64,000 bases of DNA from Bacteroides salyersiae WAL 10018 = DSM 18765 = JCM 12988. GTDB lineage: Bacteria > Bacteroidota > Bacteroidia > Bacteroidales > Bacteroidaceae. Within the stretch, counting starts at the first letter, position 1. Every line of letters starts with the position of its first letter. The position numbers and the translations under genes are program-made. The notes below the pieces were generated by a model. The model was not told where the DNA came from. It ran no database searches and was given only the letters and a program-made list of their open reading frames with translations. The DNA is taken from NCBI RefSeq assembly GCF_000381365.1, contig NZ_KB905466.1, positions 1,176,693-1,240,692 of the forward strand. The letters run 5' to 3'. Below are positions 1-64,000 of this stretch, one piece after another.

Positions 1-58
1 TTTACGAGAAGCGATGGAGGAATATTTAGTAGAAAGAGGGCATTTTTTTGACCTATAG
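1..58 (+). CDS. C-terminal tail of a plus-strand gene cut by the left edge
   Basis: From base 2 an open frame reads LREAMEEYLVERGHFFDL and stops at TAG (56-58). The composition looks like a helical protein C-terminus, and it faces the end of the minus-strand sugar-oxidation operon in a convergent arrangement. Only 18 residues are visible, so neither family nor function can be assigned, and chance openness cannot be excluded. Confidence 0.3.
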   Translation, partial: LREAMEEYLVERGHFFDL

Positions 59-60
59 GC

Positions 61-95
61 ATAAAAAAGAGGATATAACAAATGTTACACCCTCT
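61..95 (-). terminator. Rho-independent terminator of the L-galactose pathway operon
   Basis: Read on the minus strand, a 12-bp stem (AGAGGGTGTAAC paired with GTTATATCCTCT, with two G-U pairs) closes a 4-nt loop and is followed directly by a run of six T. The same arms on the plus strand would have two A-C mismatches, so the hairpin is oriented for minus-strand transcripts. It lies about 95 bp after the zinc dehydrogenase stop codon and probably ends that operon. Confidence 0.6.
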
Positions 96-189
96 CGTAT
101 TATACCGATCAATAATTCCTATATAATGGCAAACAGTCTAATCAAGGCTTTGTTTATGAGCAATTTATCCATATACATTTTGTCCCTGT

Positions 190-1206
190 TCAAAATTCTA
201 CCAGAATGCGGAATATTTTACCCGGTGCTTCTATCCACTCTTGCATGGCTTGCAAAGCAAGTTCGGGTTTCACTACTTTGGAGATCAATCGGTCGGTCGG
301 GAAATTTCCTTTCTTCAACAAGTTGATTACTCCACGGAAGTCGGCCGGTAAAGCATTGCGCGATCCGCAAATATTCAATTCCTTCTGAACAAAATATTTG
401 GTTTGAAACGCCACCTCGTTTTTAGCATAACCGATACAGACAACCCTTCCCGTAAAAGCAACTTCATCGACTGCCATCACATAGGTGACCGGACTACCTA
501 CCGCTTCGATTACCACATCCGGACCGAAACCTCCGGTCAGTTCCATCAAGCGGGCATGCACATCTTCTGTCTTCGAATTGATGCCGTGAGTCGCTCCAAG
601 CCTGGCGGCCAAAGCCAGTTTCTCGTCATCTACATCCACAGCTATCACATCAGCGCCCCGCAAAGCCGCTCTTACCACAGCCCCCAAACCAATCATACCG
701 CATCCGATCACCATTACCGTGTCGTTATCGGTTACCTGTGCACGCGATACCGCATGGAAACCGACACTCATCGGTTCGATCAACGCACAATCACGGGGTG
801 AAAGGCCGATAGCAGGAATCACTTTAGTCCAAGGCACAGCAACATATTCGCACATCGTTCCGTCACGTTGTACACCAAAAGTTTCGTTATACCGGCAAGC
901 ATTCACCTTTCCATTCCGGCAAGATGCACATTTACCGCAATTGGTATAAGGATTTACCGTCACACTCATACCCGGCTCCAAACCGGCCGGGGCACTTTTG
1001 CCTACCGCTTCGATCACCGCCCCGACTTCGTGTCCGGGAATGATCGGTAACCGTACCATCGGGTTTTTCCCTAAAAAGGTATTGAGGTCGGAACCACAGA
1101 AACCGACATACTTTATTTTAAGAAGAACTTCATCCTCCCCCGGCACCGGTGTATTTATGTCCACCACTCCAAGTTCTCCGGGCGCACTGATTTGTATTGC
1201 TTTCAT
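190..1206 (-). CDS. Zinc-dependent medium-chain dehydrogenase, probable L-galactonate 5-dehydrogenase
   Basis: This 338-residue protein is a zinc alcohol dehydrogenase of the threonine/sorbitol dehydrogenase type. Catalytic zinc ligands are visible at C37 (GFCGSD) and H59-E60 (PGHE). The structural zinc cysteines are C90, C93, C96 and C104, and a Rossmann motif VIGCGMIGLG follows. There is no signal peptide, so it is cytoplasmic. It is the last gene of a set that also encodes an L-galactose-dehydrogenase-like reductase and an amidohydrolase-type lactonase. The same three families make up the L-galactose pathway described in Bacteroides vulgatus, where this step oxidizes L-galactonate to D-tagaturonate with NAD. 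The substrate is inferred from that context; L-fuconate or another sugar acid remains possible. The ATG at 1206 follows the lactonase stop by 47 bp. Confidence 0.75.
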   Translation of the reverse strand: MKAIQISAPGELGVVDINTPVPGEDEVLLKIKYVGFCGSDLNTFLGKNPMVRLPIIPGHEVGAVIEAVGKSAPAGLEPGMSVTVNPYTNCGKCASCRNGKVNACRYNETFGVQRDGTMCEYVAVPWTKVIPAIGLSPRDCALIEPMSVGFHAVSRAQVTDNDTVMVIGCGMIGLGAVVRAALRGADVIAVDVDDEKLALAARLGATHGINSKTEDVHARLMELTGGFGPDVVIEAVGSPVTYVMAVDEVAFTGRVVCIGYAKNEVAFQTKYFVQKELNICGSRNALPADFRGVINLLKKGNFPTDRLISKVVKPELALQAMQEWIEAPGKIFRILVEF

Positions 1207-1253
1207 TCTATTTTTCTATTTTATGCTTACTATGTTAACTTATCCGAAGCTTC

Positions 1254-2180
1254 TCATTCCGACATGTTCTTTATATAAGGCAGTTTTTTCAGATTCTTGA
1301 AACCATAAAAAGCCTCAGCATTCCGCCCCAAGAAAAGAACTTTCTCCTCCTCTGTAAGCAAATCCGATTTCAAGATAAAATCGTATGACATGCGATACGT
1401 TATCGCAGTAATCGTACGGGGATAATCCGATCCCCACATCAACTTTTCCATCCCCACCAGACCGGCAGCTTCCTTTATGGCTCTCACGGCACCGGTGAAC
1501 GGATAGAACTCATCATTGAACAGCCAAGTGATTCCTCCCGATTCAATCCGGACATTCGGGGCAGAAGCCAGCCGGATCTGCTCTTTCCAATCTTTACGGG
1601 TCACCATGCCAAAATGTCCGATCGCTATTTTCAGATCGGGACATTCGGCAATGACCTCCCGAAGTTCCTCCGTCTGTAAAGCTCCATCCGCCAGATCAAT
1701 CGAAAGAAGGATGTTTTTCCTCTCCATCAGATGAAACATTTTCATCATCTCGTCCGTATTCAGATAAACACGCCCTTTCGGAGTCAATAAGCGTTGGGCA
1801 GGAATCTTAATTGCTCTAAAACCGGAATCGATCAGTTGCCGGGCTTCTTCATAGAAACCGGGACGACGGAACTCGCACATCCCGCAAACGAAAAAACGAT
1901 CGGGATACAAAGCGGAAACTTCACGCAGATACTCATTTTGAAACCCGTCAATAAATTCCTGTGTCACTACGGCAGCCGATACCTGTGCATAATCCATATT
2001 CGACAAGAAGACTTCTGCCGTATTTTTCCCGTCGATCATGAAAGGAGGAAGCATCTGCCGCAATTCTCCCATAAACTCCGAACGGCCATTAGCCAATGCA
2101 CGTATACGCATCCCGTCCACTACCGTGTCTTGTTTCAGCCACAAATGAGAGTGGGCATCTATAATTCTCAGATCATTCAT
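1254..2180 (-). CDS. Amidohydrolase-family sugar lactonase, probable L-galactono-1,5-lactonase
   Basis: A 308-residue cytoplasmic TIM-barrel hydrolase of the amidohydrolase-2 / COG3618-like group. The metal-binding DAHSH motif is at D8, H10 and H12. A strand-end histidine sits in AIGHFGM, and the late catalytic aspartate is in WGSDYPRT near residue 253. This family contains sugar lactonases, including fucono- and galactono-lactonases from gut bacteria. Its position between a galactose-type aldose dehydrogenase and a sugar-acid dehydrogenase makes hydrolysis of L-galactonolactone to L-galactonate the most economical reading. The gene is 36 bp downstream of the reductase and 47 bp upstream of the dehydrogenase, so all three are probably co-transcribed. 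The exact lactone cannot be read from sequence. Confidence 0.7.
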   Translation of the reverse strand: MNDLRIIDAHSHLWLKQDTVVDGMRIRALANGRSEFMGELRQMLPPFMIDGKNTAEVFLSNMDYAQVSAAVVTQEFIDGFQNEYLREVSALYPDRFFVCGMCEFRRPGFYEEARQLIDSGFRAIKIPAQRLLTPKGRVYLNTDEMMKMFHLMERKNILLSIDLADGALQTEELREVIAECPDLKIAIGHFGMVTRKDWKEQIRLASAPNVRIESGGITWLFNDEFYPFTGAVRAIKEAAGLVGMEKLMWGSDYPRTITAITYRMSYDFILKSDLLTEEEKVLFLGRNAEAFYGFKNLKKLPYIKNMSE

Positions 2181-2216
2181 ATTGCAGGTTTATCTTATTC
2201 CTGTTTCAGTTTCCGA

Positions 2217-3149
2217 TTACGAATTGGCCCAACTCACATAACGCTGATTGCCAATAATTTCCTGAACCTCCCTTACTAAATCCCAATCAATGGGCTCTTC
2301 GGCAAAAGCGATATTCTTTAAAACATTATCCGGGTTGGCCGAACTGAATAAAGTGGTCGCAATACGAGGATTACTAACAGCAAACTGTATAGCCAGTTTC
2401 TCAATGGGATACCCTTTGCTTTCACAATGCGCCACCGCTTTCTGACAAGCCTTGACCAGACGTTTTGGGGCCGGATGCCAATCCGGTACTCCCCGTTTGG
2501 AAAGCAACCCCATCGAAAGAGGGGAAGCATTAATGACACCAACCTGTTTAGACTCAAAATAATCCAGGAATTCGGTCAGCCTGTCATCGTTCAGACAATG
2601 ATGGCAAAAACTGAGCACACTTTCTACCGTGCCCTCGGGCACACAATCAACCACCCACTTGAGATTCTCCAACTGTAAATCCGTAATACCGACATGACCG
2701 ACAACACCTTTTTCACGAAGCCCCACCAAAGCCGGAAGAGTAATATTGACCACCTGTCTCATATCCGCAAACTCCACATCGTGCACATTTATCAAATCGA
2801 TGTAATCGACATGAAGACGTTCCATACTTTCGTATACGCTCTCTATCGCACGTTTCGCCGAATAATCCCACAAATTCACTCCATCCTTCCCGTAACGTCC
2901 CACTTTAGTAGACAAGTAATATTTATCACGCGGAATATCTTTCAGCGCCTTTCCTAATACAATTTCCGCCTTATAATGTCCGTAATAGGGCGATACGTCA
3001 ATAAAGTTCATCCCATTATCGACCGCCGTGTGTACAGCTTTTATCCCCTCTGCTTCACGGACATTGTGAAATACCCCGCCCAGGGATGAGGCTCCGAAGC
3101 TGAGGTTTGATACCTTCATTCCGGTTTTTCCGATTTCATATTGTTTCAT
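2217..3149 (-). CDS. Aldo/keto reductase, probable L-galactose dehydrogenase
   Basis: This cytoplasmic AKR (about 310 residues) strikingly resembles the plant L-galactose dehydrogenase group in its N-terminal half: IGKTGMKVSNLSFGASSLGG, then a DVSPYYG segment and INVHDVEF. Counting from the GTG codon at 3152, the catalytic tetrad is D52, Y57, K83 and H124. I take the ATG at 3149 as the start because it is the stronger codon. The reaction would be NAD(P)-dependent oxidation of L-galactose at C1 to the lactone, the first step of a route finished by the two genes downstream. L-Galactose is the terminal sugar of RG-II chain A, and a GH95 enzyme that could release it is encoded at 16.5-19.0 kb. 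L-Fucose is an alternative substrate. Confidence 0.75.
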   Translation of the reverse strand: MKQYEIGKTGMKVSNLSFGASSLGGVFHNVREAEGIKAVHTAVDNGMNFIDVSPYYGHYKAEIVLGKALKDIPRDKYYLSTKVGRYGKDGVNLWDYSAKRAIESVYESMERLHVDYIDLINVHDVEFADMRQVVNITLPALVGLREKGVVGHVGITDLQLENLKWVVDCVPEGTVESVLSFCHHCLNDDRLTEFLDYFESKQVGVINASPLSMGLLSKRGVPDWHPAPKRLVKACQKAVAHCESKGYPIEKLAIQFAVSNPRIATTLFSSANPDNVLKNIAFAEEPIDWDLVREVQEIIGNQRYVSWANS

Positions 3150-3175
3150 CACTATTCAGTTTGTAAAATTTGGTT

Positions 3176-5359
3176 TCAACGGTAACTTACCCGTACTTCA
3201 TCCTTCGTATCGATCCGAAGACGGTACTGATTACCGCCCAACTTCTCGACTTTTCCGATATTCGATTTAGGAGTCTTTCGCGATGTAAAGTATAAATATC
3301 CCTTCCCTTCTCCGGCTTTCACTTTGATGTGACTGGTATCCATATAGACCGAGATATCACCGTTCGGAGTAGGTACACTTCCTTCCATCCATTTCAGACC
3401 TCCCAAGTTGGGAGCGATACGAAACTCACGGTATCCTGCTTCCTCGGGAGTAACTCCTAAGTAATACTTTCCCAACAGATAAATGGGACTGGCTCCCCAT
3501 GCATGACAAAGACTTTTTCCGTAAGGACGTCCATACATGGCAAGATGCTGTGTACCGGTCTCCTCCGGATTGTACTTCTCCCAAAAAGAGGTGGCTCCCT
3601 CGCGTAACATTCCACCCCAATAATCCTTGATCTCCTGCATTACAAGTTCCTGTTCGCCCAAAGCGCACAAGGCTTCCAACTCATAAAACCGCATGTAAGG
3701 GGTAGTTATCTTCAATATAGAGTCATTGAGCAATACATTCTGTTTAATGTCTTCCTGCTTCCCGGCATCCGAATACCCGAAAATAACAGAAAACATATTG
3801 GAATACCGGGTTACGGATTTGCTTTGAATGCCATCGATACGATTGTGTACCATTGCTTTCCGAGTGTCATCCCAAAAGAACGGTTCCAGTTTTGCACGGA
3901 GGGAAGTTGCCATGCCGGAATATCTGTCCCGGTCGTCCTGCTGATCGAGTAAACGTGCGCAAAGTGCCATCGTTTCCAGACTTTTGCATAAAAGTATCTG
4001 TTCAAACGAAAGTTCCCCCTTCTTATCCAAATACCCGTCTGCCCAGTCTACAAAAACCCAGTCGCCAGCCAATCCTTCCACCATACCATTCTCATTGGTA
4101 CGTCCCAACACATACTCCATCATCGTCTGCATACGCGGATAGATTTGAGCCACAAAAGCTTTGTCTCCGGTATACATATAATAATGATAAATACTCAGAA
4201 ACCAATAAAAAGTATAATCCATGATGGTATTGGAATGGCTGGTCACCGGATCTTTTCCGCGCAGTAACCAAATAGTACGTTTCACTGCATCGCTGTCGAA
4301 AAACAGGTAATAATTCATCAAATAGCTCTGAATCGCATCCCCGCTCCATACCCAGCGATCACGCTTAATGCCGTCGATAAAGAATTCACGGGTAGTGAGA
4401 TGCATTGTGTACGCACCTACCTCCCAGATACGGTTGACTTCTTCATCGTTGCAACGGAAAGCCCCGCGATATTCAACGGGAAGATATTCGTATTCCATTC
4501 CCACATTATCGAATTGTACGTCCGGTTCTTTCTCTATATATACATAGCGGAACGCTTTGGAATTACCCAAACAGAAATCTCCTGCGGCGGAAATTTCGTT
4601 AGTAGCCAAATCAATTACTTTGCCTGCCCGGAGTTGGATTCTGTCAAGCGTTTCGCAATACGCCGTATCCAACGCCTCCTCTTTACTTTCACCATAATAA
4701 AGGCTTAAACTCCCATTTCCGGAAAGATTCTTAAATGTTATATAGCCAAAGGTTTCTTTCCCGAAATCGAGCAGTTCCCCTTTTGAACTCTTTTCACGGG
4801 AAACGGCCTGCAACGGTTCCCGACACAGCATAAACTGAGAAGGACGCTGATCGGCCCGGTCAAAGTTCCAGTATCCGGCATTCATGTAAACAGTGGCCGA
4901 AGTATCACTGGCTTTTCCACTCTCGTCAATCCACTCTTTATCCTCATAAGTAACTTTCCAGGAAGAATCGGAATGGATAGTCTTTCCTTCGACATAAATG
5001 GCGGGAGGAGTTGCCTGATTCCAGACTTTGATATTCAAATTGTGTTTTCCGGCCGGAAGTGTCAAAGTGGACGGCATACCGAACTGTAGTTTGCCATCCA
5101 GTTTCACATTGTATTTTCCTTCAGCCGTAATGAATATGTTTTCAGCACGTTCCAAATCCACCTGCTTGCTAAACTCGATCACCACATAATGACTGTCTGT
5201 CTTCCAGAAAGGCGGGAAAAAAGCTCCTCTCTCCGTCCGGCGGTTGTTCATCCGGTTACCCAGCCATATTTCATAATCGCCGGGGTACCATATCCAAGTC
5301 TGTGCCTGCAATACAGCAACATAGAACGCAATCCCCACAAAACTTATTATCTTTTTCAT
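3176..5359 (-). CDS. GH78-type alpha-L-rhamnosidase (BT1001-like)
   Basis: A 727-residue secreted enzyme with an N-terminal signal (MKKIISFVGIAFYVAVLQAQ). A beta-sandwich region of about 300 residues is followed by the (alpha/alpha)6 rhamnosidase domain. The family hallmark is the acidic stretch DGIKRDRWVWSGD near residue 335, and the C-terminal beta-sandwich begins at about residue 635. The start codon overlaps the stop of the upstream GH141 gene by 4 bp (ATGA), which indicates translational coupling. The order GH127-GH141-GH78 matches what I recall as BT1003-BT1002-BT1001 in B. thetaiotaomicron. There the GH78 acts on rhamnose in an RG-II side chain, so the same role is inferred here. The likely location is the periplasm. 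Confidence 0.8.
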   Translation of the reverse strand: MKKIISFVGIAFYVAVLQAQTWIWYPGDYEIWLGNRMNNRRTERGAFFPPFWKTDSHYVVIEFSKQVDLERAENIFITAEGKYNVKLDGKLQFGMPSTLTLPAGKHNLNIKVWNQATPPAIYVEGKTIHSDSSWKVTYEDKEWIDESGKASDTSATVYMNAGYWNFDRADQRPSQFMLCREPLQAVSREKSSKGELLDFGKETFGYITFKNLSGNGSLSLYYGESKEEALDTAYCETLDRIQLRAGKVIDLATNEISAAGDFCLGNSKAFRYVYIEKEPDVQFDNVGMEYEYLPVEYRGAFRCNDEEVNRIWEVGAYTMHLTTREFFIDGIKRDRWVWSGDAIQSYLMNYYLFFDSDAVKRTIWLLRGKDPVTSHSNTIMDYTFYWFLSIYHYYMYTGDKAFVAQIYPRMQTMMEYVLGRTNENGMVEGLAGDWVFVDWADGYLDKKGELSFEQILLCKSLETMALCARLLDQQDDRDRYSGMATSLRAKLEPFFWDDTRKAMVHNRIDGIQSKSVTRYSNMFSVIFGYSDAGKQEDIKQNVLLNDSILKITTPYMRFYELEALCALGEQELVMQEIKDYWGGMLREGATSFWEKYNPEETGTQHLAMYGRPYGKSLCHAWGASPIYLLGKYYLGVTPEEAGYREFRIAPNLGGLKWMEGSVPTPNGDISVYMDTSHIKVKAGEGKGYLYFTSRKTPKSNIGKVEKLGGNQYRLRIDTKDEVRVSYR

Positions 5360-7233
5360 CGGTCGGCTTTTTTTATTAAGTATTTATATTTTTCAGTCAG
5401 GCCGGCATTTCTCCGGATGCTGTCAGACACCATCGGACCGTTATTCTCCCACACATTACCGGGACCGTTGGCGTTCTGCAGAAACTTTTCGCTCTCTGTC
5501 CAGTTGTCTTTTACTGTAATAAAAGAAGAACCTTCGTCTGTATACAGATAAAACCAATGATTCGGATCGTGTGCATAACCGGGTGAATAAATACTGTGAA
5601 CACAGTTTTCCGTCAGGTAACTTTTGGGCTGTGCCCCCAACGTATAGATACCGGCAACATCATACATGTGTTTGGCATAATGATGAATCAAGTTGGCATG
5701 TACCCGATTGTTACGCATACAATTCACAGTTTGCGTCCATCCCCATCCCAGACTGATGCCCGAATAAGAAACTTCACAAATTTCATTGTGCTCGATATTA
5801 ATATCGGCCACATAGCCGGCACAGATAGCCAGACATCCCCAATCTTCGTTAGTGACATCGGTAAAATAGTTGTTCATGACCTGCAAATGGGTACAAAGTT
5901 CACGACGGTCGGCAGGATCATAAGGATAGTGCGTCTCATGTCCGGCGGGAGAGAAGCTACCGGCTACTAATCCGTTTCCTGCAATATCGCGAAAAAGACA
6001 TCCTTCTACTTTTCCGCCGTACGTTCCCATCTTATAATCCAAAGCTGTTGAGCCGAGATGTTCAAAAGAGCAATCCAAGAAATCGATGAAGTGCCCTGCA
6101 TGGATCTGTACTGCGGCAGCAGGACGTCCCAACCACCCTTGATTATCCAATTTATGGTTCCGGTAATCGCGGATCATCTGAGGCCGGAGTTTATAAGCAT
6201 CCGTCAGATACATGCCGGCCTGCAAAGGGACGTGTCCCTTAAGGGAAGGACGCATCCAGGTGGTATATCCGAAAGTAAGATTATCAAAGCGGATATTCTC
6301 CACCGGCCGGTCGAGTGTACCTTCTACCCGGACCAGAGTCTCCAATGCAGGAACAATTACTTCCGCCCGGCTCATATCTTCACCGGAACGTGGATAATAA
6401 TATACCTTACGGGAATAAATATCATGAAACCATTCTCCCTGTTCGTCTAAAAGTTCTTTTGCATTGGTCAGATAAAATGCCGAGTTGTGTCCGTCCGTAG
6501 TGACCATAGGACGCGGCCACGGGTGAGCAAACTGGATACGGCTCTCCGGTTGGTGAAAACGAACCGCAGCCGAATCTCCGTGTACTTCAATCGACTTTAT
6601 ACGCAGATAGGCTACACACCACATCTCATGCAATACCATCTCCGGACGGGGAGCCTTCAGTATCTTTTTCACCGCAGCCGTAGGAACCCAAAGAATTTCA
6701 TTGACAGGATCATTACTTAAGATACGATACATCTTTTCAAAATCAGAAACATCACGTGCCCGGATTGCTTTCTTACCGTTTACCCAAAGCTGCCGAAAAT
6801 CCAAAGGATACCCATTAAACTCAGGAACATCGGCTACCCATAGTTTACCTTGCTTTTTCCAACGGGTGATAGACATGCCACCATGTAACACGGAAGCCTC
6901 CTCTCCCATTCCTCGAATAATAGTAGGCGAATCGGCCGTACCGCTGTCTTCCGGACGAAGAAAAATCGGCTCTGACAAAGGATATGCTCCATTTTCCAGA
7001 CAGATATGGATACCATCGGCTATAGCCGGATCGGACAAGCGGCGCCATTCACGCGCCTGTTTCAGTGCTTGAGTCAGGGTCAATACCGGAGCTTGCCGAG
7101 TTCCCGTATTAAGATCGTTTCCATGAGGAGACACCCATATCTCTCCGGCAAATGCGGAGGATAAGGAAGAAAAAAGCCCCAAAAGAATTCCAATGCAAAT
7201 AGACAATTGATATTTCATATTTTTAGAGTTCAT
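5356..7233 (-). CDS. GH141 parallel beta-helix glycosidase, copy 1 (BT1002-like)
   Basis: About 625 residues with signal peptide MKYQLSICIGILLGLFSSLS, followed by GEIWVSPHGNDLNTGT, the usual opening of this right-handed beta-helix family. Helix rungs with repeated asparagines (ENIRFDNLTF, HNEICEVSYS, MRNNRVHANL) run through the C-terminal half. GH141 includes the RG-II alpha-L-fucosidase BT1002. A paralogue sits at 26.5-28.4 kb. The start is uncertain: ATG codons at 7233 and 7218 both precede the signal peptide, and upstream in-frame codons fall inside the tandem-repeat region and are unlikely. The following GH78 overlaps by 4 bp. A role in removing L-fucose from chain A is inferred from family and gene order. 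Confidence 0.75.
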   Translation of the reverse strand: MNSKNMKYQLSICIGILLGLFSSLSSAFAGEIWVSPHGNDLNTGTRQAPVLTLTQALKQAREWRRLSDPAIADGIHICLENGAYPLSEPIFLRPEDSGTADSPTIIRGMGEEASVLHGGMSITRWKKQGKLWVADVPEFNGYPLDFRQLWVNGKKAIRARDVSDFEKMYRILSNDPVNEILWVPTAAVKKILKAPRPEMVLHEMWCVAYLRIKSIEVHGDSAAVRFHQPESRIQFAHPWPRPMVTTDGHNSAFYLTNAKELLDEQGEWFHDIYSRKVYYYPRSGEDMSRAEVIVPALETLVRVEGTLDRPVENIRFDNLTFGYTTWMRPSLKGHVPLQAGMYLTDAYKLRPQMIRDYRNHKLDNQGWLGRPAAAVQIHAGHFIDFLDCSFEHLGSTALDYKMGTYGGKVEGCLFRDIAGNGLVAGSFSPAGHETHYPYDPADRRELCTHLQVMNNYFTDVTNEDWGCLAICAGYVADINIEHNEICEVSYSGISLGWGWTQTVNCMRNNRVHANLIHHYAKHMYDVAGIYTLGAQPKSYLTENCVHSIYSPGYAHDPNHWFYLYTDEGSSFITVKDNWTESEKFLQNANGPGNVWENNGPMVSDSIRRNAGLTEKYKYLIKKADR

Positions 7234-7342
7234 TGTTATAAAAAGAAGACGAAAAAAGACCGATTTTGTAATCACTTTTACGAAACGATTCGATAAGTTA
7301 GCCAATGAACCAAACCCGATACAATGCATACAGCAGGTAAAC

Positions 7343-7475
7343 ACCGTGTTTACGACAAGTATGAACCGTGCTTACGACAAGTATGCACCGTCCCTACAGC
7401 AAGTATGCACCGTCCTTGCAACAGGTATGCACCGTGCTTACGGCAACGCTATGCCGTACTTGCAATAGTTTTGCA
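7343..7475. repeat. Tandem 22-bp repeats upstream of GH141, possible regulator-binding array
   Basis: Five to six imperfect copies of a 22-bp unit (about ACCGTGCTTACGACAAGTAT plus GC) begin at 7343, 7365, 7387, 7409 and 7431; a last copy near 7454 is shifted by 2 bp. The array lies in the 326-bp gap between GH127 and GH141, about 110 bp upstream of the GH141 start. The core TTACGACAAGTAT resembles repeats upstream of PL1 (31.58 kb) and GH43 (42.48 kb). The 22-bp phase, two helical turns, suits direct-repeat binding by an AraC-type regulator, but this is inference. Confidence 0.6.
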
Positions 7476-7506
7476 GTATAATATGTGGTAATTTCATAGT
7501 ATATAC

Positions 7507-7531
7507 AGCCGGAATACCAAGTACTCCGGCT
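7507..7531 (-). terminator. Hairpin after the GH127 gene
   Basis: The arms AGCCGGA and TCCGGCT with an extra three-pair inner stem form a short GC-rich hairpin 29 bp beyond the GH127 stop codon. No clear T-run follows on the minus strand, so it could be a weak terminator or an mRNA 3' stabilizer. Confidence 0.35.
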
Positions 7532-7559
7532 TAAATATCATCCATATAGAAGGAGGGGT

Positions 7560-9650
7560 TTATCGTTCTAAAAGCATCCAGACAGTCATTTCACTTTCTC
7601 CCCGATTGCCCCAGGCATAATAGGGAATCAAGCGGATAGGAATCCGATCACCGTTCTCCGCCACCTTGCGATATAGTTTACCTTCCCATGAATCACTGTC
7701 TACAGAATGAGCGATACCGTCGAGCACAGTAACCCGGCTTCCCGCAATTTCCGTTTTGACAGGAGAAAACTTTATATCGGCAGGAATCAGAATATCATCG
7801 ATCCTTTTTCCGGCTTCGACATCCATACTTTCAAGACAATATACCACAGGGCCACGTTTGACAGCCACTTGATTGCGCGTTTCCTCCACCAATGGATGCG
7901 ATTCCAATAAAACCGGTTCCATACCCATCACAAACGCTACCCGGTCTCCCTTCTTCCAAATACGTTTTATTTCGGCATACGTACCGGCTTTCAAATCGGT
8001 TGTAACAGGAACATCATTCACTGCTAACGTAGCTTTCGTACACCATTCCGGCACACGTAAAAAGAGAGACAACGATTTCTTCTCCGGCACCTCTTTCAGC
8101 GTAATACTAACTGCACCATCCCAAGGATAATCTGTCTCTTGTAATAATTGAATATGATTTCCCACCCATTCGGTATCGAGTTCGCTGCCACCATACAGAT
8201 TGCACCAAACGCCCTCATCGCTCAGCGTATAAACATAATTCTGAACTTCACACAAGGTACGGAGCGTATTGGGAGGACAGCAAAAACAACTGATATATTC
8301 CGTCCGTTGCTTCGGCCAGCGAAGAGTATAAGGCAGATCGGCACTGATCCGTAACGGATTGGTATAGAAATAACGTTTTCCATCCAAGCTGATACCACTC
8401 AATATGCTGTTGTAAAGGCAGTTTTCTACAATATCAACATATCGGGCATTACCACTGGTCTGAAACATACGCCAATTGAAAAGCAGATTACCTATATTTG
8501 CACAAGTTTCATTGTGTGCCGTACTATTGGGCAGTTGGTAGGGACGGCCATAGCTTTGATGTACTTTCTGTATGCTATCCGGCTCATAACAAGTGCCATC
8601 CGGTGAGGTCCCGTCATAAAGGGCCCCACATGCACCGGTGATATACATTTTACGGGAAGTAATATCCTTCCAGATACTTTCGAGATTCTCCATCAAGAGC
8701 TTCTCGCCTGTCTCCGCATATACATCGGCAACACCCGCATACAGATAATTGGCACGGACGGCATGCCCCATTGCCTGCTTCTGGGCACGAAAAGGAATAC
8801 GGTCCTGATTGTCATCCGTCCCGTTTTCAACCATGCCGCGAATATTTATCAAATTCCGGGAAAGCTCCAGATACCGGGGATTTTTCGTTGCACGATACAT
8901 TTCCACTACACCCATATAATGAGAAGGGCAAATAGCATTACGTGCCAATTCAGCCGAAGCCGTTTCATAAAAATGGCAAAGGAAATCGGTCGCTTTAACG
9001 GCAGCATCAAACAATGTACGTTTTCCGGTAGCACGGTAGTGAACGATTCCCGCCATCATCAGATGTCCCAAATTATATGTCTCGAAATTCAGACGGTTGG
9101 CAAAAGCCCCTTTCTCATCTTCATCTCCTACTTTCGTACCGATCACCGCCTGCCGATGCGCCTCCGAATGCGAATCGATTCCCTTATTCCGTTCTTCGAT
9201 AATCACCGGAGTATGGATATACCCATCAGCACGTTGTGCTTTCACAATGGTTCCGATCACATGATCCATCAGCTTGTCCAATTCCGGATCTTTATTGACG
9301 GCATATATGGCAGCTACCCCTTCCAGCCATTTATACAAATCGCCATCGTGAAAAGGTGGTCCCCAATGCTCACCTTCGCATGTTCCGGCAGCTATCTCAA
9401 AATTACGAAAGCCATGACTTACATCCGGATTATTCCATGTATTCCACATACTTTGCAGACTCGTATGGCTAAACACCCCGAAACGTTCTTTCCAAAAACC
9501 GTCTGTCCATTTCGTCGCATCGAGAGGGACATTGGTAATACTTGCATATTTACTTTCGCTCATGTCTATCAAACCGGAGCTTTGAGCGAAAGCACCGGTT
9601 GTCAGTACGCAAGCACAAAGCAATGTTCCCCTTAAAATCTTCGTATTCAT
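7560..9650 (-). CDS. GH127 glycosidase, possible aceric acid hydrolase (BT1003-like)
   Basis: A 696-residue enzyme of the former DUF1680 group with a signal peptide cleaved near FAQSSG (about residue 22). The (alpha/alpha)6 core carries the thiolate machinery of GH127: E381 and C383 in HNETCANIGN, and C457-C458 in SCFCCPPNT. By analogy with HypBA1, C457 is the nucleophile and E381, C383 and C458 bind zinc. Known GH127 activities are beta-L-arabinofuranosidase and, for the RG-II enzyme BT1003, hydrolysis of aceric acid. The adjacent GH141 and GH78 favour the aceric acid activity, but sequence alone does not decide. It is flanked by a MITE-like inverted repeat upstream and the 22-bp repeat array downstream. 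Confidence 0.8.
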   Translation of the reverse strand: MNTKILRGTLLCACVLTTGAFAQSSGLIDMSESKYASITNVPLDATKWTDGFWKERFGVFSHTSLQSMWNTWNNPDVSHGFRNFEIAAGTCEGEHWGPPFHDGDLYKWLEGVAAIYAVNKDPELDKLMDHVIGTIVKAQRADGYIHTPVIIEERNKGIDSHSEAHRQAVIGTKVGDEDEKGAFANRLNFETYNLGHLMMAGIVHYRATGKRTLFDAAVKATDFLCHFYETASAELARNAICPSHYMGVVEMYRATKNPRYLELSRNLINIRGMVENGTDDNQDRIPFRAQKQAMGHAVRANYLYAGVADVYAETGEKLLMENLESIWKDITSRKMYITGACGALYDGTSPDGTCYEPDSIQKVHQSYGRPYQLPNSTAHNETCANIGNLLFNWRMFQTSGNARYVDIVENCLYNSILSGISLDGKRYFYTNPLRISADLPYTLRWPKQRTEYISCFCCPPNTLRTLCEVQNYVYTLSDEGVWCNLYGGSELDTEWVGNHIQLLQETDYPWDGAVSITLKEVPEKKSLSLFLRVPEWCTKATLAVNDVPVTTDLKAGTYAEIKRIWKKGDRVAFVMGMEPVLLESHPLVEETRNQVAVKRGPVVYCLESMDVEAGKRIDDILIPADIKFSPVKTEIAGSRVTVLDGIAHSVDSDSWEGKLYRKVAENGDRIPIRLIPYYAWGNRGESEMTVWMLLER

Positions 9651-9665
9651 ATCTATAAAGTTTAG

Positions 9666-9778
9666 AAGCCTCTCCCCAACCCTCTCCGTGGGAGAGGGAG
9701 TACAGATACTCTTGTTTATTAATTAGTTACAAAACCAACTTAGCTCCCTCTCCCACGGAGAGGGTTGGGGAGAGGCTT
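9666..9778. repeat. MITE-like inverted repeat element, copy 1
   Basis: Two perfect 35-bp inverted arms (9666-9700 and 9744-9778, beginning AAGCCTCTCCCCAACCCTCT) enclose a 44-bp AT-rich centre. The element fills most of the gap between the GH78 fusion gene and GH127. A related but diverged element lies at 41301-41486. No transposase is present, so it is either a non-autonomous dispersed element or a very strong terminator-like hairpin. Confidence 0.8.
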
Positions 9779-9787
9779 TATTTTTTA

Positions 9788-12700
9788 TTATAATTGATCA
9801 ACGTCTAATTCTACATATTTAATTCGCTGGCGTCGCCAGGTATATACAATATGGACCTTACCATCCTTACCTTGAATCACGGACGGATAAGAATACTGGC
9901 TTATCGGGCTATCTTCCAATACAACCGCAGCATCCCAAGTCATTCCATCTTCGGAAATAGCAACGCTCAAAGGAGTACGTACTCCTTTACGGGTTCCCGG
10001 CAGTGCTCCGAAATCGTTATATACTAACAGGTGACGACCGTCTTTCAACGTGACAGCATCCGTACCGGAGTTATTGTTAACCACCTCCGTCAACCGCAGC
10101 TTCGTCCATGAGTCCCCATTGTCTGCGCTCCAGGCTTCCGCTAATTTTCCGTTCCGGGTACGGCAAAGGATTTGTAGACGACCGTCTTTATGCTTCAACA
10201 AACTCGGCTGAATAGCATAAATAGGTTTCAGATTCTTGTCACGAACCACCTCTCCGCCTTCCGGATCATCTTCCTCTTCTGCTTTACCGGCATTACTCCC
10301 TCCCTGATGCTGGGTCAATAAAGCCAGATCAGCTTCCAATGGTCCTACTTTACGCCAAGTCTTCCCCCGGTCGTCCGAAATTTCAAAATGAATTCTCCAC
10401 CCGTTCTCACCTTCTGTACTCGAAGGACAGATAATGCGTCCATTGATATATTCGGGCTTGTTCTTCACTGGTCCCAAGAAACCGTCCGGCAACTTCTCGG
10501 GAGAACTCCAAGTTTTGCCACCGTTTTTAGAACGTATCAGCCATCCCGTCCAGTTGGCTACCTTATCTCCCCTTTTATAAAAAAGCATCAACTCGCCTTT
10601 CGGTAGTTGAAACAACACAGGATTCCAGCAGGCTTCACGCAAAGTCGGTGTAATTACCCCATCAGCCACCTTTACCGGAGGCGTCCACACATCACTTCCC
10701 TTTACTTTTCGGCAAACCCAGATACAGCAATCAGGATTCCTTTCCTTCGTTCCGCCAAAAAAGGCAGCTACCAGATCTCCTTTCGGAGTCTCGGCAACAG
10801 TTGCTCCATGACATTCGGGAAAGGCGGCCTGTTCATACAAGAACTGATCCTTCAAAATAGCCTTGTGCCGGGTAGGTATCTCCACATCGTAATGATAAGT
10901 CCCTGACCCCAATGTCTCCACTTTTCCATCGGGAAAGTAGACTTCAGCCGTGGTATTGACAGGAATAGTGATGTCCCATTGCAGATGAGTCAGCGTCTTG
11001 TTCCAATGGCTCTCCACCACCCCGTAAGGAGTTTTATAAGAAGCATTCACCCGGCTCACACCCTGTATCTCAAAACCGGGCTTCATCACAATCTGCTTGA
11101 AACCGACCTGCTGACGGCTACTCCGGATTCCTCCCAAACTTTCGTAACACCAAGAAAGTAAATCGCCCAACAACATAACATGATTGCCACTGTTCATCTC
11201 CGGACGAGCCGTATTTCCATTCCATAACTCCCAGATAGTGGTAGCTCCTTGTTCCGCCATATATCCCCAACTGGGATAAGTCCGGTTTGAAGCAAGCAAA
11301 TAAGCGACATCGGCATAACCTTTCCGAGTCAACTCACGCAATAACCACTGCACTCCGATCACTCCGCAACAGATATGACCCCCATTTTTGGTAATGATAG
11401 CAGTCACCACATTCTTTACTACTTCCGGTATATATGGTTTCGGTACCAGCCCGAAAGCCAAAGGCAAGATATTGGCAGTAGCTGTATTATTGCCATAATA
11501 AATGCTATCCGGATAAAGCGGATGACCTGGCACGGGTGAAGTTCCCGTTTTTACTGTCAAGAAACGGGCATTGAAAGCATCTTTCATCTTCCGTTCCAAT
11601 GCTCCCCATTGGCGGGCTTCTTCTTCCAAGCCCTGCACTGAAGCAAAACGATGCATCAGTTGTAACATCTTCAGATAATAGGCCGTTGCAATCAATGAGC
11701 CGTCCGTCTTACGCTCTGGATCCCGACTATGGATCAATTCTAATGATTCCGGTGGAAGGCACCAGTCGCCATATTTATCTTTTGTCAGAATAAAATCTTC
11801 CGTCATATACTCCTCACGCATATGTTTCAACCAACGTTTCATGGCATCATAATGCCTTTCTATCGGCTGTTTATTGCCATACTGCGTATACATCATATCA
11901 CAAGAAAGTAAAAGAGCTGCGGGCCACGTCATATTATCCGAATAATAATTCCAGTAAGCCGGAGCCACATCAGGGATACAACCGTCTTCACGTTGGGCAT
12001 CACAAATATCTTTTGCCCATTTGGCATATAACGGACCATTCCCGAACAGATAGCTTTCTCCCCAACATCCCATTACCCGATCGCCCAGCCAAGGCTGACG
12101 TTCATTACGTTGCGGACAGTCGACCGGCATTCCTTTATAATTGGATAGAATCCCCCAATAAGCATTCCTGTAAATCCGATTCAACGTACTGTCAGAACAA
12201 GAGAAAGTTCCCAAATGCTCCATCTCGTCACTTACTACTTCACCTGTAAAATCAGTTAACTCGGGAGAGGGATACCCCGTCACCTCCACATAACGAAAAC
12301 CATGATAAACAAAGCGAGGTGCCCATGTCGTTTCTTTTTCAATCCCCCGGCATATATACGTATCAGTCACCCGGGCATCCCGCAGATTGTCCATATACAA
12401 TTCACCGTCGGATTGTAATAACTCGGCAAAACGAAGCCGGATGCTGTCTCCTGCCGCCCCTTTTATTTTCATTCGTATCCAGCCGGCCATATTTTGTCCC
12501 ATATCCAAGATATACTTTTCACCGATTTTATGAATGGCCACAGGGGTGATACGATCTACCACTTTCATATTAGGCGTCATGGACGCCCGCAATGTACCTG
12601 TGGGAACACTCACCCGTTGAACAGGCAACCACGACGCATCATCATATCCTATCTTATTCCAGCCATCCATTTCTTTACGGGCGTCATATTCTTCGCCATC

Positions 12701-13591
12701 ATATTCATTATTACTGCGGATAGGACCGTCAGCCGTCAGTTTCCAACTTAAATCACTGGCAATGGTTTCCGAACTGCCATCCTCATACTCCACGATCAGA
12801 TTAAGACGCATTTTAGGGTATCCGAAATTAGCGATCTTATAAGGTTTGTAATTCTGACGCATCGTATAGAAACGACCGTTACCCAATGTCACGCCAATCG
12901 CATTTTTATTTTGTGTAAGCAATGAAGTGACATCAAAACTATTATAAAGAATCGTTTTACGGTAATCTGTAGGAACCGGTGCCAATACTTGCTCTCCTAC
13001 TCTTTGCCCGTTTATAAACAGTTCGTACAATCCCAGTCCGGCAATGTGGATAGTGGCCTGCTTTACCGGTTTGCCCACCATAAACTCTTTACGAAGATAA
13101 CGCGCACTCAATCTGCTCCATTGTGTCTCGCTATCCCACTCGAAAGCTTTATCCATACCGATCCAAACACCTTTCCAACGGTTTTCCGAAAGCAACCCCA
13201 TAGTCCACATGGAAGAGGTGCTCCACGGGGTTTCACCGGCAGTAGTATAACTCTTTACTTTCCAATAACAACGCATGTTGCTTTTCAATTGCTTTCCGGC
13301 ATAAGGTACCCATTGAGAATCCTCACTCTGCACTTTACCGGAATCCCAAAGATCTCCTTCGTTCTTATTTAATTTTTCCGGTGAAGAAGACACCAGAATA
13401 TGATAACCCGTTTGCATTACATTTCTCTCCGTCGACGTAATTTGCCAACTCAAACGGGGAGCCGGAGCATCGATACCCACCGGTGCCACTAACTGCTCTG
13501 TTCTGATTTCTGTAATAACCGTATCCGCCCGTAACTCTTCACATAGAAAAAAAAACAATAGCAAAGAGAGGGAATAAAAAAATTTGTTCAT
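9788..13591 (-). CDS. GH78 alpha-L-rhamnosidase fused to a sialidase-like BNR propeller
   Basis: A 1267-residue secreted protein with an N-terminal signal ending near residue 22. Residues from about 25 to 900 are a complete GH78 rhamnosidase: N-terminal beta-sandwiches with LGNGRFYTM and DMGQNMAGWI, the active-site stretch CPQRNERQPWLGDR, and the (alpha/alpha)6 domain with WGYMAEQGATTIWELWN. From about 907 to the end is a six-bladed BNR/sialidase-like domain with several Asp boxes (SKNGGKTW, SDDRGKTW, SADNGDSW, SEDGMTW). RG-II chain C is a rhamnosyl-Kdo disaccharide, and Kdo, like sialic acid, is an ulosonic acid. A bifunctional Rha-Kdo enzyme is therefore an attractive inference. The classical sialidase RIP motif is not evident, so activity of the second domain is open. 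Confidence 0.75.
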   Translation of the reverse strand: MNKFFYSLSLLLFFFLCEELRADTVITEIRTEQLVAPVGIDAPAPRLSWQITSTERNVMQTGYHILVSSSPEKLNKNEGDLWDSGKVQSEDSQWVPYAGKQLKSNMRCYWKVKSYTTAGETPWSTSSMWTMGLLSENRWKGVWIGMDKAFEWDSETQWSRLSARYLRKEFMVGKPVKQATIHIAGLGLYELFINGQRVGEQVLAPVPTDYRKTILYNSFDVTSLLTQNKNAIGVTLGNGRFYTMRQNYKPYKIANFGYPKMRLNLIVEYEDGSSETIASDLSWKLTADGPIRSNNEYDGEEYDARKEMDGWNKIGYDDASWLPVQRVSVPTGTLRASMTPNMKVVDRITPVAIHKIGEKYILDMGQNMAGWIRMKIKGAAGDSIRLRFAELLQSDGELYMDNLRDARVTDTYICRGIEKETTWAPRFVYHGFRYVEVTGYPSPELTDFTGEVVSDEMEHLGTFSCSDSTLNRIYRNAYWGILSNYKGMPVDCPQRNERQPWLGDRVMGCWGESYLFGNGPLYAKWAKDICDAQREDGCIPDVAPAYWNYYSDNMTWPAALLLSCDMMYTQYGNKQPIERHYDAMKRWLKHMREEYMTEDFILTKDKYGDWCLPPESLELIHSRDPERKTDGSLIATAYYLKMLQLMHRFASVQGLEEEARQWGALERKMKDAFNARFLTVKTGTSPVPGHPLYPDSIYYGNNTATANILPLAFGLVPKPYIPEVVKNVVTAIITKNGGHICCGVIGVQWLLRELTRKGYADVAYLLASNRTYPSWGYMAEQGATTIWELWNGNTARPEMNSGNHVMLLGDLLSWCYESLGGIRSSRQQVGFKQIVMKPGFEIQGVSRVNASYKTPYGVVESHWNKTLTHLQWDITIPVNTTAEVYFPDGKVETLGSGTYHYDVEIPTRHKAILKDQFLYEQAAFPECHGATVAETPKGDLVAAFFGGTKERNPDCCIWVCRKVKGSDVWTPPVKVADGVITPTLREACWNPVLFQLPKGELMLFYKRGDKVANWTGWLIRSKNGGKTWSSPEKLPDGFLGPVKNKPEYINGRIICPSSTEGENGWRIHFEISDDRGKTWRKVGPLEADLALLTQHQGGSNAGKAEEEDDPEGGEVVRDKNLKPIYAIQPSLLKHKDGRLQILCRTRNGKLAEAWSADNGDSWTKLRLTEVVNNNSGTDAVTLKDGRHLLVYNDFGALPGTRKGVRTPLSVAISEDGMTWDAAVVLEDSPISQYSYPSVIQGKDGKVHIVYTWRRQRIKYVELDVDQL

Positions 13592-13610
13592 AATTCGATG
13601 TTTTATAAAA

Positions 13611-13852
13611 AGTCAAGAAAGTAGTTAAGTAGTCAAGTAGTTAAGTAGTAAGTAGGAGATAGACCGGTGAGTTATTAAGTAATCAAGTAAATGAGTGGCT
13701 AAGCAAAAGTAGGAGATAAGAGATAAACAAATAATTGATAATCTGTTATTAAACAACGATCCACAGAATAAATCCATCCTACTTGACTACTTAACTACTT
13801 GACTACTTTCTTGACTACTTGACTACTTTCTTGACTACTTTCTTGACTACTA
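13611..13852. repeat. Intergenic inverted element built of 11-bp units
   Basis: Between GH140 and the GH78 fusion, a left arm (13611-13656) is made of repeats such as AGTCAAGTAGTTAAGTAGT. A right arm (13778-13852) of reverse-oriented units (TTGACTACTTTC and variants) can fold back on it. The unit is about 11 bp, and the right arm carries extra copies. The AT-rich centre shows nothing else recognisable. It separates two operon segments and may act as a terminator or as a recombination-prone spacer. Confidence 0.6.
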
Positions 13853-13859
13853 ATTACAA

Positions 13860-15317
13860 TCACTGTTCAAGTGTCCTCCAATCCTTTCCAATATAATTCT
13901 TATCGGTATCGATCGCAATAAGTACCTGATCATTACCACTCATATAACCGGCATCATATTGGAAAGTAGTTATCTTATTATCATATTCGCCGATGTAAGT
14001 CAACTTTCCGTTTTTGGTGTTATACCACCATACATTTTTCTTTGCACCACTGATCTTGGTCAGGTCGATCTGCATCGGACGACCGGTATAGTTGTAGACC
14101 ATCAGATAATCATTTCCCCGAGTGGCTATGGCACGGTCATAACGTTCACCGTTTACTCCGGCAATCACACTCTGATCGGGAATGCGCTCGAAATAGGGAA
14201 CACTCAACATCAGACTCTTCAAATATTTCATCTGATTGTATCCGGGATCTTTCAATGCATCCACCCATGTCTTTTTAGAACCGTCTGCCCCAAAAGCACC
14301 GATCACTCCGGGTTTAATGAACTGCATAATATCGTTATGACCATAAGTATGCCCGAATGAACCTGCAAAAACCGACCAATAAGCATAACGCCGCACATCA
14401 CCATCATGCCAGCGAGTCTCATTCGGATCATGAAGTCCCTGGGGAATATCTTCATAGACCGGCTCACCGTCGATCACCGGTTTCATAGGTTTCATAGCCA
14501 TACTGCGTTCTACAAAACGCCAGTTATCCTCTTCCGTATTTTCCTCAATCGGATAATCACCATCTCCCTTACGTTGTCCATAACGCCTGTGCCCACTCTG
14601 AAACATATTGAAATCCAACCAGTCCGCATTATTAAACCATGCAGCCGAAGTGGTTCTTCCCCGTGGATGGAAAGTCATCAGATGATGAGTATCAATGTCC
14701 CGGATAGTACGGGCCAACGCTTCCCAAACATCCGTCTTCACATCTCCGCGTATATCTCCACCGATCATCCAGACGATATTGGGTGCATCTTTATAGCGTT
14801 CCGCAAGAAATTTCCCATAGGCTTGTGCTTCTTTCACATTCATTAATCCGTCATCGACAGGTGTCCCCCAAATGCACACCATACCAATATAAATTCCTTT
14901 CTTCTCGGCTGTTTTGATAATATAATCCATATGATCCCAATAGCCGTAAACTCCTTTCTTGTCGATGTTTTTGAAATTAAACCCATCAGGCAATGAATAT
15001 TGACCGTATATATTTATGGAAGGAACTTGATTCATGGTCTGTATCTGCACCACATTATATCCGGCTTGTTTACAGTTCTCCAGATAATAAGCGGCTTCCT
15101 CCCGGTTCAGACATTCCGGCAGCAACCATCCTGTTTCTCCCAGCCAGAAGAACGGTGTTCCGTTTTCATGTTTCAGATAACGCCCCTCTTCCGAAACGAC
15201 CAACCTCCCATTTTCCCATGGCAACCGTTCTCCCTTCTTTTGCGCAGCAACGTTCTCACCGAATAAAGACAAAGCCAATAAAACCAGCCAGCTAAAAAAA
15301 AACTCTTTTTTATCCAT
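13860..15317 (-). CDS. GH140 apiosidase (BT1012-like)
   Basis: A 485-residue secreted TIM-barrel enzyme (former DUF4038 plus a C-terminal DUF5060/collagen-binding-like beta domain) with a signal peptide ending near VAAQ (residue 26). The probable catalytic acids are D188 in WMIGGDIRGD and E285 in VIDGEPVYE. These align within one residue of the positions I recall for BT1012 (D187, E284), the founding GH140 that cleaves apiose from galacturonic acid at the base of RG-II side chains A and B. The gene follows GH105 by 19 bp. It would act in the periplasm or at the surface to release whole side chains from the backbone. Confidence 0.85.
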   Translation of the reverse strand: MDKKEFFFSWLVLLALSLFGENVAAQKKGERLPWENGRLVVSEEGRYLKHENGTPFFWLGETGWLLPECLNREEAAYYLENCKQAGYNVVQIQTMNQVPSINIYGQYSLPDGFNFKNIDKKGVYGYWDHMDYIIKTAEKKGIYIGMVCIWGTPVDDGLMNVKEAQAYGKFLAERYKDAPNIVWMIGGDIRGDVKTDVWEALARTIRDIDTHHLMTFHPRGRTTSAAWFNNADWLDFNMFQSGHRRYGQRKGDGDYPIEENTEEDNWRFVERSMAMKPMKPVIDGEPVYEDIPQGLHDPNETRWHDGDVRRYAYWSVFAGSFGHTYGHNDIMQFIKPGVIGAFGADGSKKTWVDALKDPGYNQMKYLKSLMLSVPYFERIPDQSVIAGVNGERYDRAIATRGNDYLMVYNYTGRPMQIDLTKISGAKKNVWWYNTKNGKLTYIGEYDNKITTFQYDAGYMSGNDQVLIAIDTDKNYIGKDWRTLEQ

Positions 15318-15336
15318 TAGTTGTTATATTACGTAA

Positions 15337-16548
15337 TTATTTATGGTTTAACTTTTCATATTCGATAGCCGCAAGAATAAAACTTCCTACGGATTTAGGA
15401 TCGTTCTCGATAACCGGTTCAGATATATAATATTCATAACTTCCGTCCCGATATACCGGTTCGCCACCCAACCCGGCTACCGCACAGCAATTCGTTATCG
15501 TATAAGAGCCATCCTGCTCCTCTTTGATGAACTCCTTCAACATACCGTTGAAAGCCCTGTCTGTCATCGTTTTATAATCCGTAGAGATATATCCTTCACG
15601 AATAGCCTTACTAAAGAAATAGACAAATAAAGCAGTAGCCGAAGACTCTAAATAATTTCCTTCGCTGCCACCTTTGTCGATTACCTGATACCACACGCCC
15701 GTCACCGGATCCTGATATTTTACTAATGAAGCCGCCAGACCGTTGATCAACGTCAATATCGTATCTCTTCCGGCCGTTTTTCCGGGCAGATAATCGAGTA
15801 CATCTACCAAAGCAGCAGCATACCAACCGATACTACGGCTCCAGAAGTTCGGTGAGCACCCCGTCTCCTTATCAGCCCAAGCCTGCTCACGGCTTTCGTC
15901 CCAGCCATGATAATACAATCCGGTGGCAGGATCATACGTTTTACGGGCTATCAAAGTGATCTGATTCACGACATCGGCAAATACTGTCGTATCACCAAAC
16001 ACCGTCCCATATTGTGACAGATAAGGAGAAGCCATAAAAATGCCGTCCAGCCACATTTGGTGAGGATACCTCTGTTTGTGCCAAAAACCGCCTTCCCGGG
16101 TACGGGGTTGTTCCGCCATCTGCTTGCGCAACGTGTCCATCGCTATTTTATACCGACTATCGCGTGTGCGTTCATAAAAATCAAACAATATCTTTCCCGG
16201 ATTCACATTATCAATATTAAATGAAAGATAATTCATCGTCCGTATCCTTCCGCTTTCATCAATCAGACTATCGGCATAGATCTTTGCATATTCGTAATAA
16301 GTACTGTCTCCTGTATGTTTCCACAGCTCAAGCATAGACTTTACCACCAGTCCGTGTGTATATCCCCACCGGGGTTTCTTTGCTTTCTCGATCATCCAGG
16401 GCTCCGGGAAACGTTGTATCTCCGAACGCGCCATTTTTACACTCCAAGTCTCTTTTTCCTCTTTTCCGCCATTCGTACAGGATATGAAACCTCCGATCAG
16501 CAAGAGAGGAATTATCCATTTAATCATCTTTTTATCCATATTTGTCAT
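15337..16548 (-). CDS. GH105 unsaturated galacturonyl/rhamnogalacturonyl hydrolase lipoprotein
   Basis: About 403 residues of (alpha/alpha)6 fold. A lipobox (GGFISC, lipidated cysteine C24 counting from 16548) makes it a membrane-anchored lipoprotein. The two catalytic-site aspartates of the YteR family are visible as D113 (FNIDNVNPG) and D168 (MWLDGIFM). GH105 enzymes remove the 4,5-unsaturated uronic acid left at chain ends by pectate lyases, and this locus encodes four PL1 domains that would make such ends. The start could also be the ATG at 16539 or 16527; all precede the signal. It begins 5 bp after the GH95 stop and is 19 bp upstream of GH140. Confidence 0.85.
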   Translation of the reverse strand: MTNMDKKMIKWIIPLLLIGGFISCTNGGKEEKETWSVKMARSEIQRFPEPWMIEKAKKPRWGYTHGLVVKSMLELWKHTGDSTYYEYAKIYADSLIDESGRIRTMNYLSFNIDNVNPGKILFDFYERTRDSRYKIAMDTLRKQMAEQPRTREGGFWHKQRYPHQMWLDGIFMASPYLSQYGTVFGDTTVFADVVNQITLIARKTYDPATGLYYHGWDESREQAWADKETGCSPNFWSRSIGWYAAALVDVLDYLPGKTAGRDTILTLINGLAASLVKYQDPVTGVWYQVIDKGGSEGNYLESSATALFVYFFSKAIREGYISTDYKTMTDRAFNGMLKEFIKEEQDGSYTITNCCAVAGLGGEPVYRDGSYEYYISEPVIENDPKSVGSFILAAIEYEKLNHK

Positions 16549-16553
16549 CTGAT

Positions 16554-18998
16554 TTATTTACCAATAATCCTATATTCTTTTCCCGGCTCTGTATGCAAAT
16601 CGTACAAATAGGTTTCAGGTAAGTTCACTTCATGAAGTTTAGCTTGTACATTAATCAATGGAGCCGCTATTTCAGGAGTACGATACAGGGGATTCGGATT
16701 ATTCCCTTCCGCCGGTTGCAACTCCTCTCCGGTCAATCGATTCAAGGAACGCAACCGACAGTTTCCACCGTGTCGTGAACGGATAACTACCTGCTCTACT
16801 TTTCCTTTTTTCCACCGGATATCCATTTCAAAGCCACCGCGCGCCACGATACCCTTTATTTCTCCCTCTTCCCATACATCCGGAAGAGCAGGAAGCAGAT
16901 AAATAAAACCATCATGACTCTGCATCAACATCTCCACAATACCGGCAGTACATCCGAAATTCCCATCGATCTGAAAAGGCGGATGAGCATCAAACAGATT
17001 AGGGTACGTACCTCCTTTTTTCTTTTCATTCCGTACAAGAGTCAGTTGTTCTGTAATCAGTTTATAAGCATGATTCCCATCGAGCAAACGTGCCCACAAG
17101 CAAACTTTCCAGCCCATACTCCATCCTGTAGACGGATCTCCGCGATGAATCAACGAAGTACGTGCCGCGTCAAACAATTCAGGAGTGCGATACGGTGATA
17201 TTTGGTTACTGGGAAATAAACCATACAGATGAGAAACATGCCGGTGAATATCATCCGGATCATCCCAATCGAACATCCATTCCTGCAACTGCCCCCAACG
17301 GCCGATTTGCATAGGTGGCATCTCCTTCAGGCGTTCTTCCAGATGACTGGCATATTCAGTATCGACTCCCAACAACCGGGCAGTAGCAATGATTGATGTC
17401 CATAAATCAAATACCAACTGATTATCCATGGTACACCCGGCAGCAGTCGTGGCTTTACCACCGCTTCCGGCATGCGTGTTCTCCGGAGAATTGCTCGGAC
17501 ACACCACTAACCAGTTATGCAACGGCTCTTTCACCATAGTTTCATCAAAAAAACGCCCCGCCTCTTTCATAATAGGATAAGCCGAACGTAAAAACTCTAC
17601 ATCGCCCGTATACAGATATCGCTCCCACAAGTGCCGGCAAAGCCAAGCTCCACCCGAAGGCCACATTCCCGAAGGTGCTTTATCCAAAGGACCGGTAATC
17701 CGCCATATATCCGTATTGTGGTGAAGTACCCATCCTTTCGCACCATACATGATTTCGGCCGTCTCCTTTCCAGTCTCGCTAACTTCACGCGTCATCCGAA
17801 ACAACGGTTCATGGAGTTCACTCAAATTGGTCACCTCGGCAGGCCAATAATTCATCTCCACATTAATATTACAAGTGTATTTGCTATCCCACGAAGGGAA
17901 AAGTTTATCATTCCATATTCCTTGCAAATTGGCTGGTTGTCCGCCCGGTTGGGAAGAACAGATCAGCAAATAGCGGCCAAACTGAAAATAGGTGGCCACC
18001 AAACCGGCATCATGGGTTGTTTTAAATTTTTCTACCCGCTTATCGGTAGGAAACTGCTCCGTACTCCCCGTTCCCAGATTTAAACTGACACGATCCATAT
18101 ACGCTTTGAAAAAATCGATATGAGACTGCTTTGCTTCCGTATAGTTCTTTTGCATAGCCTTCTCCAAATACTGTCTGGCACGTTCCACTTGATCAGCGCT
18201 GATATCCTTGTAATTGATGAAGTTGGTGGCAAGCGAAACATATACAACTGCTTCATCGGCCCCTTCCACCGTGAGAACGCCATCTCTACATGAAACGGCG
18301 CCACCCTGTACCCTTGTGGCCAAACGTCCCTGAAATTCGACTTTCCCTTTCAACCCTTCATGCCACGAAGACACTCCGGAGAGCGTGACACATTCTCCAT
18401 CCGTATCAACCAATGCATCCTGATGGGGCGTAGTCAACACGGCATTAAACGTTATCTTTCCGGGTCTATCGGCTGTCAACCGTACCATGATCACCTGATC
18501 GGTAAACGAAGTAAACATTTCACGCCGGTAATTAACATCGTCTACCCGATAGCCTACCTTCACACAGGCCGAATCCAAATTTAGCTCCCGATAATAATCC
18601 CGATACCGTGTATGCCCGGGAAACGAAATACGCAGATCTCCGAAGCTTTGATAAGGCATACCGGAATTTGTTTTAGACATTACTTTTTCTGTGGCAAGTG
18701 TTTGCGCTTCCAAGTATTTACCGGCAAAAACCAATTCCCTTACTTTCGGAATATACTTCAACCCTTCCGGATTTGCATTATTATTAGGACGACCGGCCCA
18801 AAGAGTTTCTTCATTCAACTGTAACTGTTCCACAGCCGGATTTCCAAATACCATAGCACCCAAACGCCCGTTTCCCAAAGGCAAAGCCTCTGTCCATACC
18901 TGAGCCGGACGGTCGTACCATAATTTATGTTCCTGTGCGGAAAGCCACTCAAAAGAGATCGCCAGTAAAAGGCAAAAGCTTATCGATATTCTTTTCAT
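16554..18998 (-). CDS. GH95 alpha-L-galactosidase/alpha-L-fucosidase (BT1010-like)
   Basis: An 814-residue secreted GH95 enzyme starting at the ATG at 18998, directly before signal peptide MKRISISFCLLLAISFEWLS. In-frame codons further upstream only add an unlikely leader. Catalytic elements of the AfcA family are present: N377 and N379 in CNINVEMNYW, E506 in PSNSPEN, and D678 in FQIDGNFG. GH95 contains both alpha-1,2-L-fucosidases and alpha-L-galactosidases, and the RG-II homologue BT1010 is an alpha-L-galactosidase. A complete L-galactose oxidation pathway at the left end of this locus supports L-galactose as the product. It leads a three-gene operon with GH105 and GH140 and is divergent from the methyltransferase genes. 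Confidence 0.85.
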   Translation of the reverse strand: MKRISISFCLLLAISFEWLSAQEHKLWYDRPAQVWTEALPLGNGRLGAMVFGNPAVEQLQLNEETLWAGRPNNNANPEGLKYIPKVRELVFAGKYLEAQTLATEKVMSKTNSGMPYQSFGDLRISFPGHTRYRDYYRELNLDSACVKVGYRVDDVNYRREMFTSFTDQVIMVRLTADRPGKITFNAVLTTPHQDALVDTDGECVTLSGVSSWHEGLKGKVEFQGRLATRVQGGAVSCRDGVLTVEGADEAVVYVSLATNFINYKDISADQVERARQYLEKAMQKNYTEAKQSHIDFFKAYMDRVSLNLGTGSTEQFPTDKRVEKFKTTHDAGLVATYFQFGRYLLICSSQPGGQPANLQGIWNDKLFPSWDSKYTCNINVEMNYWPAEVTNLSELHEPLFRMTREVSETGKETAEIMYGAKGWVLHHNTDIWRITGPLDKAPSGMWPSGGAWLCRHLWERYLYTGDVEFLRSAYPIMKEAGRFFDETMVKEPLHNWLVVCPSNSPENTHAGSGGKATTAAGCTMDNQLVFDLWTSIIATARLLGVDTEYASHLEERLKEMPPMQIGRWGQLQEWMFDWDDPDDIHRHVSHLYGLFPSNQISPYRTPELFDAARTSLIHRGDPSTGWSMGWKVCLWARLLDGNHAYKLITEQLTLVRNEKKKGGTYPNLFDAHPPFQIDGNFGCTAGIVEMLMQSHDGFIYLLPALPDVWEEGEIKGIVARGGFEMDIRWKKGKVEQVVIRSRHGGNCRLRSLNRLTGEELQPAEGNNPNPLYRTPEIAAPLINVQAKLHEVNLPETYLYDLHTEPGKEYRIIGK

Positions 18999-19136
18999 GT
19001 ATATGTGGTAGTATAATTCTATATCGAATAGACGCAAATACCGGTATTTTGTACTTATTCCGCATAAAAAAAGTAAATAGAGACAGTACAAGAGATGCTT
19101 ATAATACGTCCTTTAGCAAAAGTAAAATCAAACGAT
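18999..19136. promoter_or_regulatory. Divergent promoter region between GH95 and the methyltransferase genes
   Basis: This 138-bp AT-rich gap is the only place where the locus diverges, so it should hold promoters in both directions. On the minus strand TACTTTTG (19117-19124) fits the Bacteroides -7 consensus TAnnTTTG, but no good -33 TTTG is placed for it. Around it CCTTTAGCAAAAGTA resembles the repeats at 31.6 kb. No cobalamin-riboswitch fold is apparent in so short a region. Confidence 0.35.
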
Positions 19137-20150
19137 ATGGGAAAGATAAACATGCATTCCTGGATACAGGAAAAGATCGATACCCCTCAACGATGTGCCA
19201 TTCCCATCATGACACACCCGGGTATCGAGTACATTCATAAAACTGTACGCGATGCCGTCACTAACGGACAAATACACTATGAAGCCATACAGGCACTGTG
19301 CGACCGATACCCGTCTGCCGCAGTCACGGTAATCATGGATCTCACGGTAGAAGCAGAGGCTTTCGGTGCGGAAATTGTTTTTCCGGAAGACGAAGTTCCC
19401 AGTGTAAGCGGACGTCTGCTTCGTGATGAAGCAGCCATTGAATCATTGGAAGTCCCCGCTCTAAACAAAGGACGGATTCCCCAATATTTGAAAGCCAATA
19501 TGCTGGCGGCGGGACACATTACCGACCGGCCTGTATTTGCCGGTTGCATAGGTCCCTATTCATTAGCAGGACGACTTTACGACATGTCCGAAATCATGAT
19601 GCTCATTTATATCAATCCCCAAGCCGCCATCACATTATTGCGCAAATGTACAGACTTCATACTCCGCTATTGCATGGCTCTGAAAGCTACCGGAGCCAAT
19701 GGTGTCATCATGGCCGAACCGGCTGCCGGATTATTGTCCAATGAGGATTGTATGCAATACTCGTCCATATTCATTAAAGAGATAGTCGACAAAGTGCAGG
19801 ATGAATATTTCTCTGTGATACTACACAATTGCGGAAATACCGGAAACTGTACGGCAGCCATGGTTTATACCGGATCGGCAGGCTACCATTTCGGGAATAA
19901 AATCGACATGGCAGATGCATTGAAAGAAGTTCCTTCCCGGACATTAGCCATGGGAAATCTTGATCCGGTAAGTTTATTCAAGGCCGCTACGCCTGAAAAG
20001 ATGAAAGCGGAAACCTTGCACTTGTTGAAAGAAACCGAAAAGTACCCTAATTTCGTCCTTTCTTCCGGTTGCGATATTCCTCCTTGTACACCATCTGAAA
20101 ACATCGATGCCTTTTATGAGGCACTAAAAGAGTTCAATCAAAACAGATAA
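19137..20150 (+). CDS. MtaA-like zinc corrinoid:acceptor methyltransferase (UroD superfamily)
   Basis: A 337-residue cytoplasmic protein of the uroporphyrinogen-decarboxylase superfamily, closest in character to MtaA/MtbA methyltransferases that move a methyl from a corrinoid protein to a thiol. The zinc ligand pattern of that branch is intact: H230 and C232 in LHNCGNTGN and C312 in SSGCDIPP. True heme-pathway decarboxylases lack this pattern. I chose the ATG at 19137; an ATG at 19152 is possible. It is one of only two complete plus-strand genes and is 8 bp upstream of a MetH-activation-like gene. Bacteroides are not known to use coenzyme M, so the acceptor must be something else (homocysteine, another thiol or tetrahydrofolate). 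The partner is inferred to be the corrinoid fusion encoded at 22.5-24.3 kb. Confidence 0.75.
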   Translation: MGKINMHSWIQEKIDTPQRCAIPIMTHPGIEYIHKTVRDAVTNGQIHYEAIQALCDRYPSAAVTVIMDLTVEAEAFGAEIVFPEDEVPSVSGRLLRDEAAIESLEVPALNKGRIPQYLKANMLAAGHITDRPVFAGCIGPYSLAGRLYDMSEIMMLIYINPQAAITLLRKCTDFILRYCMALKATGANGVIMAEPAAGLLSNEDCMQYSSIFIKEIVDKVQDEYFSVILHNCGNTGNCTAAMVYTGSAGYHFGNKIDMADALKEVPSRTLAMGNLDPVSLFKAATPEKMKAETLHLLKETEKYPNFVLSSGCDIPPCTPSENIDAFYEALKEFNQNR

Positions 20151-20158
20151 CCCAGAAA

Positions 20159-20845
20159 ATGATTGAACAACAACTCACTCTTTCCAATTTGCCTGTCTCA
20201 TCATCCGAAATCTACGAGATGATGGGATATGGCAATCAAACGGTTCCTGAGCCGGAAATAGAAGCAGAGACACAAAAGTTACTAAAACAAATTTCCGCCA
20301 TTGCCCGTCCGTCTTTTCTTTTTTTTAGTATAAACGGACAATTAGACACAATGAAAGAGACATTAACCGTGGAGCATATCACCTTTCATTTAGGAAAGAT
20401 CATAACCCGGCAATTAAGAAAATCGGAAAGTTTTGTTTTTTTTGTTGCCACAGCAGGCTACGATTTCGAGCGGTTTCAACAAACATTACGGCAGGAGAAC
20501 GATCCCTTAAAAAACTATATTGCCGATACAATAGGTAGCGTCATTGCCGAAAAGACAGCAGACTGTATGGAGCTTGCATTAGAAAAGTACATTGCCTCCC
20601 AAGAGTGGAAACATACCAACCGGTTCAGTCCCGGCTATTGCGGATGGCACGTTTCCGAGCAGCATCTTCTTTTCTCCTTATTTCCATCCCCTCATCCTTG
20701 TGGTATCCACCTCTCGGATTCCAGCCTGATGATTCCTATCAAATCGGTAAGCGGAATCATCGGAACCGGTTCCGCCGTACATAAAGTTGACTATACCTGC
20801 GGTCTGTGTACTTACGATGCATGCTATCGCCGGAAAAAGAAATAA
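20159..20845 (+). CDS. MetH-activation-domain-like corrinoid reactivation protein
   Basis: A 228-residue cytoplasmic protein resembling a free-standing cobalamin-dependent methionine synthase activation domain. The key SAM-binding hallmark is RFSPGYCGW (residues 155-163). The later segment IHLSDSSLMIPIKSVSGIIG matches the region of MetH that ends PGASVSG. The C-terminus adds a C-x2-C-x4-C cluster (C214, C217, C222) that could bind metal or an iron-sulfur cluster. In MetH this domain reactivates oxidized cob(II)alamin by reductive methylation with SAM. The same service to the corrinoid fusion nearby is the natural inference. It follows the MtaA-like gene by 8 bp and ends 9 bp from the convergent symporter gene. 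Confidence 0.7.
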   Translation: MIEQQLTLSNLPVSSSEIYEMMGYGNQTVPEPEIEAETQKLLKQISAIARPSFLFFSINGQLDTMKETLTVEHITFHLGKIITRQLRKSESFVFFVATAGYDFERFQQTLRQENDPLKNYIADTIGSVIAEKTADCMELALEKYIASQEWKHTNRFSPGYCGWHVSEQHLLFSLFPSPHPCGIHLSDSSLMIPIKSVSGIIGTGSAVHKVDYTCGLCTYDACYRRKKK

Positions 20846-20854
20846 CTAAACAGG

Positions 20855-22432
20855 CTATGAATGTCCATTGAAAAAAAGATAAAGCCCCAACATGACAACA
20901 GCAAGCAATACCCATGCCACAACCACCCCTTTCGATGTTTTCTCCATCACCTGTTTTATATCAAACACCTGTTTTGAAGAACGTTTATCAAACAGACTGA
21001 TTAATACCATACCCATACTGATAATTACAAACAGATAGAATGATAACATCATGAAATGAGGCCAAAACGAATATTGTCCGACAGGAAATACCCATAAATA
21101 AAGGACACCGACTCCGATGCTGAAAACTGTTCCCAAGGTCAAAGCCAGATTCGCCGCCAACGTAGTAGTACGTTTCCAAAATACACCAAGCAAAAATACT
21201 GCTGCCATCGGAGGAGCGATAAATCCTAATACAGACTGGAATATATTGAATAAATTCAATCCCTTGATGCTATCGATGGCAACTGTAATAACCACAGACA
21301 ACAAAGCACCAACCAACGTCACAACATGCCCTGTACGGATAATCTCCTTCTGACTGGCCTCCGGGTTGAAGTTTTTCACATATATATCCATTGTGAACAC
21401 CGTGCTCAATGCATTCAGAGCCGACCCGATAGTGCTTACCAGCGCCGCCGTCAACACCGCCAGAACCAAACCCACCATACCGGTCGGAAACAAATTCGTC
21501 ACCATAGTCATATATGCCTCATCCGGATTGGCTAACTCCGGATAAAGTGCCAGACACAAAATACCGGGCAAAATATACAAAGGAACATCCAATATCTTCA
21601 ACCATCCTGTAAAATTAGCTCCTTTCTGACCCTCTTTCAGATTCTTTGCAGCCAGAACCGGTTGTACCATCGACTGATCCGTACACCAGAACCAGACCCC
21701 CATAATGGGATACCCCAATATAATGGGAAGCCAAGGGAAAGCCGGATCATCCTTCGACAAAAACAGATTCCAGTAATTTGCCGGTACGGCATCCACCAGC
21801 GCGTCAATCCCCCCGACCTTGTATATTCCTGCAACTGTAAGTGTTGCCGACACAAAGATCAACAACAGCATTTGATATACATTGGTATAAGCCACCGCCT
21901 TTAATCCGCCCGCCATCGTGAAAAATGCAGATATAACCAATAGAATCAATGCTGATTGCCACATCGGTATATCAAAGACCTGCCGGATCAAAACTCCGCC
22001 GGCAAACAAAGTCAACGCCAGCCAAGAAATCAAAATAGTAACAATGGTGTACCAAGCCAGAATATTACGGGTAGACTGCCCGAAGCGGTATCCCATAAAC
22101 TCCGGCAAAGTGGATACATGCATTCCTAAATATCGTGGAGCAAAAACAAAAGCCAATAAAGCAATAAATACAAAAGCATACCAAGCATAATTGCCTGATA
22201 CAATGCCGGTAGTGAAACCGGCACTGGCCGAGGCAATCAGCATGGAAGGCCCCACATTGGTTCCCCACATGGAAAAACCGATGTGATGCCATTTCAATGA
22301 GTTCTCTGCAAGAAAAAGACTGCTCCCTTTCTTCCTTTTCAGGCTGGCCCATATTCCAATCGCTACTAATATAAAAAAATAAGTGATCAGGATACCCCAA
22401 TCCAGCGTATCTAAAAATTTAACATGCATCAT
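20855..22432 (-). CDS. Sodium:solute symporter (SSS/SGLT family)
   Basis: A 525-residue inner-membrane transporter with about 13-14 hydrophobic segments. Family features include an early WGTNVGPSMLIASASAGF segment, the sugar-symporter-like WCTDQSMVQPVLAAKN stretch near residue 240, and a loop with GSALNALSTVFTMDIY. SGLT-like members carry monosaccharides, sugar acids or other small solutes with sodium. It is the last gene of the GH141-GH31-methyltransferase operon, 38 bp after the corrinoid fusion. It therefore probably imports the methylated sugar, or a disaccharide containing it, that those enzymes process. The substrate is inferred from context only. The SusC/D system brings oligosaccharides across the outer membrane, so this would act at the second membrane. 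Confidence 0.8.
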   Translation of the reverse strand: MMHVKFLDTLDWGILITYFFILVAIGIWASLKRKKGSSLFLAENSLKWHHIGFSMWGTNVGPSMLIASASAGFTTGIVSGNYAWYAFVFIALLAFVFAPRYLGMHVSTLPEFMGYRFGQSTRNILAWYTIVTILISWLALTLFAGGVLIRQVFDIPMWQSALILLVISAFFTMAGGLKAVAYTNVYQMLLLIFVSATLTVAGIYKVGGIDALVDAVPANYWNLFLSKDDPAFPWLPIILGYPIMGVWFWCTDQSMVQPVLAAKNLKEGQKGANFTGWLKILDVPLYILPGILCLALYPELANPDEAYMTMVTNLFPTGMVGLVLAVLTAALVSTIGSALNALSTVFTMDIYVKNFNPEASQKEIIRTGHVVTLVGALLSVVITVAIDSIKGLNLFNIFQSVLGFIAPPMAAVFLLGVFWKRTTTLAANLALTLGTVFSIGVGVLYLWVFPVGQYSFWPHFMMLSFYLFVIISMGMVLISLFDKRSSKQVFDIKQVMEKTSKGVVVAWVLLAVVMLGLYLFFNGHS

Positions 22433-22470
22433 TCCGGTCGGTATTAAATAAAAAGTTCTACATCATTTAT

Positions 22471-24282
22471 CTATTGACGATGAAGGCTCATCAATTCCTT
22501 TGCCACGGAAACAGCCGTGTTGGCATTGTCACTATATCCGTCGGCCCCTATTTCGTCGGCAAATCCCTGGCTGACAGGTGCCCCGCCAATCATCACTTTA
22601 ACCTGCCTGCGAATACCGGCAGCCTCCAACGCATGTATCACCTCTTTCATATACGTCATGGTAGTGGTCAGCAACGCACTCATACACAAAATATCCGCAT
22701 GATTATCTTTCACAGCCTCAACAAACTTATCACACGATACATCTATACCGATATTAATCACTTCAAATCCACAGCCTTCCAACATAGAAGCTACCAAATT
22801 CTTGCCGATGTCATGCAAATCTCCTTTCACCGTACCGATCACAACTTTACCAATTGTAGTAGAAGCCGTTCCTTGCAACAATGGTTTCAATAATTCCAAA
22901 GCACCTTTCATCGCACGACCGGCCATCAACAATTGGGGAACAAAAGCCTTACCGTCCTGAAAACGCTGTCCTACTTCTCCCATCGCCTTTATCATATATT
23001 TATTTATGATTTCCTGGGGAGCAACCCCATCGGCAATAGCCTGTTTCGTCACTTCCACGGCAGATTCCAGCCTTCCGCCTACAATAGCGTCGAACAACGG
23101 TTGCAGAGCCTCGTCAGATTTCTCCGAAACCCGGTCGATCTTTATTTTCTCAAGCTCGGTGTCATTGACGGAGTTTTGCTTCTCTCCGGTTTCGCCAACA
23201 GCTTCCGAATTTACTTTCGACGTATACTCTTCCACTATCTTCATGGCTTGTTCCACCTCTTTTTCATTATGAAAATCCATCTCGATATGCACCCCGTCAC
23301 CACCGATGGCATCGAGTAAGGGTTTCAACTCGTCAAGTGTAACCCAACAAGCCATCACACTCTTACCGGCAGCCAATATTTTTCTATACAGATCGTACCA
23401 CTTCGGCGAGCCTCCCTGCGGTTCGCCTACCCCCGGCGTCCATTGAATAGCATTCAGTTCGTCTATCTCAAGCAAAGCAGGCAGATGGTGCATCGCTCCT
23501 ACTCCATCCAAATGATACAACGTATACTCGATTTTTCGACATTGCTCCCGGATAAATGGTTGCACGAAACGACGATAATCATCTTCACTGATCATAGTCG
23601 AAATATCGCTTTGCAGTTTAGTCATCTTACCCGGTGCCCACGATGAGAAATAACAGAAAGCCATTTCATCTCCTTCACGGATAATATCGTATAATTCATC
23701 GAATACCTTAAAATAGATATCATTGATTTGCTGCATCTGATATTCCAATACCTCCGGCTGCATGACGGTATCCAGCAAAACTTTGTCTGTACCTTTTAAA
23801 GCGGCCAACACATCGAGCCCTTCCATCAAATCGGGCATACCTACATAGTAATGTCCGGCAGCTTTCTTTTTACAAGCCTTCAAAAGCTCTTTATGCAATA
23901 TCCAGTTGGGATGCTCCGAATTAAAAACAATATCCTCTTTGAAGTCCGGATCGGGATGTATCCAAATCGTATCCTCTCCCCCTTCGAACACACCTCCCAA
24001 AATAGCGGCTAACGAACCAGGTCCCAACTGCGTATTGGCTACGGGAAGTATATCCGCCATCAAACTGCTGTGAGCCACATACCAATCCAGATATCCGGCT
24101 CTCCATTCCGGATCAAACCATTTTTGATTCAGATCCACGGGGGGGAGAGGAGTTGCCACCCCGGCATGCGGTTCCACTCCTTCCTGAAAGTGTTCCCACA
24201 TATTTAATACGATTCCTTTATGATTCCACCAATCCAAATAATGCTGTTTGGTCTCTTCTAAATTGCTTTTCCAAGTTTTCAT
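22471..24282 (-). CDS. CmuA-like fusion of a UroD-type methyltransferase and a corrinoid-binding domain
   Basis: A 603-residue cytoplasmic protein from the ATG at 24282; longer in-frame starts would overlap the GH31 gene. Residues 1-353 are a UroD-superfamily barrel. Residues 391-475 are the helical cap of a B12-binding protein, and 477-603 are the Rossmann B12 domain with the base-off motif D488-L-H490-D-I-G493, where H490 should ligate cobalt. The methyltransferase-corrinoid order and the length resemble CmuA, the chloromethane demethylase. Unlike MtaA and CmuA, the HxC zinc motif is replaced by HLD (H257, D259), so substrate activation may differ. It sits between a cytoplasmic GH31 and a symporter in one operon. 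Substrate-to-corrinoid methyl transfer, perhaps from 2-O-methyl sugars, is inferred; methanol from pectin methyl esters is an alternative. Confidence 0.75.
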   Translation of the reverse strand: MKTWKSNLEETKQHYLDWWNHKGIVLNMWEHFQEGVEPHAGVATPLPPVDLNQKWFDPEWRAGYLDWYVAHSSLMADILPVANTQLGPGSLAAILGGVFEGGEDTIWIHPDPDFKEDIVFNSEHPNWILHKELLKACKKKAAGHYYVGMPDLMEGLDVLAALKGTDKVLLDTVMQPEVLEYQMQQINDIYFKVFDELYDIIREGDEMAFCYFSSWAPGKMTKLQSDISTMISEDDYRRFVQPFIREQCRKIEYTLYHLDGVGAMHHLPALLEIDELNAIQWTPGVGEPQGGSPKWYDLYRKILAAGKSVMACWVTLDELKPLLDAIGGDGVHIEMDFHNEKEVEQAMKIVEEYTSKVNSEAVGETGEKQNSVNDTELEKIKIDRVSEKSDEALQPLFDAIVGGRLESAVEVTKQAIADGVAPQEIINKYMIKAMGEVGQRFQDGKAFVPQLLMAGRAMKGALELLKPLLQGTASTTIGKVVIGTVKGDLHDIGKNLVASMLEGCGFEVINIGIDVSCDKFVEAVKDNHADILCMSALLTTTMTYMKEVIHALEAAGIRRQVKVMIGGAPVSQGFADEIGADGYSDNANTAVSVAKELMSLHRQ

Positions 24283-24307
24283 ACACTCTGCCAATGTTTT
24301 ATGAATG

Positions 24308-26557
24308 TTAACGATCTGCCCAAAATCCCCTATAGGCATCGTCTATTTTTACCAATATGCTTTTACTCAAATCCATCTCATCCGTACAATCCACCTCTTC
24401 AGGATACATCGGAATAGTCGCGCCTCTACGTACATATACAGGCATTTCTTCAAGAGGAACGTCTACCTTCTTCAGCCAACACTCCCCTTCAAAACATTCA
24501 CCTGTAAAGAAGTTTACCCATTCTCCTTTAGGAAGATAAACATCCCGGTATCCCTCACTATTCATAACCGGAGCTACCAGAAAATCATCACCAAAGTAAT
24601 ACTCATCATCTATATGCCAACAAAGCTTATCCTCCGGATGATGGAAAATCAATGCACGCAATACCGGATAACCGGTACGGGTTGCCTTTTCACTTTGTTC
24701 CATAATATAAGGAATCAATGCATATCGCAGTTTCCACCATTTCTTTACAATCGAAGCAATCGCCGGATAACTCCAAGGTTCCCGTTTGCTGGTCCCATGA
24801 TAACGAATGTGCGATGAGAAAACTCCGAACTGCGTCCACCGCACATATATATCATCAGAAACGGGAGAATTCATAAAATCGGGCAAGCTGTGAAAGCCCG
24901 GCACATCGTGACTCCAAAAAGCAAACCCCGAAAGTCCGAAATGCAACCCTCCTTTTAGAGAACCTGCCATTCCGTCCCATGTACTGGCCGAATCTCCACC
25001 CCAATGAAGCGGATAGCGTTGGCAACCGGCCCAGGCAGCCCTCGCCCACACAATACCGTCACCAGTCACTTCCTTGGTAATTTCATAAGCTGCCTTTTGA
25101 TAAAGTAATGCATATAAATTATTCAGCAATTCGGGTGTCATGCCGTAATAGGCCGCATCCATATGAATATTCTCTCCAAAATCGGTTTTAATGCATACCA
25201 CTCCCATATCGAGCAGTTTTTTCAACAATCCTTTATACCATCCGACTGCCTTCGGATACGTAAAATCAATAGTACCGGCATAATCGAGCGCTGAAAAGTT
25301 CGACCCCTCCGTATCCTGTTTCTTCGTCAACGGACCGATAAAACGATTGGCTTTCGCTTCCTCTATCTGTTCGGCATCATCTGCCACATAAGGCAATTGC
25401 CAAAGAGACACCCGGTATCCTCTTTCTTTCAATCGCCGGATAAAGTTCTCCGGTTGCGGAAAACGTTCTTCATTAAATTTCCATTCACATAACCAGTCGG
25501 TTTTAAACCACCCCGTATCCAGATGAATAACATCACAAGGATAATGTTCGGCACGCATACGGTCACAAATAGTATTTACTTCGTCCGCACTAAAATAAGT
25601 CATACGACTCATCCATACTCCATAACTCCAAAGCGGCAACATTGGCGGAAAACCGGTCAAGCAACGATACCCGTAAAGAATTTCCTCCGGCATATCTCCA
25701 CCGATCAGAAACACATCCAATTGCGCCTGATCATTCAGAAATTGTACCGAGCGTGTAGAGTGATCGGCTAATGAAAGTTTACAATGTGAACTGGTATGAT
25801 AAAATACTCCATACATCCGGCTCGACAGATAGAAAGGTATATTTTTATAAGCACGGCGGTTATTTACACCTTGTCCGTCCTGATTCTTCAACTGAAACGT
25901 ATGCCCGCTCAAATCCATCTTATAAAAACGTTCGCCTGTACCGGCAAATGCTTCATCGGGCAAACATTCGAATGAAACGGTAGCCCGTTCCTTACGCCCG
26001 TTCTTTGTGCAATATGCCAAAGGAAGAGCATCATGTCTCGGAGGAGAAAAATGATCATAGGCACTGAGCCGGACCGACTTCTTGGTATCCGGGTAAAAAG
26101 TAATATCCAACGTTTCCTGCGGGGGCGGAAGCAGATTGCTCCAATGCTCAAGTACAGGTTCGCGCAAATTGATAAGGGCACGCAACTGACCATCTTCATC
26201 ACATACACTCCACAAACCGTGATCCTCACTCACTGTCAGCGGTACCTTACGAACGTCGGAAGCCATTTTCAACATTTCTGTCTCCTCCTCCCAATCGGCC
26301 TCTCCCAACCCAGTATATAAACGAAGGATATGGGGCGAATAATAACGGATTTTCAGCGTATATTCTTTCCGTGAAACATTCACGTCCGCAGCCATATCGT
26401 TTGAAAGCATTTGTTTCTGAAAAGGAACAGTCAAATATATATCCCCCCCCTTTTCATAGATAGAAGTAGGTTTACAAGCTTTCCAAAGGGATTCGTCGGT
26501 CTTCAGTTCGGTATCGAAATCCAGAAAATCGAACAAATGATAATTAGTTTGTTTCAT
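24308..26557 (-). CDS. GH31 alpha-glycosidase, probable cytoplasmic alpha-xylosidase-type enzyme
   Basis: A 749-residue GH31 enzyme close in layout to the YicI alpha-xylosidase group. The nucleophile is D459 in IKTDFGE and the acid/base is D522 in HWGGDSAST. A substrate-site DVIHLDTGW lies near residue 345, and LSGFAFWSHDVPGF follows the acid/base. No signal peptide is present (it begins MKQTNYHLFDF), so unlike its CAZyme neighbours it should be cytoplasmic. Its start overlaps the end of the GH141 gene by 14 bp, and it precedes the corrinoid methyltransferase by 25 bp. RG-II chain A bears 2-O-methyl-alpha-D-xylose on L-fucose, which suggests this enzyme cleaves that bond after import. Other alpha-glycosides are possible. 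Confidence 0.8.
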   Translation of the reverse strand: MKQTNYHLFDFLDFDTELKTDESLWKACKPTSIYEKGGDIYLTVPFQKQMLSNDMAADVNVSRKEYTLKIRYYSPHILRLYTGLGEADWEEETEMLKMASDVRKVPLTVSEDHGLWSVCDEDGQLRALINLREPVLEHWSNLLPPPQETLDITFYPDTKKSVRLSAYDHFSPPRHDALPLAYCTKNGRKERATVSFECLPDEAFAGTGERFYKMDLSGHTFQLKNQDGQGVNNRRAYKNIPFYLSSRMYGVFYHTSSHCKLSLADHSTRSVQFLNDQAQLDVFLIGGDMPEEILYGYRCLTGFPPMLPLWSYGVWMSRMTYFSADEVNTICDRMRAEHYPCDVIHLDTGWFKTDWLCEWKFNEERFPQPENFIRRLKERGYRVSLWQLPYVADDAEQIEEAKANRFIGPLTKKQDTEGSNFSALDYAGTIDFTYPKAVGWYKGLLKKLLDMGVVCIKTDFGENIHMDAAYYGMTPELLNNLYALLYQKAAYEITKEVTGDGIVWARAAWAGCQRYPLHWGGDSASTWDGMAGSLKGGLHFGLSGFAFWSHDVPGFHSLPDFMNSPVSDDIYVRWTQFGVFSSHIRYHGTSKREPWSYPAIASIVKKWWKLRYALIPYIMEQSEKATRTGYPVLRALIFHHPEDKLCWHIDDEYYFGDDFLVAPVMNSEGYRDVYLPKGEWVNFFTGECFEGECWLKKVDVPLEEMPVYVRRGATIPMYPEEVDCTDEMDLSKSILVKIDDAYRGFWADR

Positions 26558-28427
26558 GGATACTATCTTTTAAATAATTATATTCGGGTTGCAGTCCGGC
26601 TGCCGATTTTATTGAATCCGATACAGTCGGGCCGTTGTTTATCCACACATTAGCAGGACCGGGACGGTTGGCATCAAACAAGGGTTCCGGACACCAGTTA
26701 TCTTTCACCCGGTATCCATCGGTAGCTTCATCAAAATAAATATAAAAAGCCCGGTCGTTGGTAGCATAAGGGGCATTTCCCAACTGTTCGATCCGATTGG
26801 CGGTCATCTCCGAAGACGGCTGATTGGATAAAGTATACAAACCGCCGGCATCATACAATTGCAAGGCAAAATGATGTACATAATTCGCATGAATCCGGTT
26901 ATTTTTCATTCCGCTATCCAACGGTGTCCACCCCCAACCGACACAGATACCGGAATAGTTCACATAACTCACTTCATTATGTTCGATCGTCATATTACGC
27001 ACGTATCCCGCACCGATACCCACACATCCCCAATCTTCATTGGTCACTTCCGTAATCAGATTATTGGCGATACGAATGTCAGAGCAATATTCTCTTTCAT
27101 CTTCCGGCATATAAGGGACATGCGTCTCAAAACCGCCGGCAGGGAACGCTCCCAATGCCAAAGCAGTTCCTCCGATATCGGTGAACAAACATCCTTCTAC
27201 ACGACAATTATTTACCGCCCATTCATAATCCAGCCCTGTGGCTCCCAAATGTTTAAAAGTACATCCTGAAAAGTTAATTTGCCGGGCTCCTCTAATTTGC
27301 AAAGCTGCTCCCGGACGTTCGATCCAGGCTTGGTTTTCCAATTCCGCCTTTTCCGGTAGTCCGGGAACAGCAAGCTTATAGGCATCCTTCAGATACATCC
27401 CCCCCTGTAAAGTAACATGCCCATACAAAGAAGGACGGTTCCAGGATGCATATTCAAAACTAACCCCTTTAAATGAAATATAAGAAACGGTTCTTTCTAA
27501 AGAACCATCCACTTCCAACAGTGTTTCCAATACAGGTGCTACTACTTCTGCCGTTGAAAGATCCACATTTTCTTTCGGCCAATAATAGATTTTTCCGGAA
27601 AGATACTCCTGATACCACTCCCCCGGCCGGTCCAGCAAACGAATCGCATTACCCAACGTAAAGGAAGAATTTCCCTTCTCACCTCCGATAACCGGCTGTG
27701 GCCAAGGATGCTGAAACTCAAGGCGGCTTTCTGGCTGATGAAACGTGACACGGGTACGTTCCCCCTGCACCTCCCAATCTTTCACGCGCAAGATAGCAAT
27801 CGCCCAGCGCTGATGCACCGTCATTTCCAACCGGGATTCATTTTCCAACCCTTTTATAGCCGGAGTAGGCACCCATATCTCTCTTTTTTCCGTATCGAAA
27901 TCAAGTATCCGTTTCATCTCACCCGGCGCAAGCCAAGTCGTACGAATAGCTTTCTCTCCGTTTACCCATAATTGGCGGAACTCCAATATCCGGTTACCTA
28001 TCTCGGGAGCATCCGCCACCCACACTTTTCCGCGTGCAACTTCCGGAAGCCCGGCAGGAAAATCTGTAACCGGTTTCCATCCGGTTACGCGGATTCCCCC
28101 ACTAAGCACCGCCTTTCCCGGTTCCACAGCCTCTATGACTGTAGGCGAGTCCTCCGTTCCACTATCCTCCGGACGTAGAAACAGTATCTCGTCCTGCGGG
28201 TATATACCTCGTTCCAATCGAATATTAATTCCTCCTTCGACCGCCGGATCGGATAAGCGACGCCATTCCCTTGCCTGCTTCAGTGCTTGTGCTACTGTAC
28301 GTAAAGGCATCTCCCGAGTCCCCGCATGCTTGTCATTTCCTGTTACGGAAACCCATATTTCACCTGCAAAAGCGAAATTTACAGTACACAATAAAGCTAT
28401 AATAGAAATAGACAAACGATATTCCAT
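26544..28427 (-). CDS. GH141 parallel beta-helix glycosidase, copy 2
   Basis: About 627 residues, paralogous to the GH141 at 5.4-7.2 kb along its whole length. It has the same signal-plus-GEIWVSVTGND opening, the shared AQALKQAREWRRLSDPA segment, beta-helix rungs (IEHNEVSYVNYSGICVGWGW) and the end VWINNGPTVSDSI. The ATG at 28427 is preferred over an in-frame TTG two codons upstream. It has a signal peptide and is likely periplasmic. The gene overlaps GH31 by 14 bp, so the pair is translationally coupled. That link suggests a specific division of labour: this enzyme would release a fucose-containing fragment outside the cytoplasm and GH31 would finish it inside. GH141 is known for RG-II alpha-L-fucosidase activity, but substrate differences between the two copies cannot be judged here. 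Confidence 0.75.
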   Translation of the reverse strand: MEYRLSISIIALLCTVNFAFAGEIWVSVTGNDKHAGTREMPLRTVAQALKQAREWRRLSDPAVEGGINIRLERGIYPQDEILFLRPEDSGTEDSPTVIEAVEPGKAVLSGGIRVTGWKPVTDFPAGLPEVARGKVWVADAPEIGNRILEFRQLWVNGEKAIRTTWLAPGEMKRILDFDTEKREIWVPTPAIKGLENESRLEMTVHQRWAIAILRVKDWEVQGERTRVTFHQPESRLEFQHPWPQPVIGGEKGNSSFTLGNAIRLLDRPGEWYQEYLSGKIYYWPKENVDLSTAEVVAPVLETLLEVDGSLERTVSYISFKGVSFEYASWNRPSLYGHVTLQGGMYLKDAYKLAVPGLPEKAELENQAWIERPGAALQIRGARQINFSGCTFKHLGATGLDYEWAVNNCRVEGCLFTDIGGTALALGAFPAGGFETHVPYMPEDEREYCSDIRIANNLITEVTNEDWGCVGIGAGYVRNMTIEHNEVSYVNYSGICVGWGWTPLDSGMKNNRIHANYVHHFALQLYDAGGLYTLSNQPSSEMTANRIEQLGNAPYATNDRAFYIYFDEATDGYRVKDNWCPEPLFDANRPGPANVWINNGPTVSDSIKSAAGLQPEYNYLKDSIHETN

Positions 28428-28462
28428 ATGCAATCGAATCTTTGAATAATTCAGACAATCTG

Positions 28463-31237
28463 CTACTTCTTAATAAACTTAATGGTTTCACTTAAGCCTT
28501 CCTGCTGAATCTTCAAGAAATAAATGCCCATCGGCAAAAACGAAACATCCAATTTACATGCTACATTCGGAGATACATTACAGGTTTCCGTCAACACGCT
28601 GTTTCCGTAAGCATTCATGACCTGAATCTTCGCATCACCGGTACTCTCGGTAGAGACGTATAAATAATCAGTCACAGGATTGGGATATGCATTAACCGCA
28701 AATTGCCTGGTATCGGATACCGGTTCAACGCCTACCGCCCGGTCTCCTACTTTCACCCCAATATTTCTTGTACAGGCAGAGCCTTCGGCATCCGTAACTG
28801 TAAAATCAACGTAAAAAATTCCGCCAAAGCTCTCTTCCGGAGTTATCTTCAGGATGTTGCCATCCACAGTCGCTGTCCCGTTATCTATCTTCGTTACTGT
28901 ATAAACCGGATTCTTTTCAAATCCACGGGTATATTTCGTCAAATCGATTTCAACGGTTTCTCCGGTTTTTACTTCGTAATGCGGTGTAGCCATCCAATGC
29001 AAATATTCTTCCAGATTAGTATACCCATCCCTGTCATCATCATCATTTGAATCGGAGAAATCACCTTCCGGTGAATTCGGATTCAATCCGAACATCTCTT
29101 CCCACCAATTAGGCAATCCATCCCGATCCGTATCAAATTCATCCAGATCAATTGTTATTTCCGGATAATTCTCATAACCACCGGCATCCGCTTCATTATC
29201 TATCAAGCCTTTTTTCCCTGTTTCGCTTCCGACATATGTATAAGACCCTTCCAATGTTTCACGCACGATTCGTTGATCGTGTTCATCCAAAAGGGGAAGA
29301 TTGCAACCAACATCAGACAAGACTGATTTATAAGCATCTTTGGCAGTATGTATAGTGGCATAAGAGGGGAAAAACGGTTCATCGGGAAATACCTCATAAG
29401 TCGGTTCGGAAGAACCGCTATCCAAAGTATATATACGTCCAAACTGATTGTCCGTACCGTCATTCAGCAGATCTCCATTTTTATCTTCAATGATATTTCC
29501 AGAATAATAAGCCTGCTCCGTTCCCGCTCCAAATCCTTTAATTTCCAGTTTCAAGATGTGGCCGACAGTCGTTGCCGCTCCTTTTTTATAATAGTTGTTC
29601 ACAAAGTTCAATTTATGCACTTCACCATCGGTAGCACGACTTCCATAATTATAAACCACATTATTAAATACGTCGAGTTTGCTTACCCACGTTCCGCTTC
29701 CGTCAATCGCATCTCCCACACTCCAATTACGCCCATTGCAATGAGCCAATAAATTATGATGAAAAGATCCGGTTTGTCCGCTAATGGTTCCGGCATATCC
29801 GTGTTCCGTTCCCGCAGGATAATTCTGATGTCCTGCACAATTCAACGCTTCGGATATCAATGTTCTCTGCAATGTAAGATTTTTCGCTCCACGAGAGCTG
29901 AATGCTTCATCGATTGTCCAACTAACCGAACAATGGTCTACAATACTATGATTTGTACCGGCCATTCCCAGCCCGTCATAAGTAGTTCCTCCTCCCAAGC
30001 GGATCCTCAGAAAACGACATACTGATTCACTGTTAATCCCTATCGGAGCCGCCCGAAAACAAACTCCTTTGCCCGGAGCGGTTTGCCCGGCTATGGTTAT
30101 TTGTTCATTCGACATTATTCTGGATTCCAAACGAACGATGCCGGAAACAGCAAACAATACGGTACGAGGCCCGCTCCCATTCGTTACCGCCTCACGAAAG
30201 CTACCGGGACCGGCATCATTCAGATTAGTAACATAGACCACCTTACCGCCACGGCCACCACGCGCATAACGGCCATACCCTTCTGCACCGGGGAAGGCCA
30301 ATTGACACGGCATAAAACTCCATACTTCTCCTTTCGTCACAGTTCCGTCTTCTTCCACTTCATCCACACGCCAATAGTAAGTATTCATACTATAAAGATT
30401 CGTGCAGTCAAAAGTAGTATTCGTCTGAGAAGCTTTGTAGCAAGACGAAGTCTTATCCGCATTCGTAACCAGATTCAAATCCGTCCCCAAATACACATCA
30501 TGTAACACCGCACTCTGAGCTGCTGTCCACTTCAATGTACAGTTACCATTTTCTACTTCAGCATGCAAATCCCGATCTGCGGGAAAAGGAGACTTTGCTT
30601 GTTTACCGGCATCGGGAACATCGAGACAGAAACCGTTTATCACTATATTCCATGATGCATCGCTCGGACTATCCTCGTTCGACCGGAAAGTAACCACAAC
30701 CGGTTCATTCTCTTTCACATCGAATGTGACATAGGCAGTAGCAGCGTCATACGTACTCAACACCCGGTTCGACTGCATCAACCCTTCTACTTTCAACTCA
30801 CCATTTACAAAGACATCAATCATACCGAACGTCTTGTCATCCGGACTATCCAGCGTATTGTGATAAGTCAATAAAGAGTGGGAGCCGGGCGCAAGACCTT
30901 CTATCGTCATATCTATTTCCGCATACATATCTCCTCCATTCACCGTCAATCCATCGCTAACCAACCGTGCATAATAAGGAGCCTGAATACCTACTTTATG
31001 CCAATGAGATTTTAAACTGGCCCCGTCAGATTCTTTTCCATTAGCCATTGTAATTTTTATGCCATTAATTACTTTAGTAGTATCTACACAGTTTGTGATA
31101 ACCCAAGATTCATAACCCGGTTCGTGAACTTCATCCAAAGCCCGTTCGTCTTTATCAAAATCAACTTTAACAGGTGATTGTGCCAAAATACCAGTTGAGA
31201 TCAGCAACATGGCAAAAAGAGTAAATCTGTTTTTCAT
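28463..31237 (-). CDS. Multidomain PL1 pectate lyase with T9SS-like C-terminal domain, copy 1
   Basis: About 924 residues from the ATG at 31237, directly before signal MKNRFTLFAMLLISTGILAQ; an ATG three codons upstream is possible. The order is signal, a beta-sandwich possibly binding carbohydrate (about 25-210), a FnIII-like domain (about 225-310) and the PL1 beta-helix beginning LAFPGAEGYGRYARGGRGG. The helix contains HHNLLAHCNGRNW and VNNYYKKG. A calcium-binding segment rich in Asp (DTDRDGLPNWWE), a cadherin-like domain and a C-terminal sorting-type domain (AYPNPV...GIYFLKI, ending KFIKK) follow. The near-identical architecture of the gene at 48.9-51.7 kb shows a duplication. It should cleave de-esterified homogalacturonan outside the cell. 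The 422-bp upstream gap holds phased repeats. Confidence 0.8.
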   Translation of the reverse strand: MKNRFTLFAMLLISTGILAQSPVKVDFDKDERALDEVHEPGYESWVITNCVDTTKVINGIKITMANGKESDGASLKSHWHKVGIQAPYYARLVSDGLTVNGGDMYAEIDMTIEGLAPGSHSLLTYHNTLDSPDDKTFGMIDVFVNGELKVEGLMQSNRVLSTYDAATAYVTFDVKENEPVVVTFRSNEDSPSDASWNIVINGFCLDVPDAGKQAKSPFPADRDLHAEVENGNCTLKWTAAQSAVLHDVYLGTDLNLVTNADKTSSCYKASQTNTTFDCTNLYSMNTYYWRVDEVEEDGTVTKGEVWSFMPCQLAFPGAEGYGRYARGGRGGKVVYVTNLNDAGPGSFREAVTNGSGPRTVLFAVSGIVRLESRIMSNEQITIAGQTAPGKGVCFRAAPIGINSESVCRFLRIRLGGGTTYDGLGMAGTNHSIVDHCSVSWTIDEAFSSRGAKNLTLQRTLISEALNCAGHQNYPAGTEHGYAGTISGQTGSFHHNLLAHCNGRNWSVGDAIDGSGTWVSKLDVFNNVVYNYGSRATDGEVHKLNFVNNYYKKGAATTVGHILKLEIKGFGAGTEQAYYSGNIIEDKNGDLLNDGTDNQFGRIYTLDSGSSEPTYEVFPDEPFFPSYATIHTAKDAYKSVLSDVGCNLPLLDEHDQRIVRETLEGSYTYVGSETGKKGLIDNEADAGGYENYPEITIDLDEFDTDRDGLPNWWEEMFGLNPNSPEGDFSDSNDDDDRDGYTNLEEYLHWMATPHYEVKTGETVEIDLTKYTRGFEKNPVYTVTKIDNGTATVDGNILKITPEESFGGIFYVDFTVTDAEGSACTRNIGVKVGDRAVGVEPVSDTRQFAVNAYPNPVTDYLYVSTESTGDAKIQVMNAYGNSVLTETCNVSPNVACKLDVSFLPMGIYFLKIQQEGLSETIKFIKK

Positions 31238-31351
31238 AATAACCATTTATTGTAGTATATACACTTATAAACGAACAAAGCAATTCAGTGTACTCATTAT
31301 TATTAGAAATAATTTGCCAATATGCTAATTGACTGTGCGTATACCGCATGG

Positions 31352-31387
31352 CATTGGCACATTAGCAAATTAACTCATTATTAATTA
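31352..31387. repeat. Dispersed intergenic repeat, copy 1
   Basis: The segment CATTGGCACATTAGCAAATT followed by a CATTATTAA end matches the stretch at 43095-43134, which also contains TTGGCACATT and ends CATTATTAA. It looks like a short dispersed intergenic repeat family; no function is evident. Confidence 0.45.
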
Positions 31388-31582
31388 TATCATGAAGCCC
31401 CTCACTACCGATTAACTGAAAAGTATGGAAGTAAATGGGCTTTTATAAACTTCAACATTGTATATGCAGCACGTACACACTTAGAAAAAAGCAATTAACA
31501 ATTTAAATATATCACATAATTACGTTCTACTTATTTCTCTGAAAATCAAGGTATATAAAAATATATATTTTCACCTTGTAAA

Positions 31583-31640
31583 AGAGTATACTATTACCAT
31601 ATAAGAGTATATACCTTTATGTGGCAAAAGTATATACTCT
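31583..31640. promoter_or_regulatory. Three phased direct repeats upstream of PL1, possible activator sites
   Basis: Repeats of AAGAGTATA(TAC) occur with cores at about 31583, 31604 and 31627, spaced 21 and 23 bp. The last two also form an inverted pair: AGAGTATATAC at 31604-31614 and GTATATACTCT at 31630-31640. TACTTTTG on the minus strand (31625-31632) fits a Bacteroides -7 box inside the array. The site is about 345-400 bp upstream of PL1 and 30 bp after CE19. The half-site TTATGTGGCAAAAGTAT resembles the arrays at 7.3 and 42.5 kb. Confidence 0.5.
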
Positions 31641-31668
31641 CACAAAAGTCAAGATAACTACCGGATTT

Positions 31669-33633
31669 TTATTCTGTTTTCTTCTCTTTGGATGCTTTAC
31701 GCTGATTCACATAGCTACTAAACAATTGACGCCAATTACGACCGTTATTGTTCAAATACTGTTCACATTGAGTTTTATAGATCTCAAAAATGGCAGAAAT
31801 CTGCTTCATACTTTTGTAATCAATGGCTTGTTCCCGCGCCTGTTTCAATAAAGAGAGAATATGCATTTCTTCTTCACGGGTCAGATCGGAGACAATGGCA
31901 TGGTAACCTTTCAAGGTAAAGGCAACTTTCCCGACGGTGTACCTATCGAGCACCGCTTCCACCTGTTCATCCGTCAATGCTTTGTGCAATCCTTTCATCA
32001 GACGGTCATGTACCTCTGCAGGCATGGCCGAATCGGCTATCATCTGACGATCCAGTTCAGATAACTTCTTTCCTGTTTGCGGATTAATACCCTCGGGAAT
32101 AATGGTATAAGGATGAGTATCGTGCCAGTCACGCACCTGGCGAAGATGGTTGTAAATAAGGGTAGTCACGTATCCGGCCTTTTTCTCGTCTTCCAGATTC
32201 AAAGAAGCGACCCAATCGGCTGCTTTCTTCTCCAAAGCCAGATCGGAACGAAGACGTTCGAACAATGGCTTATCAAAATAGACTGCTACCTGGTCGAACG
32301 AACGGACAGCCGTCTCCGGCAACAATTCTCCTTTAGCGCCAAAGCTATACAGGGCTTGCTCCGGTTCAATGGTTATCTTACTTTCATCAAGCCGAGTTTT
32401 ATCCAAATTGAATACCCTTGCAAAAAAATCATATACGGCATTCCGTTTATTCAGGCCGAAATCATGACGCTCTTTAGGGAGATGAACGTTTTCAATCTTC
32501 CCAACGGCATCATAAAAGCCATAGACACGTTGCAGATAGGGATATTCCAAACGAGGCACACTACTTGTCCAATCACCACCGTCCGAAACTATGAGTTGAG
32601 GCATCGGAGCAAACATAGCGGCCATTTCGGCATTACAAGTCCCACCACAAGCCAATTGAATGGGTGTTCCGCTCTCACAAGGACAACCACCATCAAAGTG
32701 AGATGCCAAACTGACAACAGGAGCAGCGGCCGTAAAACGCTCATCGAGGACGGTGAGAAGAACAGTCTGAGTTCCGCCACCCGAACCTCCGTTCACTCCG
32801 ATACGGGATGTATCGATATCCTTGCGGACAGAAAGCAGATAATCTAAAATTGACAACCCGTTCATGGCCTGAATGACATGAGCGGCACTGGACCAATGGG
32901 CGGCTGCCCCTACCTGCAAAGTGGATTCTCCCCATCCGAATAAATCATAATCCACACATATCGCTCCCATACGGGCCAGCGTACCCATACGCTGCTGCTG
33001 GTCTTCACGGTAACGTCCCCCGCCGAAGTGCCCGTTCGGACAAATAATCAAGGCATGCTTTCCTTTCGTCCGAGGCGCATAGACAGATCCACAGACATAC
33101 AATCCCGGTAAAGTTTCCAAAGCAAAATTCTGTACGGTATATCCTTCGAACTTACGAATCTTAGAGAAGATGGTTTTCGGGTCCCGTACTCTTTTGTTCA
33201 GAATAGAATCGATTCCCATTTTTTCCCGAATCTCTTTACGCAAGCAGGCTTTACGCTGTTCCCATGCAGTCCGGTCGGTATAGAGGGTATCGAGATACCC
33301 AAGTAATTTCTTCCCATCGGCTTCTGTACGACGGGGATACTCGTATTTTTTCAATTTGTACAAATTGCCGCCTTGCGCTACAAACTTAAAATCGAAAGGA
33401 GCCAGCACATTGGTCAACGACTCTTCCACCGAATAAGGCCGAATCCGGAAATCGGCATAGGACAATACCTTGCCCACCGTATCGATATCGTACTTCAGAC
33501 GAACCTGAAAACGGCTTTGGATATCATTCAACACATCCCCCAATGGACGGGAGAATTGATTTTCATAAGTCTGCGCCTGCACCGATAAAGATAATCCAAG
33601 CATAGAAAATGCCATTAAACACGATCTTTTCAT
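31669..33633 (-). CDS. CE19-type pectin methylesterase with STN and DUF3826 domains (BT1017-like)
   Basis: About 654 residues from the ATG at 33633; the longer frame would begin with TTG. After the signal peptide (ends near VQAQ) comes an STN-like domain of about 75 residues (SRPLGDVLNDIQSRFQV onward). An alpha/beta-hydrolase domain follows with S284 in GVNGGSGGGT as probable nucleophile and H390 in KERHDFG as probable base. The C-terminal 140 residues resemble DUF3826, also found alone at 43.1-43.8 kb. The combination and the neighbouring GH28 match BT1017/BT1018 of the RG-II locus, and BT1017 founded CE19 as a pectin methylesterase. It would demethylate the galacturonan backbone in the periplasm. 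The gene begins 7 bp after the GH28 stop. Confidence 0.75.
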   Translation of the reverse strand: MKRSCLMAFSMLGLSLSVQAQTYENQFSRPLGDVLNDIQSRFQVRLKYDIDTVGKVLSYADFRIRPYSVEESLTNVLAPFDFKFVAQGGNLYKLKKYEYPRRTEADGKKLLGYLDTLYTDRTAWEQRKACLRKEIREKMGIDSILNKRVRDPKTIFSKIRKFEGYTVQNFALETLPGLYVCGSVYAPRTKGKHALIICPNGHFGGGRYREDQQQRMGTLARMGAICVDYDLFGWGESTLQVGAAAHWSSAAHVIQAMNGLSILDYLLSVRKDIDTSRIGVNGGSGGGTQTVLLTVLDERFTAAAPVVSLASHFDGGCPCESGTPIQLACGGTCNAEMAAMFAPMPQLIVSDGGDWTSSVPRLEYPYLQRVYGFYDAVGKIENVHLPKERHDFGLNKRNAVYDFFARVFNLDKTRLDESKITIEPEQALYSFGAKGELLPETAVRSFDQVAVYFDKPLFERLRSDLALEKKAADWVASLNLEDEKKAGYVTTLIYNHLRQVRDWHDTHPYTIIPEGINPQTGKKLSELDRQMIADSAMPAEVHDRLMKGLHKALTDEQVEAVLDRYTVGKVAFTLKGYHAIVSDLTREEEMHILSLLKQAREQAIDYKSMKQISAIFEIYKTQCEQYLNNNGRNWRQLFSSYVNQRKASKEKKTE

Positions 33634-33640
33634 CTCTTTT

Positions 33641-34984
33641 TTACTCTTCAAGTCTTACTTCTTTTCCATTCACAATAACATCGGTCAAACGAATGCGTTC
33701 GCAATTCTCAAAGATGCACTTCTCACGGGCATTTTTCACGTTGATGTCGCGCAGAATAATGTCAGTGACAGGAGCCTCTTCCAAACCCACAATTTTGACC
33801 GGCGTCTTCACGCCGACAGCAGTCAAACCGGAAATGGAAATATCGCGGAACAAGGGAGTCCGTTCGCTCATAGGTTCAACAGGCATCTTACTATATTTCA
33901 AATTCAATACGACGGCTTCCCGTTTGATGTTACTCATTATAATATTACTGACACGGATGTCTTCTACCACTCCACCGCGTCCGCGAGTCGATTTGATACG
34001 TATCCCGCGATCAGTGCCATCGAACACACAATTGCTGATCGTCACCTTTCGAACACTACCGCTCATCTCACTACCAATGACCACGCCGCCATGACCGGAA
34101 AGCATGGTACAATTGGTTATGGTAATATTTTCACAAGGCACTCCCAGACGACGGGCTTGGGCATCGCGTCCCGATTTGAGGGTGATGCAATCGTCCCCCA
34201 CCGAGATGTGACAGTCGCTGATATGCACGTTCCGGCAAGATTCCGGATTGATGCCGTCCGTATTGGGCGAAGGCACATTATGAATCGTCACTCCTGTAAC
34301 CACCACATTATCACAAAACTCCGGATTGACTGTCCAGAAAGGAGAATTGATAATCTTCACTCCTTCAATACGTACTCTTCGGCAACGCACAGGCTGAATA
34401 AACGGGGGACGAAAAAAACGACGTTTCAAGGTGCCGTGCCAATCCTCATTCGTTTCGGCGTAAAGTGCTTCCACATCATTTTCCCTTTCCCAAAGTGGCT
34501 GATATTTATTCAACTCACGCATACCGTTTTTCTCCAGATCGACATAAATACGGAAAAATTCCGTCCACCATGCCTTTCCCTGACCGTCGAGTGTCCCTTC
34601 CCCTTTGATTGTGATGTTCTCGGCATCCATAGCGGATATCAACGGGGAAAAACTTTTCATCATCACACCCTCGTGCCGCACTTCCATAAAGGGTAGATAA
34701 TCATCGAAGTTGTCGGAAAAGAGTAAAGTGGCTCCGGCTTCCAACTCTAAAGTGATATTACTTTTCAAGCGGATCGCTCCCGTCAGGTAAGTGCCTGCCG
34801 GAAAAAAAAGAGTACCACCGCCTGCTTGGCTCAAGCGGTCGACGGTATGATTGATTAACGTTGTATTCAAGGTCTTTCCGTCCGCTTTCGCACCGGACTT
34901 TAACATGTCGACACGTTCGGCTTTCAGCGTAATCGCCATACCGAAACAGAAAACAGAGAAAAGAATTGTACGTAGTGATTCCAT
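33641..34984 (-). CDS. GH28 polygalacturonase/galacturonidase (BT1018-like)
   Basis: A 447-residue right-handed beta-helix enzyme with a signal peptide ending near ITLKAE. All GH28 active-site motifs are present in order: NTDG (N241, D243), GDD (D264, D265), SGHGG (H298) and RIKS (R329, K331). It hydrolyses alpha-1,4-galacturonic acid bonds, most likely exo-acting on backbone oligomers in the periplasm, as inferred for the RG-II homologue. It sits between GH78 (67 bp upstream) and CE19 (7 bp downstream), so de-esterification and backbone hydrolysis are coupled in one operon. Confidence 0.85.
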   Translation of the reverse strand: MESLRTILFSVFCFGMAITLKAERVDMLKSGAKADGKTLNTTLINHTVDRLSQAGGGTLFFPAGTYLTGAIRLKSNITLELEAGATLLFSDNFDDYLPFMEVRHEGVMMKSFSPLISAMDAENITIKGEGTLDGQGKAWWTEFFRIYVDLEKNGMRELNKYQPLWERENDVEALYAETNEDWHGTLKRRFFRPPFIQPVRCRRVRIEGVKIINSPFWTVNPEFCDNVVVTGVTIHNVPSPNTDGINPESCRNVHISDCHISVGDDCITLKSGRDAQARRLGVPCENITITNCTMLSGHGGVVIGSEMSGSVRKVTISNCVFDGTDRGIRIKSTRGRGGVVEDIRVSNIIMSNIKREAVVLNLKYSKMPVEPMSERTPLFRDISISGLTAVGVKTPVKIVGLEEAPVTDIILRDINVKNAREKCIFENCERIRLTDVIVNGKEVRLEE

Positions 34985-35051
34985 AATCCGATGATGTATT
35001 GGTAGTTTTATACTGATAAATAGGATTCTATATTAATGTATGTATTTTATA

Positions 35052-37952
35052 TTAATGGGATATATCCCCGTTTATACCGACAAAAGCTTCTTCGTCTACA
35101 ATAAATCGATAACTACCGCTTTGTACTTCCTGCGGTGCTTTTCCATCCGGCAGATACACTTTCGCAACGGTATTGACCGGTACGGACAAATTTAGTATAA
35201 ATTTACCGCCTTTTCGGGTCCAGTCTACCGTTATCTTGCCATACAAGGTTTCGTATGTCGCTTTCACAAAACTCAAATCGCCTACGGGCTTCGGAGCGAT
35301 CACAAAATGCCGGTATCCGGGACGGGCGCCTGTCAGATAATCATGTCCGTCGAGCCCGGCAGCATCCGGACGAATACCTGCTAAAGAATGGAAAAACCAT
35401 TCGTCAATCTGCCCCATCATAAAATGATTCCACGAGGAACCTTGCCGGGGATCCCATTGTTCGGTCAGCGTCGTAGCACCGAACTTAAGCTGAAATCCGT
35501 ATCCCGGCGCCTCTTCGTGATTGAACATACGATATACTACTTCATCCCTGCCGGAACGTGCCAAAGCCTGGATAAGATAGCGGTTACCGACATCACCGGT
35601 AGTCAACCGATTGCCATGAGCGGCAATATCCTCTAATAAATGACCGAGCACACGCATCCTCGACGGTACACCGGTTTCAGACTCTCTATTCCCATCGTCC
35701 CCTCTCGCCATACCCAGAAAAAGCGGTAAAGCATTGCTGCATTGACTGCCGGAACCGTATTGTCCGGTTTCCGGATCGACAAAACGACGGTTAAAAGAAC
35801 GTAGGATATCATCAGCCAAACGGGTATAATAACATTCGTCATATTGATTTCCCACCATTGAAGCGGCAAGAACCAGATAACGGACAGTCATATAATAATG
35901 AGCCGTCGCTACCAATGGTACCGGTGTGTTCCGGGAAAAACCGGCACGAAAATCCCCATAATCGTACCAATCGCCCAAACCGAAAGAAAGGATGTTTCCG
36001 TCGGCCCGGGTAGCCAGATAGTCGACATAACGTCTCATATTGGGATAATATTCTTTAATCAGAGTATCATCTCCATAGGTTTCGTAATACATAAACGGGA
36101 AAATGACCAATGCTCCCCCCCATTCGGGAGACTGGGCAAAGGGTTCAAGCCCCGGTCCTTCAAAAAATACGTATTCGGGGGCAGTAGTCGGCATAGCTCC
36201 GTCGGGATGCTGGGCATCCGCCATATTCTGCATTATCTGAGGACCATAAGCTGCCAAGTCGTAATTGTATAACAATCCCGGCCCGTTCAAATGAACCTGC
36301 TCCAGCCAACCTAACTTCTCGCGGTGCGGACAATCGGTAAACACGGATTGCATATTGCTGCGTACCGCTTTCTCTATCAATCGGTGAGCTGCATTGAAAA
36401 TGGGATTGGAACATTCGAATGACGATATCCTAACTGCGGAATTGTAAACAAAACAAGATTGTATACTCTTGATCACCGGCAATTTCCGAGGATTCTTCTG
36501 CCCTTTCAATACAGCCCCCTCCACCTGGATATAACGGAAGCCATAGTACGAAAAACGAGGATGCCACCTCTCCTCACCTTCTCCTTTCAAGGTATACTCA
36601 TAGTAATGTTGCCGCCCCGTCTGGCGTTGGTTGCAAGCCCCTTCTTCCGTCAATGCTTCGGCTACAACAAGAGTCACTTTCTGTCCTTTTTTCCCACGTA
36701 CCACTATTTCCGGAAAACCGGCCAGATTCTGCCCCATATCCAATACAATGGCAGAAGGATCGACCGTCCTTTTGGTGGAAATACAGGCAGTGGCTACCTG
36801 TTCCGGAGTCAGCTTATTCACCGTCTTTACGTCATAACGTTCCATAATTTTGACCGGTGCTGCCTTTTGCGGACGAAGCACCCCTTTGGGTGCCTCCTGT
36901 ATCACTACCGGCCGCCATTTGTCATCATTGAATCCCGGGCAGTTCCATCCTTGCTGTTCCAAACGGGCGTCATAGTCTTCCCCCCCATAAATACAATTGA
37001 ATACAACAGGACTCAGATCATATTTCCATGTCGGATCGGAAGATATCGTTTGTTGCGAACCGTCAGTATAACGGATAAGCAGTTTAAACAAAAGGGTCGG
37101 CGCACCGAAACTAATCTGTAATTTACGATAGCGACCGCCCTGCACATTATAAAAACCATTACCCAACAAGACGCCTATTGCATTTTCACCGGAACGCATC
37201 CGGTGTGTCACATCGTAAGTATTGTAATAAACGCTTTTATCATAATCACTCCAAAGCGGGGCAAATTCGCTATCACCTACTTTCTCCCCATTCAAAGAGA
37301 ACTCATAAAAACCGAGTCCGCATACATAGGCGATGGCTTCGGCCACTTCTTTATCGGACCGGTCCGTACGAAACGACTTTCGCAGGCAGATACTTCTCTT
37401 TGCCAAGGTATCTACTGCTTCCCAGGCGGATTTGACTTCCGGATTCTTCAATTCGCTCCCATGAAAGTTTCTGCCTTGGGGCAAACGGGCTTCCTGCCGG
37501 GTAATAGCACCGATCCATTGCCCGGCAGCCAAATCATCGGGAACGATGTGAAAAACTGCTTCCCAGCTCCATTGCGAAGGGGTATCCGTCTCGTCCCAAA
37601 CACGAACACGCCACAGATAGGTATATGTAGGTTCGACAGAGAAACCGGTTTCGGGCACAGAAACTAACTGGCTTTGGGTGGAAATAATCTTTCCACTATT
37701 CCATACCGAATGCCCTGTACAAGAGTTTTTGATTTCGATTTCATAAGCCGTCTGCCTACTACCGTTATCGGAAGAGTTCAATTGCCAGCCCAAACGGGGA
37801 AGCCGCCCTACAGCAACAAATCCTTCCTGCATTTCACTGGTCAGCTTACCTACCGAAAGAGCGGCCGGTTTACTCGTCGCAAGGTTTTCGGCTGTTAACA
37901 GAAGCGGCCAGCAAAACAGCATAAGCCATAGATATCCTTTTAATTTTATCAT
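35052..37952 (-). CDS. GH78 alpha-L-rhamnosidase (BT1019-like)
   Basis: A 966-residue secreted enzyme with signal MIKLKGYLWLMLFCWPLLLT. It has the full GH78 layout: an FnIII-like N-terminal domain, a rhamnose-binding beta-sandwich (GLGFYEFSLNGEKVGD), DMGQNLAGFPEI, the active-site stretch VFTDCPHREKLGWLEQVH, the (alpha/alpha)6 catalytic domain with GATTLTEQWDP, and a C-terminal beta-sandwich. It begins 17 bp after the GH143/GH142 stop and lies in the order expected for BT1019-BT1020-BT1021. It removes terminal alpha-L-rhamnose from an RG-II side chain; which one is not readable from sequence. Two other GH78 domains in this window presumably take different linkages. Confidence 0.8.
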   Translation of the reverse strand: MIKLKGYLWLMLFCWPLLLTAENLATSKPAALSVGKLTSEMQEGFVAVGRLPRLGWQLNSSDNGSRQTAYEIEIKNSCTGHSVWNSGKIISTQSQLVSVPETGFSVEPTYTYLWRVRVWDETDTPSQWSWEAVFHIVPDDLAAGQWIGAITRQEARLPQGRNFHGSELKNPEVKSAWEAVDTLAKRSICLRKSFRTDRSDKEVAEAIAYVCGLGFYEFSLNGEKVGDSEFAPLWSDYDKSVYYNTYDVTHRMRSGENAIGVLLGNGFYNVQGGRYRKLQISFGAPTLLFKLLIRYTDGSQQTISSDPTWKYDLSPVVFNCIYGGEDYDARLEQQGWNCPGFNDDKWRPVVIQEAPKGVLRPQKAAPVKIMERYDVKTVNKLTPEQVATACISTKRTVDPSAIVLDMGQNLAGFPEIVVRGKKGQKVTLVVAEALTEEGACNQRQTGRQHYYEYTLKGEGEERWHPRFSYYGFRYIQVEGAVLKGQKNPRKLPVIKSIQSCFVYNSAVRISSFECSNPIFNAAHRLIEKAVRSNMQSVFTDCPHREKLGWLEQVHLNGPGLLYNYDLAAYGPQIMQNMADAQHPDGAMPTTAPEYVFFEGPGLEPFAQSPEWGGALVIFPFMYYETYGDDTLIKEYYPNMRRYVDYLATRADGNILSFGLGDWYDYGDFRAGFSRNTPVPLVATAHYYMTVRYLVLAASMVGNQYDECYYTRLADDILRSFNRRFVDPETGQYGSGSQCSNALPLFLGMARGDDGNRESETGVPSRMRVLGHLLEDIAAHGNRLTTGDVGNRYLIQALARSGRDEVVYRMFNHEEAPGYGFQLKFGATTLTEQWDPRQGSSWNHFMMGQIDEWFFHSLAGIRPDAAGLDGHDYLTGARPGYRHFVIAPKPVGDLSFVKATYETLYGKITVDWTRKGGKFILNLSVPVNTVAKVYLPDGKAPQEVQSGSYRFIVDEEAFVGINGDISH

Positions 37953-37969
37953 CTGCCTGATTACTTATT

Positions 37970-40900
37970 TTATTCTAACACATCTTTACATACTATTCTT
38001 TCGAGCGTATCAGACTGTCCGACTATCTTTCCATCCACCAACACCAGCAACCCTTTACCGCGATGATACCGGTCACCATACTTGTCCCAAAGAATCGTCA
38101 GATAATGACCGTGATAGAGAAGATTATCCAAACAGAACCAATCCCACCGGCCATCGGGAAGCAACGGATTCACTTCAACCGTATGATCCGCACGGGGACG
38201 CAAACCTACCAGACCGGTAATTATCAAATCATTGAAAGTGGAATGATTGTAATAACGGCTCCGTTCCTGATCGCCTTTCAACCAATATCCGGTCACTTCA
38301 TCCAAATACTCGCCGATGTAGGGACGCCCCCGGTGATATTGCGATTCTACATACCGTTCCATCTGATGAAAATAGATACTGTCGGTCAGGACAGACTGTG
38401 CAGAACGATTCATAAAATTGGCCATCGCCGTTAAAGTTTGTGCTGAAGCAAACGGCCAGATAGCCCCGTCCCACTCACATTTTCCCACTCCATGCGTACG
38501 GAACTCCGGATGGCGGCGCTCGGCGGTAGTAAGACCGTAAGGAGCAGAAAAGCCGCCTTCATCCATTACCTCTTTCCACGCCACATCGTATTTGCCGGTA
38601 TCGGGCAGATTAAAATACCAGGGAATATACCCGATAGCCTCACGGACATTGGCAAAAGAATCCTTACGCAAGGTTTCGAAAAACGAGTGACGCTCATTCC
38701 AAAGTTTCTCCTGTACCAACTGCTTCAAGGTGTCGGCTTTAAGACGATAGCAAGTTGCACGGTCGTCATTACCGGCCAGCTTATTTAAAGCTGAAAGTGC
38801 TTTAGCATTGCCATACATATAGCTATTGATGGTGGGACGCGCATATTGTTTCCTACGCCCTCCACTGATGGATTCTTCCATTCCATCCTGCACATCACCC
38901 TGCCAGTAAAGGCCTCCGGGCAGACGGTGAGTACTCTCCCAACGCCAGTATTCCGCTTCCAGATCGGGTAACAGATCCATCGTAAACGCACGGTCGCCAC
39001 TGACAAGATAGCGATTGAACACTGCATCTGCATTCCAGGAACTGAAGTTCATCATCTTCTTCATGGGATTCCCCCCGTTGCCACGATACCAGGTACGGAT
39101 GATCTGGTCGAGATATTCCGGACGGCGCAACCAGCGACTTTCATAAATATGATGTCCCACGGCACAAGCTATCAGGTTATATTGGTCGGCATAAGAGCGG
39201 TTGACCAGAAATTCCGTCATACCATATCCCACCGGAGTATCCTTAATATGTTTTCTTAAATTCCACCAACGGAAATAATACATCTCTTCAAAATTCTTTT
39301 GGGGGCATTCGAACAAAGGAATGTTCTCTTCCATCCACTCCGAAGCTTTGGCATTCGGTATGGCCTGCACGATATTCTCGTCTTCCATTGCATTGAAAGC
39401 ATCGGCATAATGACGGAAACCGGCGTACTTCAAAACCGCCGCAGTGGCATCGGCATCAGTCGAAGCTGTGGAAAAATTGGCAATCCGGAATTCGGACAAT
39501 GCTTCCTGTTTTCCAGCGCCGGGCAAGTCATATTCCTGATCGGCAGGCGTTTCGGGAGTGGGAAACATACGGACATTTCCCGTACGAAACAAGATACGTT
39601 CGACAGAAGCTACCGGAGCATAGAACATACGTTGCCCCACCGGCCGGCCGTCTACCGATATCCGGATATTCCGGTCCTTGACAGAGAGTTCAGCCTGTAT
39701 ATGATAAGTCTTTCCGGGCTCATACTTCATCATATTAGAGAAACGTGAACCGCCTTTTGCCCGTAAGATTCCTTCCGAAGTGAGTTCGATACGCGAACAG
39801 GCAATACCATCGGCATCCAGAAATTCGATCTGCAATGTACCACGATCGTTCTGGCCTGCCATGAGATCAAAAGAGACAGTCAGTTGCCGGGAAGCCGGAA
39901 TCTTGCGTTCCACTTTGGCGTAATCGAACGGATCTTTATCCCGCAGGGTCAACCAAGTATTTCCCGCTTCAGTCTCTAAAGAGACAGGTGCCCACAGGGG
40001 TGAATAGATGTTCCATTCCGTCAGATCGGCCAACCGGGCGTAGCGTGAAAAATCTTCTTTAGCATGGCTGCCTGCTTCTGTACGTACCGGAACGGGAATA
40101 CGGGAAATCCATATATCTTCTTTATTCATGCTATACGTCACCCACAGGTTTCCGTCCTCCGGTTTTCCATTGCCTTCTTGAATGCCGCGTGCATATTGAG
40201 GACCATACGATTTATAATTGCCTCCATAACGCATGGGAGGAATTTCTCCGTTTACCAGATTCAAAGTGGTATACTCGAGCCCGTCCTTGCTCAAGGAGAT
40301 GGCCAGTGGCCAACGAAATTCGGAAGGATTGTATACAGTGGCATACATGCCGTCGCTCAATCGCTGTCCCCAGATTTTGGCATTACTGTTCACAAAACCC
40401 TCGGCACGTAACACGGGTTCGGCCCAACTGTGGCCTCCGTCTTCACTGACGGATGTCAAAGCATGCTTCCACAGACAAGCCAGACGGCCGTCGGGCAGTG
40501 TATAGGCATTGAAAGCCTTATAGCGTTTTTTCAACGGAAGATTCGGATCTTCCCTGTCGGCTTCTTCCACCCACTGCATCCAATAGAGAGGGTTATCCAA
40601 TATCTCCCGGCAAGCGGCTACAAATGCCTTATCCTTACTCTTCCGGAAGGGAGGATAAGCAGTGTTCTTTTCATTAAAACCATGATTGTAATAAATGAAG
40701 TATATCGGCCCGTAACTGCCGTCTTTTTTTATTTCACGCACGACGCGTCCTATGCCGTTTCCATCGTTCGGATCATCTTTTTTGTCGAAAGCAACTCCAT
40801 AATTGGCCATCGCTATCAAGCGCCCCGACTTAGAGACATAAAAACCTACCCGTTGGTGCATAATGGCAAAAAGGTCTTTGGCAACCATGCCCGGACGGGA

Positions 40901-41293
40901 TTCCTTCGTATATCCGTCCGGAACGCGGTATGGAGGAAAAAGTACATCCGGATCCGTCCAGTGATACCCGTCCTCGGAAGTCATCAGAAAGGTTTGTGAA
41001 GGAGGTACATGTTCATCGGAAGGATCGGAAAGATAGTGCATATAGAACCGCCCGTTCCAATAAGCTAACATCGGTTGGTGGTTGTATGTCCATCCGTTTC
41101 CGTTAGAAACGTCGGGGTGTTCACGATTGGCGCGCATCACTTGCAGGTTGTGCACACCTACCACCGGAGAGAGTTGCCCGTCATGAGCAGCCGGATTGGA
41201 AAGTTCCTTTCCCGTATAGTGTATCCTGTCCTGCCCGTCAATGGCAGTGACAGGGAGAAACAGGGCTAAAAGTAAAATCGACAGTTTGTTCAT
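37970..41293 (-). CDS. GH143-GH142 bifunctional enzyme: DHA hydrolase plus beta-L-arabinofuranosidase (BT1020-like)
   Basis: An 1107-residue secreted protein with a signal ending near AIDG. Residues 25-430 are a beta-propeller-like domain (LMTSEDGYHW, SEDGGHSW, ISLSKDGLEY). Residues of about 440-600 form a concanavalin-like beta-sandwich, and from about 620 to 1090 comes an (alpha/alpha)6 domain of the MGH1 type (GECEWDGAIWPF-like GKCEWDGAIWPF, YWQGDVQDGMEES). This architecture and its neighbours match BT1020, whose halves define GH143 (2-keto-3-deoxy-D-lyxo-heptulosaric acid hydrolase) and GH142 (beta-L-arabinofuranosidase) and dismantle RG-II chain D. The assignment rests on remembered architecture and gene order. 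The upstream gap holds the MITE-like element. Confidence 0.75.
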   Translation of the reverse strand: MNKLSILLLALFLPVTAIDGQDRIHYTGKELSNPAAHDGQLSPVVGVHNLQVMRANREHPDVSNGNGWTYNHQPMLAYWNGRFYMHYLSDPSDEHVPPSQTFLMTSEDGYHWTDPDVLFPPYRVPDGYTKESRPGMVAKDLFAIMHQRVGFYVSKSGRLIAMANYGVAFDKKDDPNDGNGIGRVVREIKKDGSYGPIYFIYYNHGFNEKNTAYPPFRKSKDKAFVAACREILDNPLYWMQWVEEADREDPNLPLKKRYKAFNAYTLPDGRLACLWKHALTSVSEDGGHSWAEPVLRAEGFVNSNAKIWGQRLSDGMYATVYNPSEFRWPLAISLSKDGLEYTTLNLVNGEIPPMRYGGNYKSYGPQYARGIQEGNGKPEDGNLWVTYSMNKEDIWISRIPVPVRTEAGSHAKEDFSRYARLADLTEWNIYSPLWAPVSLETEAGNTWLTLRDKDPFDYAKVERKIPASRQLTVSFDLMAGQNDRGTLQIEFLDADGIACSRIELTSEGILRAKGGSRFSNMMKYEPGKTYHIQAELSVKDRNIRISVDGRPVGQRMFYAPVASVERILFRTGNVRMFPTPETPADQEYDLPGAGKQEALSEFRIANFSTASTDADATAAVLKYAGFRHYADAFNAMEDENIVQAIPNAKASEWMEENIPLFECPQKNFEEMYYFRWWNLRKHIKDTPVGYGMTEFLVNRSYADQYNLIACAVGHHIYESRWLRRPEYLDQIIRTWYRGNGGNPMKKMMNFSSWNADAVFNRYLVSGDRAFTMDLLPDLEAEYWRWESTHRLPGGLYWQGDVQDGMEESISGGRRKQYARPTINSYMYGNAKALSALNKLAGNDDRATCYRLKADTLKQLVQEKLWNERHSFFETLRKDSFANVREAIGYIPWYFNLPDTGKYDVAWKEVMDEGGFSAPYGLTTAERRHPEFRTHGVGKCEWDGAIWPFASAQTLTAMANFMNRSAQSVLTDSIYFHQMERYVESQYHRGRPYIGEYLDEVTGYWLKGDQERSRYYNHSTFNDLIITGLVGLRPRADHTVEVNPLLPDGRWDWFCLDNLLYHGHYLTILWDKYGDRYHRGKGLLVLVDGKIVGQSDTLERIVCKDVLE

Positions 41294-41300
41294 ATTAAAA

Positions 41301-41486
41301 AAGCCTCTCCCCCGGCCCCTCCCCCAAAGGGAGGGTGGAAGGGGAATGTATTGTTAAATATTTATTAATTCGTAAGACAATCTATCTTCCTTTTCATTAA
41401 GGAGAGGATATATATATTGTCAATAATTTATTAATTTGCAAGACGTTCTCTTTTCCCTCCCTTCGGGGAGGAGCCGGAGAAGAGGC
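41301..41486. repeat. MITE-like inverted repeat element, copy 2, overlapping the GH43 3' end
   Basis: The left arm 41301-41335 (starts AAGCCTCTCCCCCGG) and the right arm 41455-41486 are imperfect inverted repeats around an AT-rich 119-bp centre. Both arms resemble the 35-bp arms at 9666-9778. The right arm and adjacent centre encode the last 18 residues and stop codon of the GH43 gene. Confidence 0.65.
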
Positions 41487-42390
41487 CCCTCACTACCGAA
41501 GCCGGGGCTCTGAAGATCGTTCCATGCTTGTGTCCCTCGGGCATAGATACATTTGCAGTCTCATCCGTAAAATGAATGAAATCTTTGGTTTTCACAGCGC
41601 CGAATATTTTCCGGTTGTAATCGTCGAAATAGATATAATACCAATCACCCACCCTGACCACCGTAGGCCCTTCACAAAACCCGGGGGTAATCGGCGCGGA
41701 AGTAGCTCCGAAAGGACCGGTGGGTGACGGCCCGAAAGCCACTTTTATATTCCGGTTATTCCGGGTGTTATCTTTGACAACCAGTACATAATCTTTCGAA
41801 GTACGTTTCACCAAAGTAGCGTCGATGGCACTGTATCCCGGATCGTAATAAAGCCGGGTGTCAGAAATCCGGTCGAAATCTTTCGTGGTAATGTAATACA
41901 GGCGATGGTTATTGAATTCATCCTCTATCCCTTTTTCAAATTTATAAGGAATGCAGGAGGCCCAGACCACCATAAATTCATCTTTCTCATCATCGTAAAA
42001 CAATTCCGGCGCCCATACATTCACCGTAGTCGAATCATGGGCCATCACCGGGATGAATTTCTCTTCCGACCAATGGATCAAGTCTTTTGAATGTGCATAT
42101 CCGAAACCGAGATCTCCCTTCCAACTCGAAGTCCATACCAAATGGAAAGTACCGTCGCCCGAACGTACAATAGAAGGATCGCGCATGATCTTTTGCTTGC
42201 CGACTTCCGGCTTGAGCCACACACCTGCTATGCTGTCCCAATGGATACCGTCTTCACTATAAATAAACCGAAGGCCCTCTGTGGCCGGCTCATGAAAAGA
42301 GGTAGAGAGATACACCTCTTTTTCTGTACGACAGGAGAGTAAAAGCACTACCATACAAACTCCCATCCATAGACTTTTCAACTTTATCAT
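41431..42390 (-). CDS. GH43 five-bladed propeller lipoprotein, probable alpha-L-arabinofuranosidase (BT1021-like)
   Basis: A 319-residue protein with a lipobox (MVVLLLSC, lipidated C20). The GH43 catalytic triad is visible: base D71 in IMRDPSIV, pKa modulator D190 in YSAIDATL and acid E240 in GFCEGPTVV. The likely role is removing an arabinofuranose from RG-II, as for the GH43 next to BT1020. The last 18 residues (GLFSGSSPKGG and onward) are unusually Gly/Ser/Lys/Arg rich and are encoded inside the inverted-repeat element, so the original C-terminus was probably replaced by its insertion. The gene leads the operon of GH143/GH142, GH78, GH28 and CE19. Confidence 0.75.
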   Translation of the reverse strand: MIKLKSLWMGVCMVVLLLSCRTEKEVYLSTSFHEPATEGLRFIYSEDGIHWDSIAGVWLKPEVGKQKIMRDPSIVRSGDGTFHLVWTSSWKGDLGFGYAHSKDLIHWSEEKFIPVMAHDSTTVNVWAPELFYDDEKDEFMVVWASCIPYKFEKGIEDEFNNHRLYYITTKDFDRISDTRLYYDPGYSAIDATLVKRTSKDYVLVVKDNTRNNRNIKVAFGPSPTGPFGATSAPITPGFCEGPTVVRVGDWYYIYFDDYNRKIFGAVKTKDFIHFTDETANVSMPEGHKHGTIFRAPASVVRGLFSGSSPKGGKRERLAN

Positions 42391-42478
42391 TTCTTTAATT
42401 CGACTGCCTGATATAATATATGTTTACCTATCAAATACTATAAAGATAGACGAAAAGAAAATCGTTTTGTACCCATCT

Positions 42479-42516
42479 TTACGCAAAAGAGTACCTCCTT
42501 ATGCAAGGAAGTACTC
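42479..42516. promoter_or_regulatory. Direct repeat with inverted arms near the GH43 start
   Basis: TTACGCAAAAGAGTAC (42479-42494) is repeated 20 bp later as TTATGCAAGGAAGTAC (42499-42514). The outer AAGAGTAC and GTACTCTT also form an inverted repeat. It lies about 90-125 bp upstream of the GH43 ATG, in the same relative orientation as the arrays at 7.3 and 31.6 kb. Confidence 0.45.
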
Positions 42517-42796
42517 TTCTATTTTGACCATTTGCAAAATGATATTCTTAATCCTACAGAATCACTTCATCAGGAGAAGGGAGAAACGTCACCTCCAAAA
42601 ACTCTCTCCATTTCCCGGTTCGTTTATTCAGATAGTCCGTATAAAAATCAATTACGCAACAAATATCTGTCACTTTCTGATTTTACCATACGATCTGTTT
42701 CCTGAGTTCAAACTAACCGTTCTTTTTAACATTAAAGATCAATCCGTATATTATTATCAGTTAGCTTCAAAAATCATTCTTTAAAGAGGATTTTAT

Positions 42797-42905
42797 TTTT
42801 CCCGTAGAGCTTCTTGGAGTTTCCCGTAGAGTTTCGGACCGTTTCTCGTAGAGAAACCAAACCTAACATACCGGGATAATCAAGTTTACATGCCGGGATA
42901 AATCA
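42797..42905. repeat. Two sets of 22-bp phased repeats, possible operator
   Basis: CCCGTAGAG-type cores start at 42801, 42823 and 42845, exactly 22 bp apart. A second motif, CCGGGATAA, starts at 42871 and 42893, again 22 bp apart. On the minus strand the second motif reads TTATCCCGGTATG and lies just upstream of a TAGGTTTG -7-like box at 42858-42865. Phasing at two helical turns suggests regulator binding. Confidence 0.5.
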
Positions 42906-43094
42906 CATATGCATCCATCTAAAGCAGGAATATACAGAGAAAAGTGCATATTATCCACTTTATTATGCAATTTATCTTTTAGTTGCCGTTATATTTTCAA
43001 AGCACATGTTACAGAAAACAACCATAATGAATCAAAAAGACAGACATTTATCGTTTTCACAAACATTTATCCAACTCTATTATTCCGCACGGAA

Positions 43095-43134
43095 ATTGGC
43101 ACATTGGCATATTGGCACATTAAATCATTATTAA
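43095..43134. repeat. Dispersed intergenic repeat, copy 2
   Basis: The sequence TTGGCACATTGGCATATTGG followed by a CATTATTAA end resembles the element at 31352-31387. It abuts the stop codon of the DUF3826 gene (43131-43133). Confidence 0.4.
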
Positions 43135-43811
43135 AGCGTTCCTCCCCGTGCCTTTACACGTTTGGCCCACTCTTCCCGTTCTTTAGTCAGATTATAACCA
43201 CGCTTCGAGAGATAATTATTGATACGGCCTTTGTACTTGCCAAAGGCCTCGTGCTTTTTCTTAGAACTTTCGGCATCCATAGCATATTCGCGGGCTTCGA
43301 CCAACCAGGCATATATCTGTGCTTTCTCTTCTTCCTTCAATGTCGGAATCATATCCAGTTGTGCACTGTACGTGACGTGCAATACATTATAAGTCATCCC
43401 GTCTTTCACACCTTCAATCTGCCGGTCATTCAAAAACAATGACAAGGCAGCCGGAAAAGCAAAATGAGAACGATAAAGTGCTGCATCCGCTTTGTCACGG
43501 GCAGCCTGTATGGCAGCTTCCTTCGCTTCACCGGTCAGCTTGCTTTTAGCAGCATCGATGGCCGTATCTCTCGCGGTGTAAATATCATTCAGTTCAAAGT
43601 AACGATTGGCAATAATCCGGGTCACTTCACTACGGACATTCCGGTCGGACAGATTCAATCCGTCTACAATTTTTTCCGAACGCATCTTGATAGATGCCAC
43701 ATATTCAGGATCCCGATTCAACGAATCCAACTCCACCGCGGCAACGGAAGAGATGGACAGTATGAACAAAAATACTGTCCAAACCATCCGGTTTCTCTTT
43801 ATTTTATCCAT
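43131..43811 (-). CDS. Secreted DUF3826 protein
   Basis: A 226-residue protein from the ATG at 43811 (the longer frame would use TTG) with signal MVWTVFLFILSISSVAAVEL. It is mostly helical and charged, ending in a conserved-looking block AWLVEAREYAMDAESSKKKH followed by KGRINNYLSKRGYNL. This resembles the C-terminal domain of the CE19 protein at 31.7-33.6 kb. DUF3826 has no function I can name. It begins 15 bp after the PL1 gene and is probably co-transcribed with it, so a periplasmic accessory role in pectin processing is the most that can be inferred. Confidence 0.7.
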   Translation of the reverse strand: MDKIKRNRMVWTVFLFILSISSVAAVELDSLNRDPEYVASIKMRSEKIVDGLNLSDRNVRSEVTRIIANRYFELNDIYTARDTAIDAAKSKLTGEAKEAAIQAARDKADAALYRSHFAFPAALSLFLNDRQIEGVKDGMTYNVLHVTYSAQLDMIPTLKEEEKAQIYAWLVEAREYAMDAESSKKKHEAFGKYKGRINNYLSKRGYNLTKEREEWAKRVKARGGTL

Positions 43812-43826
43812 TGATTCCAATCTCTA

Positions 43827-45554
43827 TCACATTAATTTGCCTTTCCCGGCCAATGTATCATAATTATTTTTCAAGTCTGTCCAGTCTACTTTATTTTTCG
43901 TACTGATTCCGTTGATATATTTTTCGATATTGGTATATCCGTCTCCGGTACAGTCTTCATTGGCATCGTTAGGGTCATTCGGATTCAAGCCGTTTGCTAC
44001 CTCCCATTCGTCCGGCATACCGTCACCGTCAGTGTCCACATAAGGAGTTCCTTTATATTCGGGATAACCGCCCACCTGACGAATATCGGTAATAATGCCT
44101 TGCTTATAAGAGTCTTTTGGCAAGCGGCGGTATTTGAAAAAGCCTTCCGTATCCTGTGATTTCGGAGCCAGCCCCCAACGGTCGCCATAAGCGTCTTTAG
44201 GCAATTTCTTTTCATAATAAGGAATACCGGTCTTCACTTCCTCGATCACACGTTCGTCAACAATGTCCCGACGGGGAATATTGGCTCCTGCATTGGCCAA
44301 TACATAGTCATATGCCTCGGTTGCAGACATGATATTGATATACGGCATCACAAAAGGCACATTGGTACGCATCTGCTCGGTATACCCTTTAGTGTCAGCC
44401 TGATCTTCTACCTGAATACCACCGTTCCAGTTATCCTTGGTTATTTCGGGATAGCCCTCCATGATATTACCGTCCGCATATACGCGGCCATATACTTTAT
44501 AATCCAGTTTACTGCGACCTGCCTCAGGTTTCAGGATACGATGCCCCACCGGAGTATCCCGGGGAGTCAACGGTCCCGGCTTATAATAATTGTTCACCAT
44601 GTTGAACATGGCACGATAATCGCCTCCGTCTACCGAACGGTGTACCCAGTTGTAAACCACATTGTTCACAAAATTAAAGATCCCGAACCATCCTACAGAA
44701 GGATTACGCCCAGCATTACTTGCCCAAAGATTACGCACGAAAGCACAGTTTTCTCCCCCTAATGTGCTACCGAAAGCATGGTTGTAAGTATCCAATGCCT
44801 GAGAAGAAATCGTATTCTGAATCGTCACATTTACCGTAGGCAGTTTCTCTTTATTATATCCCTCTCCCGGGTCATACATATGCCGGTAAAAAGAGATGTT
44901 CTCATCCAATCCCCAGCTACACGAACAATGGTCTATCATGATATTACCGATCGGGTTACCGCCAAATGAATCATCGCGATGATGTACCTTGGTTTCTCCC
45001 CTGCGAAAACGCATGTGACGTACTACAACATCATGCGTGTCCACCCAGAAAGATTCGCCTGCAATGCAAACTCCGTCTCCCGGTGCAGTCTGGCCCGCAA
45101 TCGTCACATAAGGAGCACGCACGATAATCGGCGATTCCAAACGAATGATACCGGATACATTGAACACAATGATGCGGGCACCTCCCGTTTCACAAGCTTC
45201 GCGGAAAGATCCGGGACCACGGTCATTCAAATTCGTCACCGTAATCACCTTTCCGCCACGGCCGCCGAAACTATACATACCACCCCCTTCGGCACCTGGA
45301 AATGCCGGAATCTTTGCCTGTGGCAAATCATCGGGACGCGAAGCCCAAGGTATATACGGGCGACCTTGTTCGGCTTCTTTTTCAATAATAGGAAGGGCTT
45401 TTGCCCAAGCCTCGTCCGAACGGCGACGCGCTTCCGTTATCATCTTATCATACTTGGCCTTTGCCTCTTCTGTCAGTTGCGGGTATTGTGCCATCACCGC
45501 AACGGGTGTGGCCAATAAAGCAACATAAGCCACTAAAACAGCTTTCTTTTTCAT
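43827..45554 (-). CDS. PL1 pectate lyase, compact form (BT1023-like)
   Basis: A 575-residue secreted lyase with signal MKKKAVLVAYVALLATPVAV. A helical charged segment (about 25-85) precedes the PL1 beta-helix, which opens IPAFPGAEGGGMYSFGGRGG. Helix features include VTIAGQTAPGDGVCI, IDHCSCSWGLDENISFY and MVNNYYKPGPLTPR. A calcium-binding Asp-rich stretch (DTDGDGMPDEWEV) lies near residue 515. Unlike the other PL1 proteins here it lacks FnIII and sorting domains. A terminator just upstream separates it from the secreted-protein operon. It would make unsaturated oligogalacturonides that GH105 finishes. It probably acts in the periplasm or at the cell surface. Confidence 0.8.
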   Translation of the reverse strand: MKKKAVLVAYVALLATPVAVMAQYPQLTEEAKAKYDKMITEARRRSDEAWAKALPIIEKEAEQGRPYIPWASRPDDLPQAKIPAFPGAEGGGMYSFGGRGGKVITVTNLNDRGPGSFREACETGGARIIVFNVSGIIRLESPIIVRAPYVTIAGQTAPGDGVCIAGESFWVDTHDVVVRHMRFRRGETKVHHRDDSFGGNPIGNIMIDHCSCSWGLDENISFYRHMYDPGEGYNKEKLPTVNVTIQNTISSQALDTYNHAFGSTLGGENCAFVRNLWASNAGRNPSVGWFGIFNFVNNVVYNWVHRSVDGGDYRAMFNMVNNYYKPGPLTPRDTPVGHRILKPEAGRSKLDYKVYGRVYADGNIMEGYPEITKDNWNGGIQVEDQADTKGYTEQMRTNVPFVMPYINIMSATEAYDYVLANAGANIPRRDIVDERVIEEVKTGIPYYEKKLPKDAYGDRWGLAPKSQDTEGFFKYRRLPKDSYKQGIITDIRQVGGYPEYKGTPYVDTDGDGMPDEWEVANGLNPNDPNDANEDCTGDGYTNIEKYINGISTKNKVDWTDLKNNYDTLAGKGKLM

Positions 45555-45646
45555 ATTTACAGTATTTTTCCGTTTGATCTTCTAACTATATCAGTAAGAC
45601 GTGGAAGATGTGTTTTTGTAATCAACAGAAACAACATTCGTTTTGC

Positions 45647-45720
45647 AAAAAAAATAAAGAGCCTGCAACCGGAATTCATGTGAAGTATACGTGCTGGTAT
45701 GCCAAATTCCGATTACAGGC
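45647..45720 (-). terminator. Terminator after the 543-residue secreted protein gene
   Basis: Arms GCCTGCAACCGGAATT (45661-45676) and AATTCCGATTACAGGC (45705-45720) pair with two wobble or mismatch positions. An A-rich run (45647-45657) gives a T-tract on the minus strand. It lies 28 bp past the stop at 45749 and ends the upstream operon before PL1. Confidence 0.6.
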
Positions 45721-45748
45721 TTCTTATTTCCTGACTCTAAAAAAACAC

Positions 45749-47380
45749 CTATTGAATCATTACCTTCTGAGTCAGATCATTTGCTTTTACAATATAAAGA
45801 CCTTGCGACATAGTGATTCCCTGAGCCGCTTCCATTGCATTCACGGTCTTTAATACACGTCCGGAGATATCAGTTACCGTAATATTATCCGTTGCATTTT
45901 TAACAACAATCTTATTATCATCGACACTAATGGCTACCGTATTTTCTTGCATTGACTGAACAGAAACAGCCTCAGCAAATGTAGCAATGATATCTTTCCA
46001 GATGCGGACTCCATTGTTAATTTCCAAACGATAAGAAGCTGTTGCTGCCCGACGGCTCGTTGCAAGCACCGTAACTTCAATATTATCATTTACGGATGTT
46101 CCGTCTGCACTTGCCGGTATCTTAACTTCATACGGAGTCGATCCGGTAGCCGGCGTAAAGGTATAATCTACAGGGATATCATATTTCTGAGTTGCTTCAT
46201 TATAAGCCATAATACAGCATCTCTCGTCCTTTGGAGTCATCTTGAAAGAAGTCAGCATCTTGTTATCACCATCCGGAACAATGGTCAAGTCGGCCAGACG
46301 ATTCTGGGTCTTAAGCACAAACTTAATCTCATTTTCCACACCACCCGATACACAATCGACATTCAGCGTATCTTTTACATCAGCGGCTACTGCCGGTTCG
46401 ATCCATTTCACCTCGCTATATTCGGCAGACAGATTGTCGACACCCAAAAGCGGTTCGTACATGCCCGGCTGCACAGGAGTTTCGGAAGTAGTAGAATATA
46501 GAATGATTGTCAGTTTTTTACCGCGAAGTTCTTTTATAGTAGTACCTACGGTTTCAGCCACTTTCAATGTCTGTTTGTTAAGAGAACCGTCTTCTGAAGT
46601 CGTGTAAACATTATCTTTAGCAAACCAAGTATAATCTTCACCAAAATATTCATTTACGGCAGCTACATTGTTTTCATTAATAGAATCCAACAAAGCAACA
46701 TCATTACCTTCCTTACCGCAAGCTTTTCCCAACTCACCCAAGTTGATACTGTTCTGTCCGGTAATGACGATCATCTTATAAGAAGACGTTTTACCGGTTG
46801 TCCCTTTATCCAAAGTCATCAAGTCTAATTCGATGTCTTTGCATAAGTTAGCTATTCCGTCACTTCCATTGAACGAAATCATCATCACGGTTCTTTTATT
46901 AATACCCGGCCAAACCGCCCATGCCTGGTCTTTTCCATTTGTTTCGGGAATATCCATCAAGATATTACCGCATTTCCAATAACGGTGATCAGTACTGACA
47001 AGTGTTTCGCCTACCGTATGGGCAGCAATGAGTGAAGCGACATCTTTATAACGTTTGAATTTAGCTCCCTGATTGGTACCTTTCATCCAATGGTAATTAT
47101 CCAAATAGGCAGCTACATTATTAGTAAGACCTTCCGTCGTTAAAGCAGCACCGGCCAATCCTTTCAAACTATTACAATTAATCTTATTACTTCCTTCGGA
47201 ACCATCCGTATATCCTTTAGTTGTATTGAATGTAAGAATCAGACGCTTGTTACCATTCTCTAAAGCTTCCGCCCCGTTAAATCCTACGACCGATTCACTT
47301 CTATTCGTCTGAAGTTGTGCATTGACTGTACCTAATGTAAAACTACACAAGGCTGCTGTAAGTAAAACTTGTTTTTTCAT
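45749..47380 (-). CDS. Unknown secreted protein with C-terminal sorting-type domain (543 aa)
   Basis: I do not recognise a family. The protein has a signal peptide (MKKQVLLTAALCSFTLGTVN) and a region predicted to be mainly beta. It has an internal layout shared with the 499-residue protein just upstream: RRLILTFNTT-like opening (KRLILTFNTT), GVDNLSAEYSEVKW, and INNGVRIWKDIIATFAE before the end. A C-terminal segment (ITVTDISGRVLKTV... QGLYIVKANDLTQKVMIQ) looks like a T9SS type A sorting domain. The two genes are tandem paralogues 47 bp apart. Co-transcription with pectate lyases suggests an extracellular pectin-related or binding role, but no catalytic motif is visible. Confidence 0.65.
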   Translation of the reverse strand: MKKQVLLTAALCSFTLGTVNAQLQTNRSESVVGFNGAEALENGNKRLILTFNTTKGYTDGSEGSNKINCNSLKGLAGAALTTEGLTNNVAAYLDNYHWMKGTNQGAKFKRYKDVASLIAAHTVGETLVSTDHRYWKCGNILMDIPETNGKDQAWAVWPGINKRTVMMISFNGSDGIANLCKDIELDLMTLDKGTTGKTSSYKMIVITGQNSINLGELGKACGKEGNDVALLDSINENNVAAVNEYFGEDYTWFAKDNVYTTSEDGSLNKQTLKVAETVGTTIKELRGKKLTIILYSTTSETPVQPGMYEPLLGVDNLSAEYSEVKWIEPAVAADVKDTLNVDCVSGGVENEIKFVLKTQNRLADLTIVPDGDNKMLTSFKMTPKDERCCIMAYNEATQKYDIPVDYTFTPATGSTPYEVKIPASADGTSVNDNIEVTVLATSRRAATASYRLEINNGVRIWKDIIATFAEAVSVQSMQENTVAISVDDNKIVVKNATDNITVTDISGRVLKTVNAMEAAQGITMSQGLYIVKANDLTQKVMIQ

Positions 47381-47427
47381 CTTTTAAATTTTAAATTTAA
47401 CAAAAATCATTCTATACATATTTTCTT

Positions 47428-48927
47428 TTATGGCATTACCACTTTGCTGGCAGTTCCATTGAACATAAGCAAATAAAATCCCTGTTCTAAAGTTACCCCT
47501 TCCAATATCGTTTCCGGAGATACCGTCATTATTTTAATACCGGACAAAGAGTATATTTCTACCGGCGTCACTGCACCTTCGACTTTAAGAACTCCATTTT
47601 CTGTATAAACCGAAGACTGCTGTCTCTCCGTCTCCTGAATTCCTGTTACGGTTTCCACTGTTTTTGCCAGTACAGTCATGAAATACCGGATACCATTATC
47701 GATTTCAACTTTATCTACGCCAGGACGGGCAACCACCCGCTTAGGAGCATTGAAAAGCAAAGTCACTTCCAAGTCATCATCCACCAACTGACCGGCTTCC
47801 GGTTCCGGAACAGTCATTGTTACCTGACTGCCACTACCTTCCGAAGGTGAATAATTATATGCCACATCTACCGTATAGTTACCATTTCCGTCATTTGCCT
47901 TAATAGCACCTGTTTCCGGGAAATTCCATCTGATAGATTGCGCAGGAAGCTTATCGGCATTGCAACGAAAGATCAAAGTTCCCCCTCTATTCTGACTCTT
48001 GACACGGAATTTAAACTCTTTCGTGGTATTAATCTGTACCTCCACCGGTACGGAATCATTGTAGTTCACATTCTGATCGACGGCAGTTATCTCGGGAGAA
48101 AGCCAGGTAGGTTGCCCGTATGTAAACGATAAATTGTCGAAGCAGACAACCGGATCATATTTACCCTCCTCTACGGCAGCAGAAGATCCCGTAGTATAAA
48201 GAAACAGATAAACTGTTTTATAACTCAAATCCGTAACATTCTTACCGATCAGCTTTGTCAAGTCAATCGTTTTTCTATCCCCTTTTGCACCGGATGTATA
48301 AATATTGTCGATCACAAACCATTTATCAGTATTATCGGCAGATGAAGCCTTTTCCAACGCTTCATAATCATTCACACCCAGTCCGTTACTGGTATCGATT
48401 CCTACCAACAATTTATAATTATTTGTTCCACCGCTTGTTCCGGCATCCGCTGTCACTAAATCGAATGTCACATCACTTTCCATATTACATCCTCTCAATG
48501 AGAAGACAACTGCCAACTCCACATTCTTATTGGCACTACCGGGAAGCATACCGAATGCCCTGTCCGTTCCGTCTATTCCGATTAATCCTACTATGGGTCT
48601 TTCTGTTCCATAAGCAGTAGCAATAGCCGGAACATCATTCAGAATCAATGGATTGCCGAAGCCATTCAAACTCTCGCATTTTCCCCTGCTCAAATCGACA
48701 GAGACAGACTCGCCGGTTTCCGTATAGGCTCTTGCATACAATCCTTTCACTTGTATACTTTCACCGGCATTGGCATCAGAACCGAAATCCAGTAAAAAGC
48801 GTTTAGTAGTTTCCGATACATTTTCCACCTTTGCTCCCAACTTCGAATTGTTTTCAATGGCAAACTGGGCATTGGCAGTATTTAAGAGGGCTGCCAAGAC
48901 AACCCCCGTTATAATCATTCTTTTCAT
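47428..48927 (-). CDS. Unknown secreted protein, paralogue of the 543-aa protein (499 aa)
   Basis: Family not recognised. It has a signal peptide (MKRMIITGVVLAALLNTANA) and TKRFLLDFGSDANAGE near the start. The central sentence-like match with its neighbour is VCFDNLSFTYGQPTWLSPEI, with DNGIRYFMTVLAKTVE before the end. It closes with a sorting-type domain (VEIYSLSGIKIMTV... QGFYLLMFNGTASKVVMP). It starts 10 bp after the PL1 gene stop at 48938. Size, secretion and position behind SusC/D and lyases would fit a glycan-binding or structural surface protein. However, it is not a lipoprotein as typical SusE/F-like binding proteins are. Confidence 0.65.
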   Translation of the reverse strand: MKRMIITGVVLAALLNTANAQFAIENNSKLGAKVENVSETTKRFLLDFGSDANAGESIQVKGLYARAYTETGESVSVDLSRGKCESLNGFGNPLILNDVPAIATAYGTERPIVGLIGIDGTDRAFGMLPGSANKNVELAVVFSLRGCNMESDVTFDLVTADAGTSGGTNNYKLLVGIDTSNGLGVNDYEALEKASSADNTDKWFVIDNIYTSGAKGDRKTIDLTKLIGKNVTDLSYKTVYLFLYTTGSSAAVEEGKYDPVVCFDNLSFTYGQPTWLSPEITAVDQNVNYNDSVPVEVQINTTKEFKFRVKSQNRGGTLIFRCNADKLPAQSIRWNFPETGAIKANDGNGNYTVDVAYNYSPSEGSGSQVTMTVPEPEAGQLVDDDLEVTLLFNAPKRVVARPGVDKVEIDNGIRYFMTVLAKTVETVTGIQETERQQSSVYTENGVLKVEGAVTPVEIYSLSGIKIMTVSPETILEGVTLEQGFYLLMFNGTASKVVMP

Positions 48928-48937
48928 CTTTTAAATC

Positions 48938-51748
48938 TTATTTTTTGATAAACTTAACGGCAGACTGTTCATCGGCAGTTTGTACTTTCAGGATATATAT
49001 CCCTGCAGGCAGATCGGATACATTTACCCTGCAAGGTACATTCACCGAAGTGGCAACCGTTTCTGTGCTTAATACTTGTCCGTAGAGTGTTGTAATCTCC
49101 ATCCGGACGCTTTCCTGAACATCACTCTGAACACTCACATAGATATAATCGACAGCCGGATTCGGATAAACCGAGATTTCCTGATCATTCTTTGCAGAAT
49201 GAATACCGGTAGAAACGGCTTTTTCACCCACTCTGACAGCAAATGAACGTACCATAGAAGCACCATCCTGGTCTGTCACTTTTACATCTACATTCACAAT
49301 ACCCTCAAAATCTTTTTCCGGAGTAACTTTCAATATGCCTTCGTCAACCGTTGCCGTAGCATTCTGAATGGCAGCTACCGTATAAACCGGAGTGGTCTTG
49401 GAATATCCCACAAAATAGGGAGCCAAATCAAACTCTGCCTCTTTATTCACTTCGACTGCAGTATGAGGTACAGCCATGTAGTTCAAATACTCTTCCAAGT
49501 TTGTATATCCATCTTCGTCGTCATCCGCATTTGCATCAGAGAAATCACCTACTGCCGATTCCGGGTTTGTTCCGAACATAATTTCCCACCAGTTAGGCAA
49601 ACCATCCATATCTGTATCAAATTCACTCAGATCTACAATTTCCTCGGGATAGTCTTCCCAACCACCGGCATCATCCTGATGATCGATCAATCCCGGCTCT
49701 CCGGTTTTACTACCTTTATAAGTAGCTGTTCCATCCAAAGTTTCTTTTACAATACGTACATCATGATCATCAAACATAGGCAATGTACATCCGACGTCCG
49801 AAAGTACCGCTTTGTAGGCATCTTTTGCTGTATGAACAGTGGCAAACGATTCAAAGAAAGGTTCTGTCACAAAAGGATCATATTTCTTATCACCATTTGG
49901 CCATGAACCATCCACACAACCATTCTGAGGATTACTCAAATCTTCATACCATCCCTCTACGATATTTCCATTTGTATAGTATTTCTGTGTACCCGGATAA
50001 TCATCATGCTGCAAATTCAAGGCAGTTTTTTTACCCCCATTCAATGTAGCCGGTCCCGGCTTATAATAGTTATTCACAAAATTCACTTCATGCGCACCGC
50101 CATCAGTCGTACGGCCATCCCAGTTGTAAACCACATTATTGAAAATATCCATGCGACCGGCAAAATTACCGTCACCATCCAATCCACCACCTAAACTCCA
50201 GTTACGTCCTTCATTATGAGCTAACAAATTATGATGGAAACTACCAATATCCCCACTAATCGTCGCCGCATAACCATGACGGGTTCCGGAAGGATAATTC
50301 TGGTGATCCGCTGCGTTCAATGCTTCGGCCAGCATGGTTTTTTGCAATGTCAAGTTTTGTCCGCTACGTGAAGAGAATGCCTCATCAATAGACCAACTTA
50401 CCGACAGATGATCGAAAATACAATGATTAGCACCGTTCAATCCGGTTCCGTCATAAGTTTGACCGGCTCCGATACGTATACGCATAAACCGCATCACAGC
50501 ATCACTGGTACCACTAAAGCCAAACGGCGCTCCCTTCAAACAAATACCTTTATTCGGAGAAGTTTGTCCCGCAACTGTAACAAAAGAGTCCGACAAGGTC
50601 AAGCGTGTCTTTAATGTAATAATACCGGAAACTCCGAAGACAATCGTACGGGCTCCCTTCTCTACGGTAACAGCATAACGCAGACTTCCCGGAATCGGGG
50701 TTTCGCCGATGGTAGGATCATAATCCTGCAAATTAGTCACATATACCACTTTACCGCCACGACCGCCACGTGCAAAACGTCCATATCCCTCAGCACCGGG
50801 GAAAGCCAATAAACGCGGGGAGAACTTCCAGATATCCCCTTTGGTTATCTCACCATTCGCTTCGACTTCATCTATACGCCAATAATAATAAAAACGGGAA
50901 GTTAAATCATTTAATGCAAAAGTAGTATGTGCCTGTTCCCCTTTATAACAAGAAGATGTCTTATCTGCCTGAGCTACAGTCAGTGAATCTGTTCCTATAT
51001 AAACCTGATGCGCAACAGCATCCGGTGCCGACGTCCAACTCAAAGTATAATTACCATCTTCTGCATTCACATGGATATCCAAGTTTTCCGGAGAAGGAGA
51101 TTTTGCTTGTTTAGCCAGATTAGGAACATCCAAAGCCAATCCGTTTATAATAACATTTATTGAAGGTGCCGATGACGAATAATTCGGATAGAAACGGAAT
51201 TTGACCGGTTCTCCCTCCACCGCCTCAAACTCGATATAGGCTGTCGCCGCATCATAATTACTAAGTACACGCTGTGTTGGCGGTAAATTTTTGACTACTT
51301 GCTTCCCATTTACATCAATGCAAATCTCACCGAACGTCTTGTCAGTAGGTGCATCTACTTGATTATGATATGTCAATAAAGTATGCTTGCCTGCTGAAAG
51401 CCCCTCTAATGTCAATTCTATTTCTCCACCATCAAAATCACCTCCGTTGACAATCACTCCATCACTTACCAAACGAGCAAAATAAGGAGTTTGAAGACCT
51501 GCTTTATACCAATGAGATTTTAAAGACGGGCCGCTTGAATTTTCTCCATTAGCAAGTGTAAAAGTAATTCCATTGATAACCCTTGTTGTATCCACACAAT
51601 CCTGAATAACCCATGAGACATATCCTGGTTCATGTACCTCTTTTTCCTGACGATCGCTTTTATTAAAGTCGATCTTAATAGGAGCCTGTTGGGCAAATAC
51701 CGACAACACTCCAAAAAACAAAGTGAATAACGTAATTTTCTTTTTCAT
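48938..51748 (-). CDS. Multidomain PL1 pectate lyase with T9SS-like C-terminal domain, copy 2
   Basis: About 936 residues from the ATG at 51748 (an in-frame TTG lies five codons upstream), with signal MKKKITLFTLFFGVLSVFAQ. The order repeats copy 1 at 28.5-31.2 kb: N-terminal beta-sandwich (VDTTRVINGITF), FnIII-like domain (YYWRIDEVEANGEITKG), and PL1 beta-helix starting LLAFPGAEGYGRFARGGRGG with HHNLLAHNEGRNW and VNNYYKPGPATL. An Asp-rich calcium segment (DTDMDGLPNWWE), a cadherin-like domain and a sorting domain ending KFIKK complete it. Conservation of every domain and of the short sequence before the ATG shows a fairly recent duplication. It should cleave polygalacturonate outside the cell. 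Confidence 0.8.
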   Translation of the reverse strand: MKKKITLFTLFFGVLSVFAQQAPIKIDFNKSDRQEKEVHEPGYVSWVIQDCVDTTRVINGITFTLANGENSSGPSLKSHWYKAGLQTPYFARLVSDGVIVNGGDFDGGEIELTLEGLSAGKHTLLTYHNQVDAPTDKTFGEICIDVNGKQVVKNLPPTQRVLSNYDAATAYIEFEAVEGEPVKFRFYPNYSSSAPSINVIINGLALDVPNLAKQAKSPSPENLDIHVNAEDGNYTLSWTSAPDAVAHQVYIGTDSLTVAQADKTSSCYKGEQAHTTFALNDLTSRFYYYWRIDEVEANGEITKGDIWKFSPRLLAFPGAEGYGRFARGGRGGKVVYVTNLQDYDPTIGETPIPGSLRYAVTVEKGARTIVFGVSGIITLKTRLTLSDSFVTVAGQTSPNKGICLKGAPFGFSGTSDAVMRFMRIRIGAGQTYDGTGLNGANHCIFDHLSVSWSIDEAFSSRSGQNLTLQKTMLAEALNAADHQNYPSGTRHGYAATISGDIGSFHHNLLAHNEGRNWSLGGGLDGDGNFAGRMDIFNNVVYNWDGRTTDGGAHEVNFVNNYYKPGPATLNGGKKTALNLQHDDYPGTQKYYTNGNIVEGWYEDLSNPQNGCVDGSWPNGDKKYDPFVTEPFFESFATVHTAKDAYKAVLSDVGCTLPMFDDHDVRIVKETLDGTATYKGSKTGEPGLIDHQDDAGGWEDYPEEIVDLSEFDTDMDGLPNWWEIMFGTNPESAVGDFSDANADDDEDGYTNLEEYLNYMAVPHTAVEVNKEAEFDLAPYFVGYSKTTPVYTVAAIQNATATVDEGILKVTPEKDFEGIVNVDVKVTDQDGASMVRSFAVRVGEKAVSTGIHSAKNDQEISVYPNPAVDYIYVSVQSDVQESVRMEITTLYGQVLSTETVATSVNVPCRVNVSDLPAGIYILKVQTADEQSAVKFIKK

Positions 51749-51843
51749 AATAACAGATTTCAATCAATTGATAGTAAAAACATAAATCATATTTATCAGT
51801 TATATTGTCTATATTCAAGACACAAATAACTAACCTTATTATA

Positions 51844-51873
51844 GAGGCTGTGCCAACATTTTGACACAACCTC
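51844..51873 (-). terminator. Hairpin after the 399-aa secreted protein gene
   Basis: GAGGCTGTG and CACAACCTC form a 9-bp stem around a 12-nt loop, 19 bp past the stop at 51892. There is only a weak T-rich stretch on the minus side, so it may be an attenuator or mRNA-stabilizing structure between the two genes. Confidence 0.4.
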
Positions 51874-51891
51874 ACTTAATACACTATTTTT

Positions 51892-53091
51892 TTATAAAGA
51901 AAATTTAGTGTTTTTGACTATTCCATCAGAATTAATAGCCTTCAAAATGTAAATTCCTTTATCCAAGTCGGAAACACCCATCTTTTTCCCTTGTACTCTA
52001 CGAATCTGTTTTCCTTCAACTGTGTAAAGTTCCATCGAACATTCTTCCGATGCACAAAGTTCCAAACCTTCTTTTCTGACATAAAAACATTCATCAGTAG
52101 TTCCATGTACACCTGTTGCTTCTTGAATCTTCTGTGCCATTTCAGCCCCTGTAAAAGCCGAATAAACCTTAATCTGATGAATACGCACCGGTTGAAGAAC
52201 ACCAGGTCTTGCATAATAATATTCTGGAGATCTGTCTTTCGGATCGAGATTATATTCACTTGCCCATGTAAGAGTATCACAATCAAATACACGGAAACGA
52301 ACAGAAACAGGTGTTTCCGCATCTTCACCATCTACCGCATTTATTAATTCTTCAAATTCATATCCCTGTTCAGAAAATGTTGCATAAGCATTTGTTTCAC
52401 TTGGTATAATACGTTGCGGCAACCACTCGGCACCTTCTCCGCCAAGCCTGATTTCACAAATAACTCCGCGTTTCCAACTTGTAGAAGAATAAGACCATTG
52501 AATTCGCTCTACACCATATAAATTGTCGAGCTGTATGTATCCGCATTTGCTATTAGCAGGTTCACCCGCAGAAGCCGCTTGTCTACTTAGTTCTATAAAT
52601 CCTTGTTTGCCATAAACATTACCAACCAAACAAGTGTTATCATTTATAGTACATGCATTAGTATTACCGGAAGGGAGCATACCATTATCGTCTTTTGTAA
52701 GAGCACTGGTATAATGATCTGGAGCAAACACACAACGAACAAACTTAATATCATAATTATATCCGGAAGGTACATATTGTCCCTGTTCTTCAGCAGGATT
52801 ATATAAAGGAACAGTTATATTTCCATCTCCGGTAGGAGACTTTAAAATATTCTGCTCATAATCTACATTATCGTCTTGCCCGTCTATAGCCCCTGTCCGC
52901 GGATATTTAGCTGCATCCGTTAAAGTTGCTGCATCCAAATCAATCACCTTATAATACTCAGACGAATTCCATCCAATAGCTTGATTTATAGGATAGTAAG
53001 TAAAATTGGGACACTGAGCCTTCGTAATTGCAGAAAATCCAATAATAGCTATTGCACTGCAAACCATTGATTTTGTAATAATATTTTCCAT
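51892..53091 (-). CDS. Unknown secreted protein with C-terminal sorting-type domain (399 aa)
   Basis: Family not recognised. From the ATG at 53091 the protein begins MENIITKSMVCSAIAIIGFS, a signal peptide; an ATG seven codons upstream only adds residues before it. The body has several cysteines (NTNACTINDNTCLVG, AEWLPQRIIPSETNAYATFS) and probable beta structure. The end, MELYTVEGKQIRRVQGKKMG and then DKGIYILKAINSDG, is a sorting-type domain. It lies between the CE8-PL1 gene (101 bp upstream) and the large PL1. Composition and placement fit an extracellular accessory of pectin attack, but nothing catalytic is visible. Confidence 0.6.
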   Translation of the reverse strand: MENIITKSMVCSAIAIIGFSAITKAQCPNFTYYPINQAIGWNSSEYYKVIDLDAATLTDAAKYPRTGAIDGQDDNVDYEQNILKSPTGDGNITVPLYNPAEEQGQYVPSGYNYDIKFVRCVFAPDHYTSALTKDDNGMLPSGNTNACTINDNTCLVGNVYGKQGFIELSRQAASAGEPANSKCGYIQLDNLYGVERIQWSYSSTSWKRGVICEIRLGGEGAEWLPQRIIPSETNAYATFSEQGYEFEELINAVDGEDAETPVSVRFRVFDCDTLTWASEYNLDPKDRSPEYYYARPGVLQPVRIHQIKVYSAFTGAEMAQKIQEATGVHGTTDECFYVRKEGLELCASEECSMELYTVEGKQIRRVQGKKMGVSDLDKGIYILKAINSDGIVKNTKFSL

Positions 53092-53191
53092 CTTATTTTT
53101 TATTAAATACATATTCTAATAGATAGACGAAACACCCATCCCGTACGTACTCACCTTTAGAGAATTACAATAACAGGATAGGTATTTATTT

Positions 53192-56104
53192 TTATTTTTT
53201 TAAGAATTTAGCTATTTTCGCATCACCAGCCTTTGTATAAACAGCAATAATATAGTAACCAGATTCAAGACCAGAAACAGATAATGTCTTGCCACCCTCT
53301 ATTTTAACCCCCATTATCCGGGTTCCATTTATTGTATATATATAAGCACCGTCCAAATCTTCGTCACAAAGAATTTCCAGTTCCTCCGTAACAATCGTAC
53401 TCGCCAACTCAAGCCGCTGATCGGCATGTTCACTTTGGATACCTACTGTAGAAAAATCATGTTTTATATTCTCGCCGACTAAGCTATTCAAATAGACTTC
53501 AAGAGCTGTGTATCCCAACTCCGTCAAACTATTACCGTCAGCAGGATCAGCCGGACTCAATCCATTCGCCAATTCCCAAGCATCATCCATACCATCTCCA
53601 TCACTATCCACCACTCTATCAAAAGTATCATAAGCAAGGGGACCTTCAGCCTGCGAGGGCAAATCAATGATCCCATGATTGCCATAAGGTGCCAAACCTT
53701 CACGTACACTTTTCACTATACGTGTATCAATGAGATCACGTGGCCATGCACCGACAGCAGCAAGAACAGATTCATAAGCCTCTGCAGCCGTCTCATAATT
53801 CTTATATGTATAAGTATCCCAATCATAATGATATTTTTGATGATCATGATCACCAGAAGTCTGTATGATCGTATCTACTTTGATATCATCTATAGAATAA
53901 GAAGTACTATTTTTAAAACCTTTCCAATTATCAGCTGTCACAGCATCGTCACCTTCCATAATGTTACCACTGAAATGCCATTTGGAAGGACCTAAAGAAG
54001 TAGCACCATCGCGTTGCAAAGATTGATTAAAGAAATAATGAGTACCAGAAGGAGTAGCCGGTCCCGGCTTATAATAATTGTTAATAAAGTTTCCTTCATG
54101 TCCAAAAAATTTCCTATTCTCCGAGGTGTTTTCTCCTCCATAACAAGCCCCGCTACTACCCCAATTGTAATTTACATTATTTATATATTCCAAATAGACA
54201 CTTAAGTCCTGTCCGATTGTTCCACCTCTGGAACCATTAAAGCGAGGAGAGCGCGATTGATTATTAGCTAACAAATTATGATGATAAGTAGCGGAAGAGC
54301 CTCCCCATTGACATCCATACCCACGAACACCTTTCGGATGGCCGGCATTGTATAACCCTTCATGGACGATACACCACTGAACTGTATGAAAATGATCATC
54401 AAACGTATTTATATTCTCTTCTACCGACCACCCAAATGTACAATGATCAATTATAAAATTCTCGCAATTCTCAGCTCCAAGTGAATTTTCAGCCAAAATA
54501 TTTCCATTCACATCTGTCTGTCCGATACGAAAACGTATATGCCGTAAAATGAAATTGGATGAACCACCTAAATTTACCTTATTACTTGTAATACATATTC
54601 CATCTCCAGGTGCTGTCTGCCCCGCCACCGTAAAGTTGCTCTTCTTTACTTTCAATGGGGCAACCAACTCTATACGTCCGGATACAGCAAAAACAATCGT
54701 AAAATCACTTTTATACTGATTGAATGCCCAACGGAGAGACCCTTCGATAGAACCTTCGGCATCGTCTTCAAGATTAGTTACCGTCACAACTTTACCTCCA
54801 CGCCCCCCTGTAGCCAATTTACCAAATCCTTCAGCTGTGGGAAATGCTTTTAATATTTGCTTATCCGTATTTTCAACTCTTACTGCTTGACTCAAAGCAC
54901 CATGTTCTGCAATACTCTTTATACTATAACGACCGGTCAGGTCATCCACAGAATAAGTTGTTGCAGTAGTAGCAGCCATAAACTTCCCATTTTTCAAAAT
55001 AACATAACCTATCGCCCCTTTCACCGACATCCATGTCAATTGCTTCCCAGATTGCTCAGCATACTGGGGGGACTGAACTTTTTCACATAAGGCAACAGGA
55101 TCATAAGGTACCCTACTATTTGCTTTGTCAAAAACATATGCAGGCGTAAACATCTCTGCGTCTTCCTGCGCTAACTGAAAGCTCCAATCGATCCGCCCAC
55201 TTACATCCAGCATATTACCCGACAAATCGCAACTTCCATATTCTGCAAAACATGCACTTTTTTCATTACCGTTCCATTCTGTCCAACCTTGCGGTTTTAT
55301 ATGTTTCCCCATCTTACAATTAAGATAATATACACCGGAATATTCTTTCCAAGGACGTCCCAAATAATATGTATCGACAGCTACATCAGGATCAGCCGTA
55401 ATATCACAATCACGGAATATATAAGTTACCCGTAAAACTCGTCCGGTAGCATTCTCCGTTTTTCTCAAAAAGAAAGCACACTCCGCAGGAGCTGTAACAT
55501 AACCTCCTCCTTTCACACAGTTGACCGTACAATTATCGTAGTACATGAGACCATCACCAAAAATAAAATCAGTAGCCCCCTGTATGAAACAATCTTTAAA
55601 GTAAGCACGTGCCCCGCTATTCGTCCTTTGTGTATCTTGGTAACCCAGGAAACGGCAATTTTTATAAGTCTGACGATCAGAAGCGACATAATGTGCTTCG
55701 GCCTGCCCCACATTTCCCGAAGAATTTTCAATAGTAAGTCCTTCTACATACATATCTTCGCCATAAAACTGGCAAGTAGTAATATCCCTAAAATCCGTGA
55801 AATCGCTACCAGCCCCACGGTCACGGTCAAAAGTAATCAGAACACCTTCTGCACTCTCTCCAATCAAGCTGATTATTTTTCCTTTAGGAACGTTAACCAT
55901 TTCTTTATAGGTACCGTTTTTAATAAAAATAATACTACGTTGTTCTCCCTCTTTACAAGCATCGACTGCCGCTTGAACAGTAGTAAAATCACCGGAATTG
56001 TCAGTTGCAACTACGTAAGTAAACGGTTGCTCCTGTGCAGCAAGATTAGTCCAACAAAAGACAAATGCTACCATAAATGATAAAAAGTAATTTTTTGTGT
56101 GCAT
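53192..56104 (-). CDS. CE8 pectin methylesterase fused to PL1 pectate lyase
   Basis: A 970-residue secreted two-enzyme protein. After the signal (MVAFVFCWTNLAAQ) residues 28-320 are a CE8 beta-helix with all catalytic motifs: Q156-D157 in GYQDTQ, D179 in GATDFIFGDG, and R250-W252 in YYLGRPWKEY. An FnIII-like linker (about 345-412) leads to a PL1 beta-helix from residue 421 (FPTAEGFGKLATGGRGG). That domain contains IDHCTFGWSVEENI, VNNYYKPG-type INNYYKPGPATPSG and an Asp-rich calcium segment (DSDGDGMDDAWEL). A sorting-type domain ends KFLKK. De-esterification and beta-elimination would thus act in succession on the same homogalacturonan stretch, releasing methanol. It follows SusD after a terminator. 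Confidence 0.85.
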   Translation of the reverse strand: MHTKNYFLSFMVAFVFCWTNLAAQEQPFTYVVATDNSGDFTTVQAAVDACKEGEQRSIIFIKNGTYKEMVNVPKGKIISLIGESAEGVLITFDRDRGAGSDFTDFRDITTCQFYGEDMYVEGLTIENSSGNVGQAEAHYVASDRQTYKNCRFLGYQDTQRTNSGARAYFKDCFIQGATDFIFGDGLMYYDNCTVNCVKGGGYVTAPAECAFFLRKTENATGRVLRVTYIFRDCDITADPDVAVDTYYLGRPWKEYSGVYYLNCKMGKHIKPQGWTEWNGNEKSACFAEYGSCDLSGNMLDVSGRIDWSFQLAQEDAEMFTPAYVFDKANSRVPYDPVALCEKVQSPQYAEQSGKQLTWMSVKGAIGYVILKNGKFMAATTATTYSVDDLTGRYSIKSIAEHGALSQAVRVENTDKQILKAFPTAEGFGKLATGGRGGKVVTVTNLEDDAEGSIEGSLRWAFNQYKSDFTIVFAVSGRIELVAPLKVKKSNFTVAGQTAPGDGICITSNKVNLGGSSNFILRHIRFRIGQTDVNGNILAENSLGAENCENFIIDHCTFGWSVEENINTFDDHFHTVQWCIVHEGLYNAGHPKGVRGYGCQWGGSSATYHHNLLANNQSRSPRFNGSRGGTIGQDLSVYLEYINNVNYNWGSSGACYGGENTSENRKFFGHEGNFINNYYKPGPATPSGTHYFFNQSLQRDGATSLGPSKWHFSGNIMEGDDAVTADNWKGFKNSTSYSIDDIKVDTIIQTSGDHDHQKYHYDWDTYTYKNYETAAEAYESVLAAVGAWPRDLIDTRIVKSVREGLAPYGNHGIIDLPSQAEGPLAYDTFDRVVDSDGDGMDDAWELANGLSPADPADGNSLTELGYTALEVYLNSLVGENIKHDFSTVGIQSEHADQRLELASTIVTEELEILCDEDLDGAYIYTINGTRIMGVKIEGGKTLSVSGLESGYYIIAVYTKAGDAKIAKFLKK

Positions 56105-56199
56105 CGTAACAAAGATTAATCTATTTTCTTTTTTTAATATATAAAGAAAGACGCTCGTTAAGGAAAGATGTACTCAATCATGTACCAAAAGAATTCTAA

Positions 56200-56241
56200 A
56201 AAGAAAAAGGAGAGTTATCCTTTATTGCCAGATACTCTCCT
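56200..56241 (-). terminator. Terminator after susD
   Basis: AGGAGAGTTATC (56208-56219) and GATACTCTCCT (56231-56241) form a stem with one bulge. The A-rich run at 56197-56207 gives a T-tract on the minus strand. It sits 66 bp after the SusD stop, so it may allow excess expression of SusC/SusD over the enzymes downstream. Confidence 0.6.
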
Positions 56242-56306
56242 ATTTCCTAATTAATCTATAAAAAAACTATGACATGCTCAAAGTATACTCATTCATTATC
56301 ACCTAT

Positions 56307-58163
56307 TTATTCAAACGGATTAAAACAACCTTTTTCCACATCATATGACCACCCCATTGTCTGTAGGACAGCCGGACTACGAGTTAAAATACCATCGGGA
56401 ATATCAAAGAAATTATAGTTTCCAGTAGTCGTATTCTTCAACTCTTCTTCGGTGGATACACATTTATATTCTATGGGAGAGGCCATCGGTCCGGCTGATG
56501 TCTGCGAAGCCCTCATATTTTCACTTACTTCATCCATGGTCATACCATCACGCTTGCTGGCAAATACAGCAGCATTGACTCCAAGCTTAAGTTGATAATT
56601 AACTCCCCATGAACCTTTCTTTTCTCCATTCAATTTAGTGGTTACCATCCCCAAATCCTCCGTAAACATATTGCGGCGACGTAAATCATAAAAACGACGT
56701 CCTTCAAAAGCCTGCTCTATAAACCGTTCATTCATCACAAGCTCAATCAGACTCAAGCTGGAAGCAGTTTTCAAACCATAATAATTATCACCTTCCGGAA
56801 TTCCTGCACGTTTACGAAGTGCTCCCAAACACTCATACATTTTATCATTATCGCCAACTTCCAATGCTGCCTCGGCTAAATTCAGCAAGACTTCTGCGTA
56901 ACGGATTTCAATCCAGTTTGTAGAGGTTTTAGAAAGATATTTTGTGGAAGGATCTAACATTTTACGACAATAATATCCGGTATTAGTCGCTGCCGAAGTT
57001 CCGGATTGATCCCCATTTTTATAAGTCCATTGCCGGAAAGAAGTATTTCCTTGATAAGGAAAATAACAACCGTTATAAACAATCGTAGAATAAAAACGAG
57101 GATCGCGATCTTTCCAAAAATAAACATCACCGACTGCTTTTTCGTAAGGGGTACCATCAGAATTAGGAAATGCCATTACTAATTTTACGGAAGGCAAATT
57201 AGAAGGACGGGATTTAGTATTACCTGTCTGTGAACCCGGACGTATACTATTCTCATATCCGTGACTATTATTTTCGCTATCATATATACGTACAAATAAA
57301 GCCTCGGTATTTTTTATGCCTCTTTCCAAGAATATTTTGTTTATATCTGTCACAGCAGGCCATTGTTCAGTAACTTCCGTTTTGCAATCCATCAACCCAT
57401 ATCCATCTTCCGTACAAATATCAACAGCTCTCAGATTTACATCATAAGCCGTCTTCCAACGGGCTCTCGCTTCTGCACTTTCCTGATCGGGAGTAAATTG
57501 AGGACTTGCATAATAAACCATTATACGTCCCAACAAAGCAGCAGCCGTAGCTCGTGTTACACGTCCCCATTCTGCTTCACTCCAAGAAGAAGGAAGCATG
57601 TCAATAGCATGATTCAAATCTTCTTGTAAATACTTTATACAATCAGACGTTTTATCACGTTTCGCATTTTTAAGATCATCTTCGCTGGTATATCCCACTA
57701 CTTTTTTCATATAAGGCACTCCACCATGCATCAGCATCATTTTCCAATGCTGCCAAGCACGAAAAAAATACAATTGACCTGCTACACGATTGAATTCAGC
57801 TTCCGACATAGTAGAACTTTCCAACTCTTCAAAAGCAATATTAATATAACGAACAGCTGCATAAGTACTGGCAGAAAAAGCTCCTACTTGTCCAAAATCC
57901 ATTGACCCCTCCATTAAAGAATTGAGGTCACCGCCTATTTCATCAGAACAAGCAGACGGACTAATACTACCATATACGTTATCTCCACCAAAAGATGGAA
58001 GGCACATTGTATATATATTGTTTACGTATAACATTGCAGATTGTTCGCTATCCCAAATAGCTGAATTAATAGCTGACTCGTCTTTTACATCCAGAAAATC
58101 ACTACAGCCACTTATTAATGACATCAAGCAAAGTACTCCGATTATTTTTTTATTCAATTTCAT
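56307..58163 (-). CDS. susD: SusD-like surface glycan-binding lipoprotein
   Basis: A 618-residue SusD/RagB-family protein with lipobox SLISGC (lipidated C20) followed by SDFLDV. Helical TPR-like features of the family include AEFNRVAGQLYFFRAWQHWK, RVTRATAAALLGRIMVYYAS and the late block EIRYAEVLLNLAEAAL with ERFIEQAFEGRRFYDLRRRN. It lies 14 bp after SusC, the standard arrangement. It forms the lid of the SusC transporter and captures pectin oligosaccharides at the cell surface. The glycan is not readable from sequence, but the whole locus is pectin-directed. Confidence 0.9.
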   Translation of the reverse strand: MKLNKKIIGVLCLMSLISGCSDFLDVKDESAINSAIWDSEQSAMLYVNNIYTMCLPSFGGDNVYGSISPSACSDEIGGDLNSLMEGSMDFGQVGAFSASTYAAVRYINIAFEELESSTMSEAEFNRVAGQLYFFRAWQHWKMMLMHGGVPYMKKVVGYTSEDDLKNAKRDKTSDCIKYLQEDLNHAIDMLPSSWSEAEWGRVTRATAAALLGRIMVYYASPQFTPDQESAEARARWKTAYDVNLRAVDICTEDGYGLMDCKTEVTEQWPAVTDINKIFLERGIKNTEALFVRIYDSENNSHGYENSIRPGSQTGNTKSRPSNLPSVKLVMAFPNSDGTPYEKAVGDVYFWKDRDPRFYSTIVYNGCYFPYQGNTSFRQWTYKNGDQSGTSAATNTGYYCRKMLDPSTKYLSKTSTNWIEIRYAEVLLNLAEAALEVGDNDKMYECLGALRKRAGIPEGDNYYGLKTASSLSLIELVMNERFIEQAFEGRRFYDLRRRNMFTEDLGMVTTKLNGEKKGSWGVNYQLKLGVNAAVFASKRDGMTMDEVSENMRASQTSAGPMASPIEYKCVSTEEELKNTTTGNYNFFDIPDGILTRSPAVLQTMGWSYDVEKGCFNPFE

Positions 58164-58177
58164 AGTTCTTCTCTTAA

Positions 58178-61100
58178 TTAGATTCCAATATTTATACCAA
58201 AGTTAAATGTCCGTATTTGAGGATAATCACTCCAGAAACCTACATAAGCGTCTTTGTATGGGTATGGATTAATGATAGTCCACAAATTATTGGCTGTAAA
58301 GAAGATACGACATGAAGCAATCCCCATATGGGAAAGCCACTTTCCCGGAACTGAATAAGATGCATTTAAAGTACGCAAACGCAATACATGTCCATTTCGC
58401 ATCCAAAAGTCTGAACGTTCTCCCCTTAATGAATTACTATCCAAACGAGGATATCTCGCATTAGGATTTACAAGCGATCCGTCTTCATTGGAAATCGCAT
58501 AATTCCCATACCATTCAGATAACTGATTGGAACTTTCAGACAGAAAAGCACCTGTACGTTTACCCCCCGAAGCTGTTGTATAAAAACCTTTATCGAATAT
58601 CACATCATTTCCAAATTGTCCGTTGAACAAGGCAGAAACCGTTAAATTCTTCCAACTAAATCCCAAATTTAAACTATAACTATAAGGAGGATTATCATAT
58701 TTACTTATAATACAATTATCTCCAGCCGAATTGATTATTCCGTCAGGCACTTGGTTTCCTGCTGTAGTTCCACGATCTTCATACATTAACATACCTGGTC
58801 TCAGTTGTTCCCAAGTTAAACCTAACACCCTAATACTCTCTTTACTTCCATCAGCTGTATGCGATGCCAAATATGAAATATAATCTTCAATATCTTGCCA
58901 AGAACGAGCCATTCCGTCACCTTTACCATCATTACCACGCCATACTTTATAACCAACCTCGCCACCACGTACACGTCCTTCTTCATCCTGCCAAGTTCCT
59001 ACAATACCCGGATTTTGGTATTTCTTAATCACTTTACTCATAGCATATGAAAAATTAGCTTTTCCATTTATCGACCAGTCACTATTTATTTTTTTATGAT
59101 ATCCTAAACCAAATTCAAATCCCCAAGCATTCTGAATTCCATAATTCAATTTTGGAGTTGACTCAGTTACGCCCGCCGATTGAGGAAAAGTACTTTTTGC
59201 ATCATCTAAAATATCGAATGTGTGTTTATAAAAGCCATCAACGTCAAATGAAAGTCCATTAGTCAGATTTAGATCAATGCCGACGTTATAATTATCTGTC
59301 TTTTCCCACGAAGAATTTAAAGCGACTAATCCACTCAGATTAGGTTTCAGCGCAGTCATCTGAGTAGCGCTGCTACCCAATAAAAGTATATTTGAACTAA
59401 ACGCATAAGACTGTCTCCATTGCCCAAGAACAGCTTTATCATTTCCTAAACGACCATAACTCGCACGAAGTTTCAAATTATCAACTCCGCGTACATTATC
59501 TCTGAACCATTTCTCTTCTGAAATCCTCCAGCTACCAGACAATGAATAAAACAGCCCCCAACGATAATCGGGTGCAAAATTATTGGAAGCTTCGTAACGG
59601 ATAGTACCTTCAAACAAATAGCGATCTGCCCAAGAATAATTTAAACGAGCAATATGAGACATACGCCGACTGATATTACCTTTACCAGATGATCCTGTTA
59701 TGGCATCTTTACTGAATCCTTGAATATTTTCTACATTATCCACCAACATCTGTTTCGCTGTTAGACTTAGTGCATTACTGCCGCTTTCTGCCACCTCATA
59801 CACGTACATCGCCGAAATATCATGTTCATTCAATTTTATATGATAATTCAATTGAGGGTTAATTTGATAAGAATATCCGAAATCCGCCCCATCATAATAA
59901 GAATTCCCATTTAACAATTGCTGGCTTCCCGTTAATGTATTCGACATTAATCGTCCATCATAAGTCGTATCTCCATCCGAATAGCTCACAGGAGCAAAAG
60001 TGTATACAGTATAAGGCTTATACAAACTTTTTCCATTGGATGAAGTACGGCTATAATTCATAGCCAAACTGGCCGAAAGTCCTTTTATCCATTTGATATT
60101 ATAATCCAACTTAGCACTCAATGCCATATCATCACTCCGGTTTTTACGGTAAGAGCCACTGTCAAATATGGCTAAAGGATGCGTATCACTTTCTGTCATT
60201 CCATAATCAACCGGCATTCCGTCAATATAAGCCGGAATCCAACGAGACGTACGGTTAAGATCGTTGAATGTACCATACATAAGAGCAGGTTCTGAGTCCT
60301 TATTATTCAACGGCATATTAGTTGACTTAGTTGCATAGCTCATATTAAATGAAGCTTTCAAATCCTTTGTAAAACTTACATCCAACCCCATGCGCGTACT
60401 AAAACGGTCCACATCCAAATTTGAAAAATTACCGTCGCTATACATATAAGCCCCACCAATAAAATAACGAACTTTCTCGGTTCCGCCACTGACATTCAAA
60501 ACATGCCGAGTATTAATCGCTGTTTTCCAAGCCTCATCCAACCAATTATAATCTACATTCTTCATGTCATTTAACTCTTGCTCAGAGAAAAATGTATATG
60601 TACTTTCACTCCCGCTACGTTGTTCTTCACGCCACATATCATTCAAAGCCGTAGCCTGTTGGTAAGCTGTCATCATATCGGGCATATGAACTCCCTGTGA
60701 AAATCCAACCGAACCGGAATAATTAACCGATACTTTCCCTTCTTTTCCTTTTTTCGTTGTAACCAATATAACACCACCAGCACCACGCACTCCATATACA
60801 GCAGCAGCCGCGTCCTTTAACACAGAAATATTATCAATTTCTGATGGATCAAGCATATTAAAATAGGTATCATCACGAATAAATCCATCAATTACATATA
60901 AAGGAGGTTCGGAATTCCATGAACCACTGGTACGAATCTTAATAGAAGCATTTGCCAACGGATTACCAGTAGACTCACTTACCGATACACCGGGCATTGT
61001 ACCCATTAATACGGCTGATAAATTAGTGGCAGGAATATCTTTCAAATCATCCATCTTCACACTCGACACCGCTCCCGTCAAATTAGCACGTTTCACAGTT

Positions 61101-61516
61101 CCATAACCTACAACTACAACTTCATCCAACAACTCGGCATCCTCTTTCAACACAACCTTCAATGGAGTACCGGGTTTTACTGTTATAACCTGCGTCTGAT
61201 ATCCCACAAAAGAGATTACAAGTTTTGCACCGGCAGGCACCAATAATGAAAAATTTCCGTCTAAATCAGTTATGGTACCAGTTGTTCCTCCATCTACTTT
61301 CACACTGGCACCAATTACCGGTTCTCCATTTATATCTACAACTGTACCTTTTACAGTACTCTGCTGATCCACTGCTTGAGTTATCGCAACATCATCCGCA
61401 GCCTTAGCAGTTGTCGGAGACAGGATTAACCACGAGCACAAAATCATAGCAGCACAAAGTGGTTTACACAAACCAATATCCTGCATAAACCTGTTTTTGC
61501 TTCTTTTCTGACTCAT
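58178..61516 (-). CDS. susC: SusC-like TonB-dependent outer-membrane transporter
   Basis: An 1112-residue protein with a long signal region (LCAAMILCSWLILSPTTAKA). It continues with a carboxypeptidase-regulatory-like domain (VKGTVVDINGEPVIGASVKV), a TonB-box-type stretch (LDEVVVVGYGT), a plug (VSVLKDAAAAVYGVRGAGGV-like, near residues 210-240) and a 22-strand barrel ending in TFNFGINIGI. No STN extension precedes the regulatory domain, so it does not look like a sigma/anti-sigma signalling transducer. It would import large pectic oligosaccharides with SusD. It begins 22 bp after the TIM-barrel gene and is only 14 bp before susD. Confidence 0.9.
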   Translation of the reverse strand: MSQKRSKNRFMQDIGLCKPLCAAMILCSWLILSPTTAKAADDVAITQAVDQQSTVKGTVVDINGEPVIGASVKVDGGTTGTITDLDGNFSLLVPAGAKLVISFVGYQTQVITVKPGTPLKVVLKEDAELLDEVVVVGYGTVKRANLTGAVSSVKMDDLKDIPATNLSAVLMGTMPGVSVSESTGNPLANASIKIRTSGSWNSEPPLYVIDGFIRDDTYFNMLDPSEIDNISVLKDAAAAVYGVRGAGGVILVTTKKGKEGKVSVNYSGSVGFSQGVHMPDMMTAYQQATALNDMWREEQRSGSESTYTFFSEQELNDMKNVDYNWLDEAWKTAINTRHVLNVSGGTEKVRYFIGGAYMYSDGNFSNLDVDRFSTRMGLDVSFTKDLKASFNMSYATKSTNMPLNNKDSEPALMYGTFNDLNRTSRWIPAYIDGMPVDYGMTESDTHPLAIFDSGSYRKNRSDDMALSAKLDYNIKWIKGLSASLAMNYSRTSSNGKSLYKPYTVYTFAPVSYSDGDTTYDGRLMSNTLTGSQQLLNGNSYYDGADFGYSYQINPQLNYHIKLNEHDISAMYVYEVAESGSNALSLTAKQMLVDNVENIQGFSKDAITGSSGKGNISRRMSHIARLNYSWADRYLFEGTIRYEASNNFAPDYRWGLFYSLSGSWRISEEKWFRDNVRGVDNLKLRASYGRLGNDKAVLGQWRQSYAFSSNILLLGSSATQMTALKPNLSGLVALNSSWEKTDNYNVGIDLNLTNGLSFDVDGFYKHTFDILDDAKSTFPQSAGVTESTPKLNYGIQNAWGFEFGLGYHKKINSDWSINGKANFSYAMSKVIKKYQNPGIVGTWQDEEGRVRGGEVGYKVWRGNDGKGDGMARSWQDIEDYISYLASHTADGSKESIRVLGLTWEQLRPGMLMYEDRGTTAGNQVPDGIINSAGDNCIISKYDNPPYSYSLNLGFSWKNLTVSALFNGQFGNDVIFDKGFYTTASGGKRTGAFLSESSNQLSEWYGNYAISNEDGSLVNPNARYPRLDSNSLRGERSDFWMRNGHVLRLRTLNASYSVPGKWLSHMGIASCRIFFTANNLWTIINPYPYKDAYVGFWSDYPQIRTFNFGINIGI

Positions 61517-61538
61517 AGAATAAAAATTTAAAGCATAT

Positions 61539-62435
61539 TTATTTTTGAAATATTTTTTTTAGATACTCTATATTCTCACTAAAGTTCTTTTTCACATTGC
61601 GGATATCCTCTTTATTGCGGGAACGTTCTACTACCAACCAACCGCTCCATCCCATCTTATCCAATACCTTTCTGACCTTTTGCATATCCAAACGATCATT
61701 ATACGGTAAGGTCACACCATCTGTGTCGGTACAATGAATCTGGCAAATTCTCTCTTTTCCCAGAATACGTAACTCTTTACAGAGATCTCTTCCATTCTCA
61801 AGAGAGTTCTGAAATTTAAAATAGATTTTTATTCCCGGTGAGTCTATCTCATTCAATAATCGAACCTCTTCTCTGGCATTCAAAGAGGTTTCTATTCCGA
61901 TAACTTTTCCCATTTCTACTGCCATATCACCCACAACCTTTAATCTTTGAACCAATTCCGGACGAATTTCCGGATTTTTCTGTAAATCACATCCTGTGCC
62001 CAAGGGTAAAAAAGCAATCGGAACATTCATCACTTTCATTGTATTCAAACAATCTTGCACCAATGCTTTATAATCGGAGCGTAAAAGAAAAGACTGCCCG
62101 TAAAATCCTGACATAGCAATAGAAGATATTTGAATATCAAATTCTCTGGCTTTCGCTTTAAACAGTTTCTGAAAATACTCCTCACGCAATTTATTGTCAA
62201 AAGAATCCCGTTTTCCTAAACTTCCCATATCCAGCTCCAATCCGTCACTACCCAGCTCTTTCGCCAACTGAAATGCCCCGATTTTCTGCCGTTTCAGAAT
62301 CATCCAATCGCAAACCGCTATTCTATAACGTTGATCGATATCACCTACTTGCATCCGTACACTACTGGTTGCCGATGCACTTATTACCATATATAGTAAC
62401 CAAATACAGAGTATCCATTTACGATTGTTTTTCAT
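61539..62435 (-). CDS. Secreted sugar phosphate isomerase/epimerase-like TIM barrel
   Basis: About 298 residues from the ATG at 62435 (the longer frame uses TTG). A signal peptide (RKWILCIWLLYMVISASA) precedes a xylose-isomerase-like TIM barrel: GAFQLAKELGSDGLELDMGS, GIETSLNAREEVRLLNEI, ICQIHCTDTDG and GWSGWLVVERSR. Metal-ligand type residues (E, D, H, E) fall at the expected strand ends. Most relatives are cytoplasmic; a secreted member in a PUL would act on sugars or linkages in the periplasm, and some such barrels are C3-oxidizing or lyase-type enzymes. Reaction unknown. It lies between the 82-residue gene (19 bp upstream) and susC (22 bp downstream). Confidence 0.65.
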   Translation of the reverse strand: MKNNRKWILCIWLLYMVISASATSSVRMQVGDIDQRYRIAVCDWMILKRQKIGAFQLAKELGSDGLELDMGSLGKRDSFDNKLREEYFQKLFKAKAREFDIQISSIAMSGFYGQSFLLRSDYKALVQDCLNTMKVMNVPIAFLPLGTGCDLQKNPEIRPELVQRLKVVGDMAVEMGKVIGIETSLNAREEVRLLNEIDSPGIKIYFKFQNSLENGRDLCKELRILGKERICQIHCTDTDGVTLPYNDRLDMQKVRKVLDKMGWSGWLVVERSRNKEDIRNVKKNFSENIEYLKKIFQK

Positions 62436-62454
62436 TTTTATCAAGTTAGAAAAT

Positions 62455-62703
62455 TTAAGTATTAGACTCTGTTTTTATCGTTTCATTGATTTTCCTCTTT
62501 ATTTCGTCAACCTCCAAAACCGAAAGTTGCGGTTCAATATCCGAAGAAGGTAATAATATGCCCTTTACCTTATCCGAAACATCTTGTAAAGTCATGTCTT
62601 CACATCCCGATACATCGCTTCCGATCAGCACATCCGTAACTACCTCTACGAAATAACCTACAAATTCTTCGTCTTTGAAATAATCTTCCGCCTTGTCCAG
62701 CAT
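62455..62703 (-). CDS. Small acidic hypothetical protein (82 aa)
   Basis: An 82-residue, strongly acidic, cysteine-poor protein (MLDKAEDYFKDEEFVGYFVE at the start) without a signal peptide or membrane segment. I recognise no family. It lies 121 bp after the ECF sigma gene and 19 bp before the secreted TIM barrel, so it is probably in their operon. It might be a small regulator or sigma-interacting protein, but this is a guess from position. Confidence 0.45.
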   Translation of the reverse strand: MLDKAEDYFKDEEFVGYFVEVVTDVLIGSDVSGCEDMTLQDVSDKVKGILLPSSDIEPQLSVLEVDEIKRKINETIKTESNT

Positions 62704-62824
62704 CCTAACATTTTATTGATTATATACACAAGACGAAATCCACTCTTCTATGTACTCAGTTTTATAAAAAAATAGAATCTCTATTTTTAAAACTTACAAA
62801 CCGCCTATATAAGAAAGTATCTGC

Positions 62825-63433
62825 TTAACCTGCAATTGTTTTTAATTTGGATAACCCACGATGCATCAAATTACGAACAGACTGATAATTCATATTCATG
62901 ATTTGACATATATCCTCGTATTTTCTTTCTTCAATATAATACAAAATAAGAGCTTCACGCTGACGGGGAGATAACTGAGCCAACAAATGCTTTACTAATT
63001 TATTATTCACATGTTCACGTTCACGTTCCAAATAGTTGTTTTCTACATCTTCACAAGACACTGGATTCAATTCTTCTACCTTTGCATCAGAAACATACAA
63101 ACGTTTACGCACTTCATCACATAGTCTATTCCGTAAAGAAATAAACAGGTAAGACTTGAAATTCTCCACATGCTTCAACTCCTCCTTCTTAGTGTACATC
63201 TTGACAAATACATCATGAATACAATCTTTCAGTAATTCTCTGTCTGTGGTTAGTTTACAACCATAACTAAAAAGAAGATTAACGTTAAGATCATACAACT
63301 TAGAGAAAGCAGTTGCATCCCCTTCCTCAAAAGCCAACAACAAAGTAATCATTTCCTGATCATCTCTCTTTTGCATTACTGTAATATTATCATTCTGTCT
63401 CATCATAGTATTACTATTTTGTTTTTGATTCAT
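62825..63433 (-). CDS. ECF-type RNA polymerase sigma factor
   Basis: A 202-residue sigma-70 family regulator. Region 2 lies around residues 43-110 (AFSKLYDLNVNLLFSYGCKL, KDCIHDVFVKMYTKKEEL) and region 4 around 147-197 (LSPRQREALILYYIEERKY, NYQSVRNLMHRGLSKLKTIA). It lies upstream of susC/D in the same direction and may activate them. Bacteroides PUL sigma factors normally sit beside a FecR-like anti-sigma gene; none is visible here. A TAGTTTTG box (63447-63454) is so close to the first ATG that translation may begin at a later ATG (63406, 63403 or 63376). Confidence 0.85.
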   Translation of the reverse strand: MNQKQNSNTMMRQNDNITVMQKRDDQEMITLLLAFEEGDATAFSKLYDLNVNLLFSYGCKLTTDRELLKDCIHDVFVKMYTKKEELKHVENFKSYLFISLRNRLCDEVRKRLYVSDAKVEELNPVSCEDVENNYLEREREHVNNKLVKHLLAQLSPRQREALILYYIEERKYEDICQIMNMNYQSVRNLMHRGLSKLKTIAG

Positions 63434-63446
63434 TCTTCAGACTCCG

Positions 63447-63454
63447 CAAAACTA
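63447..63454 (-). promoter_or_regulatory. Candidate -7 box upstream of the ECF sigma gene
   Basis: On the minus strand TAGTTTTG matches the Bacteroides TAnnTTTG consensus. A TTTG lies at 63467-63470, but the spacing (12 bp) is shorter than the usual -33/-7 distance, so support is weak. Confidence 0.3.
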
Positions 63455-63550
63455 CCGTATAGGGAACAAATCGACTGGGAATATTTGATTATTGAACTGA
63501 AAATGCAGATACCATGCCCTACAACATATTTACCGATTAATACCTGTATA

Positions 63551-63582
63551 AAAAAAATCCTGCTACTCATAAAAGCAGCAGG
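63551..63582 (-). terminator. Terminator of the gene at the right edge
   Basis: On the minus strand a 9-bp stem (CCTGCTGCT with AGTAGCAGG, one wobble pair) is followed by a run of seven T. It lies 9 bp beyond the stop of the truncated gene and insulates the sigma gene from it. Confidence 0.7.
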
Positions 63583-63590
63583 AATATCAA

Positions 63591-64000
63591 TTATTTCAAT
63601 TTATGAATCCAGTAAACACCCTCTTTCCCTTCAGGTATCTTCAAAACATACAACCCACTGATTTTAAAAGATTTATTCAAAACTTCCACCGTACCAGAAG
63701 AGGGATCTATGTATTTCAAACTGTATTTTCCATCATCAACAAAGACAGAAATCTCTCCTGGAGATTGAGAATAAACGATAGCACCCGTATCAGATTTTAC
63801 CAGTTTTTTATAAGTATCCGTATCAGTTTTTTCCACTTTCATCTTAGCAACATCGGATAAAAAGGTCTCATCATGTACAAAAATTGACGGACATGACCCT
63901 CCGGCCATCAACACAGCCCAAGCCATAGCCGGATAATTCTGAGCATAATAAGTAACAGCTTTATCAGGATATTTGGTACGGTATTCCTCTACTGCTTTAT
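63591..64000 (-). CDS. C-terminal part of a secreted-type protein cut by the right edge
   Basis: The frame stays open from the window edge and reads KAVEEYRTKYPDKAVTYYAQ, then NYPAMAWAVLMAGGSCPSIF and a beta-rich end (GISVFVDDGKYSLKYI-like, closing VYWIHKLK). The final 60 residues resemble the beta-sandwich C-terminus common in glycan-active proteins such as DUF4038- or DUF6298-type proteins, but I cannot assign it firmly. At least 135 residues are present and the N-terminus lies outside the window. It runs in the same direction as the rest of the locus and ends at a strong terminator. Confidence 0.5.
   Translation of the reverse strand, partial: KAVEEYRTKYPDKAVTYYAQNYPAMAWAVLMAGGSCPSIFVHDETFLSDVAKMKVEKTDTDTYKKLVKSDTGAIVYSQSPGEISVFVDDGKYSLKYIDPSSGTVEVLNKSFKISGLYVLKIPEGKEGVYWIHKLK

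Follow-up and report, generated by a model that had tools for sequence, protein, structure and literature searches.

The locus described here raises the question of why genes for vitamin B12-dependent methyl transfer lie among pectin-degrading genes in Bacteroides salyersiae, and which methyl group they would handle. The window, meaning the whole stretch of 64 000 nucleotides that was analysed, had been proposed in an initial annotation to hold a four-gene corrinoid module recovering methyl groups from pectin for one-carbon metabolism. All four genes were located where that annotation had placed them, and domain and fold evidence bore out a complete-looking corrinoid methyl-transfer system. 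The conserved unit, however, comprises six genes: a secreted GH141, a cytoplasmic GH31, a UroD-fold/corrinoid fusion and a symporter, convergent with genes for an MtaA-like and a MetH-activation-like protein (Table 1). The symporter and fusion genes are separated by 38 bp, and the MetH-activation-like protein is separate from the genome's strong match at C1:322155 (324.7 bits). A B12 riboswitch was sought in the window and in seven loci, and no Rfam family above its gathering score was found in either. Pfam scans of the six cassette proteins detected no Ram/RACE protein and no pterin-binding domain.

Table 1. Features of the cassette and of the surrounding RG-II locus (positions in the window).
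Feature	Position	Strand	Evidence
GH141 closest to BT_1002	5356..7344	-	5mqp 1063.3 bits
MtaA-like zinc methyltransferase, predicted thiol (S-) methyl acceptor enzyme	19137..20150	+	URO-D Pfam 189.2 bits; nearest solved structure 4ay7
MetH-activation-like protein, predicted SAM-dependent corrinoid reactivase	20159..20845	+	PF02965 49.4 bits, cut-off 25
Sodium:solute symporter (SSS), predicted importer of methylated (di)saccharide	20855..22432	-	PF00474 3.9e-55
UroD/MtaA-fold methyltransferase and corrinoid domain fusion, 603 aa	22471..24282	-	N-terminal domain residues 1 to about 360-370, corrinoid about 391-603
Corrinoid-binding domain of fusion, DLHDIG (D488-x-H490)	22474..23112	-	PF02607, PF02310; 1y80 5.3e-59
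UroD-fold domain of fusion, predicted sugar O-demethylase	23173..24282	-	probable metal ligands H257, D259, D336
GH31, predicted cytoplasmic alpha-xylosidase, no signal peptide (by eye)	24308..26557	-	PF01055 4e-84; 5f7c 1406 bits, residues 1-747
Secreted GH141, BT_1002 paralogue	26544..28433	-	5mqp 611.9 bits; 14 bp overlap with GH31
BT_1020-like protein, RG-II marker in this analysis, presumably GH142/GH143	37970..41293	-	PF24067 4e-120
SusD and presumed SusC of RG-II locus	56307..61516	-	SusD Pfam 3.2e-44; 58178-61516 called SusC from position beside SusD

The RG-II setting that had been proposed for the module was upheld, as the locus matches known RG-II utilisation loci in both CAZymes and SusD; an apiosidase, GH141, the BT_1020-like protein, GH95, GH127, GH28, a pectinesterase and SusD occur together. 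The CAZyme families flanking the cassette match the RG-II enzymes described in B. theta, whereas the available text of those reports makes no mention of a corrinoid module (PMC7939467, PMC12282258).

The nature of the N-terminal domain of the fusion was not apparent from sequence searches. It had no Pfam match even at E 10, its profile gave nothing in hhalign against the MtaA family alignment, PDB profile and sequence searches returned chance matches only, and the MtaA/CmuA model TIGR01463 did not match the fusion. The predicted fold was nearest to UroD/MtaA, with 4ay8 (MtaA) as the best Foldseek match (9.1e-10). The other half has the B12-binding_2 and B12-binding domains, with DxHxxG, of a corrinoid protein. 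All 23 rows of one alignment (A3) have H257, D259 and D336, and in a second of 40 rows (A1) H257 and D259 were again invariant and D336 was present in 90% or more. Carboxylates probably take the place of the Cys ligands (H257-x-D259 and D336, the third position being matched by hand from strand order), and there is no His-Cys-Cys site. CmuA, a chloromethane methyltransferase/corrinoid fusion, is similar in joining a UroD-type methyltransferase domain to a corrinoid domain at similar length; the fusion studied here differs in its probable carboxylate ligands and in its predicted substrate, a sugar ether. The N-domain is predicted to be a UroD-fold sugar O-demethylase, in which a probable His-Asp-Asp site replaces the His-Cys-Cys site of MtaA. 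A rule put forward in a preprint associates His-Cys-Cys zinc ligands with S-methyltransferases and carboxylate with O-methyltransferases (PMC10418091).

The match of the GH31 to its domain family was firm, but the NCBIfam alpha-xylosidase model remained below its cut-off (482.7 against 606 bits). The best-aligned structure, 5f7c, is named alpha-glucosidase and we take it to be BT_0339; none of 158 genus genomes was identical to its sequence and two were at 99% (G143 and G059). The N-termini of orthologues, inspected by eye, lack a signal peptide in GH31 and carry one in GH141. The catalytic Asp pair of BT_1002-type GH141 is given as D523 and D564, and BT_1002 is reported to free 2-O-Me-Xyl-alpha1,3-Fuc from chain A of RG-II (PMC10154630). 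Both Asp are kept in the cassette GH141 by alignment with 5mqp, the pair being located by hand count with an offset of 5 between printed and chain numbering. The presence of GH31 and GH141 in the unit therefore favours this disaccharide over methyl esters, methanol and 2-O-Me-Fuc. Among the methyl sources initially suggested, an RG-II methyl sugar probably holds, and the others are less favoured.

The MtaA-like protein lay above the URO-D Pfam cut-off (189.2 against 23.9 bits), and below the curated cut-offs for MtaA (112.4 against 400 bits) and MtaA/CmuA (124.6 against 235.4 bits); one PF01208 (URO-D) protein was found in the whole genome. Its His-Cys-Cys ligands, H230, C232 and C312, were aligned with 4ay7, and the motifs H-N-C-G and S-S-G-C were present in all 47 MtaA-like orthologues from cassette loci. 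A further indication of the acceptor came from related loci, mainly in Prevotella, where a homocysteine S-methyltransferase domain lies between the two halves of the fusion in 61 of 80. PF02574 was detected in five of six fusion orthologues scanned and a folate-binding (pterin) domain in none of the six, while all 59 fusion-type proteins longer than 850 aa carry the zinc motifs GGCCGT and GxNC. The frequency of this MetH-type domain makes homocysteine the likely acceptor and methionine the likely product. The general one-carbon pool, named as destination in the initial annotation, thus gives way on sequence evidence to homocysteine, which is probably methylated to methionine. The fusion in the window has no homocysteine domain by Pfam scan. 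The MtaA-like gene may have another role, because it is found near 37 of the 61 loci whose fusion already has that domain.

Two known systems are close to this arrangement. The Prevotella form of the fusion resembles MetH in joining a homocysteine domain with GGCCGT and GxNC to B12 domains, as the cassette does in having a separate MetH-type activation protein, but it has no folate domain and begins with a UroD-fold domain, and one such fusion (L061) scored 484.5, far under the metH cut-off of 1010.85. In Ruegeria pomeroyi, MtgBCDE couples glycine betaine demethylation to methionine synthesis and likewise unites in one system a methyltransferase for the donor, a corrinoid protein and a PF02574 homocysteine module; as described, each part has its own gene, the donor enzyme belongs to PF06253 and the system cannot do without the pterin-binding MtgD (PMC12478193). 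In the cassette, by contrast, a UroD-fold donor domain is fused to the corrinoid domain, within a glycan locus and with no folate module seen. It is possible, although we place it a little short of an even chance, that gut Bacteroidales possess a second type of methionine synthase dependent on B12, in which a UroD-fold sugar-ether demethylase replaces the folate domain and RG-II methyls (2-O-methyl-xylose) pass directly to methionine, the same cassette cutting an RG-II linkage thought to be resistant.

Copies of the cassette are found in both Bacteroides and Phocaeicola, in many cases away from the RG-II locus. Of 12 loci drawn, 8 have the complete set of six genes, and their flanks differ; among the 12, L006 and L155 appear to be one contig, the L017 fusion is interrupted, and in L004 GH31 and the symporter are each in two pieces. 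The N-domain (among the matches listed) and GH31 (E <= 1e-250) occurred in the same 21 of 149 genus genomes, at most 500 bp apart in all 21. The RG-II marker was present in 20 of these 21 carriers (among the matches listed), and in 22 of the 128 genomes without the cassette (Fisher 2.9e-12, genomes counted irrespective of ancestry), and the sole carrier lacking it, G143, is 74% complete. Other plant-fibre genes may likewise be more frequent in carriers, as the GH10 control was found in 17 of 21 carriers (among the matches listed; 16 over the family cut-off) and in 60 of 128 others (p 0.003 and 0.011). In a family sample of 399 genomes the marker was present in 18/18 carriers and 16/381 others. 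Of the carriers seen, 34/35 have the marker (among the matches listed), which bears out the tie to RG-II. This co-occurrence in both samples indicates that RG-II is the context even where cassette and RG-II genes are unlinked. Homologues consistently at unrelated loci were to count against the proposal; the cassette does often lie elsewhere, but GH31 goes with it in all 21 genus carriers and the marker nearly always, a mixed outcome that leans in favour of the proposal. The cassette is absent from about half of the marker genomes, 22/42 in the genus (among the matches listed) and 16/34 in the family. GH31 was within reach in 55 of the 80 related loci, many contigs ending early. In a phylum sample the N-domain at E 1e-8 was found in 1 of 296 genomes, the organism's own, so distant relatives were not found. 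In G121 the fusion is a single open frame spanning a contig break. A mobile origin was rejected: of 135 plasmid records matching the fusion none covered 80%, and five among the matches listed match the corrinoid half only. Transketolase and rpiB adjoin the cassette in L155 (scanned), with similar ORFs in L003 and L006; these were not counted as support for xylose because an arabinofuranosidase adjoins them.

B. theta grown on RG-II is described as leaving only 2-O-Me-Xyl-alpha1,3-Fuc uncut, and the disaccharide accumulates in cultures; the main text of that work does not mention B12 (PMC7939467). The organism appears to carry the cassette as BT_0338-0343, with BT_0338 as GH141, BT_0339 as alpha-xylosidase, BT_0340, BT_0342 and BT_0343 as corrinoid proteins and, we infer, BT_0341 as symporter, a likeness compared by published descriptions rather than sequence. 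These locus numbers are distant from the RG-II genes BT_0984-BT_1021. The module had been thought undescribed in a Bacteroides pectin locus, but the three corrinoid proteins are already listed as 'Mta (methylamine/trimethylamine methyltransferase)' (PMC8941943); a link between them and RG-II was not found in the literature searched. In co-culture BT_0338, BT_1002 and BT_0984 each rose more than 2.8-fold (PMC8264420), a hint of co-expression.

Taken together, these data lead us to propose, with slightly better than even confidence, that the cassette salvages the RG-II disaccharide 2-O-Me-Xyl-alpha1,3-Fuc, the fusion demethylating it, cytoplasmic GH31 splitting its bond and the methyl group passing to homocysteine to give methionine; the substrate and the acceptor are those we infer. 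Secreted GH141 enzymes would free the disaccharide, as published for BT_1002, and the SSS symporter would take it up. From its fold, ligands and fusion, the N-domain would activate the ether oxygen and transfer the methyl group to Co(I) in the corrinoid domain to which it is fused, with GH31 cleaving the glycosidic bond before or after demethylation. In Prevotella the methyl would reach homocysteine through the fused MetH-type domain, which is present there with its zinc motifs, and in the organism of the window through the separate His-Cys-Cys MtaA-like enzyme. Oxidised corrinoid would be re-methylated with SAM by the MetH-activation-like protein, to judge from homology. Against this proposal, the disaccharide builds up in B. 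theta although that organism apparently has the cassette; B12 shortage, lack of induction or weak uptake are conceivable reasons.

Other donors were considered. Methanol and methyl esters were rejected, as no methanol-methyltransferase family was found in the six proteins and the company of GH31 and GH141 would be without reason. The chain B sugar 2-O-methyl-L-fucose, set free by GH139, also appears by name in the spent-medium figure for B. theta (PMC7939467), and the co-occurrence with RG-II is consistent with either sugar; GH31 and GH141 would then adjoin for some other reason. It is nevertheless an unlikely donor, given that a GH31 of the alpha-xylosidase/alpha-glucosidase kind (21/21 genus carriers, among the matches listed) and GH141 accompany the fusion. 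A methylamine or methyl-sulfur/selenium system lying in the locus by chance would agree with the published annotation of BT_0340/0342/0343 (PMC8941943), and type 1 mlp clusters similarly combine an MtaA-like protein with a corrinoid protein and an activase (preprint PMC10418091). Such clusters, however, are described there as selenium/sulfur-tied and as holding at least two MtaA-like proteins (Mlp2, Mlp3) and Ram/RACE. The single URO-D Pfam protein in the genome, the lack of Ram/RACE in the six proteins, a donor-side domain without a His-Cys-Cys site and the tight link to GH31 and RG-II-marker genomes make this reading very improbable.

Sugar demethylation could also be correct and the methyl group pass to tetrahydrofolate or another thiol as a general one-carbon supply. 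Tetrahydrofolate is often used in known bacterial systems (PMC10418091), the MtaA-like enzyme could use another thiol in an organism whose own fusion lacks the homocysteine domain, and the MtaA-like gene persists beside fusions that have it. We give this acceptor a low probability, since the six proteins are without a pterin-binding Pfam domain, His-Cys-Cys favours a thiol by the ligand rule (PMC10418091), the homocysteine domain is fused in Prevotella and the reactivase is a MetH-type protein.

If salvage of the methylated disaccharide to methionine is correct, dietary fibre, B12 and methionine would be tied together in the gut, by a methionine synthase taking its methyl from food rather than folate. 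Within the literature searched it would have no precedent as a corrinoid-dependent sugar-ether demethylation, as no corrinoid sugar demethylase was found in the open-licence papers covered. The gap in RG-II digestion by a model gut organism is reportedly one linkage, 2-O-Me-Xyl-alpha1,3-Fuc, for which the cassette is a candidate solution. Our data suggest reasons why it could have been missed: it is often away from RG-II genes, its apparent B. theta counterpart is assigned to methylamine metabolism, and its function would depend on B12. Related UroD/corrinoid/MtaA modules also occur beside other glycoside hydrolases, an observation that suggests a wider principle.

The cassette in the window is a real, conserved, RG-II-linked corrinoid methyl-transfer system, a class of system that is already known. 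The positions and identities of the four genes described in the initial annotation (MtaA-like protein, MetH-activation-like protein, UroD-fold/corrinoid fusion and SSS symporter) were confirmed by domain and family profile matches, but the unit is larger than the four-gene module claimed, comprising six genes including GH141 and GH31. On the minus strand, genes for a pectate-lyase-like protein, GH141, GH31, the fusion and the symporter follow in that order, with gaps of 29, -14, 25 and 38 bp, and the GH141-GH31-fusion-symporter series is convergent with the plus-strand MtaA-like and activation gene pair. The GH141 is secreted and has both catalytic Asp residues; the GH31 has no signal peptide. 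The MetH-type activation protein is itself the divergent one of two copies in the genome (46.3 bits vs 324.7 for that at C1:322155). The N-terminal half of the fusion (N-domain) is likely a sugar O-demethylase from a sequence family that Pfam does not recognize. No URO-D Pfam match besides the MtaA-like protein was found in the whole genome, therefore no HemE was seen.

Positions of cassette genes and of the RG-II marker in the window
Feature	Position	Strand	Remark
MtaA-like protein	19137-20150	+	
MetH-activation-like protein	20159-20845	+	8 bp from MtaA-like gene
UroD-fold/corrinoid fusion	22471-24282	-	
BT_1020-like protein (RG-II marker)	37970-41293	-	

The genes around the cassette look, from their families, like an RG-II locus, and the proposed setting of the module among pectin CAZymes was upheld by its neighbours: a BT_1020-like protein, which we take to be GH142/143, an apiosidase, two GH141, GH95, GH127, GH28, GH78-type rhamnosidases, a pectinesterase and SusD. 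The trio at 190-3152 (aldo-keto reductase, amidohydrolase and zinc alcohol dehydrogenase), which may serve to oxidize RG-II-derived L-galactose or L-fucose, recurs close to the cassette in 8 of the 80 related loci, and its last two genes in 2 more. Two large proteins (28463-31246 and 48938-51763) carry type IX secretion tails, and the former is similar to the pectate lyase PelZ (68.6 bits against a cut-off of 840). The Pfam scan gave no match for the proteins at 45749, 47428 and 51892 and only a TSP3 repeat for that at 43827; DUF3826 is present twice in the window.

All six genes were found in 8 of the 12 loci drawn (L003, L004, L006, L008, L011, L012, L017 and L155), with differing flanking genes; this count includes both L006 and L155, seemingly one contig, L004, with GH31 and symporter in two pieces, and L017, with an interrupted fusion. 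L010, L014 and L021 showed no activation or MtaA-like gene in reach, L154 no GH141, and 25 of the 80 related loci no GH31. Named carriers include P. vulgatus ATCC 8482, P. sartorii and B. xylanisolvens XB1A. In the 149-genome genus sample, the N-domain (judged among the matches listed) and GH31 (E <= 1e-250) were present in the identical 21 genomes, <500 bp apart in 21/21 among the matches listed. The N-domain and corrinoid halves are separate neighbouring proteins in four of these (G045, G085, G112 and G131), and G047 has a more distant kind of corrinoid protein, encoded after the symporter.

In G045 (L154:16437-17913) the activation and MtaA-like genes lie ∼4.5 kb past the symporter, beyond four other ORFs; the cassette can therefore come apart into two halves. 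The fusion gene of B. xylanisolvens XB1A (L017:10001-11807) is interrupted, with two pieces in different frames, and is similarly split in G111, representing either a pseudogene or a sequencing error. A record titled as a Paenibacillus MAG (L062), probably mislabelled or a mixed bin, encodes a fusion 78% identical to that of the window.

The RG-II marker was detected in 20/21 carriers vs 22/128 non-carriers in the genus sample (Fisher p 2.9e-12, shared ancestry uncorrected), the single carrier without it being G143, a genome 74% complete. GH10, chosen to control for genome size and for plant-fibre use in general, was present in 17/21 carriers vs 60/128 non-carriers (p 0.003), or in 16/21 carriers when counted over the family cut-off (p 0.011), both uncorrected for shared ancestry. 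GH10 is also enriched in carriers and a general effect therefore exists, though far weaker than that of the marker. In the family sample (399 genomes) the marker was present in 18/18 carriers vs 16/381 others (p 3.2e-22, shared ancestry uncorrected); the samples have four carriers in common and, combined, gave the marker in 34/35 carriers. Four genomes (G021, G086, G111 and G128) have cassette and marker on the same contig at a distance of 0.4 to 1.1 Mb.

Of the 22 RG-II linkages B. theta reportedly cleaves 21; that of 2-O-Me-Xyl-alpha1,3-Fuc stays uncut, and this disaccharide builds up in its cultures (PMC7939467). A further report gives all but one (PMC12282258), and the disaccharide is released by BT_1002, a GH141 (PMC10154630). 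The GH141, GH31, symporter and O-demethylase candidate would be the parts required to import and finish this disaccharide. The substrate may instead be 2-O-Me-fucose. Points against the disaccharide are the unproven specificity of the GH31, the 25 related loci with no GH31 in reach, and the absence of the cassette from about half of the marker-bearing genomes.

BT_0338 is assigned as GH141 (PMC8264420), BT_0339 as an alpha-xylosidase (PMC10434189) and BT_0340, BT_0342 and BT_0343 as corrinoid 'Mta' proteins (PMC8941943), therefore B. theta appears to own the cassette. That B. theta apparently has it, yet leaves the disaccharide uncut, counts against this substrate: unless the cassette was switched off or short of B12 in those cultures, the disaccharide is the wrong choice. 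In favour of the disaccharide, BT_0338 rose in a co-culture along with BT_1002 and BT_0984, two of the RG-II genes (PMC8264420).

A homocysteine S-methyltransferase domain separates the N-domain from the corrinoid domain in 61 of the 80 related loci, which are mainly from Prevotella and its relatives. PF02574 was matched at 1e-80 or better by 5/6 orthologues scanned and not by the sixth (L062), a folate domain was found in 0/6, and the zinc motifs GGCCGT and GxNC were present in 59/59 proteins over 850 aa. The plain reading of these sequences is that the Prevotella-type protein would be a methionine synthase fed methyl by its UroD-fold domain, a domain arrangement that is likely new. The window's own fusion has no such domain, and its MtaA-like enzyme would, we infer, fill that role; a difficulty for this view is that an MtaA-like gene remains close by in 37 of those 61 loci. 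MetH is encoded elsewhere in the genome, outside the cassette, and a stand-alone homocysteine S-methyltransferase domain is located at C3:13935.

Further modules, in which a different UroD-family protein is joined by corrinoid, activation and MtaA-like proteins, were seen beside other glycoside hydrolases (L146, L149 and L153; L147 and L152; L148). Scanned neighbours were GH3, GH130, an epimerase and a sugar transporter in L146, GH127 in L147 and a GH95-like protein in L148, while L149, L152 and L153 were likened to these by ORF layout. The proteins of these modules had His-Cys...His zinc sites in 6/6, and the modules may serve to demethylate methylated glycans of other kinds.
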